This document shows, piece after piece, positions 1 to 64,000 of a DNA stretch of 64,000 nucleotides. The DNA is from Posidoniimonas corsicana. Its GTDB lineage: Bacteria; Planctomycetota; Planctomycetia; Pirellulales; Lacipirellulaceae. Under the pieces are notes generated by a model. That model searched no databases, was not told the origin of the DNA, and worked only from the letters and a program-made list of their open reading frames with translations. How positions within the stretch are numbered: the stretch's first letter is position 1; the number at the start of each line of letters is the position of its first letter. The position numbers were made by a program, and so were the translations under genes. The stretch is taken from assembly GCF_007859765.1 (NCBI RefSeq), contig NZ_SIHJ01000003.1, positions 62,001 through 126,000 on the forward strand. The letters run 5' to 3'.

Positions 1-86
1 GGGTAGTGCACCACCTGCACGAACCAGATCACGCCGACCATGATCAGCGTCGACGCGAGCTGGAGCACGAACAGGGTGATGGCCAT
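1..86 (-). CDS. Partial small membrane protein, function unknown
   Basis: Only the first 28 or so codons are present; the gene runs off the left edge. Starting at the ATG at 86 the translation begins MAITLFVLQLASTLIMVGVI and continues with an aromatic WFVQVVHYP stretch, so the N-terminus is a hydrophobic transmembrane helix. This opening resembles small multi-pass membrane proteins of unknown function found widely in bacteria, but a fragment of this length cannot be assigned. The downstream neighbour on the same strand side is a dehydrogenase gene upstream in transcription order (165-977). Confidence 0.45.
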   Translation of the reverse strand, partial: MAITLFVLQLASTLIMVGVIWFVQVVHY

Positions 87-164
87 CGGCGGGGCGTCGC
101 TAGGGCAGGGGGGTCCTCACACGTCATAGCGGTCGGCGCCGCGATGACCAGCCCGCGCCCGATG

Positions 165-977
<813 letters not shown>

Positions 978-1206
978 AGATGAATGCTCCGTGTCGAATG
1001 TGCGAACGAGAACGTTAGGGACGAGGCAGACGCCAAACCGAGCCCGTATTCTGCTACGCTGGGTAGATGGGGTCGACCCCTTTTGCGCGATTCGGCGTCC
1101 GGCGATCAACCAAGGGCGTGACGAACAACCTTTTATTTAGGAATCCAGCCGACATCGACGCGCACGCCCCGCCGGCGCGCGCCGAGACGCGGTTCCGCGC
1201 CGCCAC

Positions 1207-2271
1207 GTGCCCACCCTCTCCCTGGACAACCTGAGCAAGACCTACCGCGGGGGCGTCGAGGCCCTGCGCGGCGTCACACTCCAGGCGCCCGACGGCCGGT
1301 ATGTCGTGCTGGTCGGCCCCAGCGGCTCGGGCAAGAGCACGCTGCTGCGGCTGGTGGCCGGGCTCGAGCGCCCCACCACAGGCGGGGTGCTGCTCGACGG
1401 CCAGTCGATCGACCGCCTGCCGCCCCACCGCCGCGACGTGGCGATGGTGTTCCAGCAGCCGACGCTCTACCCCTACCTGACCGTCCGCCAGAACCTGGGC
1501 CACGGCCTCAAGCGGCTCGGCCTGGACCGCGCCGCCATCGGCACGCGCGTCGGGCACGCGGCCGCCATGCTGGGCGTAGTGCCGCTGCTGGATCGCCGGC
1601 CCCAGCAGCTCTCCGGCGGCGAGGCCCAGCGGGTCGCGCTCGGCCGGGCGCTCGCCCGCCGGCCCGGCGTGCTGCTGCTGGACGAGCCGCTCTCGAGCCT
1701 CGACGCCGCGCTCCGCACGCAGCTCCGCGGCGAACTCCGCAAGCTCCACGGCCAGCTCGGCGCGACCACGCTGCACGTCACGCACGACCAGGCCGAGGCG
1801 CTCTCGCTCGCCGAGCTGCTGGTGGTTGTGCACGAGGGCCGCATGCTGCAGAGCGGCCCGCCGATGAACCTCTACCACCGCCCCGCCAACCAGTTTGTCG
1901 CCGGCTTCCTCGGCAACCCGGGCATGAACCTGTGGCCCGGCCGGATCGAGGGCGGGCGCTTCGCCGCGGACAACGCCCCGCTGACCGCGCACGCGGCCGC
2001 CGATCACAGCGGCGCGGCCACGCTGGGCGTGCGGCCGGAGCGGCTGCGGCTGAACGAACCCGCCGGCGCGCCGCTCGGCGCCGGGCAGGTGACCGCCCTC
2101 GAGCCGCTCGGGCCCGACGCGCTGGCGCACGTCAGCATTGGCGCGCTGGCGGCCGTGGCCCGCGTGCCGCTGCCCTGCCGCCTGACGCCGGGCGAGGAGG
2201 TTTCGCTCACCGCGGACGCCGAGGACCTCCACTGGTTCGAGCCCGGCGCCGCAGGCGCACGGATCGAGTAG
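1207..2271 (+). CDS. ABC transporter ATP-binding protein, sugar-importer (MalK/UgpC) type
   Basis: A 354-residue ATPase with a GTG start. Walker A is GPSGSGKST, the Q-loop follows in MVFQQPTLYPY, the ABC signature is LSGGEAQRVALGRAL, Walker B is LLLDEPLSSLD, and the switch histidine lies in VTHDQAEAL. After about residue 235 there is a C-terminal TOBE-like regulatory domain with the GVRPERLRL motif typical of carbohydrate-import ATPases (CUT1). No permease or binding protein lies next to it in the window, so it is an orphan ATPase that may energise a distant transporter. The divergent SDR could link it to sugar acid use, but this is speculative. Confidence 0.88.
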   Translation: MPTLSLDNLSKTYRGGVEALRGVTLQAPDGRYVVLVGPSGSGKSTLLRLVAGLERPTTGGVLLDGQSIDRLPPHRRDVAMVFQQPTLYPYLTVRQNLGHGLKRLGLDRAAIGTRVGHAAAMLGVVPLLDRRPQQLSGGEAQRVALGRALARRPGVLLLDEPLSSLDAALRTQLRGELRKLHGQLGATTLHVTHDQAEALSLAELLVVVHEGRMLQSGPPMNLYHRPANQFVAGFLGNPGMNLWPGRIEGGRFAADNAPLTAHAAADHSGAATLGVRPERLRLNEPAGAPLGAGQVTALEPLGPDALAHVSIGALAAVARVPLPCRLTPGEEVSLTADAEDLHWFEPGAAGARIE

Positions 2272-2292
2272 CAGGCGCCGGCGAGACGGCCG

Positions 2293-2322
2293 CATTGGCG
2301 GCGCCCCGACCGACCGCTTAGA
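2293..2322 (+). promoter_or_regulatory. Candidate sigma70-type promoter
   Basis: TTGGCG at 2293-2298 and TAGAAT at 2317-2322 are separated by 18 nt, about 50 nt ahead of the ATG at 2372. The -35 matches only in part; the assignment is by pattern alone. Confidence 0.35.
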
Positions 2323-2371
2323 ATGGCCGCGTTGCCGCCCCCTCCCCGGGCCTTCCTCTGGAGCACTAGTC

Positions 2372-2614
2372 ATGGCGTGGTTGTTTGAGCGTACCGTTGA
2401 GCTGGCGGCCTGGACGGCGATGTTCGCCGCGTGGTGCGCCGCCGGGATGATGGTCTACTGGCTGGCCTGCTGGGTCGCCACGCTGCAGACCGGGGCCGAC
2501 CACAACCTGCTGAGCAACGCCGGCCACTACGCGGCGGTATTTGTCGGCTTCGCCGTGGCGCTCGGCGCGCTGGCGTGCGTGGACCGCTTCCTGTTCGACG
2601 CCGACGAGGCGTAG
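2372..2614 (+). CDS. Small two-helix membrane protein, unknown function
   Basis: An 80-residue protein with two strongly hydrophobic segments (about residues 8-36 and 50-70), the first rich in Trp, Ala and Met, and a short acidic C-terminus (DADEA). It lies 58 nt upstream of the DUF3124 gene on the same strand, and both are membrane-anchored, so they may be co-transcribed. I do not recognise the family. The frame, spacing and codon bias fit a real gene and no other frame here looks better. Confidence 0.6.
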   Translation: MAWLFERTVELAAWTAMFAAWCAAGMMVYWLACWVATLQTGADHNLLSNAGHYAAVFVGFAVALGALACVDRFLFDADEA

Positions 2615-2672
2615 CGCCCCGCAAGCTACACTTGGGCGCCGCCCGTACCCGCCCCCCGCCGAGACCTCCCCC

Positions 2673-3329
2673 ATGGCCCAACTCACCGAAAAAGACGCCG
2701 AAGACTTCATGCGGCGGTTCAAGCTGCTGATCATCGGCGGCGGCGTGCTGCTGGCCGCGGTGCTGCTGGGCGGCCTGCTGTACATGGACTCGCGGCTCGA
2801 GGCGGTCCGCGACGCGCTCCGCTTCCGCCAGCCGTCCGCGGTCGGCGAGGGCCCCGGCGACGCGATCACCATCGAGGCCAACCACACCACACTCAACGCG
2901 GCCGCCGGCCAGACGCTGTACGCGCCGGCGTACTCGCACGTCTACCACCAGGACGGCCGCTCGTACCTGCTGACCGTCACGCTCAGCGTCCGCAACACCG
3001 ACCCGGACGGCCAGATCGTAGTGACCTCCGCCCGCTACTACGACACCGATGGCAAGCTGCTGAAGAACCACCTGGAGAAGCCGCTGCGGCTCGGCCCGCT
3101 GGCCACCGCCGAGTTCCTCGTCGAACGCGACGACAAGTCTGGCGGCAGCGGCGCCAACTTCCTGGTGGAGTGGGTCGCCGAGCAGCCGGTCAGCCCCCCC
3201 ATGGTCCAGACCGTGATGATCGACACCCGCGGCCAGCAGGGCATCTCGTTCGCCTGCGACGCGCGGGTGATCAAGGAGGTCACCCCCAACGCCGACGGCG
3301 CCACCACCGACGCCCCGCCGCAGGGCTGA
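2673..3329 (+). CDS. Membrane-anchored DUF3124 domain protein
   Basis: 218 residues from the ATG at 2673. An N-terminal transmembrane segment (about residues 16-38) follows a short cytoplasmic leader. The remainder matches the DUF3124 pattern: YAPAYSHVY, a YLLTVTLSVRNTDP strand, SARYYDTDGKL, a PLRLGPLATAEFLVE segment, and the conserved GGSGANFLVEW and QGISF motifs. The domain is periplasmic or otherwise extracytoplasmic and its biochemical role is unknown. The frame is open further upstream, but that part has shadow-like composition and the ATG marks the start of the hydrophobic anchor. A pair of inverted repeats lies downstream. Confidence 0.85.
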   Translation: MAQLTEKDAEDFMRRFKLLIIGGGVLLAAVLLGGLLYMDSRLEAVRDALRFRQPSAVGEGPGDAITIEANHTTLNAAAGQTLYAPAYSHVYHQDGRSYLLTVTLSVRNTDPDGQIVVTSARYYDTDGKLLKNHLEKPLRLGPLATAEFLVERDDKSGGSGANFLVEWVAEQPVSPPMVQTVMIDTRGQQGISFACDARVIKEVTPNADGATTDAPPQG

Positions 3330-3375
3330 CCGCCGGCGCAACCAACACCCATTCGCACAGGTTGTGGGCGGCGCA

Positions 3376-3418
3376 ACTTTTGTCCCTTTTGGCGCTATCG
3401 ATCCTTAGGGACAAAAGT
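3376..3418. repeat. Inverted repeat, ACTTTTGTCCCT arms
   Basis: ACTTTTGTCCCT at 3376-3387 is perfectly complementary to 3407-3418 with a 19-nt loop. It sits in the 380-nt gene-free stretch 3330-3709, about 80 nt from a second copy with the same arm core. There is no T-tract that would make it an ordinary terminator. The rest of the gap shows nothing I can name. Confidence 0.75.
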
Positions 3419-3498
3419 CGGGCCACTCCGCGAGCCCTGAAGAGCGTTATGAGCTTGTATAGCAGTCTCTTGAGCCCCCCCTTCCGTTTGGGGCCGGC

Positions 3499-3537
3499 GA
3501 CTTTTGTCCCCTGTGGCGCGCAATAGGGACAAAAGTC
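3499..3537. repeat. Inverted repeat, GACTTTTGTCCC arms
   Basis: GACTTTTGTCCC at 3499-3510 pairs perfectly with GGGACAAAAGTC at 3526-3537 across a 15-nt loop. It shares the arm core with the repeat at 3376-3418, and a related palindrome lies at 34840-34892. This marks a dispersed palindromic family. Confidence 0.75.
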
Positions 3538-3709
3538 TTCGGCAGATCCGAACGCGGCAACGTCTCTATGACTGCTAGGACACGTTGAGGCCAACAGCCA
3601 GCAGCCTTGTGCTATCGAGGTGCGTGCCTTGAGCGCAACCCCCATTAGACCGCGCTAGGTGGCCGGTTTCAGTAAGTAAATGGGGGATCAATCGACGCGA
3701 AAAACGCCG

Positions 3710-6058
3710 TTAGGGCTGCCCGGCCTGGAACGCGTCGAGCGTTTCGGCGGCGATGCTACGCAGATTCGCAGCCTGGCTCCTCTCCCGCGAATGCTGCTGG
3801 AAGGCCGAGTCGGGTTGGTCGTCGATGCCGGGGCGGTAGTTCTCGGGAAGTCCGGCCGGCCACGGCGGGAGGGGCGCCCCGCTCAACTCCGCGACCTCAT
3901 CAGCCACCGGCGCGGCGGCCGGCCCTAGCCTCCCCAGCAGCCGCAACGCGTAGTGTTGAGAATCGTAGTCGCCGGTACGGGCCTCGTTGACGAGGAGGTC
4001 AAGGAACCCAGGCAGCTTGGTCGACTGCCGCGTAGCCTCAGCGTCGACACTCAAGGCCGCGCCCAGCGCCCGCACCCGGACCCCTCGTGTCAGCGCCTCG
4101 TCCGCGGCCATCGCCAAGAGGTGCGGGCCGAACCGCGCGGCCTTCTTGCCATCCCTGACGTTCCGCAGGGCCTCGGCCGCCTCTCGCCTAACCCGTTCGT
4201 CGCCTTGCAGGTAGCGTTCAAGCAGCAGGTCCCCCGCTCGATCGGAGTAGCGCGACGCCTGCTTAGCAATCTGCCGATGCGCGGACCGACGCACCACGCC
4301 GTTCGGATCGTCGAGGAGCTTCTCGAACTCCTGTAACGTCGCCGGGTTGCTCCCTAGATCGTTGAAAACGCTCTCGTAGCTCCGCTGCCCTGACTCCCCA
4401 GCCGTGGCGAGGCGTTCTCTCAACGCCGGGACGACAGCCGCTCCGTACCCGACCAGGGCGCCCGCGGCCGTGGAAGGCAGCATCTGCCAGTAATAGCTCT
4501 CCCTTCGGCGTCGCTCCGCCTGCTGCGGACTCTCTGGGCCGGTGGCCGGCGCCGCCGCTGGCGCCGGCGTTCCGAGTACATCCAGCAGCGCGTCCCGCGC
4601 TTCGTCGGAATGAAAAAGGGGGTTTGCGAGCGCTCGGGCCGCCCGCTCCCGAGCCAGACTCTCAGGATCGTTCCGCAGCATGTCGACAAGGCGAGCCTCA
4701 ATCCTCTCACTGCTGAACGTAGCGGCCGCCAGCCTCCTCGCGGTTCTCGCGCGTATCGATGGACTCTCATCCTGGAGCAGTGCGACTAGCTGCGGCTCGG
4801 CGTCCTGGCCGAGGATGACCAACGCCGTCATCATCATGCCTGAATCCACGAACGGGGCGTGCTTGTGGACGCCCCGCACCAGCGCGTCCGCCGCGCGGAC
4901 GCGGGATGCAACCGGGAGCTGCTCGACACGGCGCGGCCCCATGCGAGTTAATGTAACCAGCGCTCCAAAGACCTGATCCTCATCCCCCAGCAGGGCGTCG
5001 AGCCCGGGGACCGCTGCCGCCGCCCGCGGACCGAGCGCGGCCAGCAGCTCTCCGAACGCGAGCAGCGGCGTTCCCCCGTCTATCTTCTCGAGCAGCGCGG
5101 GCATGACGGCATCGCCGCGTCCTACAAGCAGCCGCTGCGCTATCGTCTGGGCGTCCCGGTGGCCGTGGAGGAACCGGACCAGCAGCTCGCTGGTGGGGAT
5201 GCTCGGGTCGTCCTCGATGTTGGTGGGGCGGGGCTCCTCGCCGCCGGCTTGCTCGACGAGCCACACGTAGGCGTCGACGGCGTAATTGATCGAGGCGGCC
5301 CGAACCGGCGTCACGCTCGACTGGTTGGCGAGGTCGGACCGAGCCCCGGCCGCTGCCAGCAGCTTGACAACCTCCAGATGCTGGTCGCCGCCCACGGCAC
5401 GGTGCAGCGGCGTGTCCCCTTCTCGGTCGCCTCGGTTGGGGTCGGCGCCCGCTTCCAGCAGCACGTGGACAACCTCGGGGCCTCCCTGGACGGCCGCGGC
5501 GTGCAGCGGCCATTCGACCTCTGGGTCGGGATCGGCGCCTTCGCGCAGCAGGTACCGGACCAGCTCGGCGTGCCCCCCTTGGGCCGCCGAAGCGATCCCC
5601 GCACTGGGGTCGACGCCGGCGGCGACAAGCAGCTCCGCATTCTCAGAGATCCCCTGCCAGCAGGCGCACCGCAGCGCCTCCGGGTCGGCCTCCGCCCCGC
5701 TGGCCAGCAGCAGCTTCACGACCGCCGCACTGGCGCCCTCGGGATACCTGACCCCCGCGGCCTCTGCGAGCACCGACGGCTGCTTGGCGTGCCGGGCATT
5801 AACGTCAGCGCCCGCATTGATCAGCAGTTCGGCTATCGCCAGGCGCCCGCCCCGGGCCGCCGACTGGAGCGGGGTGTGTCCGTACTTGTCCGCAGCATTG
5901 GGGTCGGCCCCCGCGGAGATTAGCTCGCTGACCTTCTCGACATCGTCCAGGCCAGCCGCGTAGCGAAGATCATCCGAAAGACTTTGTCCGCCTTGGGCGG
6001 AGGCGACGCCTGCGGCAGCAAGTCCACCAATGATGCATAGAACTCGTGCGCCGAACAT
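3710..6058 (-). CDS. Secreted ankyrin-repeat / HEAT-repeat protein
   Basis: A 782-residue protein. It starts with a signal peptide (MFGARVLCIIGGLAAAGVAS, cleavage near AQG). Residues about 30-265 hold ankyrin repeats with the usual GADPN, GHTPLQSAA, GDTPLHRAV and AAAGA signatures. The remainder (about 290-720) is alpha-helical repeats of HEAT type (ALVTLTRMG, PQLVALLQDESPSIRARTAR, VVPALRERL, RREAAEALRNV). It should be an extracytoplasmic protein-interaction scaffold; no enzymatic motif is visible. A strong AAGGAGG Shine-Dalgarno lies about 10 nt ahead of the ATG. It starts 27 nt after the stop of the SGNH hydrolase gene, so the two probably form an operon. Confidence 0.85.
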   Translation of the reverse strand: MFGARVLCIIGGLAAAGVASAQGGQSLSDDLRYAAGLDDVEKVSELISAGADPNAADKYGHTPLQSAARGGRLAIAELLINAGADVNARHAKQPSVLAEAAGVRYPEGASAAVVKLLLASGAEADPEALRCACWQGISENAELLVAAGVDPSAGIASAAQGGHAELVRYLLREGADPDPEVEWPLHAAAVQGGPEVVHVLLEAGADPNRGDREGDTPLHRAVGGDQHLEVVKLLAAAGARSDLANQSSVTPVRAASINYAVDAYVWLVEQAGGEEPRPTNIEDDPSIPTSELLVRFLHGHRDAQTIAQRLLVGRGDAVMPALLEKIDGGTPLLAFGELLAALGPRAAAAVPGLDALLGDEDQVFGALVTLTRMGPRRVEQLPVASRVRAADALVRGVHKHAPFVDSGMMMTALVILGQDAEPQLVALLQDESPSIRARTARRLAAATFSSERIEARLVDMLRNDPESLARERAARALANPLFHSDEARDALLDVLGTPAPAAAPATGPESPQQAERRRRESYYWQMLPSTAAGALVGYGAAVVPALRERLATAGESGQRSYESVFNDLGSNPATLQEFEKLLDDPNGVVRRSAHRQIAKQASRYSDRAGDLLLERYLQGDERVRREAAEALRNVRDGKKAARFGPHLLAMAADEALTRGVRVRALGAALSVDAEATRQSTKLPGFLDLLVNEARTGDYDSQHYALRLLGRLGPAAAPVADEVAELSGAPLPPWPAGLPENYRPGIDDQPDSAFQQHSRERSQAANLRSIAAETLDAFQAGQP

Positions 6059-6085
6059 ATATCTGTGCCTCCTTGCTGGACGTTG

Positions 6086-7165
6086 CTATCCGTGGCTAAC
6101 CAACAGGCGACGGCCTCGACGCTGACGCCGCCGCGCCGCCGCGATCGCCAGCAGCCCGGCGCCGAGCGCGCCGGCGGCCGGCTCCGGCGCGGCGGAGGCC
6201 CCGGCGGCTGGGCCGCCCTGGCCAAAGTGGTCGCGCCACACCAGGTAGTCGCCCTGGTTGATTTGGCCGTCGCCGTTGCCGTCGGCGGGCAGGCCGGCGC
6301 CGGTCTGGCCCTCCGAGTCGCGCCACAGCGTGTAGTCGGCGGCGTCGACCACACCGTCCGCGTTGTAGTCGCCCGGCAGCGTCTGGCTGCTCTCCAGGAA
6401 CGCCTGGATGCCGCCCAGGAACGCGTCGGCGATCTTGGCGGCGCCGGTCGCGTTGGGGTGGTAGAGGTCGCTCATGTCCGCGGGCGTGACGTAGCTCGCG
6501 ACGTCCACAAAGCTGACCGACTCGCCCAGCTGCTGGTGCTCGGCGACCAGGCCCGGCAGCGCGGCGTTGAGCGCGTCGGTCGGCGCCTGCTTGCCGCTCT
6601 GGCGGTTGGGGATAAGGCTGCCGAGGATCAGGTGCGCGTCCGGCGCCAGGCCGTCGTCCGGGCTGACGATGCGCGTGATCAGGTCGCCGATCCGGTCGGG
6701 CGCCTGAGCGAGCTGCAGGTTGTCGATGACGTCGTTGGTGCCGATCATCAGCAGCACGATGTCCGGGTCGATCGGCGTGCGGCTGGGGGCGAGCCACGTG
6801 GCGATGTTTTCCGCCAGGCCGTTGCGCGTCGGCGAGATCGTGCCGTCGACCACCCACCCGGAGTGGCCCGAGTGGCGCTGCTGCCCCGCGGCGGTTAGCG
6901 ACGCGGTCGGGTTGTTCTGGTGGTCGCCAACGAACAGCGTGTCGATGCCGGCCTGCTGCAGCTTCGTGTAGAGCGGCGCCCGGTAGCCGCCCGGCAGCGC
7001 GAAGCCGTCGGTGACCGAATCGCCGAGCGGCATGACCCGCAGCGTCTGGGCCACCGCCGCGCGCGGCGGGGTGGCCAGCCAACCGCCTAGCAGCATCGCC
7101 GCCACCAACAATCGTGAACCGACCGTAAGGCGCGTGCGCAGAGTTGCCGCTGTCGTTTGACGCAT
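6086..7165 (-). CDS. Secreted SGNH/GDSL hydrolase with dockerin-like repeat and PEP-CTERM tail
   Basis: 359 residues from the ATG at 7165. After a signal peptide ending near AVAQ, the SGNH blocks follow in order: block I MPLGDSVTDG with the nucleophile Ser, the GGYR region, block III IGTNDVID, and block V DLYHPNATG carrying the catalytic Asp/His. A dockerin-like pair of calcium loops follows (GDYNADGVVDAADYTLWRD, then DGNGDGQINQGDYLVWRD). The C-terminus is APEPAAGALGAGLLAIAAA plus an Arg-rich cluster, as in PEP-CTERM sorting signals. It is probably an esterase or carbohydrate deacetylase displayed through exosortase-type sorting; no exosortase gene lies in the window. First gene of an operon with the ankyrin protein. 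Confidence 0.85.
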   Translation of the reverse strand: MRQTTAATLRTRLTVGSRLLVAAMLLGGWLATPPRAAVAQTLRVMPLGDSVTDGFALPGGYRAPLYTKLQQAGIDTLFVGDHQNNPTASLTAAGQQRHSGHSGWVVDGTISPTRNGLAENIATWLAPSRTPIDPDIVLLMIGTNDVIDNLQLAQAPDRIGDLITRIVSPDDGLAPDAHLILGSLIPNRQSGKQAPTDALNAALPGLVAEHQQLGESVSFVDVASYVTPADMSDLYHPNATGAAKIADAFLGGIQAFLESSQTLPGDYNADGVVDAADYTLWRDSEGQTGAGLPADGNGDGQINQGDYLVWRDHFGQGGPAAGASAAPEPAAGALGAGLLAIAAARRRQRRGRRLLVSHG

Positions 7166-7352
7166 GGCCTGTTCCAAGTCGCGTGACGAGAGCCGCCGCC
7201 GGCGCGAGCCGAGCGCGGCGTGGGTGCGCTGAACAGCATCGGGTCAGCGCAGGACCGCCTTGCAGGTCATTATGGCCACCGGGCCGCCGGCAGCAAGCTG
7301 AGGGGCGGACGCCGCGGGCGGCGTGTGCCACCGCGCGTCGCGCCCGCTCCGC

Positions 7353-7358
7353 TACAAT
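7353..7358 (+). promoter_or_regulatory. -10-like hexamer just upstream of the ribokinase ATG
   Basis: TACAAT ends 7 nt before the ATG at 7366. If used as a -10 element, transcription would start at or near the start codon, giving a leaderless mRNA. No good -35 is visible. Confidence 0.35.
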
Positions 7359-7365
7359 CTTCCCC

Positions 7366-8292
7366 ATGGACCGACCGCGCATTCTCGTCATCGGCAGCTC
7401 CAACACCGACCTCACCGTCCGGCTGCCGCGGCTCCCCTCGCCCGGCGAGACCGTGCTCGGCGGGCAGCTCATGACCGCCGCCGGCGGCAAGGGCGCCAAC
7501 CAGGCGGTGGCCGCCGCGCGGGCGGGCGGCGAGGTGACATTCCTGGGCCGCGTCGGGCGGGACGCCTACGGCGCTGCGGCGCTCGACGGACTGCGGGCCG
7601 AGGGGATCGACGTCGGTCGTGTCGTGGTGGATGACGAAGCGCCGTCCGGCGTGGCGCTGATCTTCGTCGGCGCGGAGGGCGAGAACATGATCGCCGTGGC
7701 CGGCGGGGCCAACGAGCGGCTGACGCCCGCCGACCTGGATGCGGCCCGCGGCTGCTTTGCGCAGGCGGACGTGGTGCTCCTGCAGCTAGAGACGCCGCTC
7801 GCCGCCGTCGAGCACGCCGTGCGGCTTGCGGCCGAAGAGGGCGTGCGGGTGATCCTCAACCCCGCGCCGGCCCAGCCGCTGCCCGACGACTTGCTGGCCG
7901 GCGTGGCGGTGCTGACGCCCAACGAGCACGAGCTGGCCCTCCTCTCCGGACGCAAGGTGGCCGACGAGACAGCGCTTGCCGACGCGGCGCGGGCGCTGCG
8001 TGATGGCGGCGCCCGCGCGGTCGTGGTGACGCTGGGCGACCGCGGCGTGTGGCTCGCCAGCGACGATGCCGACTCGCTCGTTCCAACACAGCCGGTCGCC
8101 GCGGTGGACACCGTCGGCGCCGGCGACGCCTTCAACGGGGCGCTCGCGGTGGCCATCAGTGAGGGCCGCCCGCTGGCCGACGCGGTACGCTTCGCCAACG
8201 CCGCGGCGGCGGTGTCCGTCACCCGGCACGGCGCGCAGCCCTCGGCGCCGACGCGGGAGGAGATTGAGCGCCAGCTGGCCGCGTCGGAGTAA
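7366..8292 (+). CDS. rbsK: Ribokinase (PfkB family)
   Basis: A 308-residue PfkB-family sugar kinase. The N-terminal signature has the ribokinase form: VIGSSNTDLTVRLPRLPSPG, then AAGGKGANQAVAAARAGG. The C-terminal ATP/anion-hole signature is VDTVGAGDAFNGALAVA with the catalytic Asp, and the LTPNEHELALLSG segment is typical of ribokinase. It phosphorylates D-ribose to ribose 5-phosphate, feeding the pentose phosphate pathway; a related pentose or nucleoside substrate cannot be excluded. The ATG at 7366 is chosen because the signature begins right after it and the frame upstream is shadow-like. No ribose transporter lies beside it. Confidence 0.9.
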   Translation: MDRPRILVIGSSNTDLTVRLPRLPSPGETVLGGQLMTAAGGKGANQAVAAARAGGEVTFLGRVGRDAYGAAALDGLRAEGIDVGRVVVDDEAPSGVALIFVGAEGENMIAVAGGANERLTPADLDAARGCFAQADVVLLQLETPLAAVEHAVRLAAEEGVRVILNPAPAQPLPDDLLAGVAVLTPNEHELALLSGRKVADETALADAARALRDGGARAVVVTLGDRGVWLASDDADSLVPTQPVAAVDTVGAGDAFNGALAVAISEGRPLADAVRFANAAAAVSVTRHGAQPSAPTREEIERQLAASE

Positions 8293-8390
8293 CCTTGCCG
8301 GTGGAACGTCCCGACACTGGGAAGAACCACCCATGCCGGTTAGTCTCTTGCGCAGCCGACGACTCTCACCCCACCCAGGATTAGCCTCCC

Positions 8391-9203
8391 GTGTCCCCCA
8401 CGCACCTGCTATCGATCTGCCTGCTCGCCTGCGGCGGGGTGGCCGCCGCCGCGGCGCCGCGGCCGCTGCCCAACGCCCACGCCCACAACGACTACGAGCA
8501 CGCCCGCCCGCTGGCCGACGCGCTGGACCACGGGTTCAACAGCGTCGAGGCGGACATCTACCTGGTGGACGGCCAGCTGTTGGTCGCCCACGACCGCGAG
8601 GACTGCCGCCCCGAGCGCACCCTGCGGGCGCTGTACCTGGAGCCGCTCCGCAAGCGGATCGAGGCGAACGGCGGCTCGGTGCACGCCGACACGCCCGACT
8701 TCACGCTGCTGGTCGACTTCAAGTCCGACGGCAAGGCGACCTACGCGGCGCTGCACGAGCAGCTGGCCGAGTACCGAACGATGCTGACGCGGGTGGACAA
8801 TGGCCGGCGTGCTGCCGGCCCCGTGGCGGTCATCGTCAGCGGCAACCGGCCGATCACGATGATGGCGTCGCAGCGTTTGCGCTACGCCGGCGTCGACGGC
8901 CGCATCGACGACTTGTCGGGCCACGCGTCTAGCCACCTGGCGCCGCTGATCAGCGACCACTGGCCCAGCTACTTCAAGTGGACAGGGCAGGGTGAGTTCC
9001 CGGTGGAAGAACGCGCCAAACTGGCGCGGATCGCCGACCAGGCCCACCGGCAGGGCCGCCGCCTGCGTTTCTGGGCCACGCCCGAGAACGAGGCCGTGTG
9101 GCGCGCGCTCCGCACGGCCGGAGTCGACCTGATCGGAACGGACGACCTCGACCGTTTGCAGGCGTTCCTGGCTGCAGACAAGCCTGCCCAGGAAAAACCG
9201 TAG
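8391..9203 (+). CDS. Secreted glycerophosphodiester phosphodiesterase / PLC-like phosphodiesterase
   Basis: 270 residues from a GTG start. A signal peptide (MSPTHLLSICLLACGGVAAA) is followed by HAHNDYEHARPLADALDHG and a VEADIYLVDGQLLVAHD segment. These give the catalytic His, the Glu-x-Asp metal ligands and the second His of the PLC-like TIM-barrel phosphodiesterases. LLVDFKSDG supplies a further metal-site residue, and the barrel ends with RFWATPENE and GVDLIGTDDL. The closest recognised group is the secreted GDPD-like/AIM6-like family. It would hydrolyse phosphodiesters outside the cytoplasm; the exact substrate is unknown. It stands alone between ribokinase and the beta-roll gene. Confidence 0.8.
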   Translation: MSPTHLLSICLLACGGVAAAAAPRPLPNAHAHNDYEHARPLADALDHGFNSVEADIYLVDGQLLVAHDREDCRPERTLRALYLEPLRKRIEANGGSVHADTPDFTLLVDFKSDGKATYAALHEQLAEYRTMLTRVDNGRRAAGPVAVIVSGNRPITMMASQRLRYAGVDGRIDDLSGHASSHLAPLISDHWPSYFKWTGQGEFPVEERAKLARIADQAHRQGRRLRFWATPENEAVWRALRTAGVDLIGTDDLDRLQAFLAADKPAQEKP

Positions 9204-9288
9204 GCGGCGAGTTTGCACGGCGCGTCGCCCCCGGCTAACCTCACGGCAGGGACTCTTCGCGGAAACGCATCTCCTCTCAAGGCGCCAC

Positions 9289-12200
9289 ATGACGCGCAGT
9301 GGGCAACTCGCCGTGCTGATCTGGCTGGCGGCCGCCGCGAACGCGGCGGCGCAGGTAGTGATCAACGTGCCGCCCGACCCGGCGCCCACCGAGACCACCG
9401 GCGACACGACCGTCAACGTCCTGTCGGGCGGCGCGCTGGCCAACTCGTTCGACGCCAACGAGGGCTCGACCGTCAACGTGCAGGGCGGGTCGGTGGGGCA
9501 CTACCTCGACCTGTTCTCGGGCGCCACGCTCAACCTGCACTCGGGCTCGGTCGGCGCCTGGGTCGACGCCAACGACGGCTCGACGGTGAACATCTACGGC
9601 GGTTTCGTCCACGACTCGTTCCAGGCTCGCTCCGGCTCGGTGGTGAACATCGAGGGGGGTGAGGTCGACCACTTCTTCCACGCCCACCCGGGTTCGACCG
9701 TGAATATCCGCGGCGGCGAACTCGGCATCGCCTTCGAGGCCCACGGGGATGCGGTCGTCAACCTGGACGGCGGATCCCTCGAAGCGTTCTCCGACATCTA
9801 CGACCAGGTGGTGCTCAACATCAACGGCGGCGTCTTCCGGCACGGCGGTGGAATCGCCCCCGGCCTGGGGCTGCACGCGCACTCGGGCACGACGGTCAAC
9901 CTCACCGCGGGCGGGGGATCGGTTTTCGACATGGAGGAGGATGTCGACTTCAACATGAGCGGCGGCTGGGTAGGGTCGGTCGCCGTGCCCAACGCGTCGG
10001 AGTTCAGCTTCTCCGGCGGCGAGGTGAACGGCGGCATGACCCTCCTGGCGGGCGGCGTCGCGCGGATGAGCGGTGGCGGCGCGAACCTGGGAGTCGAGAT
10101 CGCCAGCGGCGGGTCGCTGTCGCTCAGCGGCGGCAGCATCGGCCAGTACTCACAAGTCGACCCCGGAGGCCTGCTCACGATCAGCGGCTACGACTTCCGC
10201 CTCGACGGGGCCCCCATCGCGAACCTCGACACGCCCGGCGCCGAGGCTCCGTTCGACGCGCCTACTGGGAGTGTGCTGTCGGGGGTGCTGGCGGACGGGT
10301 CGGCGTTCGCCTTCGACCTACGGTCTGGGGCGGACAAGATTGCCGCGGGCGCGCTGACGCTCGCGCGGCGCGAGACCCCATCCCTGCCCACCCTGGTCGA
10401 GGTGACCACGCCGACGCCCGACTTCTACGGCGTGGGCGCCGGGCGGGAGGTGCGGCTGCTGCCTGGCGGCGAGCTGCGACGCGGCTTCACCGCCGGCGTC
10501 GGCAGCGTGATCGATGTGCAGGGCGGGCAGGTGGGCGGCGGCTTCGACGCCGTCGGCGCCCACGTGGTGCAGACCGGCGGCCTGATTGGCGCCGGCGCCG
10601 AACTGCTCACCGGCGCCACGCTGGAGCTGCGCGGCGGCGCGGTCGAGGGGAGCATCGGCGTCCGCGCCGGGTCCACCGTGGTGATGAGCGGCGGCAGCAT
10701 CGGCCAAAACGGAAACGCCCGTATCGAGGTAAGCAGCGGGGGAGCATTCCTGCTGACGGGCGGCACGCTGGGAGACGACGTTGATGTCGCCGCCGGCGCC
10801 GAGTTCCAGGTGCACGGCGCCGGCTTCCGGATCAACGGCCAACCGGTTGAGGGACTGGAGGCCGAAGGCGCCACGACCGGCGTAACGGTCCCGCCGGACG
10901 CGTTGTTCACCGGCGTGCTGGCCGACGGGTCGCCGTTCTCGTTCTGGAGCAGCGACGACTTCCGCGACACCGTGACGCTCCAGCGCGTCACGCCCCCACC
11001 GGCCGAGCCAACCACGTTCGAGTCGCCGGGGCAGGAGCCGCCGACCGGGCTGCGCGGCGGGCAGACGCTCGTGCTCTCGCCGGGCGGTTCGGCGCCCAAC
11101 AGCTTCATCGCCGCCCACGGCAGCACCGTGCGGGTTGAGGGCGGCGTGATGGGCGGCAACTTCGAGGCGCTCGGCGCCGAGGTGACGGTCTCGTCCGGCA
11201 GGGTGGAGGGGGTCTTCGACGCGCTCGACGCAACGCACGTCACGATCGACGGGGGCGAGGTGACCGGCGTCAACGTGGCCTACGGCAGCACGCTCCTGCT
11301 ATCCGCCGGCGCCATCACCGGCCGCATGGTCGCCAGCCACGACTCGCACGTCACGATCGCCGGCGGCACGAACATCTCCGGCGTGGGCGATGACGGGATG
11401 CAAGCGCAATCGGGCGCGACGATCGAGATCCTCGGCGGCGCGGTTGGCAACTGGGTTTCTGCCGACGCGGGCGGGCTGGTGCGGATCGCGGGGGGGACCG
11501 TCGGCCGCACGGTGCGGGGCGGGAGCCGGGCCGTGTGGTCCCGGAACGAATCGCGGGTCGTGATGACCGGCGGCGTGGTGCAGGCGTACGACTTCATCGC
11601 GGGCGTCGACTCGCAGGCGTGGCTGCTGGGCGGCGAGGTCCAGCAGCAGCTAGCCGTCGACCCCGGCGGCCGGTCCACGATGCTGGGCGGCCTGGTCGGC
11701 GGCCTCCGCGCCGCGGGCGTGGCGGCGCTGCACGGCGGCCGCGTGGCCGGCCCGACCCAGGTATCGGCTGGCGGGGAGCTGCGGGTCTTCGGGATCGAGT
11801 TCCTTGTTGACGGCGCGCCCGTGCCGGGCCTCGACGCGATGGGCGACAGCGTCACCCTCAACACGTTCACCGGGCAGCTCTTGCAGGCGGTGCTGAGCGA
11901 CGGCACGCAGTATGAGCTCACGCTCGATCCATCCACGCCGCCCTCCGGCGACTGGGTGGCCGACGGCGCGGCGGTCCGCCTGACGCTCGCCGGCCTGTCG
12001 GGCGACTACAACGCCGACGGCGTGGTCGACGCGGCCGACTACACCGCGTGGCGTGACGCGGTCGGCAGCCAGGGCGCCGGGCTCCCCACCGACGGCGACA
12101 TGAACGGCGCCGTCGACCAGGACGACTACCTCGTGTGGCGCAACAACTACGGCGCCAGCCTGGCGGAGCTGCTTAGCGGCGCGGCGGCGCCCGTCCCTGA

Positions 12201-12312
12201 GCCGGCGGCCGCAGCGCTGCTTGCGCTCGTTATCACGCTAGGCGGTAGCAGGCGGGGACGCGCCTCGCGGCGTGTCGCCATGGCGATGCTCGCTATTCCT
12301 GCAGCACCGTGA
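9289..12312 (+). CDS. Giant secreted beta-roll repeat protein with dockerin-like and PEP-CTERM ends
   Basis: A 1007-residue protein. A signal peptide (ending near ANAAAQ) is followed by dozens of roughly 20-residue repeats of the type GSTVNIxGGxVxxxFxA, expected to form a beta-helix or roll. The repeats come in three blocks, and each block ends in a related cap: YDFRLDGAPI with GVLADGSAF (near residue 332), AGFRINGQPV with GVLADGSPF (near 541), and IEFLVDGAPV with VLSDGTQY (near 863). A dockerin-like calcium pair (GDYNADGVVDAADYTAWRD) starts near 904, and a PEP-CTERM-like tail with VPEPAAAALLALVITL and an Arg cluster ends the protein. It is probably a surface or matrix protein. Its last 20 nt overlap the convergent SHD1 gene. 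Confidence 0.82.
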   Translation: MTRSGQLAVLIWLAAAANAAAQVVINVPPDPAPTETTGDTTVNVLSGGALANSFDANEGSTVNVQGGSVGHYLDLFSGATLNLHSGSVGAWVDANDGSTVNIYGGFVHDSFQARSGSVVNIEGGEVDHFFHAHPGSTVNIRGGELGIAFEAHGDAVVNLDGGSLEAFSDIYDQVVLNINGGVFRHGGGIAPGLGLHAHSGTTVNLTAGGGSVFDMEEDVDFNMSGGWVGSVAVPNASEFSFSGGEVNGGMTLLAGGVARMSGGGANLGVEIASGGSLSLSGGSIGQYSQVDPGGLLTISGYDFRLDGAPIANLDTPGAEAPFDAPTGSVLSGVLADGSAFAFDLRSGADKIAAGALTLARRETPSLPTLVEVTTPTPDFYGVGAGREVRLLPGGELRRGFTAGVGSVIDVQGGQVGGGFDAVGAHVVQTGGLIGAGAELLTGATLELRGGAVEGSIGVRAGSTVVMSGGSIGQNGNARIEVSSGGAFLLTGGTLGDDVDVAAGAEFQVHGAGFRINGQPVEGLEAEGATTGVTVPPDALFTGVLADGSPFSFWSSDDFRDTVTLQRVTPPPAEPTTFESPGQEPPTGLRGGQTLVLSPGGSAPNSFIAAHGSTVRVEGGVMGGNFEALGAEVTVSSGRVEGVFDALDATHVTIDGGEVTGVNVAYGSTLLLSAGAITGRMVASHDSHVTIAGGTNISGVGDDGMQAQSGATIEILGGAVGNWVSADAGGLVRIAGGTVGRTVRGGSRAVWSRNESRVVMTGGVVQAYDFIAGVDSQAWLLGGEVQQQLAVDPGGRSTMLGGLVGGLRAAGVAALHGGRVAGPTQVSAGGELRVFGIEFLVDGAPVPGLDAMGDSVTLNTFTGQLLQAVLSDGTQYELTLDPSTPPSGDWVADGAAVRLTLAGLSGDYNADGVVDAADYTAWRDAVGSQGAGLPTDGDMNGAVDQDDYLVWRNNYGASLAELLSGAAAPVPEPAAAALLALVITLGGSRRGRASRRVAMAMLAIPAAP

Positions 12313-14947
12313 CGTCCTCCAGCACGCCGGCCGACGTGAGCTTGGAGAAGCCGTAGGCGCCGTTCTTGGTGGCGTCGCCGGGGCGGGCGACCTCGCCGTT
12401 GAACTTGGCGAGCAGGATAAACCCGACGTTGGGCGTGGTGAGCCGCTTGAGCGCCGCGTCGATCGACTCGCCCTCCTCCAGCCAGATGGTCATGCCGGGC
12501 GAGTAGGTCTGACCGCGGCTGTAAACCTCGCGGCCGCCGACCAGCATGGCGATCTTGGTCTGGTACGGCGTGATGGTGCGGGTGATGACTTCGTCCCGCT
12601 TGCGGCGCAGCGAGCCCCGCGGGTTGGGGTCGATGTGGATCTCCTGCGACGGCAGCTGCTTGCACACCACGGTCACGACGATGTCGGCCGAGTCGGCGAT
12701 CTCGAAGCCGGCGTCGCGCAGGTTCTGCTCGACGGCCGGGCGCACCTCGTGGCGGCGTTCGAGCCCCGGCGCCAGGTCCAGCGCCACCTCGACGGCGTCG
12801 CCCGGCCGCGCGACCAGCAGGTCCTCGGGCTCGCCCAGGCTGGCGGCGGTCTCGTGGATCGCGGGGTGCGACAGGCTGACCGACGCGACATAGGGAGCCT
12901 CGCGTCCGTGGGTGCGGGGGGCGAACCAGAGCCGGCCGTTGGCGACCCGCGTGGCCGAGCCGTGGGACGCGCGGCCGCCGATCTCGAACTCCCACAGCAG
13001 GATCCGCCGCCGCGGGTCGTACAGGTACTTGTGGTCGACCAGCAGGTACTCGCCAACCCACTCCAGCGTGTCGGCGAAGTGGATCTCCGGCCGGTAGAGC
13101 CGGCGGGTCAGTTCGCCGGAGGCGAGGTCCCAGGTCAGCAGCGCGCCGCCGCCGACCGCCGCCAGCGCGGTCTGATCGGGGCTGAACGCGATCGCGTCGA
13201 GCCGGACGGTCTGCTCAGGCAGCGGCAGCGTCCCTACATGCCGCCCGCGGGCGAGGTCGAACACCAGCAGCTCGCGCTGGTTCACCGCCGCGTACAGCCT
13301 GCCGTGCGGGCCGACCGCGGCGCCGAAGACGCCGTTCGCCTCCTTGGGCAGCGCGTACTTCGCCTCGGCTGTTTTCCAGTCCCACACGATGGGCGGCTTG
13401 AACATGTCGCCGCGGGTCATGACCAGGTCGGGGCCGAGGAACTGCGCGTGCTTGACGTCGGCCCCGCCGAAGTGGCCGCCGACCACGTAGGGCTGCCAGT
13501 GCGCGACCATCTCGGCCTCGCGGGCGCCGAGCCGGTAGACGTAGACGGTCGTCTCGTCGACCCTGAAGCCGTCGGCCCGGGCGAGCACAATCCCCTTCTC
13601 CAGCAGCGTGTCGAGCACGACCGACTCCGCCGGCAGCGCGATCGTGGCGCGGTGCTGGCCGCTGACCGGCGCCACGCAATCCAGGTACCACTGGGCATCG
13701 CCGCCGACCTGGCCGTGCTTGCGCTCGATCGCGAGCCGCTTGCCCGAGGCCGACAGGTGGATCCCGCCGTACTCCTCGAAGAACGCGTCCGAGCCGCGGA
13801 TCTGGGGGAGGTCCACCGTCTTGGCGGAAGCCAGGGTGGGGGTCGGGGCGGCGTCGGACGGCGAGAACCGCCAGGACGCGTTCTTCCTCAGCGGGACCTG
13901 ACGCAGGCCGCTGATGTCGGCCTGCAGCCGCGTGTCGGCCGCCTGCTTGGGCTCCGCCACGGCGAACGGGTTCTCTTCGTTCACCTCCTGCCCGCCGCTG
14001 GCGATGAATTGCTGGTCGGCCTCGCACAGCTTGGCGATCGGCACGCGCACGGTGCGGCCGTCGGTCCGCTTGAGCACCGCGGTCTGGCCCTCGACCGACT
14101 CGAGCGAAGCGCTGATGGTGAACCGGCCGGTGCTGTCCTGCCAGGTCCGCGGCGCCGAGGCGCCCATCCGCGCCGACCGCATCCGCACCGGGTCGGCCGG
14201 CAGCAGGAGCGACGCCAGCGCGCGCAGGCGTTTGGCGTCCGACTTCCGCAGCAGCGCGGGGACCAGGTCGGCCGGGTTCTCGATCTTCACGGTCGGGTAG
14301 TCGAAGCCCCCCTCGCCAATCAGCTCGGCCGCGGCCCAGACGCCGTTGTACTGGCAGTCGACGCGGTCGCCGATCTGGAAGCCGTCGGGGTTGATGGGCG
14401 ACTTCGCGATCGCGTCTCCCCGGCGGCCGCGCGCCGACACTCTGCTCCGCGCCTCGAGCATGATGGTCCGCCCCGCGTCACGCGCCCGCCGCCGGATCGC
14501 GTCGGCGTCGAGCGCCGCCGGGTCCACCCGGATCTCGAGATTGCCCAGGCGGCGGTCCTTCGACACGATCCGGCCGAAGGTGAGCCCGTCGCAGAACCGG
14601 TCGAAGTCGTCGATCGGCGCGACCGCGATCCGGCCGTTCCGCATCATCACCCGGCACTGCTCCGGCGCGGCCAGCTGGATCAACGACATGATCATGTCGG
14701 TGGCCGAGGCGCCGCCGGGCCCGTGGTCGTCCGACATGAAGAACGCCTTGCCAGCGAGTTCCTCTTCCCCCATCGCCTGGAGCACGCCCTTGGCGACGTC
14801 CTTCGGGTCGGCCTCCTCCTCGCCCTTGAGTGAGTTGAGGTTGGTGATCTCGATCACCACGATGTCCTGCTGCGCGACGGCCGGGCGGGCGGCGGCGGCG
14901 AGCGTGAACGGCAACGAGGCCAACAGCATCCAGCGGAACAGGTGCAT
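12293..14947 (-). CDS. Exported SHD1-domain protein with propeller-like C-terminal half
   Basis: 884 residues from the ATG at 14947, with a signal peptide ending near ARPAVAQ. At about residues 268-318 lies an SHD1 domain (RTWQDSTGRFTISASL ... GRTVRVPIAKLCEADQQFI), a module common in exported planctomycete proteins. From about 400 to 700 the sequence has WD40/YVTN-like beta-propeller strands (AFSPDQTALAAVGGGALLTW, DLASGELTRRLY). The C-terminal 180 residues look like a separate alpha/beta domain. No catalytic motif is recognised. The family occurs in planctomycetes with unknown role. It ends inside the last codons of the convergent beta-roll gene. Confidence 0.75.
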   Translation of the reverse strand: MHLFRWMLLASLPFTLAAAARPAVAQQDIVVIEITNLNSLKGEEEADPKDVAKGVLQAMGEEELAGKAFFMSDDHGPGGASATDMIMSLIQLAAPEQCRVMMRNGRIAVAPIDDFDRFCDGLTFGRIVSKDRRLGNLEIRVDPAALDADAIRRRARDAGRTIMLEARSRVSARGRRGDAIAKSPINPDGFQIGDRVDCQYNGVWAAAELIGEGGFDYPTVKIENPADLVPALLRKSDAKRLRALASLLLPADPVRMRSARMGASAPRTWQDSTGRFTISASLESVEGQTAVLKRTDGRTVRVPIAKLCEADQQFIASGGQEVNEENPFAVAEPKQAADTRLQADISGLRQVPLRKNASWRFSPSDAAPTPTLASAKTVDLPQIRGSDAFFEEYGGIHLSASGKRLAIERKHGQVGGDAQWYLDCVAPVSGQHRATIALPAESVVLDTLLEKGIVLARADGFRVDETTVYVYRLGAREAEMVAHWQPYVVGGHFGGADVKHAQFLGPDLVMTRGDMFKPPIVWDWKTAEAKYALPKEANGVFGAAVGPHGRLYAAVNQRELLVFDLARGRHVGTLPLPEQTVRLDAIAFSPDQTALAAVGGGALLTWDLASGELTRRLYRPEIHFADTLEWVGEYLLVDHKYLYDPRRRILLWEFEIGGRASHGSATRVANGRLWFAPRTHGREAPYVASVSLSHPAIHETAASLGEPEDLLVARPGDAVEVALDLAPGLERRHEVRPAVEQNLRDAGFEIADSADIVVTVVCKQLPSQEIHIDPNPRGSLRRKRDEVITRTITPYQTKIAMLVGGREVYSRGQTYSPGMTIWLEEGESIDAALKRLTTPNVGFILLAKFNGEVARPGDATKNGAYGFSKLTSAGVLEDVTVLQE

Positions 14948-15061
14948 CAATCGACGGGCCTAGCTAGCGGGCGAGAGGGGGCGTGCGTCCGGTAGACCGA
15001 TCTTAGCCTGCCTGCCGGCCGGCCGCAAAATCCGCGTCACAGCCCCCGCAGCCCGCACGGT

Positions 15062-18000
15062 CTAACCGGCGGCGGCCTGAGCCGCGGGCTCTTTCTTCTC
15101 TTCCGCCTGTTGCACCTGGTCGCCCGGAGCTTCGGCCTCCTCGGGCGGCTCGTAGCCGGTGTCCAGCAGCAGGTAGCCGGACCAGAAGAACGGGTGGTTG
15201 GCGGACGGCGGCTCGCCGCCGGCGTCGCGGAGCTTGAGCCGCGGCTCCTGGTAGGGGTCGAGCAGCGCCTCGCGGGCCAGCGTGACGCTGCGGCGCCAGG
15301 CCTCGACCGGGGTGGACTGCGTCCAGTCGGTGACGAACTCCTGCACCAGCTTCCGGTGGTTGGCGCCGCCGGTCTGCCAGCGGCTCATCAGGATGGTCCG
15401 CGCGCCGCTGGCCATCAGCCCGCACGCGGCGTGGAACACCTCTTGGCCGGCGGGCAGCGTGTCGCGTTTGCTGCGGCGGCGGCCGGCGGCCTTCAGCCCG
15501 TTCTCGGCGGCCGTGCGGAGCCCGGCCAGCACAACGCGCTCCGGGCCCTCGTAGGGCAGCCGTTGCCAGTCGGCCAGCGAGCCGCCGGTGTTGCGGTCGA
15601 TCGGCATCGGCGACCATTCGTAGGGCGCCTCGCCGTCGAGCACGCTGTCGGCCAGCACCACGGCCGACTCGAACGCGCAGGAGAGGGTCGCCGAGGGGCC
15701 GGGCGCGGGCGCGTCGATGCGGGTCGGGCCGGCCACCACGCCGCTGATGCCGTCCCAGGTCATCTGGGCCATCTCGCGGGCCTCGTCGTCGCCGGAGACG
15801 TCGCCCATCACGATCGCCGTGTGCTGCACGGGCCGCAGCGGCGAGTTGTCGCCCCAGGCCAGGCCCATGGTGGGCGCGTAGCGCGGCATCACGGCGTCGG
15901 CGATCAGCTGCCGCTTGGTCGGCTCGCCGATCACCAGCGCGGCGAACGGCAGGTGCCACAGCGGCCCGTCGGGCACGATGACCAGCCGCTTGGTCTGCGT
16001 GAGGTCGAGGCGCGAGTCGGAGAGCAGCGCGTCGCCCAGCAGGGTCGCGACCTGCCGCCAGGCGTCGCTCGTGACGTCGTCGCCGCTGAGGGTCTTGCTG
16101 CTGCTGTAGTTGCCGATCGCGTTGAGCAGCTCGGCGACCTTGCCGCGGACGTCGTTCACGTCGGGCAGCCGCCAGTAGTGCTCGCCCTCCTTCACCAGCA
16201 CGAAGCCGTGCAGCGTGTCGCCCATCTGGTGGAACACCAGCAGCGCGTCGCCGGGCTGCATGTGCTGGCGGAGGTCCTCCGCCGAGCGGCGGGGCGGGAA
16301 GGTCAGCGTGGAGGGCAGGCGGTGCAGCGCGATCTCGCTCAGCAGCACCTCACGGGCGACCGACTGTTTGTAGAGCTGGTTCAAGAGCCGCAGGTCGCGC
16401 CGCTCGGTGTCGCCGTCGAGCAGCGTCTTGGCGCCGACCAGCTCGCGGCGCTCGGCCGCGGCCTGCTCGGCCAGCGGCCGGTAGCCGGGCGAGCGGCCCT
16501 CGATGAGCTGCCGGTCCAGCCGCTGCGCCTTGCCGAGCCGGTCGCCGGGCGTCTCGAGCAGCGTCCGCAGCGCCTGCAGCCGGCCGCCCAGGGGCTGGTG
16601 GTTGTAGTAGCGGCGTCGTTTGGCCAGGTCGGTCGCGTAGAGCGCGTCGAGCGTCTCGCGGCGGGCCAGCGTGGCGGTGATCCAGCGGTCGAAGGCGGCC
16701 TCGTGGTTGGTCCGCAGCAGGCACATCGCGTCGAGCGGGTCGTAGGCCCAGTGCAGCGGCGCCGGGTCGGCCAGCATCTGCTTGTAGACGTCCACCGCCA
16801 CCCGCGGCGAGAGGTCGCCCGAGTCGAAGCGCTCGTTCGCCAGCGCCAGCTGGAAGTTCGACAGCGATAGCTTGGCGTACCGCTGCAGCGACTTCTCCAG
16901 CGACTGGTCGCCCTCCTTCTTCTTGCCCGCCTGCAGCGAGACCATCGCCGCCAGGTAGTCGGCGTAGGGGCCGAGCCGGCCGTTGGCCACGTCCGACCGG
17001 CGGGGCAGGGCGGCGGCCACCAGCTTGGTCGCCTCGTCGGTGTTCCGGGCGATCGCCTGCTGCTCGGCCAGGATCAGCGTGGCCAGCGACGCGACGTGCG
17101 GCAGCCGGTCGCGCTGCGCCCACGCGGCCACCGCCGGCAGCGTGGGGTCAACGCCGGGGGTGGCGCTCGCCTGGCGGTGCACGTGCTGCAGCGCGATCGC
17201 GTCGGACAGCACGTCCCAGTCCTCATACGCGTAGGCGGCCAGCGCGGCCTCGGCCGCCAGCCGGGGCACGTGCTTGTCGTCCTCGGAGCCGAGCGCCAGG
17301 ATCGCCTGACCCAGCAGCGCGGCGCCGGTCAGCTCGTGGTCGAACCGGCCGGAGAGCAGCTCGGCGCGGGCGAAGTGCGGGGCGGCCTCCAGCGGCTTGT
17401 GCACGCCCAGCTGAGCGTACCCCACCACCAGATCGGCCCAGGCCGAGGACCAGTGGTTGGGGGGCGCCAGGTTGCCCCGCGCGAAGGTGTCGGCCAGGTC
17501 GCGCGACAACGCGTCGTGCGGCCCCAGCGCGCCCAGCAGCTGGTTGCGGCGGCGCAGCGACAGCGCCGCGCACCGCATCACCTCCGCGACGTCGATCTTC
17601 CAGAACTGCGGCATCTGCACCGTGCCGCCGCGGTTGGCCACGTCGTTGTTGTTGAGCCGCCCGTAGCTGAACAGCATGGTCTCGGGCAGCCGGCAGTACA
17701 CCGGGTTGCGCGCGGAGCGGCCCCACGGCGCGATCCGGCGGCTATTGTTGTCCGCCCGCGGGTCCTGGTTGAACCGGACCCGCAGCATCCAGTTGGAGTT
17801 GGCCAGCAGCAGCTCAGCGGCCCGGGTGAAGTCGGCCAGGGCGTCCTGGTTGAGGCCCATCTGGTAGAGCGCCTCGCCCCGCATCGCGTAGTAGCAGACC
17901 GAGTCGACCCAGCGGTTGGTCACCGTGCGGACGGCCGACCGCTGTTCGCGGAACATCGCCTTGGCGGCGTCGGAGTAGTCGCCCTCGTAGATCGCCTCGA

Positions 18001-18124
18001 CCGCGAGGAAGTAGCTTGGGCCCGGGATCCCTCCCGATTGCGCGGCCGCCGGCCGCGGGGCCAGCGCCGCCAGGAGCAGCAGGCCAAGGGCGGCCTGCGC
18101 CACGCTGGGCGAGATCCTCTTCAT
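15062..18124 (-). CDS. Exported TPR-like protein with degenerate CHAT domain
   Basis: 1020 residues from the ATG at 18124, where a signal peptide begins (MKRISPSVAQAALGLLLLAA). The frame is open 28 codons further upstream, but that part lacks a signal sequence. The N-terminal 550 residues are helical and repeat-like (YEGDYSDAAKAMFREQ, ALYQMGLNQDALADFTRAAELL), consistent with TPRs. The C-terminal 380 residues follow the CHAT fold: GDALLVFHQMGDTLHGFVLV, RLVIVPDGPLWHLPFAAL, and later HAACGLMASGARTILMSRWQT. The positions where CHAT proteases carry His and Cys read VVLADSVL and VVLAGLRTA, so the caspase-like dyad appears to be lost. It is likely a non-proteolytic scaffold. Divergent from the gene at 18498. 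Confidence 0.7.
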   Translation of the reverse strand: MKRISPSVAQAALGLLLLAALAPRPAAAQSGGIPGPSYFLAVEAIYEGDYSDAAKAMFREQRSAVRTVTNRWVDSVCYYAMRGEALYQMGLNQDALADFTRAAELLLANSNWMLRVRFNQDPRADNNSRRIAPWGRSARNPVYCRLPETMLFSYGRLNNNDVANRGGTVQMPQFWKIDVAEVMRCAALSLRRRNQLLGALGPHDALSRDLADTFARGNLAPPNHWSSAWADLVVGYAQLGVHKPLEAAPHFARAELLSGRFDHELTGAALLGQAILALGSEDDKHVPRLAAEAALAAYAYEDWDVLSDAIALQHVHRQASATPGVDPTLPAVAAWAQRDRLPHVASLATLILAEQQAIARNTDEATKLVAAALPRRSDVANGRLGPYADYLAAMVSLQAGKKKEGDQSLEKSLQRYAKLSLSNFQLALANERFDSGDLSPRVAVDVYKQMLADPAPLHWAYDPLDAMCLLRTNHEAAFDRWITATLARRETLDALYATDLAKRRRYYNHQPLGGRLQALRTLLETPGDRLGKAQRLDRQLIEGRSPGYRPLAEQAAAERRELVGAKTLLDGDTERRDLRLLNQLYKQSVAREVLLSEIALHRLPSTLTFPPRRSAEDLRQHMQPGDALLVFHQMGDTLHGFVLVKEGEHYWRLPDVNDVRGKVAELLNAIGNYSSSKTLSGDDVTSDAWRQVATLLGDALLSDSRLDLTQTKRLVIVPDGPLWHLPFAALVIGEPTKRQLIADAVMPRYAPTMGLAWGDNSPLRPVQHTAIVMGDVSGDDEAREMAQMTWDGISGVVAGPTRIDAPAPGPSATLSCAFESAVVLADSVLDGEAPYEWSPMPIDRNTGGSLADWQRLPYEGPERVVLAGLRTAAENGLKAAGRRRSKRDTLPAGQEVFHAACGLMASGARTILMSRWQTGGANHRKLVQEFVTDWTQSTPVEAWRRSVTLAREALLDPYQEPRLKLRDAGGEPPSANHPFFWSGYLLLDTGYEPPEEAEAPGDQVQQAEEKKEPAAQAAAG

Positions 18125-18338
18125 CGGTTTCCCCGGGGAATAGCGGTTCCGGACGCGGCCAGGGCGGCCCAGTGGGCGACAGGAGTCAATTCTAGCACTC
18201 TGCCTCAAGCGGGACGAATCAACGGCGCCCGCCGCCGCGGCAACCGTCCCGACCGCGCCAGCCGCACCCCGCGGCGCTGGCGGCCGCCCAACCGGGCGTT
18301 CTGGGCCGCGTCAGGGGGTCGAATCGCCGCCGCCAGGT

Positions 18339-18367
18339 TTGCTCTCCCCGCGAGCGGCAAATATACT
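18339..18367 (+). promoter_or_regulatory. Candidate sigma70-type promoter
   Basis: TTGCTC at 18339-18344 and TATACT at 18362-18367 lie 17 nt apart, about 130 nt upstream of the ATG at 18498, inside the 373-nt region between two divergent genes. This is the only good match in that interval. Confidence 0.45.
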
Positions 18368-18497
18368 CAAGGGACGGAACCGCAAGCCCAGTCTGCGCTT
18401 GCACTTACTCGGACGGATTCGCTCGCCCCCGCCCCCGCACTGGGCCCCCCCACTGGGACCTGCCCGCGTGGGCCCCCATTCTGCCGTTCGAACCGCT

Positions 18498-19478
18498 ATG
18501 CCAGTTGCCCAGCTCCACGCCCTCCCGAAGCGCGCCGCCTGCCTGGCTGTGCTGAGCGGACTGCTGTTCGCAGTCGACGCCACCGCCCAGTCTTCGGCCG
18601 ACACACCGCCGCGGACCTTCGCGCCGGGCGTGCTGACCACGGTCCCCCCGGAGATCCTGCCGGGCGAGACCGCCAGCGTGCACCCGCTAGTGGAGATCCG
18701 GGCCGACCGTAAACTGGCCTGGCAGCCGGAGTACCTGGCCAGCAGCCAGACCCTGTACGAGCAGGCCGCCCACGCCCGCTTCACCCGTGACGTCTGGTGC
18801 CTGGAGTTCTCGTACAAGCCGCTGCGGCTGATCTGGGTGGACATCCCGCAGGCCAACGGCCGGCTGGAGCGGAAGCTGCTGTGGTACCTGGTTTACTCGG
18901 TCCGCAACACGGGCGAGGGGCTGGCGCCGGCCGAGGGCGCCATCAACGAGGAGGCCGCCAAGCCGACCGAGATCGGCACGGTGCGGTTCGTCCCCCACTT
19001 TGTGCTGCAGGGGCACGACCTGCAGGGGGGCCGCCGGCAGTACCGGGCCTACCTAGACAAGGTGGTTCCGGCCGCCATGGAGTCGATCCGCCGCCGCGAG
19101 GTGCCCGGCCGCAAGCTGCTGAGCACCGTCCAGATGGCCGAGACCCCCATCCCGCCGACCAAGGATGGCGACGACGCTATCTGGGGCGTGGCGATCTGGG
19201 AAGACGTCGACCCCGACATGGACTTCTTCAGCGTGTACGTGCAGGGGCTGACCAACGCCTACCGGTGGGAGGACCCGGACGGCGGCTTCCAGCCCGGCGA
19301 CCCGCCGGGGACCGGCCGCAAGCTGGTTTCCAAGACGCTGCAGCTCAACTTCTTCCGCCCCGGCGACCGATTCCTGGAGCACGAGAACGAGGTCCGCTCC
19401 GGACCGGCCCCCGGCAAGGCCCAGCTGTACGGCGAGGGGGTGACCGAAGGGCTTGTCTACCAGTGGATCTACCGCTAA
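18498..19478 (+). CDS. Exported conserved protein of unknown function
   Basis: 326 residues from the ATG at 18498, which opens a signal peptide ([21 protein letters not shown], ending near DATAQ). The mature part has a compact beta-rich look with conserved aromatic segments ([69 protein letters not shown]). These resemble exported proteins seen repeatedly in planctomycetes but without a named domain. The frame is open upstream to 18339 across the candidate promoter, so the later start is preferred. It lies 130 nt ahead of rpmA; any link is unclear. Confidence 0.7.
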
Positions 19479-19608
19479 ACTGCGGGGCTCACGGAAGCTG
19501 TGCGAGGGCTCCAGGCGGACCCTCGCCGGTTTATCGCAACCAGACAAGCTGCCCCCGGCCGGCGACCGCCCGGCCCGAAGCGGGGCGATTCGATCGGGAA
19601 CCACCACC

Positions 19609-19860
19609 ATGGCTCACAAAAAAGGTCAGGGCTCTAGCCGCAACGGCCGCGACTCGAACGCCCAGCGCCGCGGCGTGAAGAAGTACGGCGGCGAGCGCGT
19701 GATCGCCGGCAACATCCTGGTCCGCCAGCTCGGCAACAAGTTCCACGCCGGCCGCGGCGTCGGCCAGGGCAAGGACTACACCCTGTTCGCGCTGGTCGAC
19801 GGCTCGGTCATGTTCGACCAGAAGGGCCGCCGCGTGAACGTCGTGGCCGAGGCCAACTAG
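19609..19860 (+). CDS. rpmA: 50S ribosomal protein L27
   Basis: 83 residues, of normal length for bL27. The N-terminus is [16 protein letters not shown], which lacks the cleavable leader seen in Firmicutes and matches the type whose tail reaches the peptidyl-transferase centre. The conserved core [20 protein letters not shown], the [22 protein letters not shown] segment and the C-terminal GRRVNVV follow. rpmA normally sits directly after rplU (L21); here the upstream gene is an unrelated exported protein, so rplU must be elsewhere. A good terminator follows within 30 nt, so it is probably its own transcription unit. Confidence 0.97.
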
Positions 19861-19887
19861 GCGGCCCGGCCCGTAAAAGACCACACG

Positions 19888-19920
19888 AAGGGACGCGCCC
19901 GGCGGGCGTCGTCCCTTTTT
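19888..19920 (+). terminator. Rho-independent terminator of rpmA
   Basis: AAGGGACG followed by GCCCG pairs with CGGGC and GTCGTCCCTT, with one bulged base, and ends in TTTTTG. It starts 28 nt after the rpmA stop codon. Confidence 0.75.
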
Positions 19921-19962
19921 GTTTGCGCTGCCAGCCTGCAGCTGCTTCTTTAGATTCGTCGC

Positions 19963-20322
19963 ATGGCAGACATACTCAAGCCGCTTAACGACTACGCCAC
20001 CAGGAACGGCGAAGTCGTCGATTGTTGGGAACAACTGATCTGCCCATGTGGTGACTCGCTCTTCCAACTCTACTCGGATGACAATGAGGGAGGAGCCTAC
20101 TGCGTATGTCCACGATGTCGAACTGAGCACGATATAGAGAACAGCAGAAACTACGTCGTTTCGCTTGTCCGAAACGTTTGTAGCTGCAATTTCGAACTAC
20201 TGGAAATCTACGTCGGAAAGAGTGTTTATCCTGATACCACCGAGCCCAAGTGGGTCTACGTTGGTGGGGCGTGCCCCCGCTGTGGTGTGATCGGTGTGTA
20301 TGTGGACTGGCACGAGCGTTGA
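19963..20322 (+). CDS. Small cysteine-rich (zinc-ribbon-like) protein, unknown function
   Basis: 119 residues with four Cys clusters: CPCGDS, YCVCPRCRTEHD, VCSCNF and ACPRCGVIG. The CPRC pairs suggest one or two zinc-ribbon folds. Base composition is clearly lower in GC than the flanking rpmA and obg genes, which suggests acquisition. It sits exactly where rpmA and obg would normally be adjacent. A TAGATT hexamer ends 6 nt before the ATG. I do not recognise a family; a nucleic-acid-binding or metal-structural role is possible but not shown. Confidence 0.6.
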   Translation: MADILKPLNDYATRNGEVVDCWEQLICPCGDSLFQLYSDDNEGGAYCVCPRCRTEHDIENSRNYVVSLVRNVCSCNFELLEIYVGKSVYPDTTEPKWVYVGGACPRCGVIGVYVDWHER

Positions 20323-20394
20323 ACCCTTAGCCGCATATCATTATCGCCACATCGAACCGTCCTGACTTCCACCTCTCCCCATCCCCCTTCCCCA

Positions 20395-21390
20395 ATGTTT
20401 GTCGACCGCGTCCAGATCGAAGTCCAAGCCGGCCGCGGCGGTGATGGCTGCATGAGCTTCCGCCGCGAGAAGTACGTGCCCCGCGGCGGGCCCGATGGGG
20501 GCGACGGCGGCAACGGCGGCAGCATCATCGTGCAGGCGCAGGACGGCGTCGACAGCCTCAACTCGCTAGTGCACAAGAAGCACTGGAAGGCCCGCTCCGG
20601 CGTGCACGGCCAGGGCAGCACCCGGCACGGCGCCAACGCCGAGGACATGATCATCACCGTCCCGCCCGGCACCGTGGTGCGCGACGAGCAGCACGACCTG
20701 GTGCTCAAGGACCTATCCCAGGCGGGCGACTCGGTGGTCGCCGCCCGCGGCGGCAAGGGGGGCAAGGGCAACTGCCGCTTCAAGAGCTCCACCAACCAGG
20801 CGCCGCGCGAGTTCACCCGCGGCGAGGAGGGCGAGCACCGCCTGCTGACGTTCGAGCTGAAGGTGATCGCCGACATCGGCCTGCTAGGCAAGCCGAACGC
20901 CGGCAAGAGCACGCTGCTGAGCCGCGTCAGCCGCGCCCGGCCGGAGATCGCCGACTACCCGTTCACCACCAAGAAGCCCAACCTGGGCATCGTGCAGGTC
21001 GACCTGGACCGCTCGTTCGTGATGGCCGACATCCCCGGCCTGATCGAGGGCGCCGCCGCCGGCGCGGGGCTGGGTCACGAGTTCCTCCGCCACGTCGAAC
21101 GCACCCGCGTGCTGATCCACCTGGTCGAGCCGACGCCGGTCGACGGCACCGACCCGACCGAGAACTACCGCGCCATCCGCCAGGAGGTCGAGCAGTACGA
21201 CACCGACCTCGCCGGCCGGCCGGAGATTATCGCGGTCAGCAAGGCCGAGCTGCCCGACGCCGCCGCGGTCCGCGACCTGCTGGCCGAAGAGACCGGCAAG
21301 GAGGTGATCCTGTTCTCCTCGGTCACCGGTCAGAACCTCGACAAGCTGCTCGCGCGGGCGTTCGCGGTGCTGCAGGAAGAACGCGAGTAG
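20395..21390 (+). CDS. obg: GTPase Obg/CgtA
   Basis: 331 residues. The glycine-rich Obg domain fills about residues 1-157 ([51 protein letters not shown]). The G domain has G1 GKPNAGKST, the switch I region [13 protein letters not shown]3 [20 protein letters not shown], and a G4-like SKAEL. It ends near residue 331 without the long acidic C-terminus of the E. coli protein. Obg is an essential 50S-associated GTPase acting in ribosome assembly and stress responses. It keeps its usual vicinity to rpmA, but a small gene intervenes. Confidence 0.97.
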
Positions 21391-21689
21391 GGCGCCCAGA
21401 CTTTGGCCGAAGGCCATGTTCACCGTAGTCTAGGGCCCCACCCTAGACCGGCTTCGTGGCTCACCCCAGCTGGCTGAAGGCCGAAATCAACGCGACCGCG
21501 GCCGGCTGAGTCTGGACTTCAGCCAAACCTTTCACATCGCTCGAAGTGATTTAGCGGCTGCGGCTGCTATGCAAGTCTGAACCCAAGGGACACTTCAGCC
21601 CCCACATGGGCTCCGCCTTGCCCCTCTGCCCATGACCCCGCGAGATGCTGACACGCGAAGCGGAAGAGCTTGATGAGCGCTGGCAGCGA
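21391..21689. other. Intergenic stretch without a recognised gene
   Basis: About 300 nt between obg and a convergent small membrane protein gene. A short hairpin-like TTGGCCGAAGGCCA begins just after the obg stop. Nothing else is identifiable. Confidence 0.5.
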
Positions 21690-22163
21690 TCAATCCTGCG
21701 CCGCATGTTCGCCTCCGACAGGAGAAAAGCACAGCTCCTTGCTGGCCGTCTGGTCGATGATCTGCCGCTTCACATGCGAGTAGACGATCAGCATTGAAAC
21801 GCACATGCAGAGTAAAAGAGCCCCTGCAACAACCGCCATGAACAGGGCTTCAACCGAGTAGGGTGTGCCGACAGCGCCATTGAGCATGCTGGCTATTAGC
21901 GGAATGCACCCGATGCACGCGAGGACGGATGCGACCTGCCCAACTGTGAGGCAAAAAACCTGAAACGCTACGAATCTCGAAACCGTTAACTGCGGATACT
22001 TTGCCAGCTCTGTTGATTCGATATCGGACGGTATGGCGACGATGTCATTTACAGTAAGCCCTTTGCTTTCTGCTTCTTCCCGAGCCGCCTGCTCAGACGC
22101 AGCACGGCTCACTAGTGTTTCCTCACCATTCACGTTGTCGCGAACAATTACCCAGTACGCCAT
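21690..22163 (-). CDS. Small two-helix membrane protein, unknown function
   Basis: 157 residues. The N-terminal 55 residues are soluble (MAYWVIVRDNVNGEETLVSR, then an Ala/Glu-rich helix with QAAREEAESKG), and two long hydrophobic segments follow (about residues 62-92 and 100-128) with several Cys. The tail is cytoplasmic and charged. Base composition is much lower in GC than its neighbours, consistent with a recently acquired gene. It converges on obg and lies 235 nt from the ketoacyl synthase gene. No family was recognised. Confidence 0.55.
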   Translation of the reverse strand: MAYWVIVRDNVNGEETLVSRAASEQAAREEAESKGLTVNDIVAIPSDIESTELAKYPQLTVSRFVAFQVFCLTVGQVASVLACIGCIPLIASMLNGAVGTPYSVEALFMAVVAGALLLCMCVSMLIVYSHVKRQIIDQTASKELCFSPVGGEHAAQD

Positions 22164-22398
22164 TGCTTCAACTGCCTATCGTGAGTGATGGACGCGGTGT
22201 TGTTGTGACACACTTAAGTGCGATCCGGGCTGTAACGTCTGGCGACCGCGGTGGCGAACAGACGCGCTGATAGGCTCACAGTAGTCACGATGGGCAGGGC
22301 ATGGAAGCCGCAGCGAGCAACGCCTTGCGAAGCATCTGGCCGGAAAGACTCCGACGCCTTTCTGGGGACTCCAGCGACAATATTGACGTTGGCGTCCG

Positions 22399-23661
22399 CT
22401 ACCCGGCCACCAGCACGGTCGCCACGGCCTGGCCCATCAGGTTGTAGTTGAGCTTCAGCACGGCCCGCTTGTCGGTGGGCGTCAGCTCGGCCGCGACGTT
22501 CACCGGGCAGTTGGGGTCGGGCGTCTGGAAGTTGAGCGTCGGCGGGACTACGCCGCGCTCCAGCGCGGCGAGCGTCATCGCCAGCTCGACCGAACCGCCC
22601 GACGCGCCGGTGTTGCCGATGAACGACTTGGGCGCCGTAACCGGCGCGTCGCCCACGGTGGCGCGGAGTGCCTGGGCCTCGACCTGGTCTTGCTCCACCG
22701 AGCCGCCCGAGTGGGCGCTGACGAACGCCAGCTCTTCGGGAGTGATACCGGCCTGCTGCAGGGCGGCCTCAACCGCGTTGCGGATGGCGGCGCCGGCCGG
22801 CGGGCGACCGGGCAGCACCGCCTCGTTGCGAACCGCGACCGAAGCCACGCGGGCGATCGGCCGCACGCCGCGGCGTCGGGCGTGGTCCTCGTTCTCCAGC
22901 ACCACCACCGCGGCGCCCTCGCCACACACGGCGCCGGTCCGGCCCTTGTCGAACGGGCGGCAGGCCTCGGCCGGTTCGACGCCTGCGGACCAGGCCGCGG
23001 CGCCCTCGCGCCACAGCGGGTCGAGCTGGTTGAGCCGGCTGCTGCTGGCGCCGATGAACATCAGGTCGGTCGCGCCGCGGGCGATCATCGAATCGGCCTC
23101 GGCCAGGGCCATCAGGCTCGAGGCGTCGCCGTGCGCGATGGTGTTGGTGGGGCCGCGGGCGTCGCGGCGGATGCCGGTGTGGCAGGCCGACATGTTGGGC
23201 AGGTACTTGAGCATCCACAGCGGGAACAGCTCGCGCATGCCGGCCGGGCCCCACTGCTCGTAGTCGAACTCGCCGTTCTCCTTCAGGCACGCCTGATACG
23301 ACGGCTCCAGCTCCTCCGGCGGGCAGTACATCAGCCCGGCGCCGAACACCACGCCCATCCGCTCGGGGTCGACCGGGGTGTCCTCCAACCCGGCGTGGTC
23401 CCAGGCCTGTTCCCCGGCGGCGAAGGCGAGCTGGATTTCGCGGGCCATCACCTTGAGGCTCTTGCGCGGCTTGACCCACTGCTTGGGGTCAAAGTCCTCT
23501 TCACAGATGATCCCGCCGAACGGCGCGGGCCAGTCGGTGGCGGCCATCCGCTCGTGGACGCGCACGCCGGATCGGCGCTGGTCGATCGCCGACCAGACCT
23601 CTTCGCGCCCCACGCCAATGGGGCACGCGACTCCAAACCCTGTGATGACAACGTTTTGCAA
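22399..23661 (-). CDS. Beta-ketoacyl synthase (FabF/KAS II-like) with Cys-His-Asn active-site pattern
   Basis: A 420-residue thiolase-fold protein of FabB/FabF type (VVITGFGVACPIG at the N-terminus, GEGAAVVVLE, TLNFQTPDPNCPVN and LKLNYNLMGQ near the C-terminus). The nucleophile Cys is present in NMSACHTGI. The first catalytic His is in VSAHSGGSVEQDQVEA. The second, normally in the GHxxGAAG motif, is replaced by Asn in KSFIGNTGASGGS. A Cys-His-Asn set is what KAS III enzymes use, so chain extension or priming chemistry may differ. The start is TTG at 23661, since no ATG lies in frame near the motif. It is divergent from a fatty acid desaturase, suggesting joint work on acyl chains. Confidence 0.82.
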   Translation of the reverse strand: MQNVVITGFGVACPIGVGREEVWSAIDQRRSGVRVHERMAATDWPAPFGGIICEEDFDPKQWVKPRKSLKVMAREIQLAFAAGEQAWDHAGLEDTPVDPERMGVVFGAGLMYCPPEELEPSYQACLKENGEFDYEQWGPAGMRELFPLWMLKYLPNMSACHTGIRRDARGPTNTIAHGDASSLMALAEADSMIARGATDLMFIGASSSRLNQLDPLWREGAAAWSAGVEPAEACRPFDKGRTGAVCGEGAAVVVLENEDHARRRGVRPIARVASVAVRNEAVLPGRPPAGAAIRNAVEAALQQAGITPEELAFVSAHSGGSVEQDQVEAQALRATVGDAPVTAPKSFIGNTGASGGSVELAMTLAALERGVVPPTLNFQTPDPNCPVNVAAELTPTDKRAVLKLNYNLMGQAVATVLVAG

Positions 23662-23948
23662 GGACCAATCACCCCGTGCCGGCAGTCGAAAGAACGGCTC
23701 TGGACGCCGAGAAACTCCTCACGCCCAGAGCGCGGAGCCCGCCTACTCAGGTCATCGGGATCTGGCCGCCCGACCTGAAACGGGGCTCGCGGAGCGCCGA
23801 CGATTCGCGTCGGGCCCGACAAGGCGATTGCGCAGTTTAGCCAGCCGCCCGCATCGTCTCTAGCCTCCCAGGCGTTGAATCCGGCGCCCCCCGGTGCGTA
23901 CTCTGAAGGGAACAGGCTAAGGGCTCTAGGCAGTTTAGGACGATTCCA

Positions 23949-25196
23949 ATGAAGCGTCGAACCGCACTCCGCCAGAACCCGAACGGTCAGACCAACATGC
24001 AGCTCCCCCAGACAGGCACGGCCGCGTGGCCGACCGAGGGCGCGGTGGTCGTGCCGCCGCGAACCGGCCGCCCGACCCCCGAACGCGAGCCCCAAGCCGA
24101 GCCGCAGCCACAGCGCCCAGCCGCCGGCCCGGGGTTCTCGCTGGCCCAGGCGCGGACGATAGTCGGCCAGCGGTTCCAGCCGAAGCCGTGGATCTACTGG
24201 ACCGACCTGCTGGCGAGCTGGGCGGTCGGGATGCTCGCGTACCAGCTGGTCTGCCAGCCGACGATCGGCTGGGGCGAGGCCGCCGTGACGCTCGGCTGGC
24301 CGGCGCGGGTCGCGTGCTTCTTCCTGTCCAGCATGCTGATCTACCGCTGCGGGCTGTTCATCCACGAGCTGACGCACATCCCGGAGGGCCAGTTCGTCGC
24401 GTTCCGCAAGGCGTGGAACCTGATGTGTGGGATCCCGTTCCTGATCCCGTCGTTCGTGTACCTGACGCACGTCGACCACCACCGGCGGCGGCACTACGGC
24501 ACCCAGCACGACGGCGAGTACCTGCCGCTGTCGCACCGCTCGCCCTGGCACATCGTGGGCTACCTGGCGCAGAGCCTGATCATCCCGGTCCTGGCGGTGG
24601 TCCGGTTCGGCGTGCTGACGCCGCTGACCTGGTTCAACACGCCGCTCCGCCGGTGGGTGATGACCCACGCGTCGAGCATGGTGATCGACCCCACGTACCT
24701 GCGCCCGTACCCGACCGCCAAGGCGCTGCGGCTGATCCGCCGGCAAGAAGCGCTCACCTTCCTGTACATTGTGGCGGCCGCCGTGCTGCTGTACCGCGGC
24801 GCCTTCCACGACGGCGTGGTGAGCCCGTGGGTGCTGCTGCAGGCGTACCTGACCGGCGTGTTCGTGGTGACGGTCAACGCGGTGCGGACGCTCGGCGCCC
24901 ACCGCTGGCACAACGACCAGCACGACGAGATGACCTTCGTCGAGCAGATGGTCGACAGCGTCACGTACGACAATCCTCGCTCGCTGCCGTGGCTGTGGGC
25001 GCCGGTGGGGCTCCGCTACCACGCGCTGCACCACATCTTCCCGTCCATGCCGTACCACGCGATGGGCGCCGCGCACCGGCGTCTGATGGCCGAGCTCCCG
25101 GCCGACTCGCCGTACCGGCTGACGGTCGCCAAGTCGCTGTGGGACGAACTGTCCGGCCTGTGGCGCCGCGCCGCCGAGAGCCGCCAAGCCGCCTAG
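23949..25196 (+). CDS. Membrane fatty acid desaturase
   Basis: 415 residues. A Pro/Gln-rich leader of about 65 residues is followed by a membrane-bound desaturase domain. The histidine boxes are present: HELTH (box 1), HVDHHRRRHYG (box 2), and RYHALHHIFPS (box 3), with an additional RTLGAHRWHN. Hydrophobic segments separate the boxes (IYWTDLLASWAVGMLAYQLV, ARVACFFLSSMLIY, IVGYLAQSLIIPVLAVVRFG, LTFLYIVAAAVLL). It would bind a di-iron centre and introduce double bonds or hydroxyl groups into acyl chains or carotenoid-like lipids. A long open frame in +2 (24026-25357) is only a shadow. Divergent from the ketoacyl synthase across 287 nt. Confidence 0.88.
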   Translation: MKRRTALRQNPNGQTNMQLPQTGTAAWPTEGAVVVPPRTGRPTPEREPQAEPQPQRPAAGPGFSLAQARTIVGQRFQPKPWIYWTDLLASWAVGMLAYQLVCQPTIGWGEAAVTLGWPARVACFFLSSMLIYRCGLFIHELTHIPEGQFVAFRKAWNLMCGIPFLIPSFVYLTHVDHHRRRHYGTQHDGEYLPLSHRSPWHIVGYLAQSLIIPVLAVVRFGVLTPLTWFNTPLRRWVMTHASSMVIDPTYLRPYPTAKALRLIRRQEALTFLYIVAAAVLLYRGAFHDGVVSPWVLLQAYLTGVFVVTVNAVRTLGAHRWHNDQHDEMTFVEQMVDSVTYDNPRSLPWLWAPVGLRYHALHHIFPSMPYHAMGAAHRRLMAELPADSPYRLTVAKSLWDELSGLWRRAAESRQAA

Positions 25197-25247
25197 CCCA
25201 CACGGCCCTCGATCGTCCGCGCTACCGCCACGCCAACCGCAACCCGA

Positions 25248-25337
25248 CGCGTAAGCGAGGGCGCTCCACGGAGCGGATCGAGTGGCGTCGAGAAGGGGCG
25301 AAACCGCGTCGGTCGATGAAGCCGGTGCTGGTTTTCC
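25248..25337 (+). repeat. Dispersed structured repeat R, copy 1
   Basis: Begins with the GCGTAAGCGAGGG motif, passes through GAGAAGGGGCGAAAC, and ends in a stem-loop with loop TCGATGAAG at the tip (left arm CCGCGTCGG, right arm CCGGTGCTGG). It is related to copies at 26231, 28321 and 30448, all in the same orientation. It fills most of the 296-nt gap before the DUF4303-like gene. Confidence 0.7.
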
Positions 25338-25492
25338 GAGAGCCAGTGACCTCCTAAGAGGGGTCACACCTTTGTACTCACCGAACTCTGTTAGAATGCG
25401 TCGAACCAGGTGAAGCCAAGTTGAGTCGCCGGTGCCCTGAGAAGGCTTGTTGGCAGTTCGTGAAGTGCAACGCGAAGTCGATCGACATTCGA

Positions 25493-26065
25493 ATGGCCGC
25501 ACCACCCTCCTATGATCATCTGAGCGATGAAGTCGCCGCCGCTCTGGCAGCTCACTACTGTCAGTGGGTCGCTGAGCACCCCACAGACGACATCTATGCT
25601 TACGTGGTATACGCGACTTCCCTCGTGTCGACGATCGCAGTCTCGGTATTGACCGAACAGGGCCTCAAGCAGGTTGCTTCTGAATACAAGACCAAGCACG
25701 GGTACGATGAACCGCTTGATCAGCTGGAACGCGATCTCCGATGGTCCGTAGCAGATACCCCATATTGTGGGGACTTACAGGAGGTTTTCGAGTCAGTCAA
25801 CGAGCGGCTTCACTCTATGGTCGCCTACGTCGATGCGCTGGATGTCGAAGACCCCGCTTTCTCGACGCATATTGACACGCTTTACGACACCCTTGTTGTC
25901 GCATTGAATCAAGTTCGGCACAGACAGTTAAAGGATGAAGTCCGACCTTTGCTCTACGTCGATTTCGGCGACATGAGCGACGAGGAACGGCTCTGGTTCA
26001 TCAGACAGTGCAATGCCCCGAACGTAGTTGAATGGTATCGGTCATCAATCGAACCAGCGGGCTAA
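25493..26065 (+). CDS. DUF4303-like protein
   Basis: 190 residues from the ATG at 25493. The order of features fits DUF4303: a helical start (LSDEVAAALAAHYCQWVAEH), a central strand IYAYVVYATSLVSTIAVSVL, then a DLRWSVADTPYCGDLQEVF segment and an amphipathic C-terminal half. The function of the family is unknown; small proteins of this kind often occur in accessory loci. Lower GC than the flanking housekeeping genes. It is the first gene of the repeat-delimited island, lying between repeat copies R1 and R2. The assignment rests on memory of the family pattern only. Confidence 0.6.
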   Translation: MAAPPSYDHLSDEVAAALAAHYCQWVAEHPTDDIYAYVVYATSLVSTIAVSVLTEQGLKQVASEYKTKHGYDEPLDQLERDLRWSVADTPYCGDLQEVFESVNERLHSMVAYVDALDVEDPAFSTHIDTLYDTLVVALNQVRHRQLKDEVRPLLYVDFGDMSDEERLWFIRQCNAPNVVEWYRSSIEPAG

Positions 26066-26125
26066 TAAGGTCACGGAATTCATCAGCTGCGAGACATCGA
26101 CGCTAATTCGGTCCATCCGTTCGCG

Positions 26126-26173
26126 TGCACAGGTGGCGTCGCCCTTGGTCGCGAATCTGCACCAGCGTGAGAC
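26126..26173 (+). repeat. Dispersed repeat module T, copy 1
   Basis: 48 nt beginning TGCACAGGTGGCGTCGCCCT, matching 31347-31394 at 39 of 48 positions in the same orientation. It lies between the DUF4303-like gene and repeat R2. Confidence 0.6.
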
Positions 26174-26230
26174 ACCGGCCCCCGGTACTATGGCCCACCG
26201 AATCTGAACAGGGACCGTCGATTTTCAATG

Positions 26231-26361
26231 CGCCGGGTGCCACTGGCTATGCCAGTGCTTCAAGTGTCGATGCGCGTTCCCTAAACTGCACTGGCCGAGC
26301 CAGTGGCAACCGGCGTAGAGAACCCGCGAAACCGCACCGGTCGATGAAGCCGGTGCGGCTG
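26231..26361 (+). repeat. Dispersed structured repeat R, copy 2
   Basis: Three successive hairpins: CACTGGC-TAT-GCCAGTG, CACTGGC-CGA-GCCAGTG, and a perfect 9-bp stem CCGCACCGG / CCGGTGCGG (26332-26340 with 26350-26358) closed by the 9-nt loop TCGATGAAG. It occupies most of the 476-nt gap 26066-26541 together with module T. Confidence 0.75.
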
Positions 26362-26541
26362 GCGCATTGAACCTCCTGCCACTAGCGTGGGTCATTCCCA
26401 AAGGACAGTTGGTGCTAGACTGAGCCCATCCGTCCCCGTTCGGCGAGAGAGAACGCTCTAGCGATGAGACTTGCCATCGGGCGGCTGGCGCCCGGAATGG
26501 GCAAGGACTTGGCGATGACACAACTAGAACGAGGTAGATCG

Positions 26542-27153
26542 ATGCGCACTCCCCACCGCGTTTTTTCCCTAGCGACGCTAGCCGTTGTGCTTTGTCTGTC
26601 GCCGAAGTTCCTGCTCCAGGCTCAGGCGCCGAAGGTATCGATTGGCGATGCGGCCAAGCTGTCCGAACTCAAGCTGTTTTCCGCGGCCTATGGGTACGAC
26701 ACGGAGTATTTGGAGGCGCTGCTCGCCAAAGCACCCGGCGCCTACCGGGCTATCGAACCGGCTCAGGAGATGTCGTCGTACCGTAAGGACCTGCCGCTCG
26801 ATGCTCACTACGTCGCGCGGATAGCCACCATGCAGGTCGAGGATTGCGGTCCCTGCACGCAGCTCAACCTCCGGATGGCGATCGAGGCGGGCGTCGAACA
26901 CGAGCTGCTCGATACCTTGATTCAGAGCCCAGAGAAGCTGCCCCAGCCGCTTCAGGATATCCGTAACCACGCCCGAGCCGTGACCGGCGCCGGAGAGCTT
27001 GACCCGGCGTGCGTCGACCGGCTCCGTGCCCACTACGGCGAGGGCGCGTTCTTAGAACTCGCGGTGGTGATCACCGGCAGCCGGATCTATCCAACCCTCA
27101 AACGAGCGATGCTCAAGAACGAGAGCTGCATTCTTGGCGACTTGAAGTACTGA
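26542..27153 (+). CDS. Exported carboxymuconolactone decarboxylase / AhpD-like protein
   Basis: 203 residues from the ATG at 26542, preceded by a GAGG Shine-Dalgarno. An N-terminal signal-like segment (RVFSLATLAVVLCLSPKFLL, then QAQA) precedes a helical domain of the AhpD/CMD type. The segment VEDCGPCTQLNLRMAIEAGV carries the CxxC pair and the downstream helix typical of alkylhydroperoxidase-like proteins, though the usual His after the second Cys is not obvious. A peroxidase- or thiol-related role outside the cytoplasm is an inference. It lies inside the repeat island, between repeat R2 and the hydrolase pseudogene. Confidence 0.7.
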   Translation: MRTPHRVFSLATLAVVLCLSPKFLLQAQAPKVSIGDAAKLSELKLFSAAYGYDTEYLEALLAKAPGAYRAIEPAQEMSSYRKDLPLDAHYVARIATMQVEDCGPCTQLNLRMAIEAGVEHELLDTLIQSPEKLPQPLQDIRNHARAVTGAGELDPACVDRLRAHYGEGAFLELAVVITGSRIYPTLKRAMLKNESCILGDLKY

Positions 27154-27222
27154 GTCAGACGGGAAGAAATGGGGCCTAGCCAGCCTAGGGGCGGGTGTCG
27201 CTAGAGACGGCCCACAGCTGCT

Positions 27223-28169
27223 TCACTTCATGTATTTCTCGAAGAACGACAGCACCTTCTCGGGGTGCCGCCCGAAGTGGTTGTAGCCGTCCTTGAACCG
27301 GTGCGGCGTGTTCTCGATCCAGAACAGCTCCTTCTCCTCGCTGCCGAGCAGATCGAACGTCCGCTGCGCGTCTTCCGGGTTCCGGGTCCAGGCGTCTTCC
27401 AGCACCTGGACCATCAGCACCGGCATCTTCACGCTAGCCGCCCAGTGGTGCGGCGTCATCTCGGCCGCGACGAAGCCGCCCATATTCAGCAGCTCCAGGT
27501 CGATGAGTTCCTGGTACTACCGGATGCCCTGGAGCTCGGAGAAGGCGTCGTAGATCGCCGACATCGAGACTACCATCGGGCTGCACATGCAGGCGACGTT
27601 CTCGAACAGCTCCGGGTAGCGGTGGATCGCGTGGTACTGCGAGTTGCCTCCCATGCACTGGCTGTAGAGTCCGACCCGCATCTTGGACAGCTGCGGGTGG
27701 CTGTCGACGTACTTCTTCACGCCCACGCAATCACGCCACTCCCAACACCCGATGCCGCTCAGCCCGCCGTTCGCGGCGCCGCTGTTCCCGTGGTTGCGGA
27801 TGTCGTAGGTCAGCACGTTGTACCCGGCGTCGGTCAGGTGCTTGTACTGGATGACGAAGTCGATCTCCACCGCGTCGAAGCCGCTCCAGGGCTCGCCAAG
27901 GTGCCCCGGGAACCCCGCCCGGCACATGGGCAGCGCGTGATTGAAGACGATCAACTTGTCGCTCTCACCCCCTTGGCGGGGATGTACCACGCTTCCAGGG
28001 GCGTGCCGTCATCCGAAGCGATGTAGAGGTCGTGCCACCCGGTCATGCCGTAGTCGTCGGGCGTCTTGTGGAGCACGCTGCGGAGCGGCCGGACGATGTT
28101 CGCGAGCCCCTTGACCTTGGCGTGGTCCTCTGGGGAGATGGTCTCGAGCTGCTGCAGGGCTTTGTCCAT
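27223..28169 (-). pseudogene. Alpha/beta hydrolase pseudogene (frameshift plus internal stop)
   Basis: Three consecutive minus-strand fragments together make one alpha/beta hydrolase of about 315 residues. The first fragment ends AWYIPAKG and the next resumes ESDKLIVFNHAL in another frame. Continuity needs one extra base in the C-run at 27968-27972. A second lesion is an in-frame TAG at 27517-27519, where a CAG-to-TAG transition would explain the break in ELQGIR-stop-YQELIDLELL. The elements of the fold remain (YDIRNHGNSG, nucleophile-elbow-like LYSQCMGGNSQY, ending NHFGRHPEKVLSFFEKYMK). The nucleophile position is Cys in the S-Q-C-M-G elbow. Two independent lesions argue for real decay rather than a single sequencing error. 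Convergent with the AhpD-like gene. Confidence 0.8.
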
Positions 28170-28268
28170 CCGCTGCTGGCGTACGGCGTCGCGCGTCGAT
28201 TCTACCGGTACCGCCGCGGTGACGCAGCCACCGGCCGGCCTGTTTGCTGGGCGCCGCACCGGTCGTTC

Positions 28269-28293
28269 TCACGGCGGGGACCGCCGTGCTACA
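28269..28293. repeat. Short palindromic repeat, CACGGCGG-GGA-CCGCCGTG
   Basis: An 8-bp stem CACGGCGG / CCGCCGTG with loop GGA. The 25 nt are identical to 32167-32191 at the other end of the island. Confidence 0.7.
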
Positions 28294-28320
28294 GAGGTGG
28301 GAGGACCCGCTCCTGCCGCC

Positions 28321-28485
28321 AGGCGCCGCTGGCTACGCCAGTGCTTTAAGAGTCGACGCGCGTCCTTCAAACCGCACTGGCCAAGCCAGTGGCGCCCGGC
28401 GTAAGCGATGGCGTTCCACGGATCAAATCCAGTTGCCGTAGAGAAGGGGCGAAACTGCGTGGGACGATGAATCCTGTGCAGGTTG
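28321..28485 (+). repeat. Dispersed structured repeat R, copy 3 (longest)
   Basis: Starts with the paired CACTGGC-type hairpins, continues with CCCGGCGTAAGCGATGG, and ends with GAAACTGCG, the loop ACGATGAAT and CCTGTGCAGG. The 66 nt at 28395-28460 are identical to 30477-30542. Together with the 28269 palindrome it fills the gap between the hydrolase pseudogene and the Clp_N gene. Confidence 0.8.
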
Positions 28486-28586
28486 GGAATTCCTATTTTC
28501 GCTCGCTACGACCGAATACAATGCCGCTAAGTGGCTCAGACGAGCCCCAACGGCAGTTTCGATACACTTGACCACGAGGCTTTGTG

Positions 28587-29033
28587 ATGGTCGTTCTTCC
28601 ATTCTCGGAGCCCGCACGAAAAACGATGCGATACGCAAGCCAGGAGGCCTTGCGACTTAAGCACGAGTACATCGGGACAGAACACATCCTACTGGGACTT
28701 ATTAGAGAGGAAAGTGGCGTCACTCCTGATATGCTGAACAAGGTTGGTCGTGACCTCGGCAAAGTACAAGCGGAGGTCGAAAACTGGGTATTGGCAGGGG
28801 CAGAAGAAGTCACAAAGTGTCGTCTCCCCCGAACCCAAAGAGCAGACAAAGTCTTGAACTATGCGGACAAGGAGGCCCAGAGCTCTGGCTGCGATTTTGT
28901 AGAGGCGGAACACATTCTCTTGGGGCTGTTACGGGAGCCGCACGGAGTAGCTCATTGCGTACTGGTCGGACTAGGACTTAGCGTCGACAACGTACGTGAT
29001 GAGGTAGCAACCATTCTTCGCAACCGCAGGTGA
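28587..29033 (+). CDS. Stand-alone double Clp N-terminal domain protein
   Basis: 148 residues made up of two Clp_N repeats and nothing else. The first is FSEPARKTMRYASQEALRLK with HEYIGTEHILLGLIREESGV. The second is ADKVLNYADKEAQSSGCDFV with EAEHILLGLLREPHGVAHCV. This is the ClpC/ClpA substrate- and adaptor-binding domain without any AAA+ module, so it cannot unfold protein itself. It could compete for, or recruit, adaptors and arginine-phosphorylated or other substrates of the cell's ClpC; this is inference. The start is ATG at 28587 (a GTG lies one codon upstream), with GAGG about 9 nt ahead. It lies between repeat R3 and an S-like repeat. Confidence 0.88.
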   Translation: MVVLPFSEPARKTMRYASQEALRLKHEYIGTEHILLGLIREESGVTPDMLNKVGRDLGKVQAEVENWVLAGAEEVTKCRLPRTQRADKVLNYADKEAQSSGCDFVEAEHILLGLLREPHGVAHCVLVGLGLSVDNVRDEVATILRNRR

Positions 29034-29071
29034 CACCTACCCGCGAGCTGGCTGGAGCCAAAACGCACCGG

Positions 29072-29110
29072 CGTGATACTCCTACGCAGGCAACACCTCC
29101 ACGCAGCCGC
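29072..29110 (+). repeat. Degenerate copy of repeat module S
   Basis: The segment CTCCTACGCAGGCAAC and flanking bases match the start of the S repeats at 29781 and 31388 but lose similarity afterwards. Confidence 0.4.
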
Positions 29111-29189
29111 TTGAGCTCTCTCGCATTCTGCCGGCCACCGCAAACGCCGCCTACGGCCCCCAACCACACCCCGAAAACTGCCCCCTCCT

Positions 29190-29222
29190 AACCTGCACAG
29201 GATTCATCGTCCTGTGCAGGTT
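29190..29222. repeat. Perfect 12-bp stem-loop with 9-nt loop
   Basis: AACCTGCACAGG (29190-29201) pairs perfectly with CCTGTGCAGGTT (29211-29222). The loop ATTCATCGT is the reverse complement of the ACGATGAAT loop of repeat R3, so this is an inverted copy of the same hairpin. There is no T-tract. It lies just upstream of the promoter-like TACAAT for the next gene. Confidence 0.75.
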
Positions 29223-29228
29223 AGAGCG

Positions 29229-29237
29229 TGATACAAT
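29229..29237 (+). promoter_or_regulatory. Extended -10 promoter element, likely leaderless start
   Basis: TGATACAAT matches an extended -10 (TGnTAnAAT) and ends 5 nt before the ATG at 29243. It overlaps the alternative GTG at 29228, which favours the later start codon. Confidence 0.5.
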
Positions 29238-29242
29238 ACGGC

Positions 29243-29761
29243 ATGCAATCGCCCACCCCAAATGAAATTGGACTAGCAGAGGCCCTCGCTGTCGCTGAGG
29301 GTCGAGTGATGCCAACCCTGAATGAAGGCGACGCGAAGATGCTCGCGTTGATTCTTCAAGACGGCGAATGCACAGCCGAGATTTCGGACTCCGCGTTTTC
29401 GGTACAGTACTCGTGGCTACGGAAATTGCGTCCGTCGACCTACTTCAAGAGTCTGGCACCGGGGGTCGTTGGGCGTCTAATGCAGCTAGGGGGCGTGGAC
29501 GGCATAGATGGCGAAGCAACTTTCCGAGTAGGCCCGGGCTCAACGGGCACTGGGCGGTATGTATTTGACTTTGACCAGAAATGGGTTCGCATTCGCCGGG
29601 AACAAGAGCGGATCCTCATTCTTGTTCGTGACAATCGTAAAGGCTTGAACGAGAAAGTCCCACAGCCTTCCTATGAGGAAGCTCGCTGCGGACGCTGCAA
29701 CGGGGTTTTGCGAACGCCCCTTGCCAAGCAATGCCTCAATTGCGGCTACGATTGGCACTAG
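29243..29761 (+). CDS. Zinc-ribbon-tailed protein of unknown function
   Basis: 172 residues from the ATG at 29243 (a GTG at 29228 is in frame but falls in the promoter-like sequence). The body is mixed alpha/beta with a helical N-terminus (GLAEALAVAEGRV), a WLRKLRPSTYFKSLAPGV segment and a strand region ending ILILVRDNRKG. The C-terminus is a compact zinc ribbon, CGRCNGVLR then CLNCGYDWH, at about residues 145-172. No named family was recognised. Lower GC than the genome. It is bounded on both sides by island repeats (29190-29222 and S1). Confidence 0.6.
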   Translation: MQSPTPNEIGLAEALAVAEGRVMPTLNEGDAKMLALILQDGECTAEISDSAFSVQYSWLRKLRPSTYFKSLAPGVVGRLMQLGGVDGIDGEATFRVGPGSTGTGRYVFDFDQKWVRIRREQERILILVRDNRKGLNEKVPQPSYEEARCGRCNGVLRTPLAKQCLNCGYDWH

Positions 29762-29780
29762 GCGTTCTAGCTGCGTCGAA

Positions 29781-29873
29781 GTGAAACTCCTACGCAGGCA
29801 ACGCCTCACGCCTAGCCACCCCCAACGCCGCATCGAGGGCGCCAGCCCCCAACCTGCACAGGTCGATGACGCC
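29781..29873 (+). repeat. Dispersed repeat S, copy 1
   Basis: 93 nt beginning GTGAAACTCCTACGCAGG and ending near the loop TCGATGACG. They match 31388-31480 at 89 of 93 positions in the same orientation. It fills the gap between the zinc-ribbon gene and the DUF695-like gene on the other strand. Confidence 0.8.
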
Positions 29874-29888
29874 GACGCAGCCAAGAAC

Positions 29889-30359
29889 TTACGTGTGGCC
29901 GCCTCGCGCTGCATTCAGGTGCCACGCCGCCAACTCCCATTCTGGATCATTCTCGATGCGGTAGTCGAACGGTCGCGGCTGTGTTTTCTCGGCAATCATA
30001 TTACTCAGGTACGCGTGAGGCGGCGTGGGTTCGTAAACACGATAAATCAGTTCTCTTGTTCGATTCCACGTAATCCTCGCTAGAAACAACGCGTTCGGCT
30101 TCTTTAAATCGCCGCCCTTAAAGACTGAATCCAGAGCATCTCCGAATGGATCGACAATCTCTCGTTCTGCTTCCGATGGCATCCCATTCTCGATGAGGTC
30201 TTCGAAGATGACCATTAGTGACAGATGCCAAGCGAACACCGCTTTCGGTTCGAAATCGCACAGCGACTCATTGATCACGCCAATCCCGGGTAGGTCGTTC
30301 TGTACAAACTCGACTAGCTGGTAGTTTTCCTTCGGAATGCTCACGCGGTAGTCGGTCAT
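29889..30359 (-). CDS. DUF695-like protein
   Basis: 156 residues from the ATG at 30359. The C-terminal segment RPFDYRIENDPEWELAAW fits the end of DUF695, a family of unknown function found in diverse bacteria. The preceding part (YRVSIPKENYQLVEFVQNDL, FAWHLSLMVIFEDLIENGMP) is mixed alpha/beta. An earlier in-frame start at 30404 adds 15 residues without support. Lower GC than flanking housekeeping genes. It is oriented opposite to most island genes and lies between repeats S1 and R4. Confidence 0.55.
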   Translation of the reverse strand: MTDYRVSIPKENYQLVEFVQNDLPGIGVINESLCDFEPKAVFAWHLSLMVIFEDLIENGMPSEAEREIVDPFGDALDSVFKGGDLKKPNALFLARITWNRTRELIYRVYEPTPPHAYLSNMIAEKTQPRPFDYRIENDPEWELAAWHLNAARGGHT

Positions 30360-30447
30360 GGATAGCAATTCCCGTGAAAGTGCGAATCGATAAAATCCTG
30401 TCAACTGCCTATGGTCCGACCCATTTCTGCGGCGTTTGGAGATGGTC

Positions 30448-30568
30448 GCCGGGCGCCACTGGCCTAGCCAGTGGGGCCCGGCGTAAGCGATGGCGTTCCA
30501 CGGATCAAATCCAGTTGCCGTAGAGAAGGGGCGAAACTGCGTCGGACGATGAAGCCTGCGCAGTTTCG
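30448..30568 (+). repeat. Dispersed structured repeat R, copy 4
   Basis: Contains the CACTGGC-CTA-GCCAGTG hairpin and the 66-nt block identical to copy 3 (30477-30542). It ends with the stem GAAACTGCG / CGCAGTTTC around GTCGG, the loop ACGATGAAG and CC. It fills the gap between two minus-strand island genes. Confidence 0.8.
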
Positions 30569-30607
30569 GCTCGCGAGTTCCTGGACAAGCATGTCACTCC
30601 GTTCTGC

Positions 30608-31258
30608 TTACGCTAAAGGATAGGCCGTCTGCTCAACGGCACTCCGCAGGCGATGCACTGGAGCGTCCTCGTTTAGCTGCTGAAGCTGGGCGACAGACAC
30701 TGGCTTGTGGCCGAATACGTGAGCGACAATAAGGGTATCGACCTCAACGTTGTAATTGCATGCGAGCCACTCCGCAAACCCATCTACGCCCAAGAGTAGT
30801 CTCGACAATAACTCAGTTGAACCATCTGGGTCTTTGCCTTCTGGGTAGTCGATGTCCCCTGTTTCCCACTGAGCTTCACCAGATAATCGCCAAACAACGA
30901 AGGTAGTGTTTGGCATGTCAAACGCTGGTTCATTAAGCGAGGACTGGAAATCAATCGGAACATTGTCGAGAAGCTTTGGCCACAATGCGGGAGGATGAGT
31001 GCGATGCGGCGTCATCGCCGTTTCGTGACCGAAGCCCTTGATAAAGCACCCAGCGCTAGTGAAGTGGACGAACAACTCATCCCCCGAGCCATTCTTCACA
31101 GCTCCAACCTGCTGGTGCTTCGTCCACATTGGATAGTAGGCGAAATTCGGCTCGCCGTATTCGATGTCGAATACGGCTGTCAGTGCGGCCATCTCCTGCA
31201 TACGCAGTCGAAGGTCGGCCGGGCTCGGTAGTTCTGCTAGGTTGCGAGTGGATATCAT
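30608..31258 (-). CDS. Accessory protein of unknown function (island gene)
   Basis: 216 residues from the ATG at 31258; the frame is open to 31351 without a better start. Recognisable stretches include SPADLRLRMQEMAALTAVF, FAYYPMWTKHQQVGAVKNGS, GSGDELFVHFTSAGCFIKGF, and NTTFVVWRLSGEAQWETGDI. This pattern (a GSGDxxFxxF strand followed by a GFxHE segment) recurs in small bacterial proteins of unassigned function that I associate with accessory, possibly immunity-type loci, but I cannot name the family. Lower GC than the chromosome. It lies between repeats R4 and T2/S2. Confidence 0.55.
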   Translation of the reverse strand: MISTRNLAELPSPADLRLRMQEMAALTAVFDIEYGEPNFAYYPMWTKHQQVGAVKNGSGDELFVHFTSAGCFIKGFGHETAMTPHRTHPPALWPKLLDNVPIDFQSSLNEPAFDMPNTTFVVWRLSGEAQWETGDIDYPEGKDPDGSTELLSRLLLGVDGFAEWLACNYNVEVDTLIVAHVFGHKPVSVAQLQQLNEDAPVHRLRSAVEQTAYPLA

Positions 31259-31346
31259 GACAATCGACTTGGTTATGATGTATCTGTAGCCTATCGCGTG
31301 CTGCCGCGACATGGAACTTCGGCCATGATTTCGAGGCTTGCTATCC

Positions 31347-31394
31347 TGCACAAGCGGCGTCGCCCTGGGTTACGAATTTGCACCGGAGTGAAAC
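31347..31394 (+). repeat. Dispersed repeat module T, copy 2
   Basis: 48 nt matching 26126-26173 at 39 positions. Here it runs directly into repeat S copy 2, which shows that the modules combine. Confidence 0.6.
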
Positions 31395-31485
31395 TCCTAC
31401 GCAGGGAACGCCTCACGCCTAGCCACCCCCAACGCCGCATCGAGGTCGCCAGCCCCCGACCTGCACAGGTCGATGAAGCCTGTGC
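31388..31485 (+). repeat. Dispersed repeat S, copy 2
   Basis: Nearly identical to copy 1 over 93 nt, ending in the hairpin GCACAGG / CCTGTGC (31463-31469 with 31479-31485) around loop TCGATGAAG. With module T it fills most of the 309-nt gap 31259-31567. Confidence 0.8.
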
Positions 31486-31567
31486 GCGTTTGCACCTCCC
31501 GCGTCTGACGACGGCCCAGCGTCATAGAATTAAAGTACGGCGACCCCCTAGCTGTTTTCAACCGACC

Positions 31568-32038
31568 ATGAGCATCACTGTCGAGTACCTATTCAATTCC
31601 GCCCTCGCGTTTGACTCGCTCGTAGACCTACTCAATGACAAGCTAGGCCTCTGCTTCGCTCCGTACAATGGAGACTCGGCGGACCAATACTGCCGACTCC
31701 TCGGAATGGAATTGTCGCTTCACAGCTGCCATGGCTTGGTAAACGATGGCGAATGCAGATTTGAGGACTACGCGTATCAGATTGAAACACGGACGCCTGT
31801 TTGCGATGGAGACCTTCGTGTGGTTCAAGTCGAGTTAATGGCAATGCTTGCGTACACCATGCATCGACGCCTAAATGTGCTGTCCGGTCTCCTGACCTTT
31901 GATGTTCAGTGTGCTCTTGCCCGCTACCGGACGACAGAAACCGGTTGGTATGATGAGCTCTCCTGCTCGCCAGTCACCTTCCCCCAACACTTGGTCACAA
32001 TTCGAGACAGAATCACACGTGCGGGCTGGGAAGCCTAA
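31568..32038 (+). CDS. Small acidic protein of unknown function (island gene)
   Basis: 156 residues from the ATG at 31568; upstream the frame only translates repeats. The N-terminus (SITVEYLFNSALAFDSLVDL) and the segments GLCFAPYNGDSADQYCRLLG, GECRFEDYAYQIETRTP and VQVELMAMLAYTMHRRLNVL suggest an alpha/beta fold with a long central helix. No family was recognised. It is the last gene of the island, followed two nt after its stop codon by a hairpin of the island repeat type. Its GC is clearly lower than that of the CBS and ABC-F genes that follow. Confidence 0.55.
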   Translation: MSITVEYLFNSALAFDSLVDLLNDKLGLCFAPYNGDSADQYCRLLGMELSLHSCHGLVNDGECRFEDYAYQIETRTPVCDGDLRVVQVELMAMLAYTMHRRLNVLSGLLTFDVQCALARYRTTETGWYDELSCSPVTFPQHLVTIRDRITRAGWEA

Positions 32039-32039
32039 C

Positions 32040-32066
32040 TTGCACAGGATTGAAACTCCTGCGCAA
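32040..32066. repeat. Island-type hairpin after the last island gene
   Basis: TTGCACAGG (32040-32048) and CCTGCGCAA (32058-32066) pair at 8 of 9 positions around the 9-nt loop ATTGAAACT. The architecture is the same as in the other island hairpins. Confidence 0.5.
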
Positions 32067-32166
32067 CGGGCAGCACCAACATTCGCCCGATCGATGCTTG
32101 CCGGCTGGTGCACCTTGGAGCGGGCGCAGATCACTGCCACACTTCGCTCAGGCCCGACCGGCTGGC

Positions 32167-32191
32167 CTCACGGCGGGGACCGCCGTGCTAC
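32167..32191. repeat. Short palindromic repeat, second copy
   Basis: 25 nt identical to 28269-28293, with stem CACGGCGG / CCGCCGTG. It marks the right end of the island just before the CBS gene stop. Confidence 0.7.
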
Positions 32192-32221
32192 CGAGGAGAG
32201 GTGGGCGGAGCCGCCCCACGG

Positions 32222-32608
32222 CTACACGAACTGCGCGAGGTAGTTGACCAGGTCGGTCCGTGACACGATGCCGACCACCTCGGCGCCGCTCACCACCGGG
32301 GCGCGCTGGACTTTGGTCTCGCGGAACAGCTCGGCGATGCTCTCGATCGAGTCGTCCTCGGACACCGTGACCGACTCCTTGGTCATGTGGCGGGCCACCG
32401 GCGAGTCCATCACGCCGGGGTCGGTGAACGCGGTCAGCAGGTCGTACTGCGAGACCATGCCCTGCAGGAACCCGGCCGAGTCGATCACCGGCAGGCCCGC
32501 CAGCTCGTGGTGGGCCAACAGGGCGATCGCCTCGCGCATGGTGGCGGTGTCGTGCACGCCACGCACGGTGCGGCTCATGAGGTCTTTGGCGGTCGCCATG
32601 CTGGGCAT
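32222..32608 (-). CDS. Tandem CBS-domain protein
   Basis: 128 residues made up of a CBS pair. CBS1 covers about residues 8-60 (DLMSRTVRGVHDTATMREAI, GLPVIDSAGFLQGMVSQYDL). CBS2 covers about 72-128 (HMTKESVTVSEDDSIESIAE, RAPVVSGAEVVGIVSRTDLV). Such stand-alone CBS pairs bind adenine nucleotides or related ligands and act as energy or ligand sensors; no partner can be named here. Two in-frame ATGs three codons apart (32608 and 32599) are both possible starts. It lies 131 nt downstream of the ABC-F gene on the same strand. Confidence 0.88.
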   Translation of the reverse strand: MPSMATAKDLMSRTVRGVHDTATMREAIALLAHHELAGLPVIDSAGFLQGMVSQYDLLTAFTDPGVMDSPVARHMTKESVTVSEDDSIESIAELFRETKVQRAPVVSGAEVVGIVSRTDLVNYLAQFV

Positions 32609-32739
32609 CCTGATTCACGGGGGGCGGGTCGGCGGCGTCCCCTCCGCTGGCGGGGGCACGCTGCAAGCCTAGCCTGCCGCCCGCCGCGGCGCGGCCGCTG
32701 ACGGGAATCCGTCGGCGGGGCGGCGGCCTCTGCCGGTAA

Positions 32740-34533
<1,794 letters not shown>

Positions 34534-34839
34534 TCGAAAGGGGAAATGGGAAAGGCGAAAGGGGGGTCGTGGAAGGCGGTGTCGGCTGTTGGTCGCTACC
34601 GGTTTGTTACTGAAACCGGCCACCCCGCGCGGTCAAATGGGGGTGCGTTTCTTGGTGTACCTAAGGCCGGCGGGTGGGGGGACCGCTGCGCGCGGTAGGT
34701 GCGGGGCGGATCTTCGGAGGCCGGTGTCCGATCGGCGCGCCCAAAAACGGACAAAACCCCCGCCGCCCCGTGGGGAGCGAATCAATGTAACGGCATTATC
34801 TCAAAGCACTTACAGAAAAACAGGGCGGAAATACGCCCC

Positions 34840-34892
34840 GAGTTTTGTCCCCTCCGCGCGTGTTTTTGGACAATACGAATCGGACAAAACTC
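34840..34892. repeat. Inverted repeat, GAGTTTTGTCC arms
   Basis: GAGTTTTGTCC (34840-34850) pairs perfectly with GGACAAAACTC (34882-34892) over a 31-nt loop, and a further CGGACAAAAC lies at about 34746. It shares the TTTTGTCC core with the repeats at 3376-3537. It is part of the 509-nt gene-free stretch 34534-35042. Confidence 0.65.
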
Positions 34893-34926
34893 CCCCCAGA
34901 GCCGCGCAGGGGGTGCGCTAGGGTGG

Positions 34927-35014
34927 CGGGGGCGCTCCGCGGCAGCGGAAGCCCCCGCGGGTTACGGACAGCCGGCTGGTACGTCGCCGGGGCTTCCCTG
35001 CGAGAGCGCCCCCG
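34927..35014. repeat. Nested 88-nt palindromic element
   Basis: Three nested inverted repeats share a centre near 34972: CGGGGGCGCTC (34927-34937) with GAGCGCCCCCG (35004-35014), GGAAGCCCC (34947-34955) with GGGGCTTCC (34989-34997), and the central CAGCCGGCTG (34969-34978). It lies just downstream of the ROK kinase stop and could fold into one long branched hairpin. Confidence 0.7.
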
Positions 35015-35042
35015 GCGCCCCCGCTTTGGGGTCACGTCGCCC

Positions 35043-36092
35043 TTAAGGCAGCACCCAGGCCAGCGCGCCGATGACCGGCGCGGCGTCGCCGCAGACGGAG
35101 AACTCCAGCCGGTCGAGGTTGCGGAAGCCATCGAGCGCGTGCTCGCGGTACGACTCCTCGGCGGTCAGCCGGTAGCGGTCGCGGAGGTCGGACACCAGGT
35201 CGCACACGCCGCCGCCGATCACCAGGCGGTCGTAGTCGCCCAGGTAGTTGACGCTCAGCATCGCCAGGCCGAGCGCGCGGGCCTGGTCGTCGAACAGCTG
35301 CACGGCCAACGGGTCGCCGCCGGCGGCCAGCTCGCGGAGCTGCTTGGCCTTGTCCTTGGCGGTGCCGGACGCGGCGTTCAGCGGGTGGTCGGCCCACTCG
35401 GTGAGCGACAGCCGGTACTCGAGCTGGTGGGTGAGCGCGGTGAGCGAAACGGCCGACTCGGCCGTGGACATTGCGTTGCCGACCTGGAGCTGGCGGTCGT
35501 GCTCGTAGCGGAACGCGTACTCCGGCAGCAGGATGTGGCCCACGTGGCCCGCCCGGCCCTCCTTGCCGCGGAGCGGGTTGCCCTCGACCACGGCGCCGCC
35601 GCCGAAGCCGGTGCCGACGATCACCATGAACAGCGAGTGCAGGTCCTCGGCGGGGAGCTGGTTGGCGGGCGCGCCGTCCCAGCTTAGCGAGCGGTTGCGG
35701 ATGGCGAACTCGCCGAGCGCGGCGGCCTGGCCGTCGCCGATGTAGCAGACCTCCAGCCGCGTAGTGACGGCGCGGTACGCCTCCTCCAGCCGCTCGCGGA
35801 TGGGGAAGCGGTCCCACTGCTTGGGGTCGAGGTTGGGCGTCTTGAGGAGCACGCCGTCCTGCGTGGCGGGGCCGGGCGTGGCGAGGCCAACGAACGGCAC
35901 GTCCTCCAGCGTGGCGCCCAGCTTGTCCAGCTCGAGCGACGACTGCCGGACGATCGCCGCGATCACGGCGGCCGGCCCGTCCTGGGGCGCGGTGGGGAAC
36001 TGCTCGCTCACCGCCACGACGTTGCGCTGCTCGTCGCCGATGGCGAGGGTGCTGGTGGTGCCGCCGATATCGACGCCGATAAAGTAAGTCAT
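35043..36092 (-). CDS. ROK family sugar kinase (glucokinase-like)
   Basis: 349 residues from the ATG at 36092. The N-terminal phosphate motif is FIGVDIGGTTSTLAIGD, FVGLATPGPA carries the region before the catalytic site, and VIVGTGFGGGAVV with GEF/GKEGRAGHVGHI form the ROK core. The C-terminus RLVIGGGVCDL is the adenosine motif. The zinc-binding CxCGxxGCxE motif normally found after GH is missing; the segment reads PEYAFRYEHDRQLQVGNA instead. The likely reaction is ATP-dependent phosphorylation of glucose or a related hexose, but metal-free ROK proteins can have other substrates. It stands alone between two gene-poor stretches. Confidence 0.82.
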   Translation of the reverse strand: MTYFIGVDIGGTTSTLAIGDEQRNVVAVSEQFPTAPQDGPAAVIAAIVRQSSLELDKLGATLEDVPFVGLATPGPATQDGVLLKTPNLDPKQWDRFPIRERLEEAYRAVTTRLEVCYIGDGQAAALGEFAIRNRSLSWDGAPANQLPAEDLHSLFMVIVGTGFGGGAVVEGNPLRGKEGRAGHVGHILLPEYAFRYEHDRQLQVGNAMSTAESAVSLTALTHQLEYRLSLTEWADHPLNAASGTAKDKAKQLRELAAGGDPLAVQLFDDQARALGLAMLSVNYLGDYDRLVIGGGVCDLVSDLRDRYRLTAEESYREHALDGFRNLDRLEFSVCGDAAPVIGALAWVLP

Positions 36093-36196
36093 CAAGGGCT
36101 GCCTGCCACGGCCGGGGAGGAACGCCGGCCGACCTGAAAGGGGGGAAAGAGCGAGAGGCCGTCAGTATCGCGGCCGCCGCCCCGCGATGCAATCGC

Positions 36197-37528
36197 CTAC
36201 CGCGTGGGCGACCACTCCATCGGCCCGCCCTGCGGCGACGCCGCTTTGGGGGCGGGCGGCGCCGGCAGGGGCGCCGCCTCGTGCGTGGCCAGGCGGATCT
36301 TGTTGGGCTCTGGCGCGTGGTCGGATTGACGCCAGCCCGAGTCCGCGCCGGCGCCCGTCTGGGCTACCGACGAGCGGCTGCTGGCGCGCCAGTCGCCGGC
36401 GGTGGGCGCCGGTTCGTTCCCGGCGATCGCGGCCTCGTCCAGAGCGTCGGGCGCGGGGGCGTCGGCGAGCAGGGCCTCGTCGATGCTCGCCAGCCGCCCC
36501 AGCACCAGCAGCGACTGCTCAAGCACCTTTTGATCGTGCGGCTGATTCACCAGCCGAACCCACAGCTCGAGCTCCCGGTCCTGCGGAACGCCGCCGGGCA
36601 GCACCACCGCCAGGTCGAGCACCGGCTCGGCCGCATCGGGCCGCCACGACGCGGCGACCTCGGCGGAGGAGAAGTCCCAGCGGGCCAGCTTCTCGCCGTC
36701 GGCGCCGTTGGTCGGGTCGATCAGCATCAGCGACGCCTGACCGGTGAACGGCGCCGGCTGGCCGAGCAGCGTGCGGGGACGGATCAGCGCGACCAGCGTC
36801 GGCTCGCCGGTCTCGAGCGCCGGGCCGGCGTAGCTCTCCACGGCCAGGCTGCCGAGCGGCTCCGCCGGCAGGGAGGGGCCGTCGTGGGTGGGGGCGAAGG
36901 GGGGCGTCTCGCCGAGCTGGCCGAGCGGCGGCAGCTCTTCGGCCGGCCCGTACCGCGAGCCGGGCTCGGCCGGCGCGGTCGGCTCCGCCGCGGGGATGTC
37001 CAGTGGCGGGATGTCGATCGGCGGGGCGGACTCCGGCGCCGTGCCCCGGGGGGCGGGCGCCGTTGGCCCGTTGTCGAGCGGCGGGGGATCGATCGGTGGC
37101 GGGTCGATCGGCGGCGCAGCCGCGGGCTCGCCGAGGTCGATCGCCGGCACGTCGATCTCGGGGACCTCGTCCTCCTCAGCGGGGGGGTCCAGCGGCCGCA
37201 GACCAAAGTCGTCCTCCTGGGCGGGGCCATCCAGCAGGCTCCGCGGGGCGCCGGGCGCCGGGCGCGGCGCCGCGTCGGGCTCGCCGGCCTGTTGGCGCAG
37301 CTCGTGCATCTCGGCGCGGTACTGGCGGATCAGGCCCTGGTACTCCTGGATGCAGTCCTCCAGGCGGTAGATCTCGTCTTCCTGCAGGCGGAGCTCGCGG
37401 AGGTAGATGTCGCGGTGCGCCTGCTGGTTGTTCTGGCAGCCCACCAGGCACAGCACCGGCGCAGCGACCAGCAGGCGCAACACGGGCGCGCAGATCGACT
37501 GGCGTCGGTGGGGTCGGGGGCGGTCCAT
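36197..37528 (-). CDS. Lipoprotein with coiled coil and Pro/Asp-rich linker, unknown function
   Basis: 443 residues from the ATG at 37528. A lipoprotein signal ends in the lipobox LVGC (Cys near residue 31), followed by a short coiled coil (LRELRLQEDEIYRLEDCIQE, LIRQYRAEMHELRQQ). About 150 residues of Pro/Asp-rich low complexity follow (repeated IDPPPIDPPPLD and IDIPPLDIP). The C-terminal part contains a beta-rich domain (LVALIRPRTLLGQPAPFTG, LDLAVVLPGGVPQDRELELW). It is probably an outer-membrane or envelope-tethered planctomycete protein. No known family was recognised. Confidence 0.7.
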   Translation of the reverse strand: MDRPRPHRRQSICAPVLRLLVAAPVLCLVGCQNNQQAHRDIYLRELRLQEDEIYRLEDCIQEYQGLIRQYRAEMHELRQQAGEPDAAPRPAPGAPRSLLDGPAQEDDFGLRPLDPPAEEDEVPEIDVPAIDLGEPAAAPPIDPPPIDPPPLDNGPTAPAPRGTAPESAPPIDIPPLDIPAAEPTAPAEPGSRYGPAEELPPLGQLGETPPFAPTHDGPSLPAEPLGSLAVESYAGPALETGEPTLVALIRPRTLLGQPAPFTGQASLMLIDPTNGADGEKLARWDFSSAEVAASWRPDAAEPVLDLAVVLPGGVPQDRELELWVRLVNQPHDQKVLEQSLLVLGRLASIDEALLADAPAPDALDEAAIAGNEPAPTAGDWRASSRSSVAQTGAGADSGWRQSDHAPEPNKIRLATHEAAPLPAPPAPKAASPQGGPMEWSPTR

Positions 37529-37625
37529 ACGGCGGTAAATAGGAAATCCGCCGTCGGCCGTCAATGCGGAGCGGGGTGGGGTGCCAGCACCGTCGACGAA
37601 CACCCTGTCTGGGTGATTCGTGGTG

Positions 37626-38399
37626 CTAGCGGAACCGCGGCTCCTCGACCTGCTCACCCTCGAGCTTCTTGTAGTCGCGCACCCAGATGTTGCGGAACCG
37701 CACCGGGTTGCCGTGGTCCTGCAGGCGGATCGGCAGCCGGTCGGGGTGGGCGGTGTACTTGGGCACGCTGTCCCAGGCGGTCTTGCCCGCCAGCTCGGTG
37801 TGGTTCTGCACCAGCACGCCGTTGTGGATCACCGTCATGTACGCCGGGCTCTTCAGCGAGCCGTCCGAGTGGAACCGCGGCGCGGTCCAGATGATGTCGT
37901 ACGAGTTCCACTCGCCCGGCGGGCGCATCGCGTTGACCATCGGCGGCTGCTGCTTGTAGAGCGCGCCGGCCTGGCCGTCGAAGTACGTGGGGTTCTCGTA
38001 CGAGTCGAGGATCTGCACCTCGTAGCCGTTCCCCTCGGACTGCGAGGCGAAGTACACGCCGCTGTTGCTGCGGCCCTGACCCCGGCCCCGGACCGGCGTG
38101 GCGGCGGACCACTCGATGTGCAGCTGGCAGTCGCCGAACGACTCGCGCGTCACGATCGCGCCCCGGCCGGCGATCAGCACGCCGTCTTCCACCTTCCAGT
38201 TGTCCGCGTTGTCGAACGCCGACTTGCTGGTCCCGTCGAACAGCACCATCGCGTCCGACGGCGGGTCGGTGTCCTTCTCGCCCGGGGTGACCACCGGCGG
38301 CTCCGGCCACTTGATGCCGGGCAGGTACTCGCTGCCGCAGGCGGTGAGCTGGGTGAGCAATCCAACGGCGACAACACAAGCGACGAGGCGGGTCTTCAT
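37626..38399 (-). CDS. 3-keto-disaccharide hydrolase (DUF1080) lipoprotein
   Basis: 257 residues from the ATG at 38399. The signal peptide ends in the lipobox LTAC. The mature protein is the concanavalin-like DUF1080 domain: AMVLFDGTSKSAFDN, WKVEDGVLIAGRGAIVTRES, FGDCQLHIEWSA, SNSGVYFASQSEGNGYEVQI, EWNSYDIIWTAPRF, and the ending PIRLQDHGNPVRFRNIWVRD. Members of this family act on glycans or 3-keto-glycosides and are abundant in planctomycetes. It is likely anchored in the envelope to process incoming sugars. Confidence 0.9.
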   Translation of the reverse strand: MKTRLVACVVAVGLLTQLTACGSEYLPGIKWPEPPVVTPGEKDTDPPSDAMVLFDGTSKSAFDNADNWKVEDGVLIAGRGAIVTRESFGDCQLHIEWSAATPVRGRGQGRSNSGVYFASQSEGNGYEVQILDSYENPTYFDGQAGALYKQQPPMVNAMRPPGEWNSYDIIWTAPRFHSDGSLKSPAYMTVIHNGVLVQNHTELAGKTAWDSVPKYTAHPDRLPIRLQDHGNPVRFRNIWVRDYKKLEGEQVEEPRFR

Positions 38400-38534
38400 G
38401 GCGAGGAGCAAACGGGGTGGCGGGGCGGAATGGGGTGAACCCAGATTATGGCCGCGCGGCCCGCGAGTCTCAACTTGATTCGGCACACCCCGCCTAGCAC
38501 CCGCTATTTGCGGGGCGTCGTCCAGCGTTCCCGC

Positions 38535-39407
38535 CTACTCCGAGTCCGCGTCGCCGTCCTCCGGCTCGCCGACATCCACCTGCGACCAGTCGATCTCGGC
38601 GATCTCCTGCTTCAGCTTCGCGAGCGTGTTCTGCGCGACCGGCAGGTCCTCTTCGGACACCATCACCTGCACCCAGCCGGGCGCCTCGGCCTTGAAGCCG
38701 GCGGTGTAGCCGCCCACCGCGGTCGACTTGATGCCCTCGCTCTCGAGGGCGCCCACGACGATCATCGCCTGGGCTTCGGTGGGGAGGGAAACAAGCGGCT
38801 CAATGTGTTCGGTCGGGTTGTCCATGGCACGTCGGCAATTGGAGATGAGAGGTTCGTCAGCGGGAAAGCCCGCCGCCTGCGGATCCTCCGGGGTAACCGG
38901 CTTCATTGTACTACGCATCAGGTCCGCAACCAGGAATAGCCCTCCGATTATCGCGCCCACGGCGTAACCCACAAATGCCAGGCCAGCGCCATTGATGAGG
39001 GCGAGCGTCAAGAGCTCGTCGCCCACGTAGCCCCAGCCCGCGGAAACCAGCGTGGACACGACCCCGATGGCCGCTCCCACCGCGCACGAAGCGGCGCGGG
39101 GCGACTCGCCGCCGAACAACAGAGCCTGCCCGGCCCCGACCAATAGGAAGAAGAGCCCCGTGACTACCGCCGCCTCCGGGGGCCAATGCAGGGCGCGCAT
39201 TGCCGCGAAGAGCAGGCTGAAGCCAAGCGTGGCCACGAGCATGGTCCACAGATCGTACCGCCGCGGCACGCAGTACACCCTCTCAGCCGAGCGGACCCGA
39301 ACGGCGGGAAGGCCATGCCCGACATTAACGGGCCTCGGTGGCCTCGGGTGATTCACGATCGTGGGCGCCTGGGGGACCGGCTGATAACCCCGCCCGCCGA
39401 CGGGCAA
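38535..39407 (-). CDS. Membrane domain fused to a DUF2007-like C-terminal domain
   Basis: 290 residues if the TTG at 39407, directly after the DUF1501 stop codon, is used. After a leader with AERVYCVPRRYDLWTML come four or so hydrophobic segments (about residues 55-165). A linker leads into a soluble domain from about residue 197 (EPLVSLPTEAQAMIVVGALE, GGYTAGFKAEAPGWVQVMVS, EEDLPVAQNTLAKLKQEIAE), which resembles DUF2007, usually a separate small protein. An internal ATG at 38825 would start that domain alone but has no visible ribosome-binding site, so a genuine fusion is preferred. It could be translationally coupled to the DUF1501 gene. Confidence 0.65.
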   Translation of the reverse strand: MPVGGRGYQPVPQAPTIVNHPRPPRPVNVGHGLPAVRVRSAERVYCVPRRYDLWTMLVATLGFSLLFAAMRALHWPPEAAVVTGLFFLLVGAGQALLFGGESPRAASCAVGAAIGVVSTLVSAGWGYVGDELLTLALINGAGLAFVGYAVGAIIGGLFLVADLMRSTMKPVTPEDPQAAGFPADEPLISNCRRAMDNPTEHIEPLVSLPTEAQAMIVVGALESEGIKSTAVGGYTAGFKAEAPGWVQVMVSEEDLPVAQNTLAKLKQEIAEIDWSQVDVGEPEDGDADSE

Positions 39408-40676
39408 TTAGCTAAACAGCTCGGGGATCACCTTGCCGCCGTTGGCGATCTTCATCGGCCGGCCGTTGCCGGACGTGAAGGTGGTCTGCAGCGAGATCCC
39501 CAGGCCCTTGCAGACGCTGGCCATCAGGTCCTCGGCGGAGTAGGGCTCGGTCACCACGCGGCTGCCGTCGGCGTTGGTCTCGCCGATCGCCAGGCCGCCG
39601 TTCAGGCCGCCGCCGCCCACCACGGCGCTCCACGCCCGGGCGTAGTGGTCGCGGCCGGTGCGGTCGTTGATCCGTGGGGTGCGGCCGAACTCGCCCATCC
39701 AGATCACCACCGTGTCTTCGAGCAGGCCCCGCTCGTAGAGGTCCTCCATCAGGGCGCTCATGGCGGTGTCCATCTGCGGCAGCTTGGTCTGGAGCGTGTC
39801 GAAGCAGTTCTGGTGCAGGTCCCACCCGCCGAAGCCTACTTCGATGAACGGCACGCCCGCCTCGACCAGCCGGCGGGCCAGCAGGCAGCCGCGGCCGAAG
39901 CCCGTGTTTCCGTAGCGCTCGCGGATGTTCTGCGGCTCGCTGTTGACGTTGAACGCGGCCATCTGGTCGCTGGAGAGCAGCGAGCGGGTCTTCTCGAGCA
40001 CCCGGGCGTGCTCGGTGGCCGAGCCGCCACGGCGCTCGTTGATAAACCGCTGCTCGATCGTGTCCAACAGCGCCAGCCGCTGGGCCATGCGGCGGTTCTC
40101 GATCTGCATCTCGAGGTTCCGCACGCGGCCGTTGGAGTCGACCTGGAACGGCGCGTAGCTCATGCCCAAGAAACCCGGGCCGGCGCTGGCGCCGCCGATC
40201 GATACGAAGGGCGGGATCTCCAGGTCCTTGGCGAACGGCTCCAGCTCGTGCGCCACGACCGAGCCGTAGCTGGGGTGCTCGATGTTGGGGTTGGGCACGT
40301 AGCCGGTGTGCATGTAGTAGGTGCCGCGGCCGTGGTCGGCCTCGCGGGTGCTCATGCTGCGGACGATCGACAGCTTGTCCATGTGGCTGGCCATCTGCGG
40401 CAGGTGCTCGCAGATCTGGGCGTTGCCGGCCGTGCCGATCTGCGTGAACGGACCAGAGGTCGGCGCGCCGGGCTTCTGGTCCCAGATGTCGATGGTGGGC
40501 GGCCCGCCGCCCATCCACAGCAGGATGGCCGACTTGTGGTTGCGGCGCATCGCCTCGGCGCCCGCCTGCAGCGAGCGGGTCATCGCCAGCGCCGGCCCGG
40601 CGAACGCCGCCGCGCCCGCCATGTGGCTCATGAAGTGCCGGCGGCTCATTCCGGTGGGGGTGGCGAAGCGTTGCAT
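39408..40676 (-). CDS. DUF1501 protein (planctomycete, Tat-type leader)
   Basis: 422 residues from the ATG at 40676. The N-terminus SRRHFMSHMAGAAAFAGPAL resembles a twin-arginine leader. The DUF1501 sulfatase-like fold follows: SAILLWMGGGPPTIDIWDQK, SIVRSMSTREADHGRGTYYM, SYGSVVAHEL, GCLLARRLVEAGVPFIEVGF, VVIWMGEFGRTPRIN, GRDHYARAWSAVVGGGGL. The family is strongly expanded in planctomycetes and nearly always encoded next to a DUF1549/DUF1553 protein, as here (76 nt after its stop). Its biochemical role is unknown; alkaline-phosphatase-superfamily relatives suggest a metal-dependent hydrolase. Confidence 0.9.
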   Translation of the reverse strand: MQRFATPTGMSRRHFMSHMAGAAAFAGPALAMTRSLQAGAEAMRRNHKSAILLWMGGGPPTIDIWDQKPGAPTSGPFTQIGTAGNAQICEHLPQMASHMDKLSIVRSMSTREADHGRGTYYMHTGYVPNPNIEHPSYGSVVAHELEPFAKDLEIPPFVSIGGASAGPGFLGMSYAPFQVDSNGRVRNLEMQIENRRMAQRLALLDTIEQRFINERRGGSATEHARVLEKTRSLLSSDQMAAFNVNSEPQNIRERYGNTGFGRGCLLARRLVEAGVPFIEVGFGGWDLHQNCFDTLQTKLPQMDTAMSALMEDLYERGLLEDTVVIWMGEFGRTPRINDRTGRDHYARAWSAVVGGGGLNGGLAIGETNADGSRVVTEPYSAEDLMASVCKGLGISLQTTFTSGNGRPMKIANGGKVIPELFS

Positions 40677-40752
40677 GGGATGCCTCGTGGAAGTACCGAG
40701 AGGTGAGTGGGGTGAGCGCGCCCGGCGCCCTCTGCTACGACTCAAACAATCA

Positions 40753-42462
40753 CTAGTGATTCAAAATAAACTCGTTGGTGTTCAGCAGCGCCCACCAGAC
40801 GTCCTGTAGCGCGGCGGGCACGTCGCCGCCGCGGGCGGCCAGGATCTTGTTGCTGATGGCCAGCTCGTCGCGGTCCGGTTCGCGGGCGAGGGCGGTCAGG
40901 TAGAGCTGCTCGATCTTCTGAGGGTTGCTCAGCGAGTTGTTCATCGCGACGTCGTGCAGGAAGCTGCCCGGCTTGCACTCGGTGGCGCTGCGGATCAGCC
41001 CCCCGTTCATCATCATCAAGGCCTGCGGGATGGAGCCGTTGAACGTGGTCGCCTCGCCGTTTTCGTCGTTGCCGAAGGCGGTGTTGAACTGCGCCAGCCA
41101 GCGCTGCTTGCGTTCTTCACGCTCGGCGTAGCTGAGGCTCTCGTCCGCCTTGGTGGCCACGAGCAGCGACTCGTACAGTTGCTCGGCCTGCATCTGCCGC
41201 AGGTAGAAGTGGCTGAATTTGGGACGCGCGCCCAGCGAAGGGTCGTCCGACGCGTTGTCGCGTGTGGTGCGGCTGCTGAGCGCGTAAGGCTCGGATAAAA
41301 CCATCCACCGCATCAGCTGCTTCACGTCGAAGCTGGTGGATCGGAAGTCCGTGGCTAGCGCGTCGAGCAGGTCGGGGTGCGAGGCCGTGTTGTGGGGGCC
41401 CATGTCGTCGACCGGCTTGGTAAAGCCGTAGCCGAAGAAGTGCGACCACATCCGGTTGACCATCGCCCGCGGGAACAGGTCCGACGCAGCGATCAGGTCG
41501 GCCAGTTCCTCGCGGCGGTTGATGTCTGACAGGTAGCCGCTGTCGCCGAAGTCCTCGCCCTGGTCCGCGTGCAGGCTCACCAGCGAGGTGCCGTCGACAA
41601 ACACCGGGTAGGCGACCTTCAGCTTGCCGTTGCGGAGCTCGTAGTACAGCTCGGCCTTGGCAGGGTCGCCCCCCTCGCCGGCGAAGTCGCGGTCGACAAT
41701 CCGCGCGTAGCGGCTGTTGTCGTTGCCGCGGTTCCGCAGCACCCGCGTCTGCCGGAAGAATGCGTTCATCTCCCAGAACTGGTTCTGCTTGTACTCGTTG
41801 AATGGGTGGTTGTGGCACTGCGTGCACTGGACGGCCATTCCGAGGAAGATCTGCGAGGTCTTGGCGGTGGCCTGCACGCCGTTCTCGGCCATCTTGTCGG
41901 CCAGGAAGTTGGCGGCGCCGTTGTAGTCGTCGTCGCCGGGGCGGCAGCTGCCGGTGGCGGTCACCAGCTCGCGCATCACCTGGTCGTACGGCTTGTTCTT
42001 CTGGAACGAACGCCGCAGGTACTGCTGCATTCCTTCGCGATTGACCAGCGAGTTGTTGTCCACCCCGCCGGTGCGACCCACTAGCAGGTTGGTCCACACC
42101 GTAGTCCAGTTGCGAGCGAACTCGGCCAGGTACTCGTCGCCCAGCAGGCGGTCGACCAGCCCAACCCGCTTGTCCTTGGAGCGGTCGCGGCGGTACTCGT
42201 CGAGCTCAGCGACCGTTGGGATCCGACCGATGAGGTCTAGGTAGACGCGTCGGCACCACTCCTCGTCGGTCGCCCGCTTGGAAGGCGATACGCCCGCGTC
42301 CTGCCAAGCCGCCTCGATGCGTTGGTCTATCAGCCGAGACTGCGTTGGGATGGGGTCGGGGGCTGCCTCGCGGGTTGCCGCGTGCAAGGCGGGAGAGAGT
42401 GTTAACGAAGCGACCGCGGGTCCCAGAACCAAGAGCAATGAGGCCGTGGGTTGTCGATGCAC
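40753..42462 (-). CDS. DUF1549 / DUF1553 exported protein
   Basis: About 569 residues from a GTG at 42462, which opens a signal-like segment (VHRQPTASLLLVLGPAVASL); the frame stays open to 42576, so the start is uncertain. DUF1549 covers about residues 40-240 (IDQRIEAAWQDAGVSPSKRA, RRVYLDLIGRIPTVAELDEY, GMAVQCTQCHNHPFNEYKQN with a CxxCH pair). DUF1553 covers the C-terminal half (REELADLIAASDLFPRAMVN, RMWSHFFGYGF, SSRTTRDNA). The CxxCH segment could bind haem. No N-terminal cytochrome (PSCyt1) domain is present. It is paired with the downstream DUF1501 gene, the usual planctomycete tandem. Confidence 0.88.
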   Translation of the reverse strand: MHRQPTASLLLVLGPAVASLTLSPALHAATREAAPDPIPTQSRLIDQRIEAAWQDAGVSPSKRATDEEWCRRVYLDLIGRIPTVAELDEYRRDRSKDKRVGLVDRLLGDEYLAEFARNWTTVWTNLLVGRTGGVDNNSLVNREGMQQYLRRSFQKNKPYDQVMRELVTATGSCRPGDDDYNGAANFLADKMAENGVQATAKTSQIFLGMAVQCTQCHNHPFNEYKQNQFWEMNAFFRQTRVLRNRGNDNSRYARIVDRDFAGEGGDPAKAELYYELRNGKLKVAYPVFVDGTSLVSLHADQGEDFGDSGYLSDINRREELADLIAASDLFPRAMVNRMWSHFFGYGFTKPVDDMGPHNTASHPDLLDALATDFRSTSFDVKQLMRWMVLSEPYALSSRTTRDNASDDPSLGARPKFSHFYLRQMQAEQLYESLLVATKADESLSYAEREERKQRWLAQFNTAFGNDENGEATTFNGSIPQALMMMNGGLIRSATECKPGSFLHDVAMNNSLSNPQKIEQLYLTALAREPDRDELAISNKILAARGGDVPAALQDVWWALLNTNEFILNH

Positions 42463-42722
42463 TGCGTTCGACCCGTTAGAGAGTAGGAGGAGCAACCGCT
42501 GCCGGAGCAAGCCGGCCGCCACTCCCTGACGCCCGACCCAGCAGCACTCTGAATCGTACCCGGCTATACCAGCCAAAGCGAAGTCTTCTCCTGTCCGTTG
42601 CGGGTAAAACGACGGACCATCTGAGTAGATTCGCCGGCCGATTGCCGGTTTCTTGCGATCCGAAAAGAAATCGGACGATTTCTCTCAGATCGGGTTTGGG
42701 CGGGGTTCCGACCCACCCAAAA

Positions 42723-42762
42723 GGTGTTTTATTTCGCAACATATGTTGCGTTTTGAAACACC
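42723..42762. repeat. 40-nt imperfect palindrome with perfect 16-bp core
   Basis: The core CGCAACATATGTTGCG (42735-42750) is a perfect palindrome, and GGTGTTT (42723-42729) pairs with AAACACC (42756-42762) around the same centre. A further ACGCAAC half-site lies at 42767. It sits in the 860-nt gene-free stretch 42463-43322 and is a candidate operator or structured element. Confidence 0.65.
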
Positions 42763-42774
42763 CAAAACGCAACA

Positions 42775-42816
42775 GGCGAGCCGCAACTGACTATGAAGTC
42801 GAGTGTGCGGCTCGCC
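42775..42816. repeat. Perfect 11-bp inverted repeat
   Basis: GGCGAGCCGCA (42775-42785) pairs with TGCGGCTCGCC (42806-42816) over a 20-nt loop, 12 nt after the palindrome above. The rest of the interval to 43322 contains TGACGTCA (43093-43100) and TCACGTGA (43147-43154) but no convincing gene; open frames there are low-complexity shadows. Confidence 0.6.
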
Positions 42817-43322
42817 TTGAAAGTTTGGAACCACTCAGAGGATTGGCAGCTCGGGGAGGGACAAGCTGCCCGTAACCTCTTCTCGTTCCATGGGTTCCAA
42901 CTTCGGGTTGCGTCTTCCTCTGCCTCTTCTTCTTCTCTTCCGACCCCTCGTTCTCTGTTCCGGCCCCGGTCGATGCCTCTTCGTCCGTAGCCAAGGGTCG
43001 TCTGATGCCTAAAGACATACGCAAGCAGTGTGCCAAAACACAACTGCACACTCCCGAAGATCCGCATCTTCAGCAACTGCACGTCATCGGTGTGACGTCA
43101 ATTGATATCGGGGCGATGACACTCATCCGGCATTCCCACGGCATGATCACGTGACCGTAATGTCATTAAAACGTTTATGGCAAACACTTTACGACCCGAT
43201 GTGCCGGATCCGGCACGCCGCTCGCTCTTAGATATGGCCAGCAAGAGGGTCGCCGCGGGCTGCGACATCCTTCCAATGAGTCCGGACGCCTTTCCCGTGG
43301 GGCGTCGTTAGGGAGAGCAACG

Positions 43323-43610
43323 ATGTTCAAGAAAATCGCCATCGCCGTCGCGTTTGCCGGGGCACTGACTGTAGGGAGCCTAGCCACTACCGAGGCCCAG
43401 GCGTGGCACCACCGCCACTACCATGGCCCCCCCGGCGGCTACTACGGCGCACACAACGTGCAGCGGATCTACCACCACGGACCGTACGCCCACCGGTCTC
43501 ACATCCGGTCGGTGTACTACGGTGGACCGCGGTACTACGGGCCCCGCTACGGAGCACGCTACGGGGGCTACTACGGCGGACCCGCCGTGCGGCTATCGAT
43601 CGGCTTCTAG
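43323..43610 (+). CDS. Small exported His/Tyr/Gly-rich protein
   Basis: 95 residues. A clean signal peptide (MFKKIAIAVAFAGALTVGSL, ending ATTEAQA) precedes a mature part dominated by His, Tyr, Gly, Arg and Pro (WHHRHYHGPPGGYYGAHN, RYYGPRYGARYGGYYGG). Gly/Tyr-rich repeats of this kind are seen in small envelope or matrix proteins of planctomycetes; metal binding by the His runs is possible. AGGGAGAG lies ahead of the ATG, and a terminator follows 30 nt after the stop, so it is monocistronic. The long upstream region with several palindromes suggests regulation. Confidence 0.75.
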   Translation: MFKKIAIAVAFAGALTVGSLATTEAQAWHHRHYHGPPGGYYGAHNVQRIYHHGPYAHRSHIRSVYYGGPRYYGPRYGARYGGYYGGPAVRLSIGF

Positions 43611-43638
43611 CCGCTAGTCGGAAAATCTGAGATGACGC

Positions 43639-43677
43639 ACCGGGCGGGGGCCTTACAGCCCCACGCCCGGTTGTTTT
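43639..43677 (+). terminator. Rho-independent terminator
   Basis: ACCGGGCG pairs with CGCCCGGT around a loop and is followed by TGTTTTT, 30 nt after the stop of the His/Tyr/Gly-rich gene. Confidence 0.75.
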
Positions 43678-43728
43678 TGGCCACCGATCGTGCCTTTATT
43701 CGACAACGTCGACGGTACCCGGAACCGC

Positions 43729-43756
43729 TTGTCACCCCCACCTCAGGCTCTATACT
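43729..43756 (+). promoter_or_regulatory. Sigma70-type promoter of sdhCA
   Basis: TTGTCA (43729-43734) and TATACT (43751-43756) are 16 nt apart and lie about 140 nt upstream of sdhC, right after the preceding terminator. Confidence 0.6.
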
Positions 43757-43891
43757 GTTCGTGCCTAAGGCGTTTGGCAGTAAGCAATTGCCGCCCCGAA
43801 GGGGTCCAATGGGAACGCCGTTGTCGCGGCCGGGACTCTACCGCCCGCCGCGGTTTCTCCGGGTGTTGTTCTGTCTCTTGGTGGGAGCACA

Positions 43892-44725
43892 TTGGTGGCT
43901 GATTCTTCGTTGTCGTTTCTCCAGCGCCATGAGTTCCTGATCCGACGGCTGCACTCGCTCTCGGGCCTTGTCCCGGTGGGCGCCTACATGTGCGTCCACC
44001 TGCTGACGAACGCCAGCATCCTGAACAGCGCCGAGACGTTCCAGAACAACGTCTACACGATCCACTCGCTGGACAAGGCGCTGCCAATTGTGGAGTGGCT
44101 GTTCATCTTCCTGCCGATCATCTTCCACGCCGTGATCGGCGTGGTGATCATCAAGGGGGGGCTGCCGAACAACAGCAACTACAAGTACGGCCCCAACTGG
44201 CGGTACACCCTCCAGCGGGCGACCGGCATGATCGCCTTCGTGTTCATCTTCCTGCACGTGTTCCACCTGCACGGCTGGTTCCACGGCGAGGCGTGGCTGG
44301 AGTTTGCCCGGTCGGTCGGTGGCGCCAGCTTCAGCCCATTCAACGCGGCCAGCACGCTGAAGGTGGCGATGAGCGGCTTCGTGGTGCCGGTGCTGTACGC
44401 CATCGGCGTACTTTCGTGCGTGTTCCACCTGGCCAACGGCATCTGGACGATGGGCATCACCTGGGGCGCGTGGACCACTCCCAAGGCGCAGCAGACGGCG
44501 CTGGGCATCTGCTCCGGGTTCGGCGTGCTGCTGGCGATCGTCGGCATGAGCGCGCTGTGGGGCGCCGCGAACCCCGAGACCTACACCGGCGAGACCTCGG
44601 TCGAGGCGATCCGCGAAGTCGAGGATCAGATGTACGAGGCCCGGGTCGAGATGGGCATGGTCGGCCCCAACGAGCACAAGCGTTACCACGAAGTGGTGAA
44701 AGAGACCGAGCAAACCGAAGAGTAG
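43892..44725 (+). CDS. sdhC: Succinate dehydrogenase cytochrome b subunit
   Basis: 277 residues, five hydrophobic helices, of the single-subunit di-haem b558 type (as in Bacteroidetes, Bacillus and Wolinella). Likely axial haem ligands are the histidines in LHSLSG, CVHLL, FHAVIG, LHVFHLHG and CVFHLANG. It anchors complex II and passes electrons to quinone. Translation starts at TTG 43892 or GTG 43895, with GGGAG about 5-8 nt upstream. It is followed after 103 nt by sdhA. The C-terminal tail after the last helix is unusually charged and acidic. Confidence 0.93.
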   Translation: MVADSSLSFLQRHEFLIRRLHSLSGLVPVGAYMCVHLLTNASILNSAETFQNNVYTIHSLDKALPIVEWLFIFLPIIFHAVIGVVIIKGGLPNNSNYKYGPNWRYTLQRATGMIAFVFIFLHVFHLHGWFHGEAWLEFARSVGGASFSPFNAASTLKVAMSGFVVPVLYAIGVLSCVFHLANGIWTMGITWGAWTTPKAQQTALGICSGFGVLLAIVGMSALWGAANPETYTGETSVEAIREVEDQMYEARVEMGMVGPNEHKRYHEVVKETEQTEE

Positions 44726-44828
44726 CAGCCCCCGCGGCCGCCCGACCGGCCCGCCAATCGCTGAACACGGCGGCCACCCCGCGGGGGGCGGCCGCCGTCG
44801 CCCTGATGCTGAGAAGGAAGATTCTGAT

Positions 44829-46811
44829 ATGGCAGAGCAACGCGTCCTTGTTGTCGGCGGCGGACTGGCCGGGCTGGCGGCCACCATGAAGCTGGCCGAA
44901 CTCGGCATCAAGGTCGACCTCATGAGCCTGACGCCGGTGAAGCGGTCGCACAGCGTCTGCGCGCAGGGCGGCATCAACAGCGTCAACGACCTGACCCGGC
45001 AGCAGGGCGACAACGAGTGGAAGCACCTGGACGACACCGTCTACGGCGGCGACTTCCTGCAGCACCAGCCGCCGGTCAAGGAGATGGCCTACTGGGCCCC
45101 GCGGATCATCAACCTGCTGGACCGCCTGGGCGTCCCCTTCAACCGCACCGAAGAGGGCTCGCGCGACCAACGCCGCTTCGGCGGCACGCTCTACAAGCGC
45201 ACCGCGTTCGCCGGCGCCACCACCGGGCAGCAGCTGCTCTACGCGCTGGACGAGCAGGTCCGCCGCTGGGAGGTCGAGGGCCTGGTCACCAAGTACGAGG
45301 GGTGGGACTTCCTCCGCCCCGTGGTGGACGACAACGGCCACTGCCGCGGCGCCGTCGCGCAGAACCTGGTCACGATGGAGATCCGCTCGTTCCGCGCCGA
45401 CGCGGTGGTGCTGGCCTCAGGGGGCTGCGGCCTGATCTACGGCCGCAGCACGATGAGCATGGCCTGCAACGGCGGCGCGGTGAGCCGCGCCCTGCAGCAC
45501 GGCGCCCGCTACGGCAACGGCGAGTTCATCCAGGTGCACCCCACCGCCATCCCGGGCGCCGACAAGCTGCGGCTGATGAGCGAGTCCGCCCGCGGCGAGG
45601 GCGGCCGCGTCTGGGTGCCGCGCAAGCCTCAGGACCCGCGCCCGCCGCGGGACATCCCGGAGGGCGACCGCTACTACTTCCTGGAGGAGCGGTATCCGAC
45701 CTACGGCAACCTGGTGCCCCGCGACATCGCCACCCGCGAGATCTTCAACGTCTGCGTGAACGAGGGGCTGAGCGTCGAGGGCGACAAGCAGTGCGTATAC
45801 CTCGACCTGACGCACATCGAGCGGAGCGAGCTGGACCGCAAGCTGGGCGGCATCCTCAACATCTACGAGAAGTTCACCGGCGAGAACCCGCGTGACCTCC
45901 CGATGAAGATCTTCCCCGCGGTGCACTACTCGATGGGCGGCCTGTGGGCCGACTACGCCCGCACCACCGACGGCGGGCTGGACCCCAGCAACCCGCGCAA
46001 CCAGCAGACCGACGTCCCCGGCCTGTACGCCATCGGCGAGTGCGACTACCAGTACCACGGCGGCAACCGCCTGGGCGCCAACTCGCTGCTGTCGTGCATC
46101 TTCACCGGCCTGTTCGTCGGCCCTTGCATCGAGAGCCACCTGAATTCGCTGAAGGGCTCCGCCGGCGACGAGCGGTTCGACTCGCTGCTGGCCGGCGCCA
46201 AGTCGGCCGAAGAGTCGATCGAGAAGGAGATGATCTCCGGCAGCGAGCCGGGCGGGGAGAACCCCTACCTGATCCACCAGGAGCTCGGCCTGGAGATGAC
46301 CAAGGCCGCCACCGTGGTCCGCGACAACGACCAGCTCACCGCCGCCATCGGCAAGGTGAACGAACTCTGCGAGCGGGCCAAGAACTGCTCGCTGTCGGAC
46401 ACCGGCGCGTGGACCAACCAGAACATCACCTACACCCGCGCCCTGCGGGACATGTTCCCGGTCGCCAAGGCGATCCTCAAGGGGGCCTTGGCCCGCGACG
46501 AGTGCCGCGGCGCCCACTACAAGCCGGCCTTCACCATGCCCGGCGTCGAGGCCGATGACCCGGCCGAGCGCCGCCGCCAGGCCGAGGCCTGGTGCGACGC
46601 CTTCGAGGCCAAGAACGACAAGTGGCTCAAGAGCACGGTCGCCACGTTCGACGCCAGCGGCGAGCCGACCCTCAGCTACGAGGAGGTCGACACGTCGCTC
46701 ATCCCGCCGCGTCCCCGCCTGTACGGGCTCGTAGGCGCCGAGGTGATCGAAGAGGTATGGAAGGAGCGGCAGAAGGCCAAAGACGCCGCGAAGCAGCCGG
46801 CCGCGGTCTAA
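44829..46811 (+). CDS. sdhA: Succinate dehydrogenase flavoprotein subunit
   Basis: A 660-residue flavoprotein. The FAD-binding start is VLVVGGGLAGLAATMKLAEL; the FAD-linking histidine lies in KRSHSVCAQGGINS. HPTAIPGADKLRLMSESARG and YSMGGLWADY are the substrate-site segments, and YHGGNRLGANSLLSCIFTGL closes the FAD domain. It oxidises succinate to fumarate in the TCA cycle at the membrane anchor SdhC. A GAAGGAAG ribosome-binding site precedes the ATG. The iron-sulfur subunit gene sdhB, which normally follows, is absent; the sequence runs straight into an inverted repeat and an unrelated small gene. Confidence 0.96.
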   Translation: MAEQRVLVVGGGLAGLAATMKLAELGIKVDLMSLTPVKRSHSVCAQGGINSVNDLTRQQGDNEWKHLDDTVYGGDFLQHQPPVKEMAYWAPRIINLLDRLGVPFNRTEEGSRDQRRFGGTLYKRTAFAGATTGQQLLYALDEQVRRWEVEGLVTKYEGWDFLRPVVDDNGHCRGAVAQNLVTMEIRSFRADAVVLASGGCGLIYGRSTMSMACNGGAVSRALQHGARYGNGEFIQVHPTAIPGADKLRLMSESARGEGGRVWVPRKPQDPRPPRDIPEGDRYYFLEERYPTYGNLVPRDIATREIFNVCVNEGLSVEGDKQCVYLDLTHIERSELDRKLGGILNIYEKFTGENPRDLPMKIFPAVHYSMGGLWADYARTTDGGLDPSNPRNQQTDVPGLYAIGECDYQYHGGNRLGANSLLSCIFTGLFVGPCIESHLNSLKGSAGDERFDSLLAGAKSAEESIEKEMISGSEPGGENPYLIHQELGLEMTKAATVVRDNDQLTAAIGKVNELCERAKNCSLSDTGAWTNQNITYTRALRDMFPVAKAILKGALARDECRGAHYKPAFTMPGVEADDPAERRRQAEAWCDAFEAKNDKWLKSTVATFDASGEPTLSYEEVDTSLIPPRPRLYGLVGAEVIEEVWKERQKAKDAAKQPAAV

Positions 46812-46831
46812 TCGGCAGAGCGGCCTTTAGT

Positions 46832-46911
46832 AGCCGACGGATTACATCCGTCGGACTGCCCCGCTTGCGAACGCCAACAACGGGTTCTCCGACGGATGTA
46901 GTCCGTCGGCT
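46832..46911. repeat. 24-bp inverted repeat pair downstream of sdhA
   Basis: 46832-46855 and 46888-46911 are inverted copies matching at 23 of 24 positions, and each is itself palindromic (CCGACGGAT-TAC-ATCCGTCGG in the left copy). A 32-nt spacer separates them. There is no T-run, so it is a BIME-like repeat rather than a clear terminator. Confidence 0.75.
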
Positions 46912-46937
46912 CAGGGTACGCACTCTCAGTGAGAACC

Positions 46938-47321
46938 ATGGCCGCCAGTGACGATGAGAACCCGTACCGGTCACCGCGTACCGTCGCCGAAGCGGAGCCA
47001 CTTTTCTACTGGGGCTGGCGATCCATCCCCGAGCTCCGCGACCTGTCGCGGAAGGATCGGGGTCGGGTTTGGCGTCGATGCGCCCTTAAAGGCTTTCGCC
47101 ACTGGCAGGTCTGGGCCGCTTGGGCGGCAATGGTCGCGGTCATGATCGGAATCCCGAATGCCGCTACGAAATTGGTAGGCCGCGGAGCATTCGCACCGGT
47201 GATTATCGCGAGTGTGATTTGCGGAGGGCTAGGAGGCTGGCTGTTTGGTCAGGTACTCGTCCGCTGCGTACGGCCATATCTCGCCGATGAGATCGCGAAG
47301 CGAGAATCGGCCGTAAGTTAA
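46938..47321 (+). CDS. Small membrane protein with NPYRSP motif
   Basis: 127 residues from the ATG at 46938 (a GTG three codons earlier is in frame). The N-terminus SDDENPYRSPR carries the NPYxSP motif common at the start of small planctomycete membrane proteins. A Trp-rich segment (FYWGWRSIPELRDL) and two transmembrane helices follow (VWAAWAAMVAVMIGIP and FAPVIIASVICGGLGGWLFG). Function is unknown. It occupies the place where sdhB would be expected and is separated from sdhA by the 24-bp inverted repeat. Confidence 0.65.
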   Translation: MAASDDENPYRSPRTVAEAEPLFYWGWRSIPELRDLSRKDRGRVWRRCALKGFRHWQVWAAWAAMVAVMIGIPNAATKLVGRGAFAPVIIASVICGGLGGWLFGQVLVRCVRPYLADEIAKRESAVS

Positions 47322-47346
47322 CTTTTGGCCTTCAGCCAAGTAGCGG

Positions 47347-48135
47347 CTACGACGCCTTCTTGGCCCCGCCCTGCATCGCTACCTGCTGGTCGCTTTCGTT
47401 GCAGGGCTCGCAGTTGATGTAGTAGTAGACGTCGCGGTACTGGACGACAGGCTTCAAGTAGTACAGCTTGACCTTCGCCTTGCAGGGGTAGAGCTGCTTG
47501 ACGGTTTTGGTGCCGCGGGTCTCGATGCAGCGGCCGTCGGCGCACTCCTTGTCGGTGAAGCACTTCTCGCTGACAAAGCACTTCTGCACCACCGCGTCGG
47601 TCGTGTAGTGCTCCTTTACGTAGCCCAGGCAGGGCTCCTTCACGCACACCACGCAGTCCTGGTCGATGTCCGGGTGCGTCGGCTTCTGGAACGACCGCCA
47701 CACCTTGCACGCCTCGCCCGGGCTCTTGCCGTGGCAGGTGCAGTCCAGGCACGAGGGCGGCACGGCCAGCTCCTCGATCCAGCCGTGGGGCTCGTCATCG
47801 CAGAGGGGCAGCCAGGGGTTCTGGATGCTGTTGTACTGCACCAGCCGCGAGGCCTCTTCCTCGGTCGGCTCGGCGGCGGACGGGAGGTCGGAGTCGTCCT
47901 GCTCGTCGATCGCCGGCGCGGCGAGCTCCTCCACGGCGCCGCCCTCGGAGTCGTCCGTGCCGCGCCCGCGGGGGCCCGGGTCGGTGAACAGGTCGTCCGG
48001 CTGCTCAACCTCCGGCTCGCCCATCTCCGGGCCGCCCATCAGGCCTGGGGGCAGCGGCTGCGCCAGCGCGGCGCCGCTCCACAGACCACACACGAGGACA
48101 ACCGACAACAGCAGGCGGGTGGGGGAAATCAACAT
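47347..48135 (-). CDS. Exported cysteine-rich protein, unknown function
   Basis: 262 residues from the ATG at 48135. A signal peptide (MLISPTRLLLSVVLVCGLWS, ending GAALAQ) is followed by about 80 Asp/Glu-rich residues. A compact Cys-rich domain from about residue 128 follows with SCLDCTCHG, CVVCVKEPC, KCFVSEKCFTDKECADGRC and NCEPC, about 16 cysteines in all. The C-terminus is Gly/Lys-rich. The Cys pattern suggests disulphides or metal binding outside the cytoplasm. No family was recognised. It lies 197 nt downstream of the sulfatase gene. Confidence 0.7.
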   Translation of the reverse strand: MLISPTRLLLSVVLVCGLWSGAALAQPLPPGLMGGPEMGEPEVEQPDDLFTDPGPRGRGTDDSEGGAVEELAAPAIDEQDDSDLPSAAEPTEEEASRLVQYNSIQNPWLPLCDDEPHGWIEELAVPPSCLDCTCHGKSPGEACKVWRSFQKPTHPDIDQDCVVCVKEPCLGYVKEHYTTDAVVQKCFVSEKCFTDKECADGRCIETRGTKTVKQLYPCKAKVKLYYLKPVVQYRDVYYYINCEPCNESDQQVAMQGGAKKAS

Positions 48136-48332
48136 AGCAGGCTCCGGTCCGGCGGGGGCTCGCGGCGCTTGGGGGAGGTTGCGTCCGGGCAACACTCGCC
48201 GCCCGGCGCTGTTGCGAAAACGCAACACCCCAACCGTGCGCGACGCCGGGGCAAAAGCAAACGCCTGGGCAAGAGATTCCGCCTCGCGGGCGCCGGGCGA
48301 GGGTGGCGGCGCCGGTCCTGCCGGTTGTGCCG

Positions 48333-49868
48333 CTACGCGTCCGGGCTCTGCGGGTCTGGGCTCTGGTCGGTGGTCTGCCGGTCGTAGATGGGCAGCGGGA
48401 AGTCGGGCTCGATGGTCCGGGTCGCCAAGTAGGCCCGCTCGAGCTCCTCGACGATCTCCGGGCGGTCGGCGGCCAGGTTGTGCGCCTCCTGCGGGTCGTC
48501 CGCCAGGTTGTAGAGCTCCCACTCCTTGGGCTGCTTGCGCTTCAGGTCCCGCCGCAGGGCCTTCCAGTCGCCCTGGCGGACCGCGACCATGCCGCCGTAG
48601 CCTCCGAACTCCCAGATCAGCGGCGCGCCCCGCTCGGGCGCGGTCCCGCCCCGCAGCAGCGGAGCGAGGTCGATCCCATCGAGCGGCTGTTCGGCTTCCG
48701 CCGGCGCCGACGCGACCGAGGCGAGCGTCGGGAACCAGTCGGCAAAGTAGCTGGGCAGGTCGGTCGTCGCGCCCGCGGGCGTCACGCCGGGCCAGCGGAC
48801 GATGCAGGGCGACCGCAGCCCGCCCTCGTAGACCGAACCCTTGTAGCCCCGCAGCCCGCCGGTGGATTCGAAGAACCCGCACGCCGCCCCGCCGGTGAAG
48901 AACCGCGGGTCGCCGCCCGGCATGGTCGGGCCGTTGTCGGAGGTGAACACCACCAGCGTGTTATCGGCCAGGCCGAGCTTGTCGAGCTCCGCCAGCACCA
49001 CGCCGACGTGGTCGTCCAGGTGCGAGATCATCGCCGCGTACGCCGCGCGGGGGCGGGGGTGGGGCAGGTAGCCGTTCTCGCCCCGGTACGGGCCGTGGCC
49101 GGCGTCCCATTCCTCGGGGTAGCGGTCGACCCACTCCTGCGGCGGGTGCATGGCGAGGTGCGGCTCGACAAACGGCAGGTACAGGAAGAAGGGCTTTGAT
49201 CCGCGGTTGCGGAGGAACTTGACCGCCTGGTTGAGGATCATGTCGGGGGCGTAGTTCTCTGCGCGGTAGTCGTCGGCCAGCACCTCCCCCTCGGGCTTCC
49301 GGTCGCGGCCCGGGATGGGATAGTTGTTGATCCGCACCTCACGCTCGTTGCTGTCGAGGAACAGCGGGAAGTAGCTGTGGGCGTTGCGTTGGCAGTTGTA
49401 GCCGTAGAAGCGGTCGAATCCCTTCTTGATTGGCGAACCGCTCGTGTTCGCCGGGCCGAGGCCCCACTTGCCGAACGCGCCGGTCGCGTAGCCCTGGCAG
49501 CGCAGCAGCTGGGCGATGGTGGTCACGTCCGACGTGAGCGGCCACTGCCCGGGGAAGACCCGCCCGCTGCCGGCGTCGCGGTTGTCGCGGACCTCGGCGT
49601 GGGCGCCGTGCTGGCCGGTCATCAGCACGCAGCGGGCCGGCGCGCAGACCGGCGCTCCGGAGTAGTGCTGCGTGAAGCGGAGCCCCTCGGCCGCCAGGCG
49701 GTCGATGTGGGGCGTGCGGATCTTCTGCTGGCCGTAGCAGCCCGCCTCGCCGTAGCCGAGGTCGTCCGCCATGATGAACACGATGTTCGGCGGCGTTTTG
49801 GCGGCCAGCGCGGCGGAGGACAGGAACAGCAGCAGCGCGGAAACGGCCAGTTCGGTGCGGTTGGTCAT
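48333..49868 (-). CDS. Secreted arylsulfatase
   Basis: 511 residues from the ATG at 49868 with a signal peptide ending near ALAA. The metal-binding start NIVFIMADDLGYGEAGCYGQ and the sulfatase motif CAPARCVLMTGQ, whose Cys (CxPxR) would be converted to formylglycine, are both present. FGKWGLG and LVVFTSDNGP supply further active-site residues. A C-terminal sub-domain follows (YNLADDPQEAHNLAAD). It removes sulfate from a sulfated compound, probably a polysaccharide, in the envelope or medium. A maturase is required but none is in the window. It is followed downstream on the same strand by the Cys-rich protein gene. Confidence 0.93.
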   Translation of the reverse strand: MTNRTELAVSALLLFLSSAALAAKTPPNIVFIMADDLGYGEAGCYGQQKIRTPHIDRLAAEGLRFTQHYSGAPVCAPARCVLMTGQHGAHAEVRDNRDAGSGRVFPGQWPLTSDVTTIAQLLRCQGYATGAFGKWGLGPANTSGSPIKKGFDRFYGYNCQRNAHSYFPLFLDSNEREVRINNYPIPGRDRKPEGEVLADDYRAENYAPDMILNQAVKFLRNRGSKPFFLYLPFVEPHLAMHPPQEWVDRYPEEWDAGHGPYRGENGYLPHPRPRAAYAAMISHLDDHVGVVLAELDKLGLADNTLVVFTSDNGPTMPGGDPRFFTGGAACGFFESTGGLRGYKGSVYEGGLRSPCIVRWPGVTPAGATTDLPSYFADWFPTLASVASAPAEAEQPLDGIDLAPLLRGGTAPERGAPLIWEFGGYGGMVAVRQGDWKALRRDLKRKQPKEWELYNLADDPQEAHNLAADRPEIVEELERAYLATRTIEPDFPLPIYDRQTTDQSPDPQSPDA

Positions 49869-49945
49869 CACGGCGGCTCGGCTCGAGGAGGTGGCGTGAG
49901 CCTAGAGCATGAGCCAACCGCCGCCAGCGATCAACCTTTTTAACC

Positions 49946-51019
49946 TTACAGCTTCGCGACCCACCGCAAGAAGTTGGCCTGCAGCACGTCGAGGTCTTCG
50001 CCGAAGGCGTCGGTGAAGTACGCCACCCGCTCGGCCGCCGAGAAGGCGCTGTAGACCGGCCGGTCGGCGGTGGCGCGCAGGTGGCGGGTGTAGTCGCGGG
50101 GGCGGGTCTCGCTGAGGTAAAACGACAGCGCCCACGCCTGCGCGTACGCGGCCCCTGTATTGCGCTTGAACGGCTGGTCGGACGCCACGAACTCGCGGAG
50201 CGTGAACGGCGGCTTCTTGTCCGTGGCGTGCCGGCGGAACTCGCGCAGGTAGCCGTAGTTGACGCGGTTGGCCCGCTGGTCCGACCCGCTGGGCCGCCAC
50301 ACTCCGCGGGCCTCGAACAGCGTGGCCAGGCCCTCGGGCACCCAGTAGGGCGGCGGGCTGGTGCGGCTGTGCACGCCCAGGTTGAAGGCCACCTGGTGGG
50401 TCGCCTCGTGGATGATGGTCGACGAGTTCTCCGTCCAGTCCTGGTCGGGGTCGCCGCCGGTGATGTCGTACAGGCAGACGCGGTTGGTGCCGTGGCTGTA
50501 GAAGCCCAGCGAGTTGGGCAGCAGCTTCGCGCCCGACTTGCGGACGTGCGACTCGTACTCCTGCTTGTTGCGGAACACGACCGCCACCAGCGGGAAGTCC
50601 GGCTGCCGCACGTGGAAACCACGCACGCGGATGTAGCTGACGAACGCGCCGTAGATCTGCTCGAACCGCTCGGTCCAGGCGCTCCGCTCGCCGCGCGGGT
50701 GGACCACCACGTAGTGCTGCGTGGTCGAGATGTCGAACCGGCGGTCGAACTCCTCGCGGAGCTGACGCGTCATCTCCTGCTCGTCGAACCCCTTGAACCG
50801 GGGCGCGGTGCGCTTGGCCTCCTTGGCCCGGCGGGGGTCGAACTCGTACAGCTGGCCGTCGCGTGACAGCAGCGTCATGACGCTGTCGGTCCAGTCGAGC
50901 GGCCGGCCCTCGATCCGCCGCCCGTCGACCACAGCGCTGAACATAAACTCCGCTGCCGCGGCCGGCGCGGTCAGCAGCAAGAAGCAGGCGAGTGCAGCCA
51001 GTGTTCGGGGCGACTTCAT
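49946..51019 (-). CDS. Exported DUF1570 protein (putative zinc metallopeptidase)
   Basis: 357 residues with a signal peptide (MKSPRTLAALACFLLLTAPA, then AAAE). The DUF1570 domain contains TIIHEATHQVAFNLGVHSR, an HExxH gluzincin-type zinc motif, and YWVPEGLATLFEARG about 30 residues later, which supplies the third ligand Glu. Upstream parts (HYVVVHPRGERSAW, FPLVAVVFRNKQEYESHV) are typical of the family. Proteolytic activity has not been shown for it as far as I know. It lies 77 nt upstream of the sulfatase gene on the same strand, so co-transcription is possible. Confidence 0.82.
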   Translation of the reverse strand: MKSPRTLAALACFLLLTAPAAAAEFMFSAVVDGRRIEGRPLDWTDSVMTLLSRDGQLYEFDPRRAKEAKRTAPRFKGFDEQEMTRQLREEFDRRFDISTTQHYVVVHPRGERSAWTERFEQIYGAFVSYIRVRGFHVRQPDFPLVAVVFRNKQEYESHVRKSGAKLLPNSLGFYSHGTNRVCLYDITGGDPDQDWTENSSTIIHEATHQVAFNLGVHSRTSPPPYWVPEGLATLFEARGVWRPSGSDQRANRVNYGYLREFRRHATDKKPPFTLREFVASDQPFKRNTGAAYAQAWALSFYLSETRPRDYTRHLRATADRPVYSAFSAAERVAYFTDAFGEDLDVLQANFLRWVAKL

Positions 51020-51192
51020 AGGATGAACCGGTTCCTCCAGGCGGCGGTCGCCGCGCGAAGCGCCCGTCCGAGCCGGGACGCATTGGGCCTTAAATCAAAC
51101 CTAGCCCAGCTTTCGTCCGCCCGCGGACGACCCGGCGGGCCGTATCGATTAAACTGGCTGTCAGGAAACCCCTGGTCCTAGGATGCCACGCC

Positions 51193-52554
51193 ATGACGCG
51201 CCGCCTGTGCCTGCTGATCCTCGCCGCTGCAGCGGCCGCCGCGCCCTGTGCCGCCCCCGCCCAGTCAACCGGGGCCGGCACGGCGACCGACGCGACCGCG
51301 GCGCCCCAGGCGGAGGGCCGGCTGGGCGAGGAGGTCGACGCGCTGGTCGGTGAGCTGATCGCCCCCAGCGCCGACGCCCGGGCCGACGCCCGCGAGCGGC
51401 TGCTGGAGCTGGCCGGGCCCACCGCCAAGCGGGCCGAGCGGGTGCTGGAGCTGCTGCCCAAAGCGGGCGAGACCATGCCGCCCGCGCTGGCCAACCAGCT
51501 GAACGACCTGCGCGTAGAGATTGAGAAGCGGGTGGCCGAGAGCGCGATCTCCGAGTCGCACGTCGCGCTGGACGTGGCCGACGCGCCGCTGGCCAAGGTG
51601 CTGGCCGCCATCGAGCTGCAAACCGACAACCGCCTGCTGGACAACCGCGAGCAGTTCGGCCAGCAGGCCGAGGCGCGGGTCGTCACCGCCACGTTCACCG
51701 GCCTGCCGTTCTGGGAGGCGGTCGACCTGGTGCTGGACCAGGCGGAGATGGACGTCTACGCGTACTCGGGCGACGACTCGCTGGCGCTGGTCAACCGCGA
51801 CGAGGGCCGCGGCCCCCGCCTGGGCACCGCCAGCTACGCCGGGCCGTTCCGCGTCGAGGCGACCTCAATCACCGCCACCCGCAGCCTCCGCCAGCCGGAC
51901 CAGAAGTCGATGAACGTCGAGCTGGAGGTGGCCTGGGAACCGCGGCTGCGGCCGATCGCGCTGTCCCAGAAGCTGTCTGAGGTGATCGCCACGAACGAGA
52001 ACGGCGAGCGACTGCCGCTGCAGCAGCCCGGGCAGAGCATCGACCTGGAGCTCTCGTTCGGCAACCAGGCGACCGAGCTGCGGCTGCCGTTCCAGCTGCC
52101 GCCGCGCGACACAACCACCATCGCCACGCTCCGCGGCACGATGGAGGTGCTGGCGCCGGGCCGCGAGGCGGAGTTCCGCTTCGAGGACCTCAAGGCGGGC
52201 CGCCAGGCGATCACCAAACGCAACGGCGGCGTGACCGTCACGCTAGCCGGCGTGCAGAAGAACGGCGCCGTGTGGGAGGTGCACATGCGGCTGCGGCTGG
52301 ACCAGCCCGGCGAGGCGCTGCGGTCGCACCGCGGCTGGGTGTTCGACAACAAGACGTTCCTGCTCGACGAGAACGGCGAGGAGATCGACCACGCTGGCTT
52401 CGAGACCACCCTGCAGACCGAGGAGGAGATCGGGCTCGCCTACCTGTTCGACCACGAGCCCGGCGTCGAGGGCCTGACCTGGGTCTACCGCACGCCGAGC
52501 AGCGTGCACCGGTTCCCGGTAGACTACGAGCTGAAGGACCTGGAGCTGCCGTAG
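51193..52554 (+). CDS. Exported protein with STN-like domain, unknown function
   Basis: 453 residues. The signal peptide is MTRRLCLLILAAAAAAAPCA (ending near PAQ). A helical region follows (about 40-115), then an STN-like alpha/beta unit around residues 120-185 (VALDVADAPLAKVLAAIELQ and TFTGLPFWEAVDLVLDQAEM), similar to short domains before secretins. The C-terminal half is beta-rich (MNVELEVAWEPRLRPIALSQ, TIATLRGTMEVLAPGREAEF). Exported proteins of this layout recur in planctomycetes without an assigned role. TAGGAT lies 8 nt before the ATG. Confidence 0.65.
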   Translation: MTRRLCLLILAAAAAAAPCAAPAQSTGAGTATDATAAPQAEGRLGEEVDALVGELIAPSADARADARERLLELAGPTAKRAERVLELLPKAGETMPPALANQLNDLRVEIEKRVAESAISESHVALDVADAPLAKVLAAIELQTDNRLLDNREQFGQQAEARVVTATFTGLPFWEAVDLVLDQAEMDVYAYSGDDSLALVNRDEGRGPRLGTASYAGPFRVEATSITATRSLRQPDQKSMNVELEVAWEPRLRPIALSQKLSEVIATNENGERLPLQQPGQSIDLELSFGNQATELRLPFQLPPRDTTTIATLRGTMEVLAPGREAEFRFEDLKAGRQAITKRNGGVTVTLAGVQKNGAVWEVHMRLRLDQPGEALRSHRGWVFDNKTFLLDENGEEIDHAGFETTLQTEEEIGLAYLFDHEPGVEGLTWVYRTPSSVHRFPVDYELKDLELP

Positions 52555-52586
52555 GCGGATCGTGTGCCCTACGGCTTTCTCCGCTC

Positions 52587-53141
52587 TTACTCTTCCACCC
52601 AGCGAACTTCAAATCCGTGTTCTGCCACGGCTTGTACGATCGCATCCACTCGGTCGCCGGGAACGCCAATGAGCACCGGCGGACTGTATTTGCGAGCGAA
52701 TTTCAGAATCGCGTAGTTTCGACTGCTGCTCGGCCGCCGCCCCACAATCTCAGCGAGCTCTCGCCAATTGCACACTGAAGGAGAGATCAGTGAGTACGGT
52801 GAAACGCCCACCGGTCCCCACGCCGCGACTCTATCGCTATCGATGGAGATACATCGGCGGATGTTGGGAGCGTCCAACAACGCAGGAACTCCGAGGATCG
52901 CGAGTACGATTCCGAGCGCGAGTGTGGGAGTGATCGGCGGCCCGTTGTCGTCGGACAACCCTACGACTACGAAACTCAGAGCCCAACCCGCAAGAACGAT
53001 CCCTCTCGCGATCAAACCACCGCGGCCAATCTCTCGAAAGACGAACAGCGGCGGCTCCCAGAAAGAAGTGTGCACAATATCAACCCATTGGACAGCTGCC
53101 TGGGCGACCGTACTTGCGGCAGCCGCAGAGCGCGAGGCCAC
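52587..53141 (-). CDS. Two-helix membrane protein, unknown function
   Basis: About 184 residues if translation starts at the GTG overlapping the RraB-like gene's TAG stop codon (TAGTG) at 53141. The GAAGAGGAG just ahead serves as both coding sequence and ribosome-binding site, suggesting translational coupling. Two hydrophobic helices (LIARGIVLAGWALSFVVVGL and PTLALGIVLAILGVPALL) precede a soluble C-terminal domain (CISIDSDRVAAWGPVGVSPY, VLIGVPGDRVDAIVQAVAEH). Lower in GC than its neighbours. No family was recognised. Confidence 0.55.
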   Translation of the reverse strand: MASRSAAAASTVAQAAVQWVDIVHTSFWEPPLFVFREIGRGGLIARGIVLAGWALSFVVVGLSDDNGPPITPTLALGIVLAILGVPALLDAPNIRRCISIDSDRVAAWGPVGVSPYSLISPSVCNWRELAEIVGRRPSSSRNYAILKFARKYSPPVLIGVPGDRVDAIVQAVAEHGFEVRWVEE

Positions 53142-53890
53142 TACTCCTCTTCGCCGTCGCCCTCCACGCCGAACACCTCGATGAACTCCTCGCGGGAGTA
53201 GAACTGCACCGCCACGAGCTGGCCGCCGTGGGGCTCGGCGACCTGGGCCACCTTCTGCATTGTGGCCTGCAGAGCGGCCTCGTTGTTCGTGCCGGGGACG
53301 AACAGGCAGACGCCGCAGTCGCCCTCCTCGTCGCGCTCGTCGAACTGGTCGAAGTCGTCGAAGCCGGCGGCCGCCAGGTCGGCGGCGATCTTGTCGGTCT
53401 CCGGCACGTCGGGCGCCACGACCAGGATGGTCCAGGGCAGCTCGGCGTCGGGCTCTAGGCCGCTGTCGGTCAGCGCCCGCAGCCGCCAGGCGGCGTCCTC
53501 GGGGGCGAGCCACTCCAGCAGCGCCTGCTCGTCGACCGAGTCGTAGCAGTGCACGCCCTCGTAATCCAGGCCGCGGGCGGCGGCGACCGCGTCGACCCGC
53601 TGGGCGATCTCCTTCACCTGCTCGGCCGAGAGCGCGTCGACGCGGATCACACACATGATGGGGTCGCCCTTGCTGACGTTGCCCTCCTCGTCCTCCTCCT
53701 CAACGTGCTCGTGCAGGTGGATCGCGAACTCCTCCTCGAACTCGCTGGCGGCGTCCTCGAGGGCCTGGTAGTCGCTAGAGCGGACGATGTAGGTCCACTC
53801 CTTCTCGTCCTCCAGGTTGTGCCCGAGGTTCTCCGTCAGGTGCTCGAACAGCGCGTCGACGTCGAAGGCGAGGTTGGGTTCATCGGACAT
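53141..53890 (-). CDS. Tandem RraB-like (ribonuclease E inhibitor) domain protein
   Basis: 249 residues from the ATG at 53890. The N-terminal half (DEKEWTYIVRSSDYQALEDA, HEHVEEEDEEGNVSKGD, PIMCVIRVDALSAEQVKEIA, ARGLDYEGVHCYD) follows the RraB pattern closely. The C-terminal half appears to be a second, diverged copy (LPWTILVVAPDVPETDKIAA, FDQFDERDEEGDCGVCLFV, MQKVAQVAEPHGGQLVAVQF). RraB binds RNase E and modulates RNA decay; whether that role holds in this phylum is unknown. Very acidic overall. Followed in a coupled arrangement by the membrane protein gene. Confidence 0.75.
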   Translation of the reverse strand: MSDEPNLAFDVDALFEHLTENLGHNLEDEKEWTYIVRSSDYQALEDAASEFEEEFAIHLHEHVEEEDEEGNVSKGDPIMCVIRVDALSAEQVKEIAQRVDAVAAARGLDYEGVHCYDSVDEQALLEWLAPEDAAWRLRALTDSGLEPDAELPWTILVVAPDVPETDKIAADLAAAGFDDFDQFDERDEEGDCGVCLFVPGTNNEAALQATMQKVAQVAEPHGGQLVAVQFYSREEFIEVFGVEGDGEEE

Positions 53891-53984
53891 GGAGATTGCT
53901 TTCGGACAGGGAGGGGCAGCCGCCGGCCGCGCCAGCAACTCTTGAGGTCATTGTACCCGGCGGCGGTCACGCGCCACCGGGCGG

Positions 53985-54554
53985 TCAGCCGCCGGGGAAG
54001 GTGAGGTCCACCACCGGCGCGCCGCCGCTGCGGAGCTCGTCGAGCATGGCGGCGATGTCGGTGGGGTCGGTGGGGTCCAGGCCGCGGACCCCGGCCAGCA
54101 CCTCGTCGGCGAGCTGCGGCTTGTCTTTCTTCTCCAGGCAGTAGGCCAGCCCGCGGGCGGCCTCGTAGAACGGCAGGTTGGCCGGCTGCCCGCCCGGCAG
54201 CGGCCCGGTGCAGCGGGCCCGCTTGAGCGCCTTCTGCCCGAGCTGGTAGGCGAAACCAAAGTGGCCGCGGGCGAGAGGAATGTCATTGTCCTGCTCGATC
54301 GCCACCAGGCCGGACAGCACGTGGGCGGCCATGAACTCGCTGCAGCCCGACAGCAGCCAGCGGAGCTCGTCCTGCGCGATGTCGAGCTCGCCGGCCTCGA
54401 TCATCACGTTGACCTCTTCCAGGTCCTCGGCGCGGTCGCGGGCCTCGCGGGGGTGGACCAGCACCCAGTCGCCGCCGGCCAGCCGGCGGGCCGTGACTCC
54501 CTGATCGGGCCGGGCGGCGGGGCCCCGCTTCGGTTTGCCTTTTCGTTTCGCCAT
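53985..54554 (-). CDS. Basic-headed helical protein of unknown function
   Basis: 189 residues from the ATG at 54554. A strongly basic N-terminus (MAKRKGKPKRGPAARPDQG) is followed by a helical domain resembling TPR-like helix pairs (AEDLEEVNVMIEAGELDIAQ, DELRWLLSGCSEFMAAHVL, ARGHFGFAYQLGQKALKRAR, YCLEKKDKPQLADEVLAGVR). The basic tail may contact nucleic acid. It lies 94 nt upstream of the RraB-like gene on the same strand. Similar proteins occur in planctomycetes without an assigned role. Confidence 0.65.
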   Translation of the reverse strand: MAKRKGKPKRGPAARPDQGVTARRLAGGDWVLVHPREARDRAEDLEEVNVMIEAGELDIAQDELRWLLSGCSEFMAAHVLSGLVAIEQDNDIPLARGHFGFAYQLGQKALKRARCTGPLPGGQPANLPFYEAARGLAYCLEKKDKPQLADEVLAGVRGLDPTDPTDIAAMLDELRSGGAPVVDLTFPGG

Positions 54555-54692
54555 ATCCGCCACAGCGTAGCCGCCGGCGGTCGGCTCGTCTAAGGGGCAG
54601 GACGCCGGGGCGCGGGTTCGAGGTGCGCCGCGCGCAGGTTACGATAGGACAAGACCGCCCCGCGAATCCGCTTCCCGATCGCCCCGAACCGA

Positions 54693-55136
54693 ATGACCAC
54701 GCCCGAGCCCGCCCCCGCGATGGAATTCGACTGCCCGCTGTGCGGCGGCGCGTTTGAGGCGGACCTCGCCATGCTGGGACAAGAGGTCGAGTGTCCGCAC
54801 TGCGGCCAGGTGGTGGAGTTGCCCGACCGGGGTTCGCTGGAGGAAACGGCTGGGGAGGGCAGCGAAGAGCCGAGTGGCGTCCCTGAACTGGCGCCAGAAG
54901 CAGGACACGCCCAAGCCAAATCGGCGCCTCAAGAGCCGGCGCCAAGTAGGGAACCGGCGGTGGTGGAAGCCCCGCCCGCAGAGCCGCGGGCAAACGCCGC
55001 GGCGGCGCCCGAGAAGCCGCGGCCGCTTACCCGAGAGGAACGCGCGGCGGCGCGGCGGCGGTTCAATCTGATCCTGGCGGGCTTGGGCGCCGTGATCCTG
55101 GTGCTGACGTTCGTGCTGCTGGTGAACCTCACCTAG
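54693..55136 (+). CDS. Zinc-ribbon protein with C-terminal membrane anchor
   Basis: 147 residues. A zinc ribbon lies at the N-terminus (FDCPLCGGAFEADL, VECPHCGQVVELP), followed by a Pro/Ala/Glu-rich linker and a single C-terminal transmembrane helix (FNLILAGLGAVILVLTFVLL) preceded by a basic ARRR stop-transfer cluster. It is a tail-anchored protein with the ribbon in the cytoplasm, a layout common in planctomycetes; its function is unknown. It is divergent from the basic-headed protein gene. Confidence 0.7.
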   Translation: MTTPEPAPAMEFDCPLCGGAFEADLAMLGQEVECPHCGQVVELPDRGSLEETAGEGSEEPSGVPELAPEAGHAQAKSAPQEPAPSREPAVVEAPPAEPRANAAAAPEKPRPLTREERAAARRRFNLILAGLGAVILVLTFVLLVNLT

Positions 55137-55150
55137 CGGCCCGCTGTTGG

Positions 55151-55660
55151 TCAGTCCTCTTCATCCTCTTCGTACTCGTACTCGTAGTCCTCTTCTTCGT
55201 CGTCGTCGTCTTCGTACTCGTACTCGTAGTCGTCGTCCTCTTCTTCATCGGCGTCGACCTCGACCCACTCTTCGTCTTCGCCGAGCTCCTCTTCCTCTTC
55301 GTCGTCATCGGCCTCGTCGTCTTCGACTTCGACCCACTCCTCGTCGTCGCCTAGCTCTTCTTCTTCCTCGTCGTCGTCTTCGTCTTCATCCTCTTCGTAC
55401 TCTTCATCCTCGTACTCGACATCGTCATCGGCGTCCTCGTCTTCGTCCTCGTACTCCTCGTCGTCGTCTTCGTACTCGTACTCGTCGTCGTCCTCGTACT
55501 CTTCATCGCCTTCTTCTTCTTCGTCGTCGTCCTCGTACTCTTCGTCCTCTTCATCGTCGAACTCTGCGACGGGGCAGGGCGTGCTCTTGCCCACTAGCGC
55601 CGAGTGGGTCAGCAGCAGTTCATCGTCGCCGTGGTTCAGGAGCGTCATCGTGAGCGTCAT
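55151..55660 (-). CDS. Extremely acidic Asp/Glu/Tyr low-complexity protein
   Basis: 169 residues. After an ordinary N-terminus (MTLTMTLLNHGDDELLLTHS, ALVGKSTPCPVAEF) the last 135 residues are almost only Asp, Glu and Tyr, interrupted by two copies of a GDDEEWVEVE-like unit (LGDDEEWVEVEDDE and LGEDEEWVEVDADE). The reverse strand encodes a long Arg/Leu/Pro-rich open frame that is only a shadow. A GGGGGA motif precedes the ATG. The normal N-terminus and preserved frame through a hypervariable repeat suggest a real gene. Possible roles such as nucleic-acid mimicry, metal or calcium binding are speculative. Confidence 0.65.
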   Translation of the reverse strand: MTLTMTLLNHGDDELLLTHSALVGKSTPCPVAEFDDEEDEEYEDDDEEEEGDEEYEDDDEYEYEDDDEEYEDEDEDADDDVEYEDEEYEEDEDEDDDEEEEELGDDEEWVEVEDDEADDDEEEEELGEDEEWVEVDADEEEDDDYEYEYEDDDDEEEDYEYEYEEDEED

Positions 55661-55716
55661 CTTGTGTTTCCCCCCTTCGCTGCGTGTCCCTGCCGCGGCA
55701 GTCCCGATACGTGGGA

Positions 55717-56430
55717 TCAGCGTGTGGCGAGTGGTATCGTCGCCGAGTCCGTATCGGCTTCAGGTTCTCTTGCCAATTCTGCCCCCGGGAGACCGGCTAC
55801 CTGGGGCAGGCCGTCGAGGTTCTTGAGGCCAAAAACCCGCAGGAATCGCTTGGTTGTTCCGTACAAGATGGGCCGCCCGAGTTCCTGCGAACGCCCGACA
55901 ATACGCAATAAGTCTCGTTCCATCAACTGGCGGAGGAGTTCCCCACACTGCACGCCCCGGATCGCCTCGACCTCGGCCCTCACCACCGGCTGGCGGTACG
56001 CCACGACGGCCAGCGTCTCCATGGCGGGCGGGGTCAGCCGCAGCTCCTGCCCTGCGGGCGCCAGCGGCTGCAGCCAGGGCGCCAGCTTCGGGTCGGTCAG
56101 CAGCTGGTAGCCGCCCGCAATCGCGGTTATCTGGAAGGCCGACCCGCGGGCCTCGTGCAGCCGGCGGAGCTCGTCCAGCAGGGTGCGGGCCTCGGTGGCG
56201 TCCTCCAGGTTCGCCAGCTTCGCCAGTCGCCGCAGGGGCAGCGGCTCATCAGCCAGGAGCAGGATCGCCTCGAGTCGCGTCCGCCGGGCGACCGTGGTGC
56301 GGCGCTGCATGCCGCGCGGACGCTCGCGAGCCGGGCGGGCGCTGACGGGTCGTGGGCGGTCGGCCCGCTCCGAGAGCGGCCCGCGGTACCGCCATGCTGT
56401 GCTGCCGAGCCGTCGACCGAGCGTGCTCAT
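55717..56430 (-). CDS. scpB: Segregation and condensation protein B
   Basis: 237 residues. An Arg-rich leader of about 45 residues precedes the two winged-helix domains: RTRLEAILLLADEPLPLRRL, TIAGGYQLLTD-like ITAIAGGYQLLTDPKLAPW, then LTPPAMETLAVVAYRQPVVR, EVEAIRGVQCGELLRQLMER and RPILYGTTKRFLRVFGLKNL, which is the family signature. ScpB bridges ScpA with the SMC ATPase for chromosome condensation and segregation. It starts 12 nt after the stop of the upstream gene, an operon arrangement. Confidence 0.92.
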   Translation of the reverse strand: MSTLGRRLGSTAWRYRGPLSERADRPRPVSARPARERPRGMQRRTTVARRTRLEAILLLADEPLPLRRLAKLANLEDATEARTLLDELRRLHEARGSAFQITAIAGGYQLLTDPKLAPWLQPLAPAGQELRLTPPAMETLAVVAYRQPVVRAEVEAIRGVQCGELLRQLMERDLLRIVGRSQELGRPILYGTTKRFLRVFGLKNLDGLPQVAGLPGAELAREPEADTDSATIPLATR

Positions 56431-56442
56431 GACGCCCCCTCG

Positions 56443-57030
56443 CTAACGGGTGAGGACCGGGTTGGTGACCCGCCACCGCCGCACCTGGTCGATCACGCGG
56501 GCGGCGGCCAGCTGGGCGTTCGGCTCGATGGCGTCGAAGTGGCGGACGAACCCGGAGCCGCCCGGCAGCGGCGCGCAGCAGGCGAAGCGGTGCAGGGCGC
56601 CCTCGGCGCCCCAGGCGGTGAGCTGGATGTCCTGGACCCCGAGCTGCTGGAGCTGAGCCACCAGCGGCTGCACGTCGGCCGGCAGCGGTTCGGGCGACAG
56701 GTCGGGCGTGGGCGGCAGCGGTTCGAGCGGCGCCATCGAGTGGTTCAGCGACGCCGGGGCGGCGCCGGGCAGCGGGATCAGGTCTGCGGGCGGCGCGGCG
56801 GCGAGTGCGGGCGCCTGAGTCGCTGCTGGAGTACTCAACGGGGCCGGCCGGCTTGCCGGGGCGCCTTGCCACGCGTTGAGCTCACGCCGCGCCTGGCAGA
56901 CGATGCGGTTGAGCAGGGCCGACGCCTCGCCCGCCGGGGGGCCGTACAGGTGGTAGGCCATGCCTCCCACCACTACGACGCCGACCGCGATGCACAGCTT
57001 CATCAGGGCGTGGACTGCCGATTCGAACAT
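56443..57030 (-). CDS. Membrane-anchored protein of unknown function upstream of scpB
   Basis: 195 residues from the ATG at 57030. One N-terminal transmembrane helix (LMKLCIAVGVVVVGGMAYHL) is followed by an Ala/Pro-rich linker and a C-terminal domain (VQPLVAQLQQLGVQDIQLTA, FACCAPLPGGSGFVRHFDAI, AAARVIDQVRRWRVTNPVLT). The upstream part of the frame to 57156 overlaps the divergent cysteine desulfurase start and looks like a shadow. It is co-directional with scpB with a 12-nt gap. No family was recognised. Confidence 0.65.
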   Translation of the reverse strand: MFESAVHALMKLCIAVGVVVVGGMAYHLYGPPAGEASALLNRIVCQARRELNAWQGAPASRPAPLSTPAATQAPALAAAPPADLIPLPGAAPASLNHSMAPLEPLPPTPDLSPEPLPADVQPLVAQLQQLGVQDIQLTAWGAEGALHRFACCAPLPGGSGFVRHFDAIEPNAQLAAARVIDQVRRWRVTNPVLTR

Positions 57031-57141
57031 CGCTCGAGAACCTCGGTGGAGGGCCAGGGGTTGCGGGAGGGCGGGATAGTAGGCGCCGCCGCCGAATCGC
57101 GGCAATGGCAATCCCCCATCGAGCGGGCCCCGCCCGCCGCA

Positions 57142-57147
57142 TAGAAT
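57142..57147 (+). promoter_or_regulatory. -10-like hexamer just upstream of the cysteine desulfurase ATG
   Basis: TAGAAT ends 7 nt before the ATG at 57155, so transcription would start at about the start codon. Confidence 0.4.
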
Positions 57148-57154
57148 TATGCCC

Positions 57155-58336
57155 ATGCAGCGGATCTACCTGGACCACAACGCCACCACGCCCCCCCTGC
57201 CGGAAGTGACCCAAGCGGTCGCCGATGCGATGGGGCAGGGCTACGCAAACCCCTCTAGCCAGCACGACGACGGCCGCCGCGCCCGCCGCCCGCTCGAGCA
57301 GGCCCGCGACGCCATCGCCACGGCGCTGGGCGCCAGCACCGCTGTCATGACGCCCGACACGCTGCTGTTCACCTCTGGTGGGACCGAGTCCAACAACCAC
57401 GCGCTCCGCGCCCTGCTGGGCGACGACCCACGCGGCCGCCATGTGGTGATCAGCGCGATCGAGCACCCGAGCATCGCCGGCCTGGCCGAGCAGCTCGAGC
57501 GCGAGGGCGCCACGGTCGACCGCCTGCCGGTCGACCCGCAGGGCCGGGTGCGGGCGGACGCGCTGGCCGCGGTGCTGCGCGCCGACACCTGCCTGGTCAG
57601 CGTGATGCTGGGCAACAATGAAACCGGCGTGCTGCAGCCGGTCGCTGAGATCGCTAAGGAGTGCCGCCGCCGTGGTGTGCCGGTCCACACCGACGCGACC
57701 CAGGTGGTTGGCAAAATGCCGGTCGACTTCCGCCGGCTGGGCGTGTCGATGCTGACCTTCGCCGGCCACAAGCTGCACGGCCCCTGCGGGATCGGCGGCC
57801 TGCTGATCGAGGGCGGGCTGCAGGCGGCGCCGCTGCTGCACGGCCAGCCCGGGTCGCAGCGGCCCGGCACCGCGCCGGTCGAGCTCGCCATCGGCCTGCA
57901 GACGGCCGTCGAGCTGTGGCAGGCCGAGCAGGCCGAACGGGAGTCGAGAATGAGGCTGCTGCGCGACCGGCTCGAGGCGGCCCTGCTGGCCGGCGAGCCC
58001 CAGGCGGTGGTCGTCGGCGCCGGGGCCGAGCGGCTGCCGCACACCAGCTGCGTCGGGTTCCGCGGGCTCGATCGCCAGGCCCTCCAGATGGCTCTGGACC
58101 GCCAGGGAGTGGCCTGTTCGACCGGATCGGCGTGCGCCAGCGGGTCGAGCGAACCGTCGCCGACGCTGCTGGCGATGGGCGCCGATGGGGGCCTCGCCGG
58201 GGGACTCGACGAGGGGGTGATTCGGGGGGCTTTGCGGTTTAGTTTGGGCGCGGCCACGACGGCCGCCGAAATCGACGACGCGGCCGAACGTATCTTGGCT
58301 ATCTGCAAGCGGTTACGAAGCCGCCAAGAACCCTGA
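57155..58336 (+). CDS. Cysteine desulfurase (NifS/IscS-like)
   Basis: 393 residues from the ATG at 57155. The family opening IYLDHNATTPPLPEV, the GGTESNNHALRALL segment, the IEHPSI histidine, SVMLGNNETGVLQPV, HTDATQVVG and the PLP lysine in TFAGHKLHGPCGIGGLL are all present. The persulfide-forming Cys lies in ACSTGSACASGSSEPS, which is the NifS/IscS (class I) type of loop. It supplies sulfur for Fe-S clusters and thio-modified tRNA. No IscU or NifU gene lies beside it. An in-frame ATG two codons earlier (57149) is possible but falls against the -10-like hexamer. Confidence 0.92.
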   Translation: MQRIYLDHNATTPPLPEVTQAVADAMGQGYANPSSQHDDGRRARRPLEQARDAIATALGASTAVMTPDTLLFTSGGTESNNHALRALLGDDPRGRHVVISAIEHPSIAGLAEQLEREGATVDRLPVDPQGRVRADALAAVLRADTCLVSVMLGNNETGVLQPVAEIAKECRRRGVPVHTDATQVVGKMPVDFRRLGVSMLTFAGHKLHGPCGIGGLLIEGGLQAAPLLHGQPGSQRPGTAPVELAIGLQTAVELWQAEQAERESRMRLLRDRLEAALLAGEPQAVVVGAGAERLPHTSCVGFRGLDRQALQMALDRQGVACSTGSACASGSSEPSPTLLAMGADGGLAGGLDEGVIRGALRFSLGAATTAAEIDDAAERILAICKRLRSRQEP

Positions 58337-58377
58337 AAACTAGGGCCGAATGGCTCCCGCGGGGGCGTCCAATCGGG

Positions 58378-58383
58378 TACAAT
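58378..58383 (+). promoter_or_regulatory. -10-like hexamer upstream of dnaA
   Basis: TACAAT preceded by GGG lies 70 nt before the preferred dnaA ATG at 58453 and 6 nt before an in-frame TTG at 58390. No clear -35 was found. Confidence 0.35.
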
Positions 58384-58452
58384 TCGGGCTTGCCCTGTGG
58401 CCCCGCTCCCCGCGTGCGGCGCCCGCTCTCAGTAGCCCCCATTTTTCTGCCG

Positions 58453-59679
58453 ATGCAGGACGGAGCCGAAGTGGTCCCCGCGACCCTACCGCAAGCCGTG
58501 GCGTGCCCTGCCGACCCGCCCGGTTGTGTGGGCGGCGACGCTGGACGCACGGCCGCAGCGGGGGGTGTGACGCGGCTGCCGTTGGCCGGCCGCCGGCTCA
58601 AGAGCAGCTCGCCGGAAGCCACCGAGGCGGGCGCATGGACCATGCCGTGCTTTGTCGCCGGCCCAGAGAACCGCCTGGTCGCGGCCGTGTTCCAGCGGCT
58701 GCTGGCCGCCGTTGGCGACGACAACGGCCTCGCCGTCGGGCAGTCGTCCATCGGCTCACTGCTGCTGTTCGGTCCCAGCGGCTGCGGCAAGACCCACCTC
58801 GCCCGCGGCCTCGCCGAGGCGTGGCACAACCGGCTCGGGCACACCAAGAACGGCGACTCGCAGGTCGCGTACCTGACGGCCAGCGACTTCCGCCGCCAGG
58901 TCGCGTCGGCCGTGAACGACCGATCGCTGGACGCCTTCCGCCGCCAGATCCGCCGCTGCCGGCTGCTGGTCATCGACGACCTGCCACGGCTGGCGGGCGA
59001 GGCCTACGCGCTCGAAGAACTAATCCACACCGTCGACGCGCTGGCGGTCAGCGGAGCGCTGTTTGTCGGCGCGTCGCAGAAGCCGCTCGCCGATGTGCCA
59101 CAGCTCAGCCGGGCCCTCACAGGCCGGCTGCTGAGCGGGGTTACGCTGCAGGTGGCGCAGCCGTCGCTCGCCACCCGGCAGGCGCTCTTGCAGCAGGCGC
59201 TGTCCGCGTTGGGCTGCACCGCCACCCCCAAGGCGTTGGCCCTGTTGGCCGAGCAGGCGCCCACCGACCCCCGCCGGCTGCTGGGCGTCGCGCTGCGGCT
59301 CCGCCGTCGTCTGCGGGCCGGCGCCACGCTGGACGAGAAGCTGGCCGCTAGCCTGGCCGAGCTCGACCTGGCCCGCCCCAGCCCCCCCGCGGGCGAGATT
59401 GTCGCCACGGTCGCCCGCTACTACGGGCTGCCCAAGGCGAAGCTCACCAGTTCCAGCCGGCAGAAGTCGATCGTGCTGGCGCGGGCGGTGGCGATCTACC
59501 TGACCCGCGAGCTGACCCCGCTCTCCTACGACCAGATCGGCAAGCTGCTGGGGGGCCGCGACCACACCACCGTGCTGCACAACTACCGGCGGATCGAACG
59601 CTCGCTGCCCACCGACCGCGCCCTCCGCACCGCCCTGGATGAACTACGAGGTTCGATCACCGCCGCAGCAGCGGTGTGA
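58453..59679 (+). CDS. dnaA: Chromosomal replication initiator DnaA, lacking domain I
   Basis: 408 residues from the ATG at 58453 (an in-frame TTG at 58390 would add 21). The protein begins with about 75 residues of low-complexity linker; the usual DnaA domain I (helical, DnaB/self-interaction) is not seen. The AAA+ domain has Walker A GPSGCGKTHL (from about residue 107), Walker B LLVIDDLP, sensor and arginine-finger segments (QPSLATRQALLQQAL), and the C-terminal DNA-binding domain has the signature GGRDHTTVLHNYRRIE near residue 370. Sequence and neighbours (dnaN, gyrB) leave no doubt about identity. Confidence 0.93.
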   Translation: MQDGAEVVPATLPQAVACPADPPGCVGGDAGRTAAAGGVTRLPLAGRRLKSSSPEATEAGAWTMPCFVAGPENRLVAAVFQRLLAAVGDDNGLAVGQSSIGSLLLFGPSGCGKTHLARGLAEAWHNRLGHTKNGDSQVAYLTASDFRRQVASAVNDRSLDAFRRQIRRCRLLVIDDLPRLAGEAYALEELIHTVDALAVSGALFVGASQKPLADVPQLSRALTGRLLSGVTLQVAQPSLATRQALLQQALSALGCTATPKALALLAEQAPTDPRRLLGVALRLRRRLRAGATLDEKLAASLAELDLARPSPPAGEIVATVARYYGLPKAKLTSSSRQKSIVLARAVAIYLTRELTPLSYDQIGKLLGGRDHTTVLHNYRRIERSLPTDRALRTALDELRGSITAAAAV

Positions 59680-60009
59680 ATAACCTGTCGACAGACCGTT
59701 CAAACCCTGTCGAAAGTCGATTGGCAAACCAGCCCCCAGCTACCAACGCCCGAAACGGTCGACACCAACGCTCAACCAACCAACCCGCTACCGACCGCCG
59801 ATCAACAGGTTCTCCACCACTTGGCGGTCGCCGTAACCCACTAGCAACAAACCAGTTAACCGCCGCCAGCAGTGCGTTCTCAACACTCCGCCCGGGCGAT
59901 AAACAACAACTGCGTTAATAAAAACTAAATCTATTAACTCCCTGGCCCAACGCCCTCTGACGCAGCGCCTACCCACTCCACAAGTGGCGGCGACACGGAG
60001 GTCCCTCCT
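59675..60009. other. Candidate replication origin (oriC) between dnaA and dnaN
   Basis: The 330-nt gap is clearly richer in A+T than the genome. A DnaA-box match TTATTCACA lies on the minus strand at 59675-59683 overlapping the dnaA stop. A weaker GTTCTCCACC match lies near 59810, and further AAC-rich direct motifs occur. A stretch of TTAATAAAAACTAAATCTAT near 59916-59935 could be the unwinding element. Confidence 0.6.
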
Positions 60010-61125
60010 ATGAAGATCACATGCAACCGTGAGCAGCTCCTGCAGGCCTTCCAGGCCGTGGCGGCTGTCGCCCCCACCCGCAGCCCGAAGCCGATCCTGC
60101 AGAACGTCAAGCTAGAGGTCACCGCCGACTCGGCGTCGTTCCTGGCGACCGACCTGGAGGTCGCGATCCGCTACCAGGCGACCGGCATCGAGGTCGAGCA
60201 GCCCGGCGCGTGCATCTTGCCGACCGCCCGGTTCGGCCAGATCCTGCGGGAGAGCTCCGACGAGACCTTCCACATCGAGGCCGACGACAAGCACATCCGC
60301 GTGCGGGGCGAACGCAGCCAGTTCAACCTGTCGGCCGAGGACCCGGGCGACTACCCCAGCATCGCCGTGTTCGACGACGCCTCGTACTACGAGACCGCCG
60401 CCCGCTGGTTCAAGGAGCTGATCCGCCGCACCGTGTTCGCCACGGACAACGAGTCCAGCCGGTACGCACTGGGCGGCGTGAAGATGGAGTGGGAGGACGG
60501 CACGCTCACCGGCGTGGGCACCGACGGCCGCCGCCTGTCCAAGATGGAGGGCCCGGTGTCCGCCGTGGGCGAGCCCGGCGCCTTCGGCGACGCCACGATC
60601 GTCCCCAGCCGCTCGCTCAACCTCATCGACCGCGCCGTCAACGACGACGACGGCGAGGTGCAGATCGCCATCCGCCAGAACGAGATGCTCGTCCGCAGCC
60701 CGCGGGCGATGATCTACTCGCGTCTGCTGGAGGGCCGCTTCCCCCGCTGGCGGGACGTGTTCCCCCAGCGGACCAGCTCGGTGAAGGTCGAGCTGCCGAT
60801 CGAGCCGTTCTACCGGGCCGTCCGCCAGGCGGCGATCCTGACCAGCGACGAGAGCCGCGGCGTCGACTTCACATTCGGCGAGGGCTCGCTGGTGCTCTCC
60901 GGCCACGCCGCCGAGGTGGGCGAGTCCCGCATCGAGCTGCCGGTGGCGTTCGACAGCTCCGAGATCACCATCACGCTCGACCCGCGGTTCGTGATCGACT
61001 TCCTGAAGGTGCTCGACAGCGACAAGTCGTTCACGCTCGACCTGCAGGACGGCGAGTCCGCGGCCGTCTGCACCACCGACGACGGCTACGGCTACGTGAT
61101 CATGCCGCTGGCCCGGGACCGCTAG
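60010..61125 (+). CDS. dnaN: DNA polymerase III beta subunit (sliding clamp)
   Basis: 371 residues, of normal length. The three clamp domains are recognisable: MKITCNREQLLQAFQAVAAV and PKPILQNVKLEV in domain 1, YETAARWFKELIRRTVFATD with SSRYALGGVKMEW in domain 2, and FDSSEITITLDPRFVIDFLK with the ending DGYGYVIMPLARDR (the hydrophobic-cleft end) in domain 3. The ring clamps polymerase III to DNA. GGAGG lies 8 nt ahead of the ATG and is followed by CCTCC, so it could form a small hairpin over the ribosome-binding site. It follows the origin and precedes a DUF721 gene by 8 nt. Confidence 0.97.
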   Translation: MKITCNREQLLQAFQAVAAVAPTRSPKPILQNVKLEVTADSASFLATDLEVAIRYQATGIEVEQPGACILPTARFGQILRESSDETFHIEADDKHIRVRGERSQFNLSAEDPGDYPSIAVFDDASYYETAARWFKELIRRTVFATDNESSRYALGGVKMEWEDGTLTGVGTDGRRLSKMEGPVSAVGEPGAFGDATIVPSRSLNLIDRAVNDDDGEVQIAIRQNEMLVRSPRAMIYSRLLEGRFPRWRDVFPQRTSSVKVELPIEPFYRAVRQAAILTSDESRGVDFTFGEGSLVLSGHAAEVGESRIELPVAFDSSEITITLDPRFVIDFLKVLDSDKSFTLDLQDGESAAVCTTDDGYGYVIMPLARDR

Positions 61126-61133
61126 AACTCACC

Positions 61134-64000
<2,867 letters not shown>

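Follow-up and report, generated by a model that had tools for sequence, protein, structure and literature searches.

Paired palindromic sites frame small accessory genes in a repeat-rich island of Posidoniimonas corsicana

Within the window (the whole stretch of 64,000 nucleotides of Posidoniimonas corsicana DNA analysed here), the junctions between unrelated cargo genes of a 7-kb island carry repeated sites of two kinds, 7 LE and 5 RE, which also frame other small genes elsewhere in this genome and in that of its sister species. We read the island as about seven framed gene cassettes in tandem, non-autonomous and apparently mobile, an interpretation of the sequence to which we assign a probability of about 0.6. 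More tentatively, and at somewhat below even odds, these cassettes may represent a distinct gene-cassette system of one planctomycete family, with paired palindromic ends, two fixed centres, a recombinase acting in trans and fixed polarity behind core-gene 3' ends, whose cargo would comprise single genes, tandem arrays and whole integrons, without attC.

The repeats of the window resolve into two 25-bp palindromic sites, one to the left of the cargo gene (LE, consensus TGCRCAGG-ACGATGAAK-CCKGYGCA) and one to its right (RE, consensus TGCRCCGG-CGTGAAACK-CCKRCGCA). Each has its own centre (ACGATGAAK in LE, CGTGAAACK in RE), and the arms of both hold the half-site TGCRYMGG, repeated and inverted. 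LE forms the end of repeats R and S, repeat T leads into RE, and S consists of RE, ~57 nt and LE. Covariance search of the whole window recovered 7 LE (E ≤ 1.5e-7) and 5 RE (E ≤ 1.2e-4), every one within the island, using models that include the window copies (7 of 30 LE rows and 5 of 26 RE rows). Held-out profiles, built from outside copies only, which were themselves gathered using patterns derived from the window repeats, clearly recovered 7/7 LE and 4/5 RE. Window LE scored 24.5–41.4 bits with the held-out LE profile, against 23.6 for RE read backwards, 16.8 for the best other window site and ≤ 15.9 in six shuffled windows. Four window RE reached 30.5–36.3 bits with the corresponding RE profile (shuffles ≤ 12.4), and the fifth, at 26158, scored 15.5 bits, similar to LE read backwards (15.2). 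The 26-nt core of R, allowing ≤ 3 mismatches, matched four times in the window vs none in 100 shuffles. Across 27 aligned LE copies there is no conservation to the left of LE; LE itself is conserved, together with ~110 nt on its inner side in many copies. We do not claim covariation of the LE stem, because R/Y pairs were permitted by the collecting pattern from the outset and the counts gave no strong covariation signal.

Repeat comparison confirmed the repeats, palindromes and hairpins reported in the initial annotation: R at 25283, 26311, 28434 and 30516 (its hairpin part also at 26231, 28317 and 30447), S at 29772 and 31379 (102 nt, 93%), T at 26126 and 31347 (51 nt, 80%), a palindrome pair at 28253 and 32152 (45 nt, 84%), and hairpins at 29187 and 32034 (Table 1). 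Their supposed uniform orientation holds for most, but the hairpin at 29194–29218 represents a minus-strand LE. The description of the island as lower in GC also stands overall (0.585 vs 0.701 in the adjoining 2.5 kb and 0.714 in the adjoining 5 kb), except that the broken alpha/beta-hydrolase block is richer in GC. Elsewhere in the window, positions 21500–22499 show a comparable GC dip (0.58). The AhpD-like/hydrolase and DUF695 cargo blocks have an LE and no recognisable RE, and where a gene runs up to an RE, which is the case in four units, the gap from stop codon to RE measures 92, 30, 10 and 2 nt. The true start of cargo 6 is probably internal to its longest reading frame, since the upstream end of that frame touches T2. 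We also weighed, and dropped, interpretations of the loops as hammerhead, CRISPR-repeat or REP elements; an Rfam search over 20000–38000 gave five low matches, none on the repeats.

Table 1. Sites, cargo genes and associated repeats of the island, in window coordinates.
Feature	Positions	Strand	Evidence and remarks
LE site 1, end of R1, behind desaturase stop codon (25196)	25305–25329	+	covariance and held-out profile
Cargo 1, DUF4303 protein; longest ORF from TTG 25421	25493–26065	+	Pfam PF14136, E 4.4e-14
RE site 1, end of T1, weak	26158–26182	+	covariance; 15.5 bits held-out
R2 upstream hairpin pair (CACTGGC..GCCAGTG)	26231–26317	+	repeat comparison
LE site 2	26333–26357	+	covariance and held-out profile
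Cargo 2, AhpD/CMD-like, marginal; DNA relatives in genomes G039 and G006	26464–27153	+	Pfam PF02627, E 0.024, below cut-off
Alpha/beta-hydrolase gene, broken, pieces in different frames	27223–28259	-	ORFs, Pfam
Palindrome CACGGCGGGGACCGCCGTG, first copy	28270–28288	.	second copy at 32169
R3 upstream hairpin pair	28317–28403	+	repeat comparison
LE site 3	28456–28480	+	covariance and held-out profile
Cargo 3, stand-alone protein with two Clp_N stretches	28584–29033	+	Pfam PF02861, E 2.3e-29
RE site 2	29064–29088	+	covariance and held-out profile
LE site 4, reversed; core of strong hairpin 29188–29224	29194–29218	-	covariance, fold, held-out profile
Cargo 4, C-terminal zinc-ribbon-like Cys motif	29228–29761	+	motif by eye; relatives in two other genera, other sites
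RE site 3, start of S1	29772–29796	+	covariance and held-out profile
LE site 5, end of S1	29855–29879	+	covariance and held-out profile
Cargo 5, DUF695 protein; RE not found	29889–30404	-	Pfam PF05117, E 3.8e-7
R4 upstream hairpin	30447–30483	+	repeat comparison, fold
LE site 6	30538–30562	+	covariance and held-out profile
Cargo 6, longest ORF; no Pfam, NCBIfam, PADLOC or PHROGs match	30608–31351	-	upstream end touches T2
RE site 4, end of T2 and start of S2	31379–31403	+	covariance and held-out profile
LE site 7, end of S2	31462–31486	+	covariance and held-out profile
Cargo 7, no assigned family; stop codon 2 nt before RE	31568–32038	+	weak PADLOC match NsnC, E 0.0029
RE site 5	32041–32065	+	covariance and held-out profile
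Palindrome CACGGCGGGGACCGCCGTG, second copy	32169–32187	.	first copy at 28270

LE and RE form a dispersed family of ordered, same-strand pairs in the host genus, and they frame other small genes elsewhere in the own and sister genomes, where we counted 26 + 13 LE and 24 + 8 RE (E ≤ 0.03). A same-strand RE follows within 3 kb downstream of 20 of the 39 LE (6 of these 20 in the island), compared with one RE on the opposite strand; outside the island alone, 14 of 32 LE have such a partner. The remaining 19 of the 39 LE lack a same-strand RE within 3 kb, which counts against a paired-unit reading. Where LE lies within 200 nt of a clear core reading frame, it sits behind the 3' end on the same strand in 17 of 18 cases (26 of the 33 outside sites were examined), a pattern that the first LE of the window fits. 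LE is nearly confined to the host's family (14/36 genomes vs 1/23 others), mostly at 1–3 copies.

Comparison between genomes bears out the suggestion that the repeats delimit exchangeable cargo. By the criterion of the initial annotation, the same genes in the same order in relatives would have told against cassettes; this was not the case in the single available sister genome, which lacks the island at the orthologous site and shows no LE or RE there at E ≤ 1. At four other orthologous sites the flank and LE are conserved in both species with different cargo behind LE, but RE was detected by the model in both species at only 2/4 pairs, which counts against the paired reading. Two loci (one C1, one C2) share a block of about 750 bp at 95% identity. 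At one locus LE lies about 9 nt ahead of the block, at the other no LE immediately precedes it, and close identity stops 8–9 nt before RE; on this alignment we rejected it as a complete LE–RE unit. Since its edges lie off LE and RE, it indicates that content moved, not that a clean LE–RE unit did. The zinc-ribbon cargo occurs in three genera at three sites (the island, G039 and G023). LE-like sites lie beside the two other homologues (E 0.0056 and 0.0011, over 119 kb); beside the G039 homologue an RE was recognised by eye alone, and none was found beside the homologue in G023. A scan of named organisms for the desaturase returned one distant relative only.

The strongest competitor, which we nevertheless consider unlikely, takes LE and RE for the platform flanks (5' and 3', respectively) of small chromosomal integrons dispersed in the genome, the units for decayed, CALIN-like integrons that have no integrase, and the island for a set of adjacent decayed platforms with eroded attC. 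LE/RE frames do enclose attC cassettes in the sister genome and in two units of the own genome, and the spacing from the last attC to RE is nearly constant, at 45–70 nt in six units; both findings also speak for our preferred reading. To this extent the integron analogy drawn by the initial annotation was a useful lead; its likening of the island repeats to attC sites is not supported. At E ≤ 1, covariance model R3 (built from 12 sites) gives no attC in the window, one of 38 sources, but it finds attC outside its training set in G017, the sister genome, G004 and the own unit L064. The island is thus not an integron array. A home-made R''/R' scan gave one match, inside the DUF695 reading frame, and was replaced by the covariance model because it missed known attC. 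With a minimum attC length of about 55–60 nt, three of the four stop-to-RE gaps in the island are too short to hold one. A consensus fold of four copies allows repeat S to be drawn as one attC-like hairpin, but single copies fold differently (z-scores -1.9 to +0.9) and any RE–LE pair would allow such a fold, so this reading was not used.

The integrases give this explanation mixed support. IntI scored over cut-off in 5/39 genomes searched, the sister included. There intI adjoins LE, but in G004 it lies next to RE, between RE- and LE-like sites; the sites next to intI in both genomes are weaker. No integron integrase, which the initial annotation had suggested seeking in the wider genome, exceeded the cut-off in the own genome (TIGR02249 below the NCBIfam threshold), an absence that is not absolute at about 95% genome completeness. 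Five further attC regions in G004 and the G017 integron, with its seven attC, also lack LE and RE at E ≤ 1.

Still less probable is a transposon origin, in which a DDE element of mobile-insertion-cassette or MITE type has LE and RE as its ends and its transposase copy has been lost or lies elsewhere. The half-site shared by LE and RE at their start and end yields inverted end repeats, beginning TGC and finishing GCA, around many different passenger genes, and Pfam search of 20 cargo reading frames from units outside the island found no transposase or recombinase. Each end, however, is a palindrome around a conserved centre of its own, the polarity of insertion with respect to genes is unusually strict, and by-eye comparison of the flanks of about ten units showed 3-nt matches in two and no consistent target-site duplication. 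A transposase-like fragment (HTH_21, E 2.3e-4, below cut-off) was present in one stretch that is led by LE and has no RE. Among candidate enzymes of the own genome, five Y1 (RAYT-type) matches were found, none inside a listed unit as judged by coordinates only. Tyrosine recombinases gave 23 match stretches, of which four lie 5–8 kb from an LE or RE; none is clearly inside a unit, and they remain a lead.

That LE and RE are ordinary repeats between genes (terminators, protein-binding sites or REP-like palindromes) lying by chance around fast-changing genes is already disfavoured and very improbable: LE often lies behind a gene end, many LE are unpaired, and other palindromes are scattered too (CACTGGC..GCCAGTG, a separate dispersed element, occurs at 9 sites of the own genome, including 4 within the island), but co-occurring LE and RE keep one order and strand (20 to 1), and LE is both almost family-restricted and present at the orthologous sites showing cargo turnover.

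Under our preferred reading of the island as an array of framed cassettes, each unit would consist of LE, RE and, between them, cargo that is usually a single small gene of low GC pointing either way. A recombinase supplied from elsewhere would recognise the half-site in the LE and RE arms, insert units behind gene 3' ends with fixed polarity and permit cargo replacement, and neighbouring insertions, with short conserved linkers (S, R) between them, could build arrays such as the island. Integrons may be carried as one kind of cargo or may have left platform flanks behind, and the island's single-gene units may have lost attC or never carried it. Counting against this reading, the scan of 20 cargo reading frames outside the island tied no recombinase to the sites, and by eye the flanks showed no consistent target-site duplication.

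The entry of small accessory genes into bacterial chromosomes, and their exit, are poorly known outside classic integrons. The LE/RE pair marks such places and allows turnover of cargo between sister species to be seen, and the two covariance models provide a search handle for the cargo pool and the enzyme. The attC-bearing frames suggest that some planctomycete integrons may sit in a wider framing element, a point relevant to the dispersal of chromosomal integrons.

Like integron arrays and CALIN (clusters of attC lacking integrase), the island is a row of small unrelated genes with a repeated junction site, and frames in relatives hold true attC; unlike them, its sites are paired 25-bp palindromes, its genes point both ways and the own genome has no intI over cut-off. 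REP/RAYT and IS200/IS605-type elements have hairpin ends and dispersed copies, as do LE and RE, but here the outer side of LE is unconserved, cargo genes lie inside, and by coordinates no Y1 match falls within a listed unit. Passengers or integrons between ends without a transposase are described as MIC/MICE, MITE-flanked integrons and integron mobilization units (PMC5444012, citing Poirel 2009 and Gillings 2009), and TIRs and a target duplication characterise the MITE in that account. LE–RE units likewise hold passengers without a transposase match between their ends; unlike MITEs, each end is palindromic, no duplication was seen by eye, and units form tandem arrays with conserved linkers. 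The dif site is 28 bp long, and dif modules are moved by an enzyme encoded elsewhere. As described for the dif (pdif) modules of Acinetobacter, adaptive genes lie between two short recombination sites (PMC6449649). The cargo genes studied here also lie between two short sites, but LE and RE are GC-rich, have two different fixed centres, and occupy chromosomal positions behind gene 3' ends.

The island is a 7-kb row of small accessory genes in a 6.77-Mb, apparently planctomycete genome, with a GC content of 0.585 versus 0.70–0.71 in adjoining sequence. The initial annotation had described it as delimited by repeats, which we confirm: copies of R, S, T, the palindrome and the hairpin are present beyond chance expectation, and R, searched by blastn in its own genome, matched in the island only. 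When the last part of R was used as a 25-nt pattern (≤ 2 mismatches), we obtained 20 matches in this genome and 9 in the sister species, with none for the reversed control in either, and 11 in the other 37 genomes versus 3 for the control; eight of 39 genomes had at least one match.

Alignment of the copies collapses the repeats to two 25-bp sites, LE and RE, to the left and right of the cargo gene, each an 8-bp inverted repeat flanking a 9-nt centre (ACGATGAAK in LE, CGTGAAACK in RE). LE forms the end of both R and S, T leads into RE, and S consists of RE, ∼57 nt and LE, an arrangement recurring at two loci beyond the window (L062, L065). The outer (left) side of LE lacks conservation; on the inner side, ∼110 nt are common to many copies. 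Seven LE and five RE lie in the island, with LE site 4 reversed and two units lacking RE, and where a gene runs into RE (four units), its stop codon lies 92, 30, 10 and 2 nt before that site. Profiles built without the window copies still detect the island sites, the first RE weakly. The extra hairpin of R (CACTGGC..GCCAGTG) is a separate dispersed palindrome with nine sites in the genome, four of them in the island. An element common to two LE leaders, CTCTGTTAGAATGCGTCGAAC, is perhaps an LE-side promoter, and one island gene, for an alpha/beta-hydrolase, is broken and has a higher GC content than other island cargo.

Coordinates of the window, the genes bordering the island and the loci compared
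Feature	Location	Detail
Window	G000:C3:62001-126000	
Fatty-acid desaturase, left neighbour of island	window, ends 25196	Pfam E 4.1e-20
LE leader with CTCTGTTAGAATGCGTCGAAC	window 25386-25406	
LE leader with CTCTGTTAGAATGCGTCGAAC, L065 unit	C1:312.9k	
Broken alpha/beta-hydrolase gene	window 27223-28259	
CBS-domain gene, right neighbour of island	window 32222-32608	
Sister PIN-domain gene at the island's site	G001:C9:250374-250811	Pfam E 9.4e-6
Tyrosine recombinase near LE/RE	G000:C1:1200597	
Tyrosine recombinase near LE/RE	G000:C1:1458070	
Tyrosine recombinase near LE/RE	G000:C2:569758	
Tyrosine recombinase near LE/RE	G000:C4:216530	
Orthologous pair differing after LE	L059/L072	
Orthologous pair differing after LE	L068/L073	
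Orthologous pair differing after LE	L061/L074	
Orthologous pair differing after LE	L078/L080	

The two site models matched 32 LE and 35 RE in this genome and 20 LE and 13 RE in the sister (E ≤ 1). From the 39 LE and 32 RE at E ≤ 0.03 in both genomes, 20 LE have a same-strand RE downstream within 3 kb (six of these in the island), one has an opposite-strand RE and 18 have none that near, where site density predicts ∼0.14 (arithmetic, clustering ignored). The pairs span 0.48–2.8 kb and, by ORF lists, enclose mainly small low-GC genes and a few large ones. Among 20 cargo ORFs of units outside the island searched against Pfam, four exceeded the cut-off (UPF0167, alpha-L-fucosidase, DUF7660 and DUF2071) and none was a recombinase or transposase; L058, an LE-led stretch without RE, carries a transposase-like fragment (HTH_21, below cut-off). 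At E ≤ 0.001, LE occurs in 14 of 36 genomes within the host's family versus 1 of 23 outside it, the LE-rich genomes being only this one (22) and the sister (12), with 1–3 sites in each remaining positive.

We examined the placement of 26 of the 33 LE sites outside the island. Eighteen have a clear core ORF no more than 200 nt away, and in 17 of these the LE follows the 3′ end of that ORF on the same strand; of all 25 sites with an ORF up to 1.5 kb away, 20 are same-strand and five opposite. This fixed polarity behind gene ends suggests that insertion is targeted. By eye, both species show a dispersed repeat, a few hundred nt long and with TTTTGTCC..GGACAAAA arms, that separates variable cargo from the following core gene, to the right of RE or the variable region (L059, L060, L061, L068, L069, L073, L074). 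A flank resembling CACCG.GT.GCA.CGACTTTCGTTCGC, also seen by eye just outside RE at L073, L075, L078 and L079, could be a further repeat or a favoured target.

Comparison with the sister reveals cargo turnover. There, the desaturase and CBS genes are kept with <1 kb between them, a PIN-domain gene replaces the island, and neither LE nor RE is found at E ≤ 1. A small ORF upstream of the PIN-domain gene perhaps makes the two a toxin-antitoxin pair. Four other orthologous sites have, in both species, an upstream core gene conserved to or near LE, followed by 0.8–4.4 kb that differ; for two of these pairs the model detects RE in both species, for the remaining two in a single one. Conservation of the left flank at L069 extends as far as LE, but no LE is seen there in the sister (16 kb of sister sequence compared, right flank not within it). 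Within this genome, a ∼750-bp block, 95% identical, is present at two loci; at one locus it begins ∼9 nt beyond LE, and close identity stops 8–9 nt before RE, and thus content was exchanged within frames. Relatives of the zinc-ribbon cargo occur at different sites in two other genera (G039, 72%; G023, 68%), each preceded by an LE-like sequence (19.7 and 22.2 bits); RE was recognised by eye only in G039 (GGCGTGAACGCC) and was not found beside the G023 relative. Relatives of the AhpD-like cargo occur in G039 and in G006.

The initial proposal of cassettes exchanged at repeats is partly supported: the repeats delimit exchangeable cargo, as turnover at orthologous sites indicates. The island is not an integron array: searching the window with a model built from 12 attC sites gave no hit at E ≤ 1, and this genome has no integron integrase over the curated cut-off. 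Such integrases occur in five of 39 genomes searched, including the sister and G004. The sister intI and an LE (16.8 bits, E 0.042 over 127 kb) are ∼180 nt apart behind a gene of DUF4147/MOFRL (glycerate kinase) type, and the contig stops before any RE. In G004 the sense is the opposite, with an LE-like site (21 bits, E 0.0025) at one end of the integron and a partial RE-like site (15.9 bits, E 0.24) at the other.

The same model finds attC in units L059 (a member of the model) and L064 of this genome and, in the sister, at L073 and L080 (both in the model), L081, L071 and L074; by eye, leaders ahead of the first cassette resemble attI. In a whole-genome search, eight of ten sister attC lie behind an LE within the same stretch, the one at L105 has a weak RE (17.3 bits) 45 nt away, and L104 has neither site; only one attC was found in this genome, L059 being missed, which shows that the search has limited sensitivity. 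The last attC precedes RE by 45–70 nt in six units, two with a weak RE (L081, L105). Neither site was found at E ≤ 1 in five further G004 attC regions (L106–L110) or the G017 integron (L014, L015), and the frame is therefore not general among the family's integrons. L014, a chromosomal integron, has one weak attC besides seven at E ≤ 3e-5 and adjoins an intI whose match is interrupted by a stop codon.

LE and RE arms share one half-site, inverted around a conserved asymmetric centre. Such a layout would look like the site of a dimeric recombinase or like a hairpin recognised as a single strand, and the data choose neither. This genome contains 23 tyrosine-recombinase and five Y1 (RAYT-type) match stretches, none of which could be linked to the units; four tyrosine recombinases lie 5–8 kb from LE or RE sites, as noticed after the fact.

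Mobile cassettes of a new variant are the best reading of the island. In titles and abstract openings from one open-licence library we found no description of LE/RE-type frames in planctomycetes; published work records integrase genes in Planctomycetes (PMC2426708), attC clusters without integrase, termed CALIN (PMC9024848), MITE-flanked integrons and mobile insertion cassettes (PMC5444012), and dif modules (PMC6449649).
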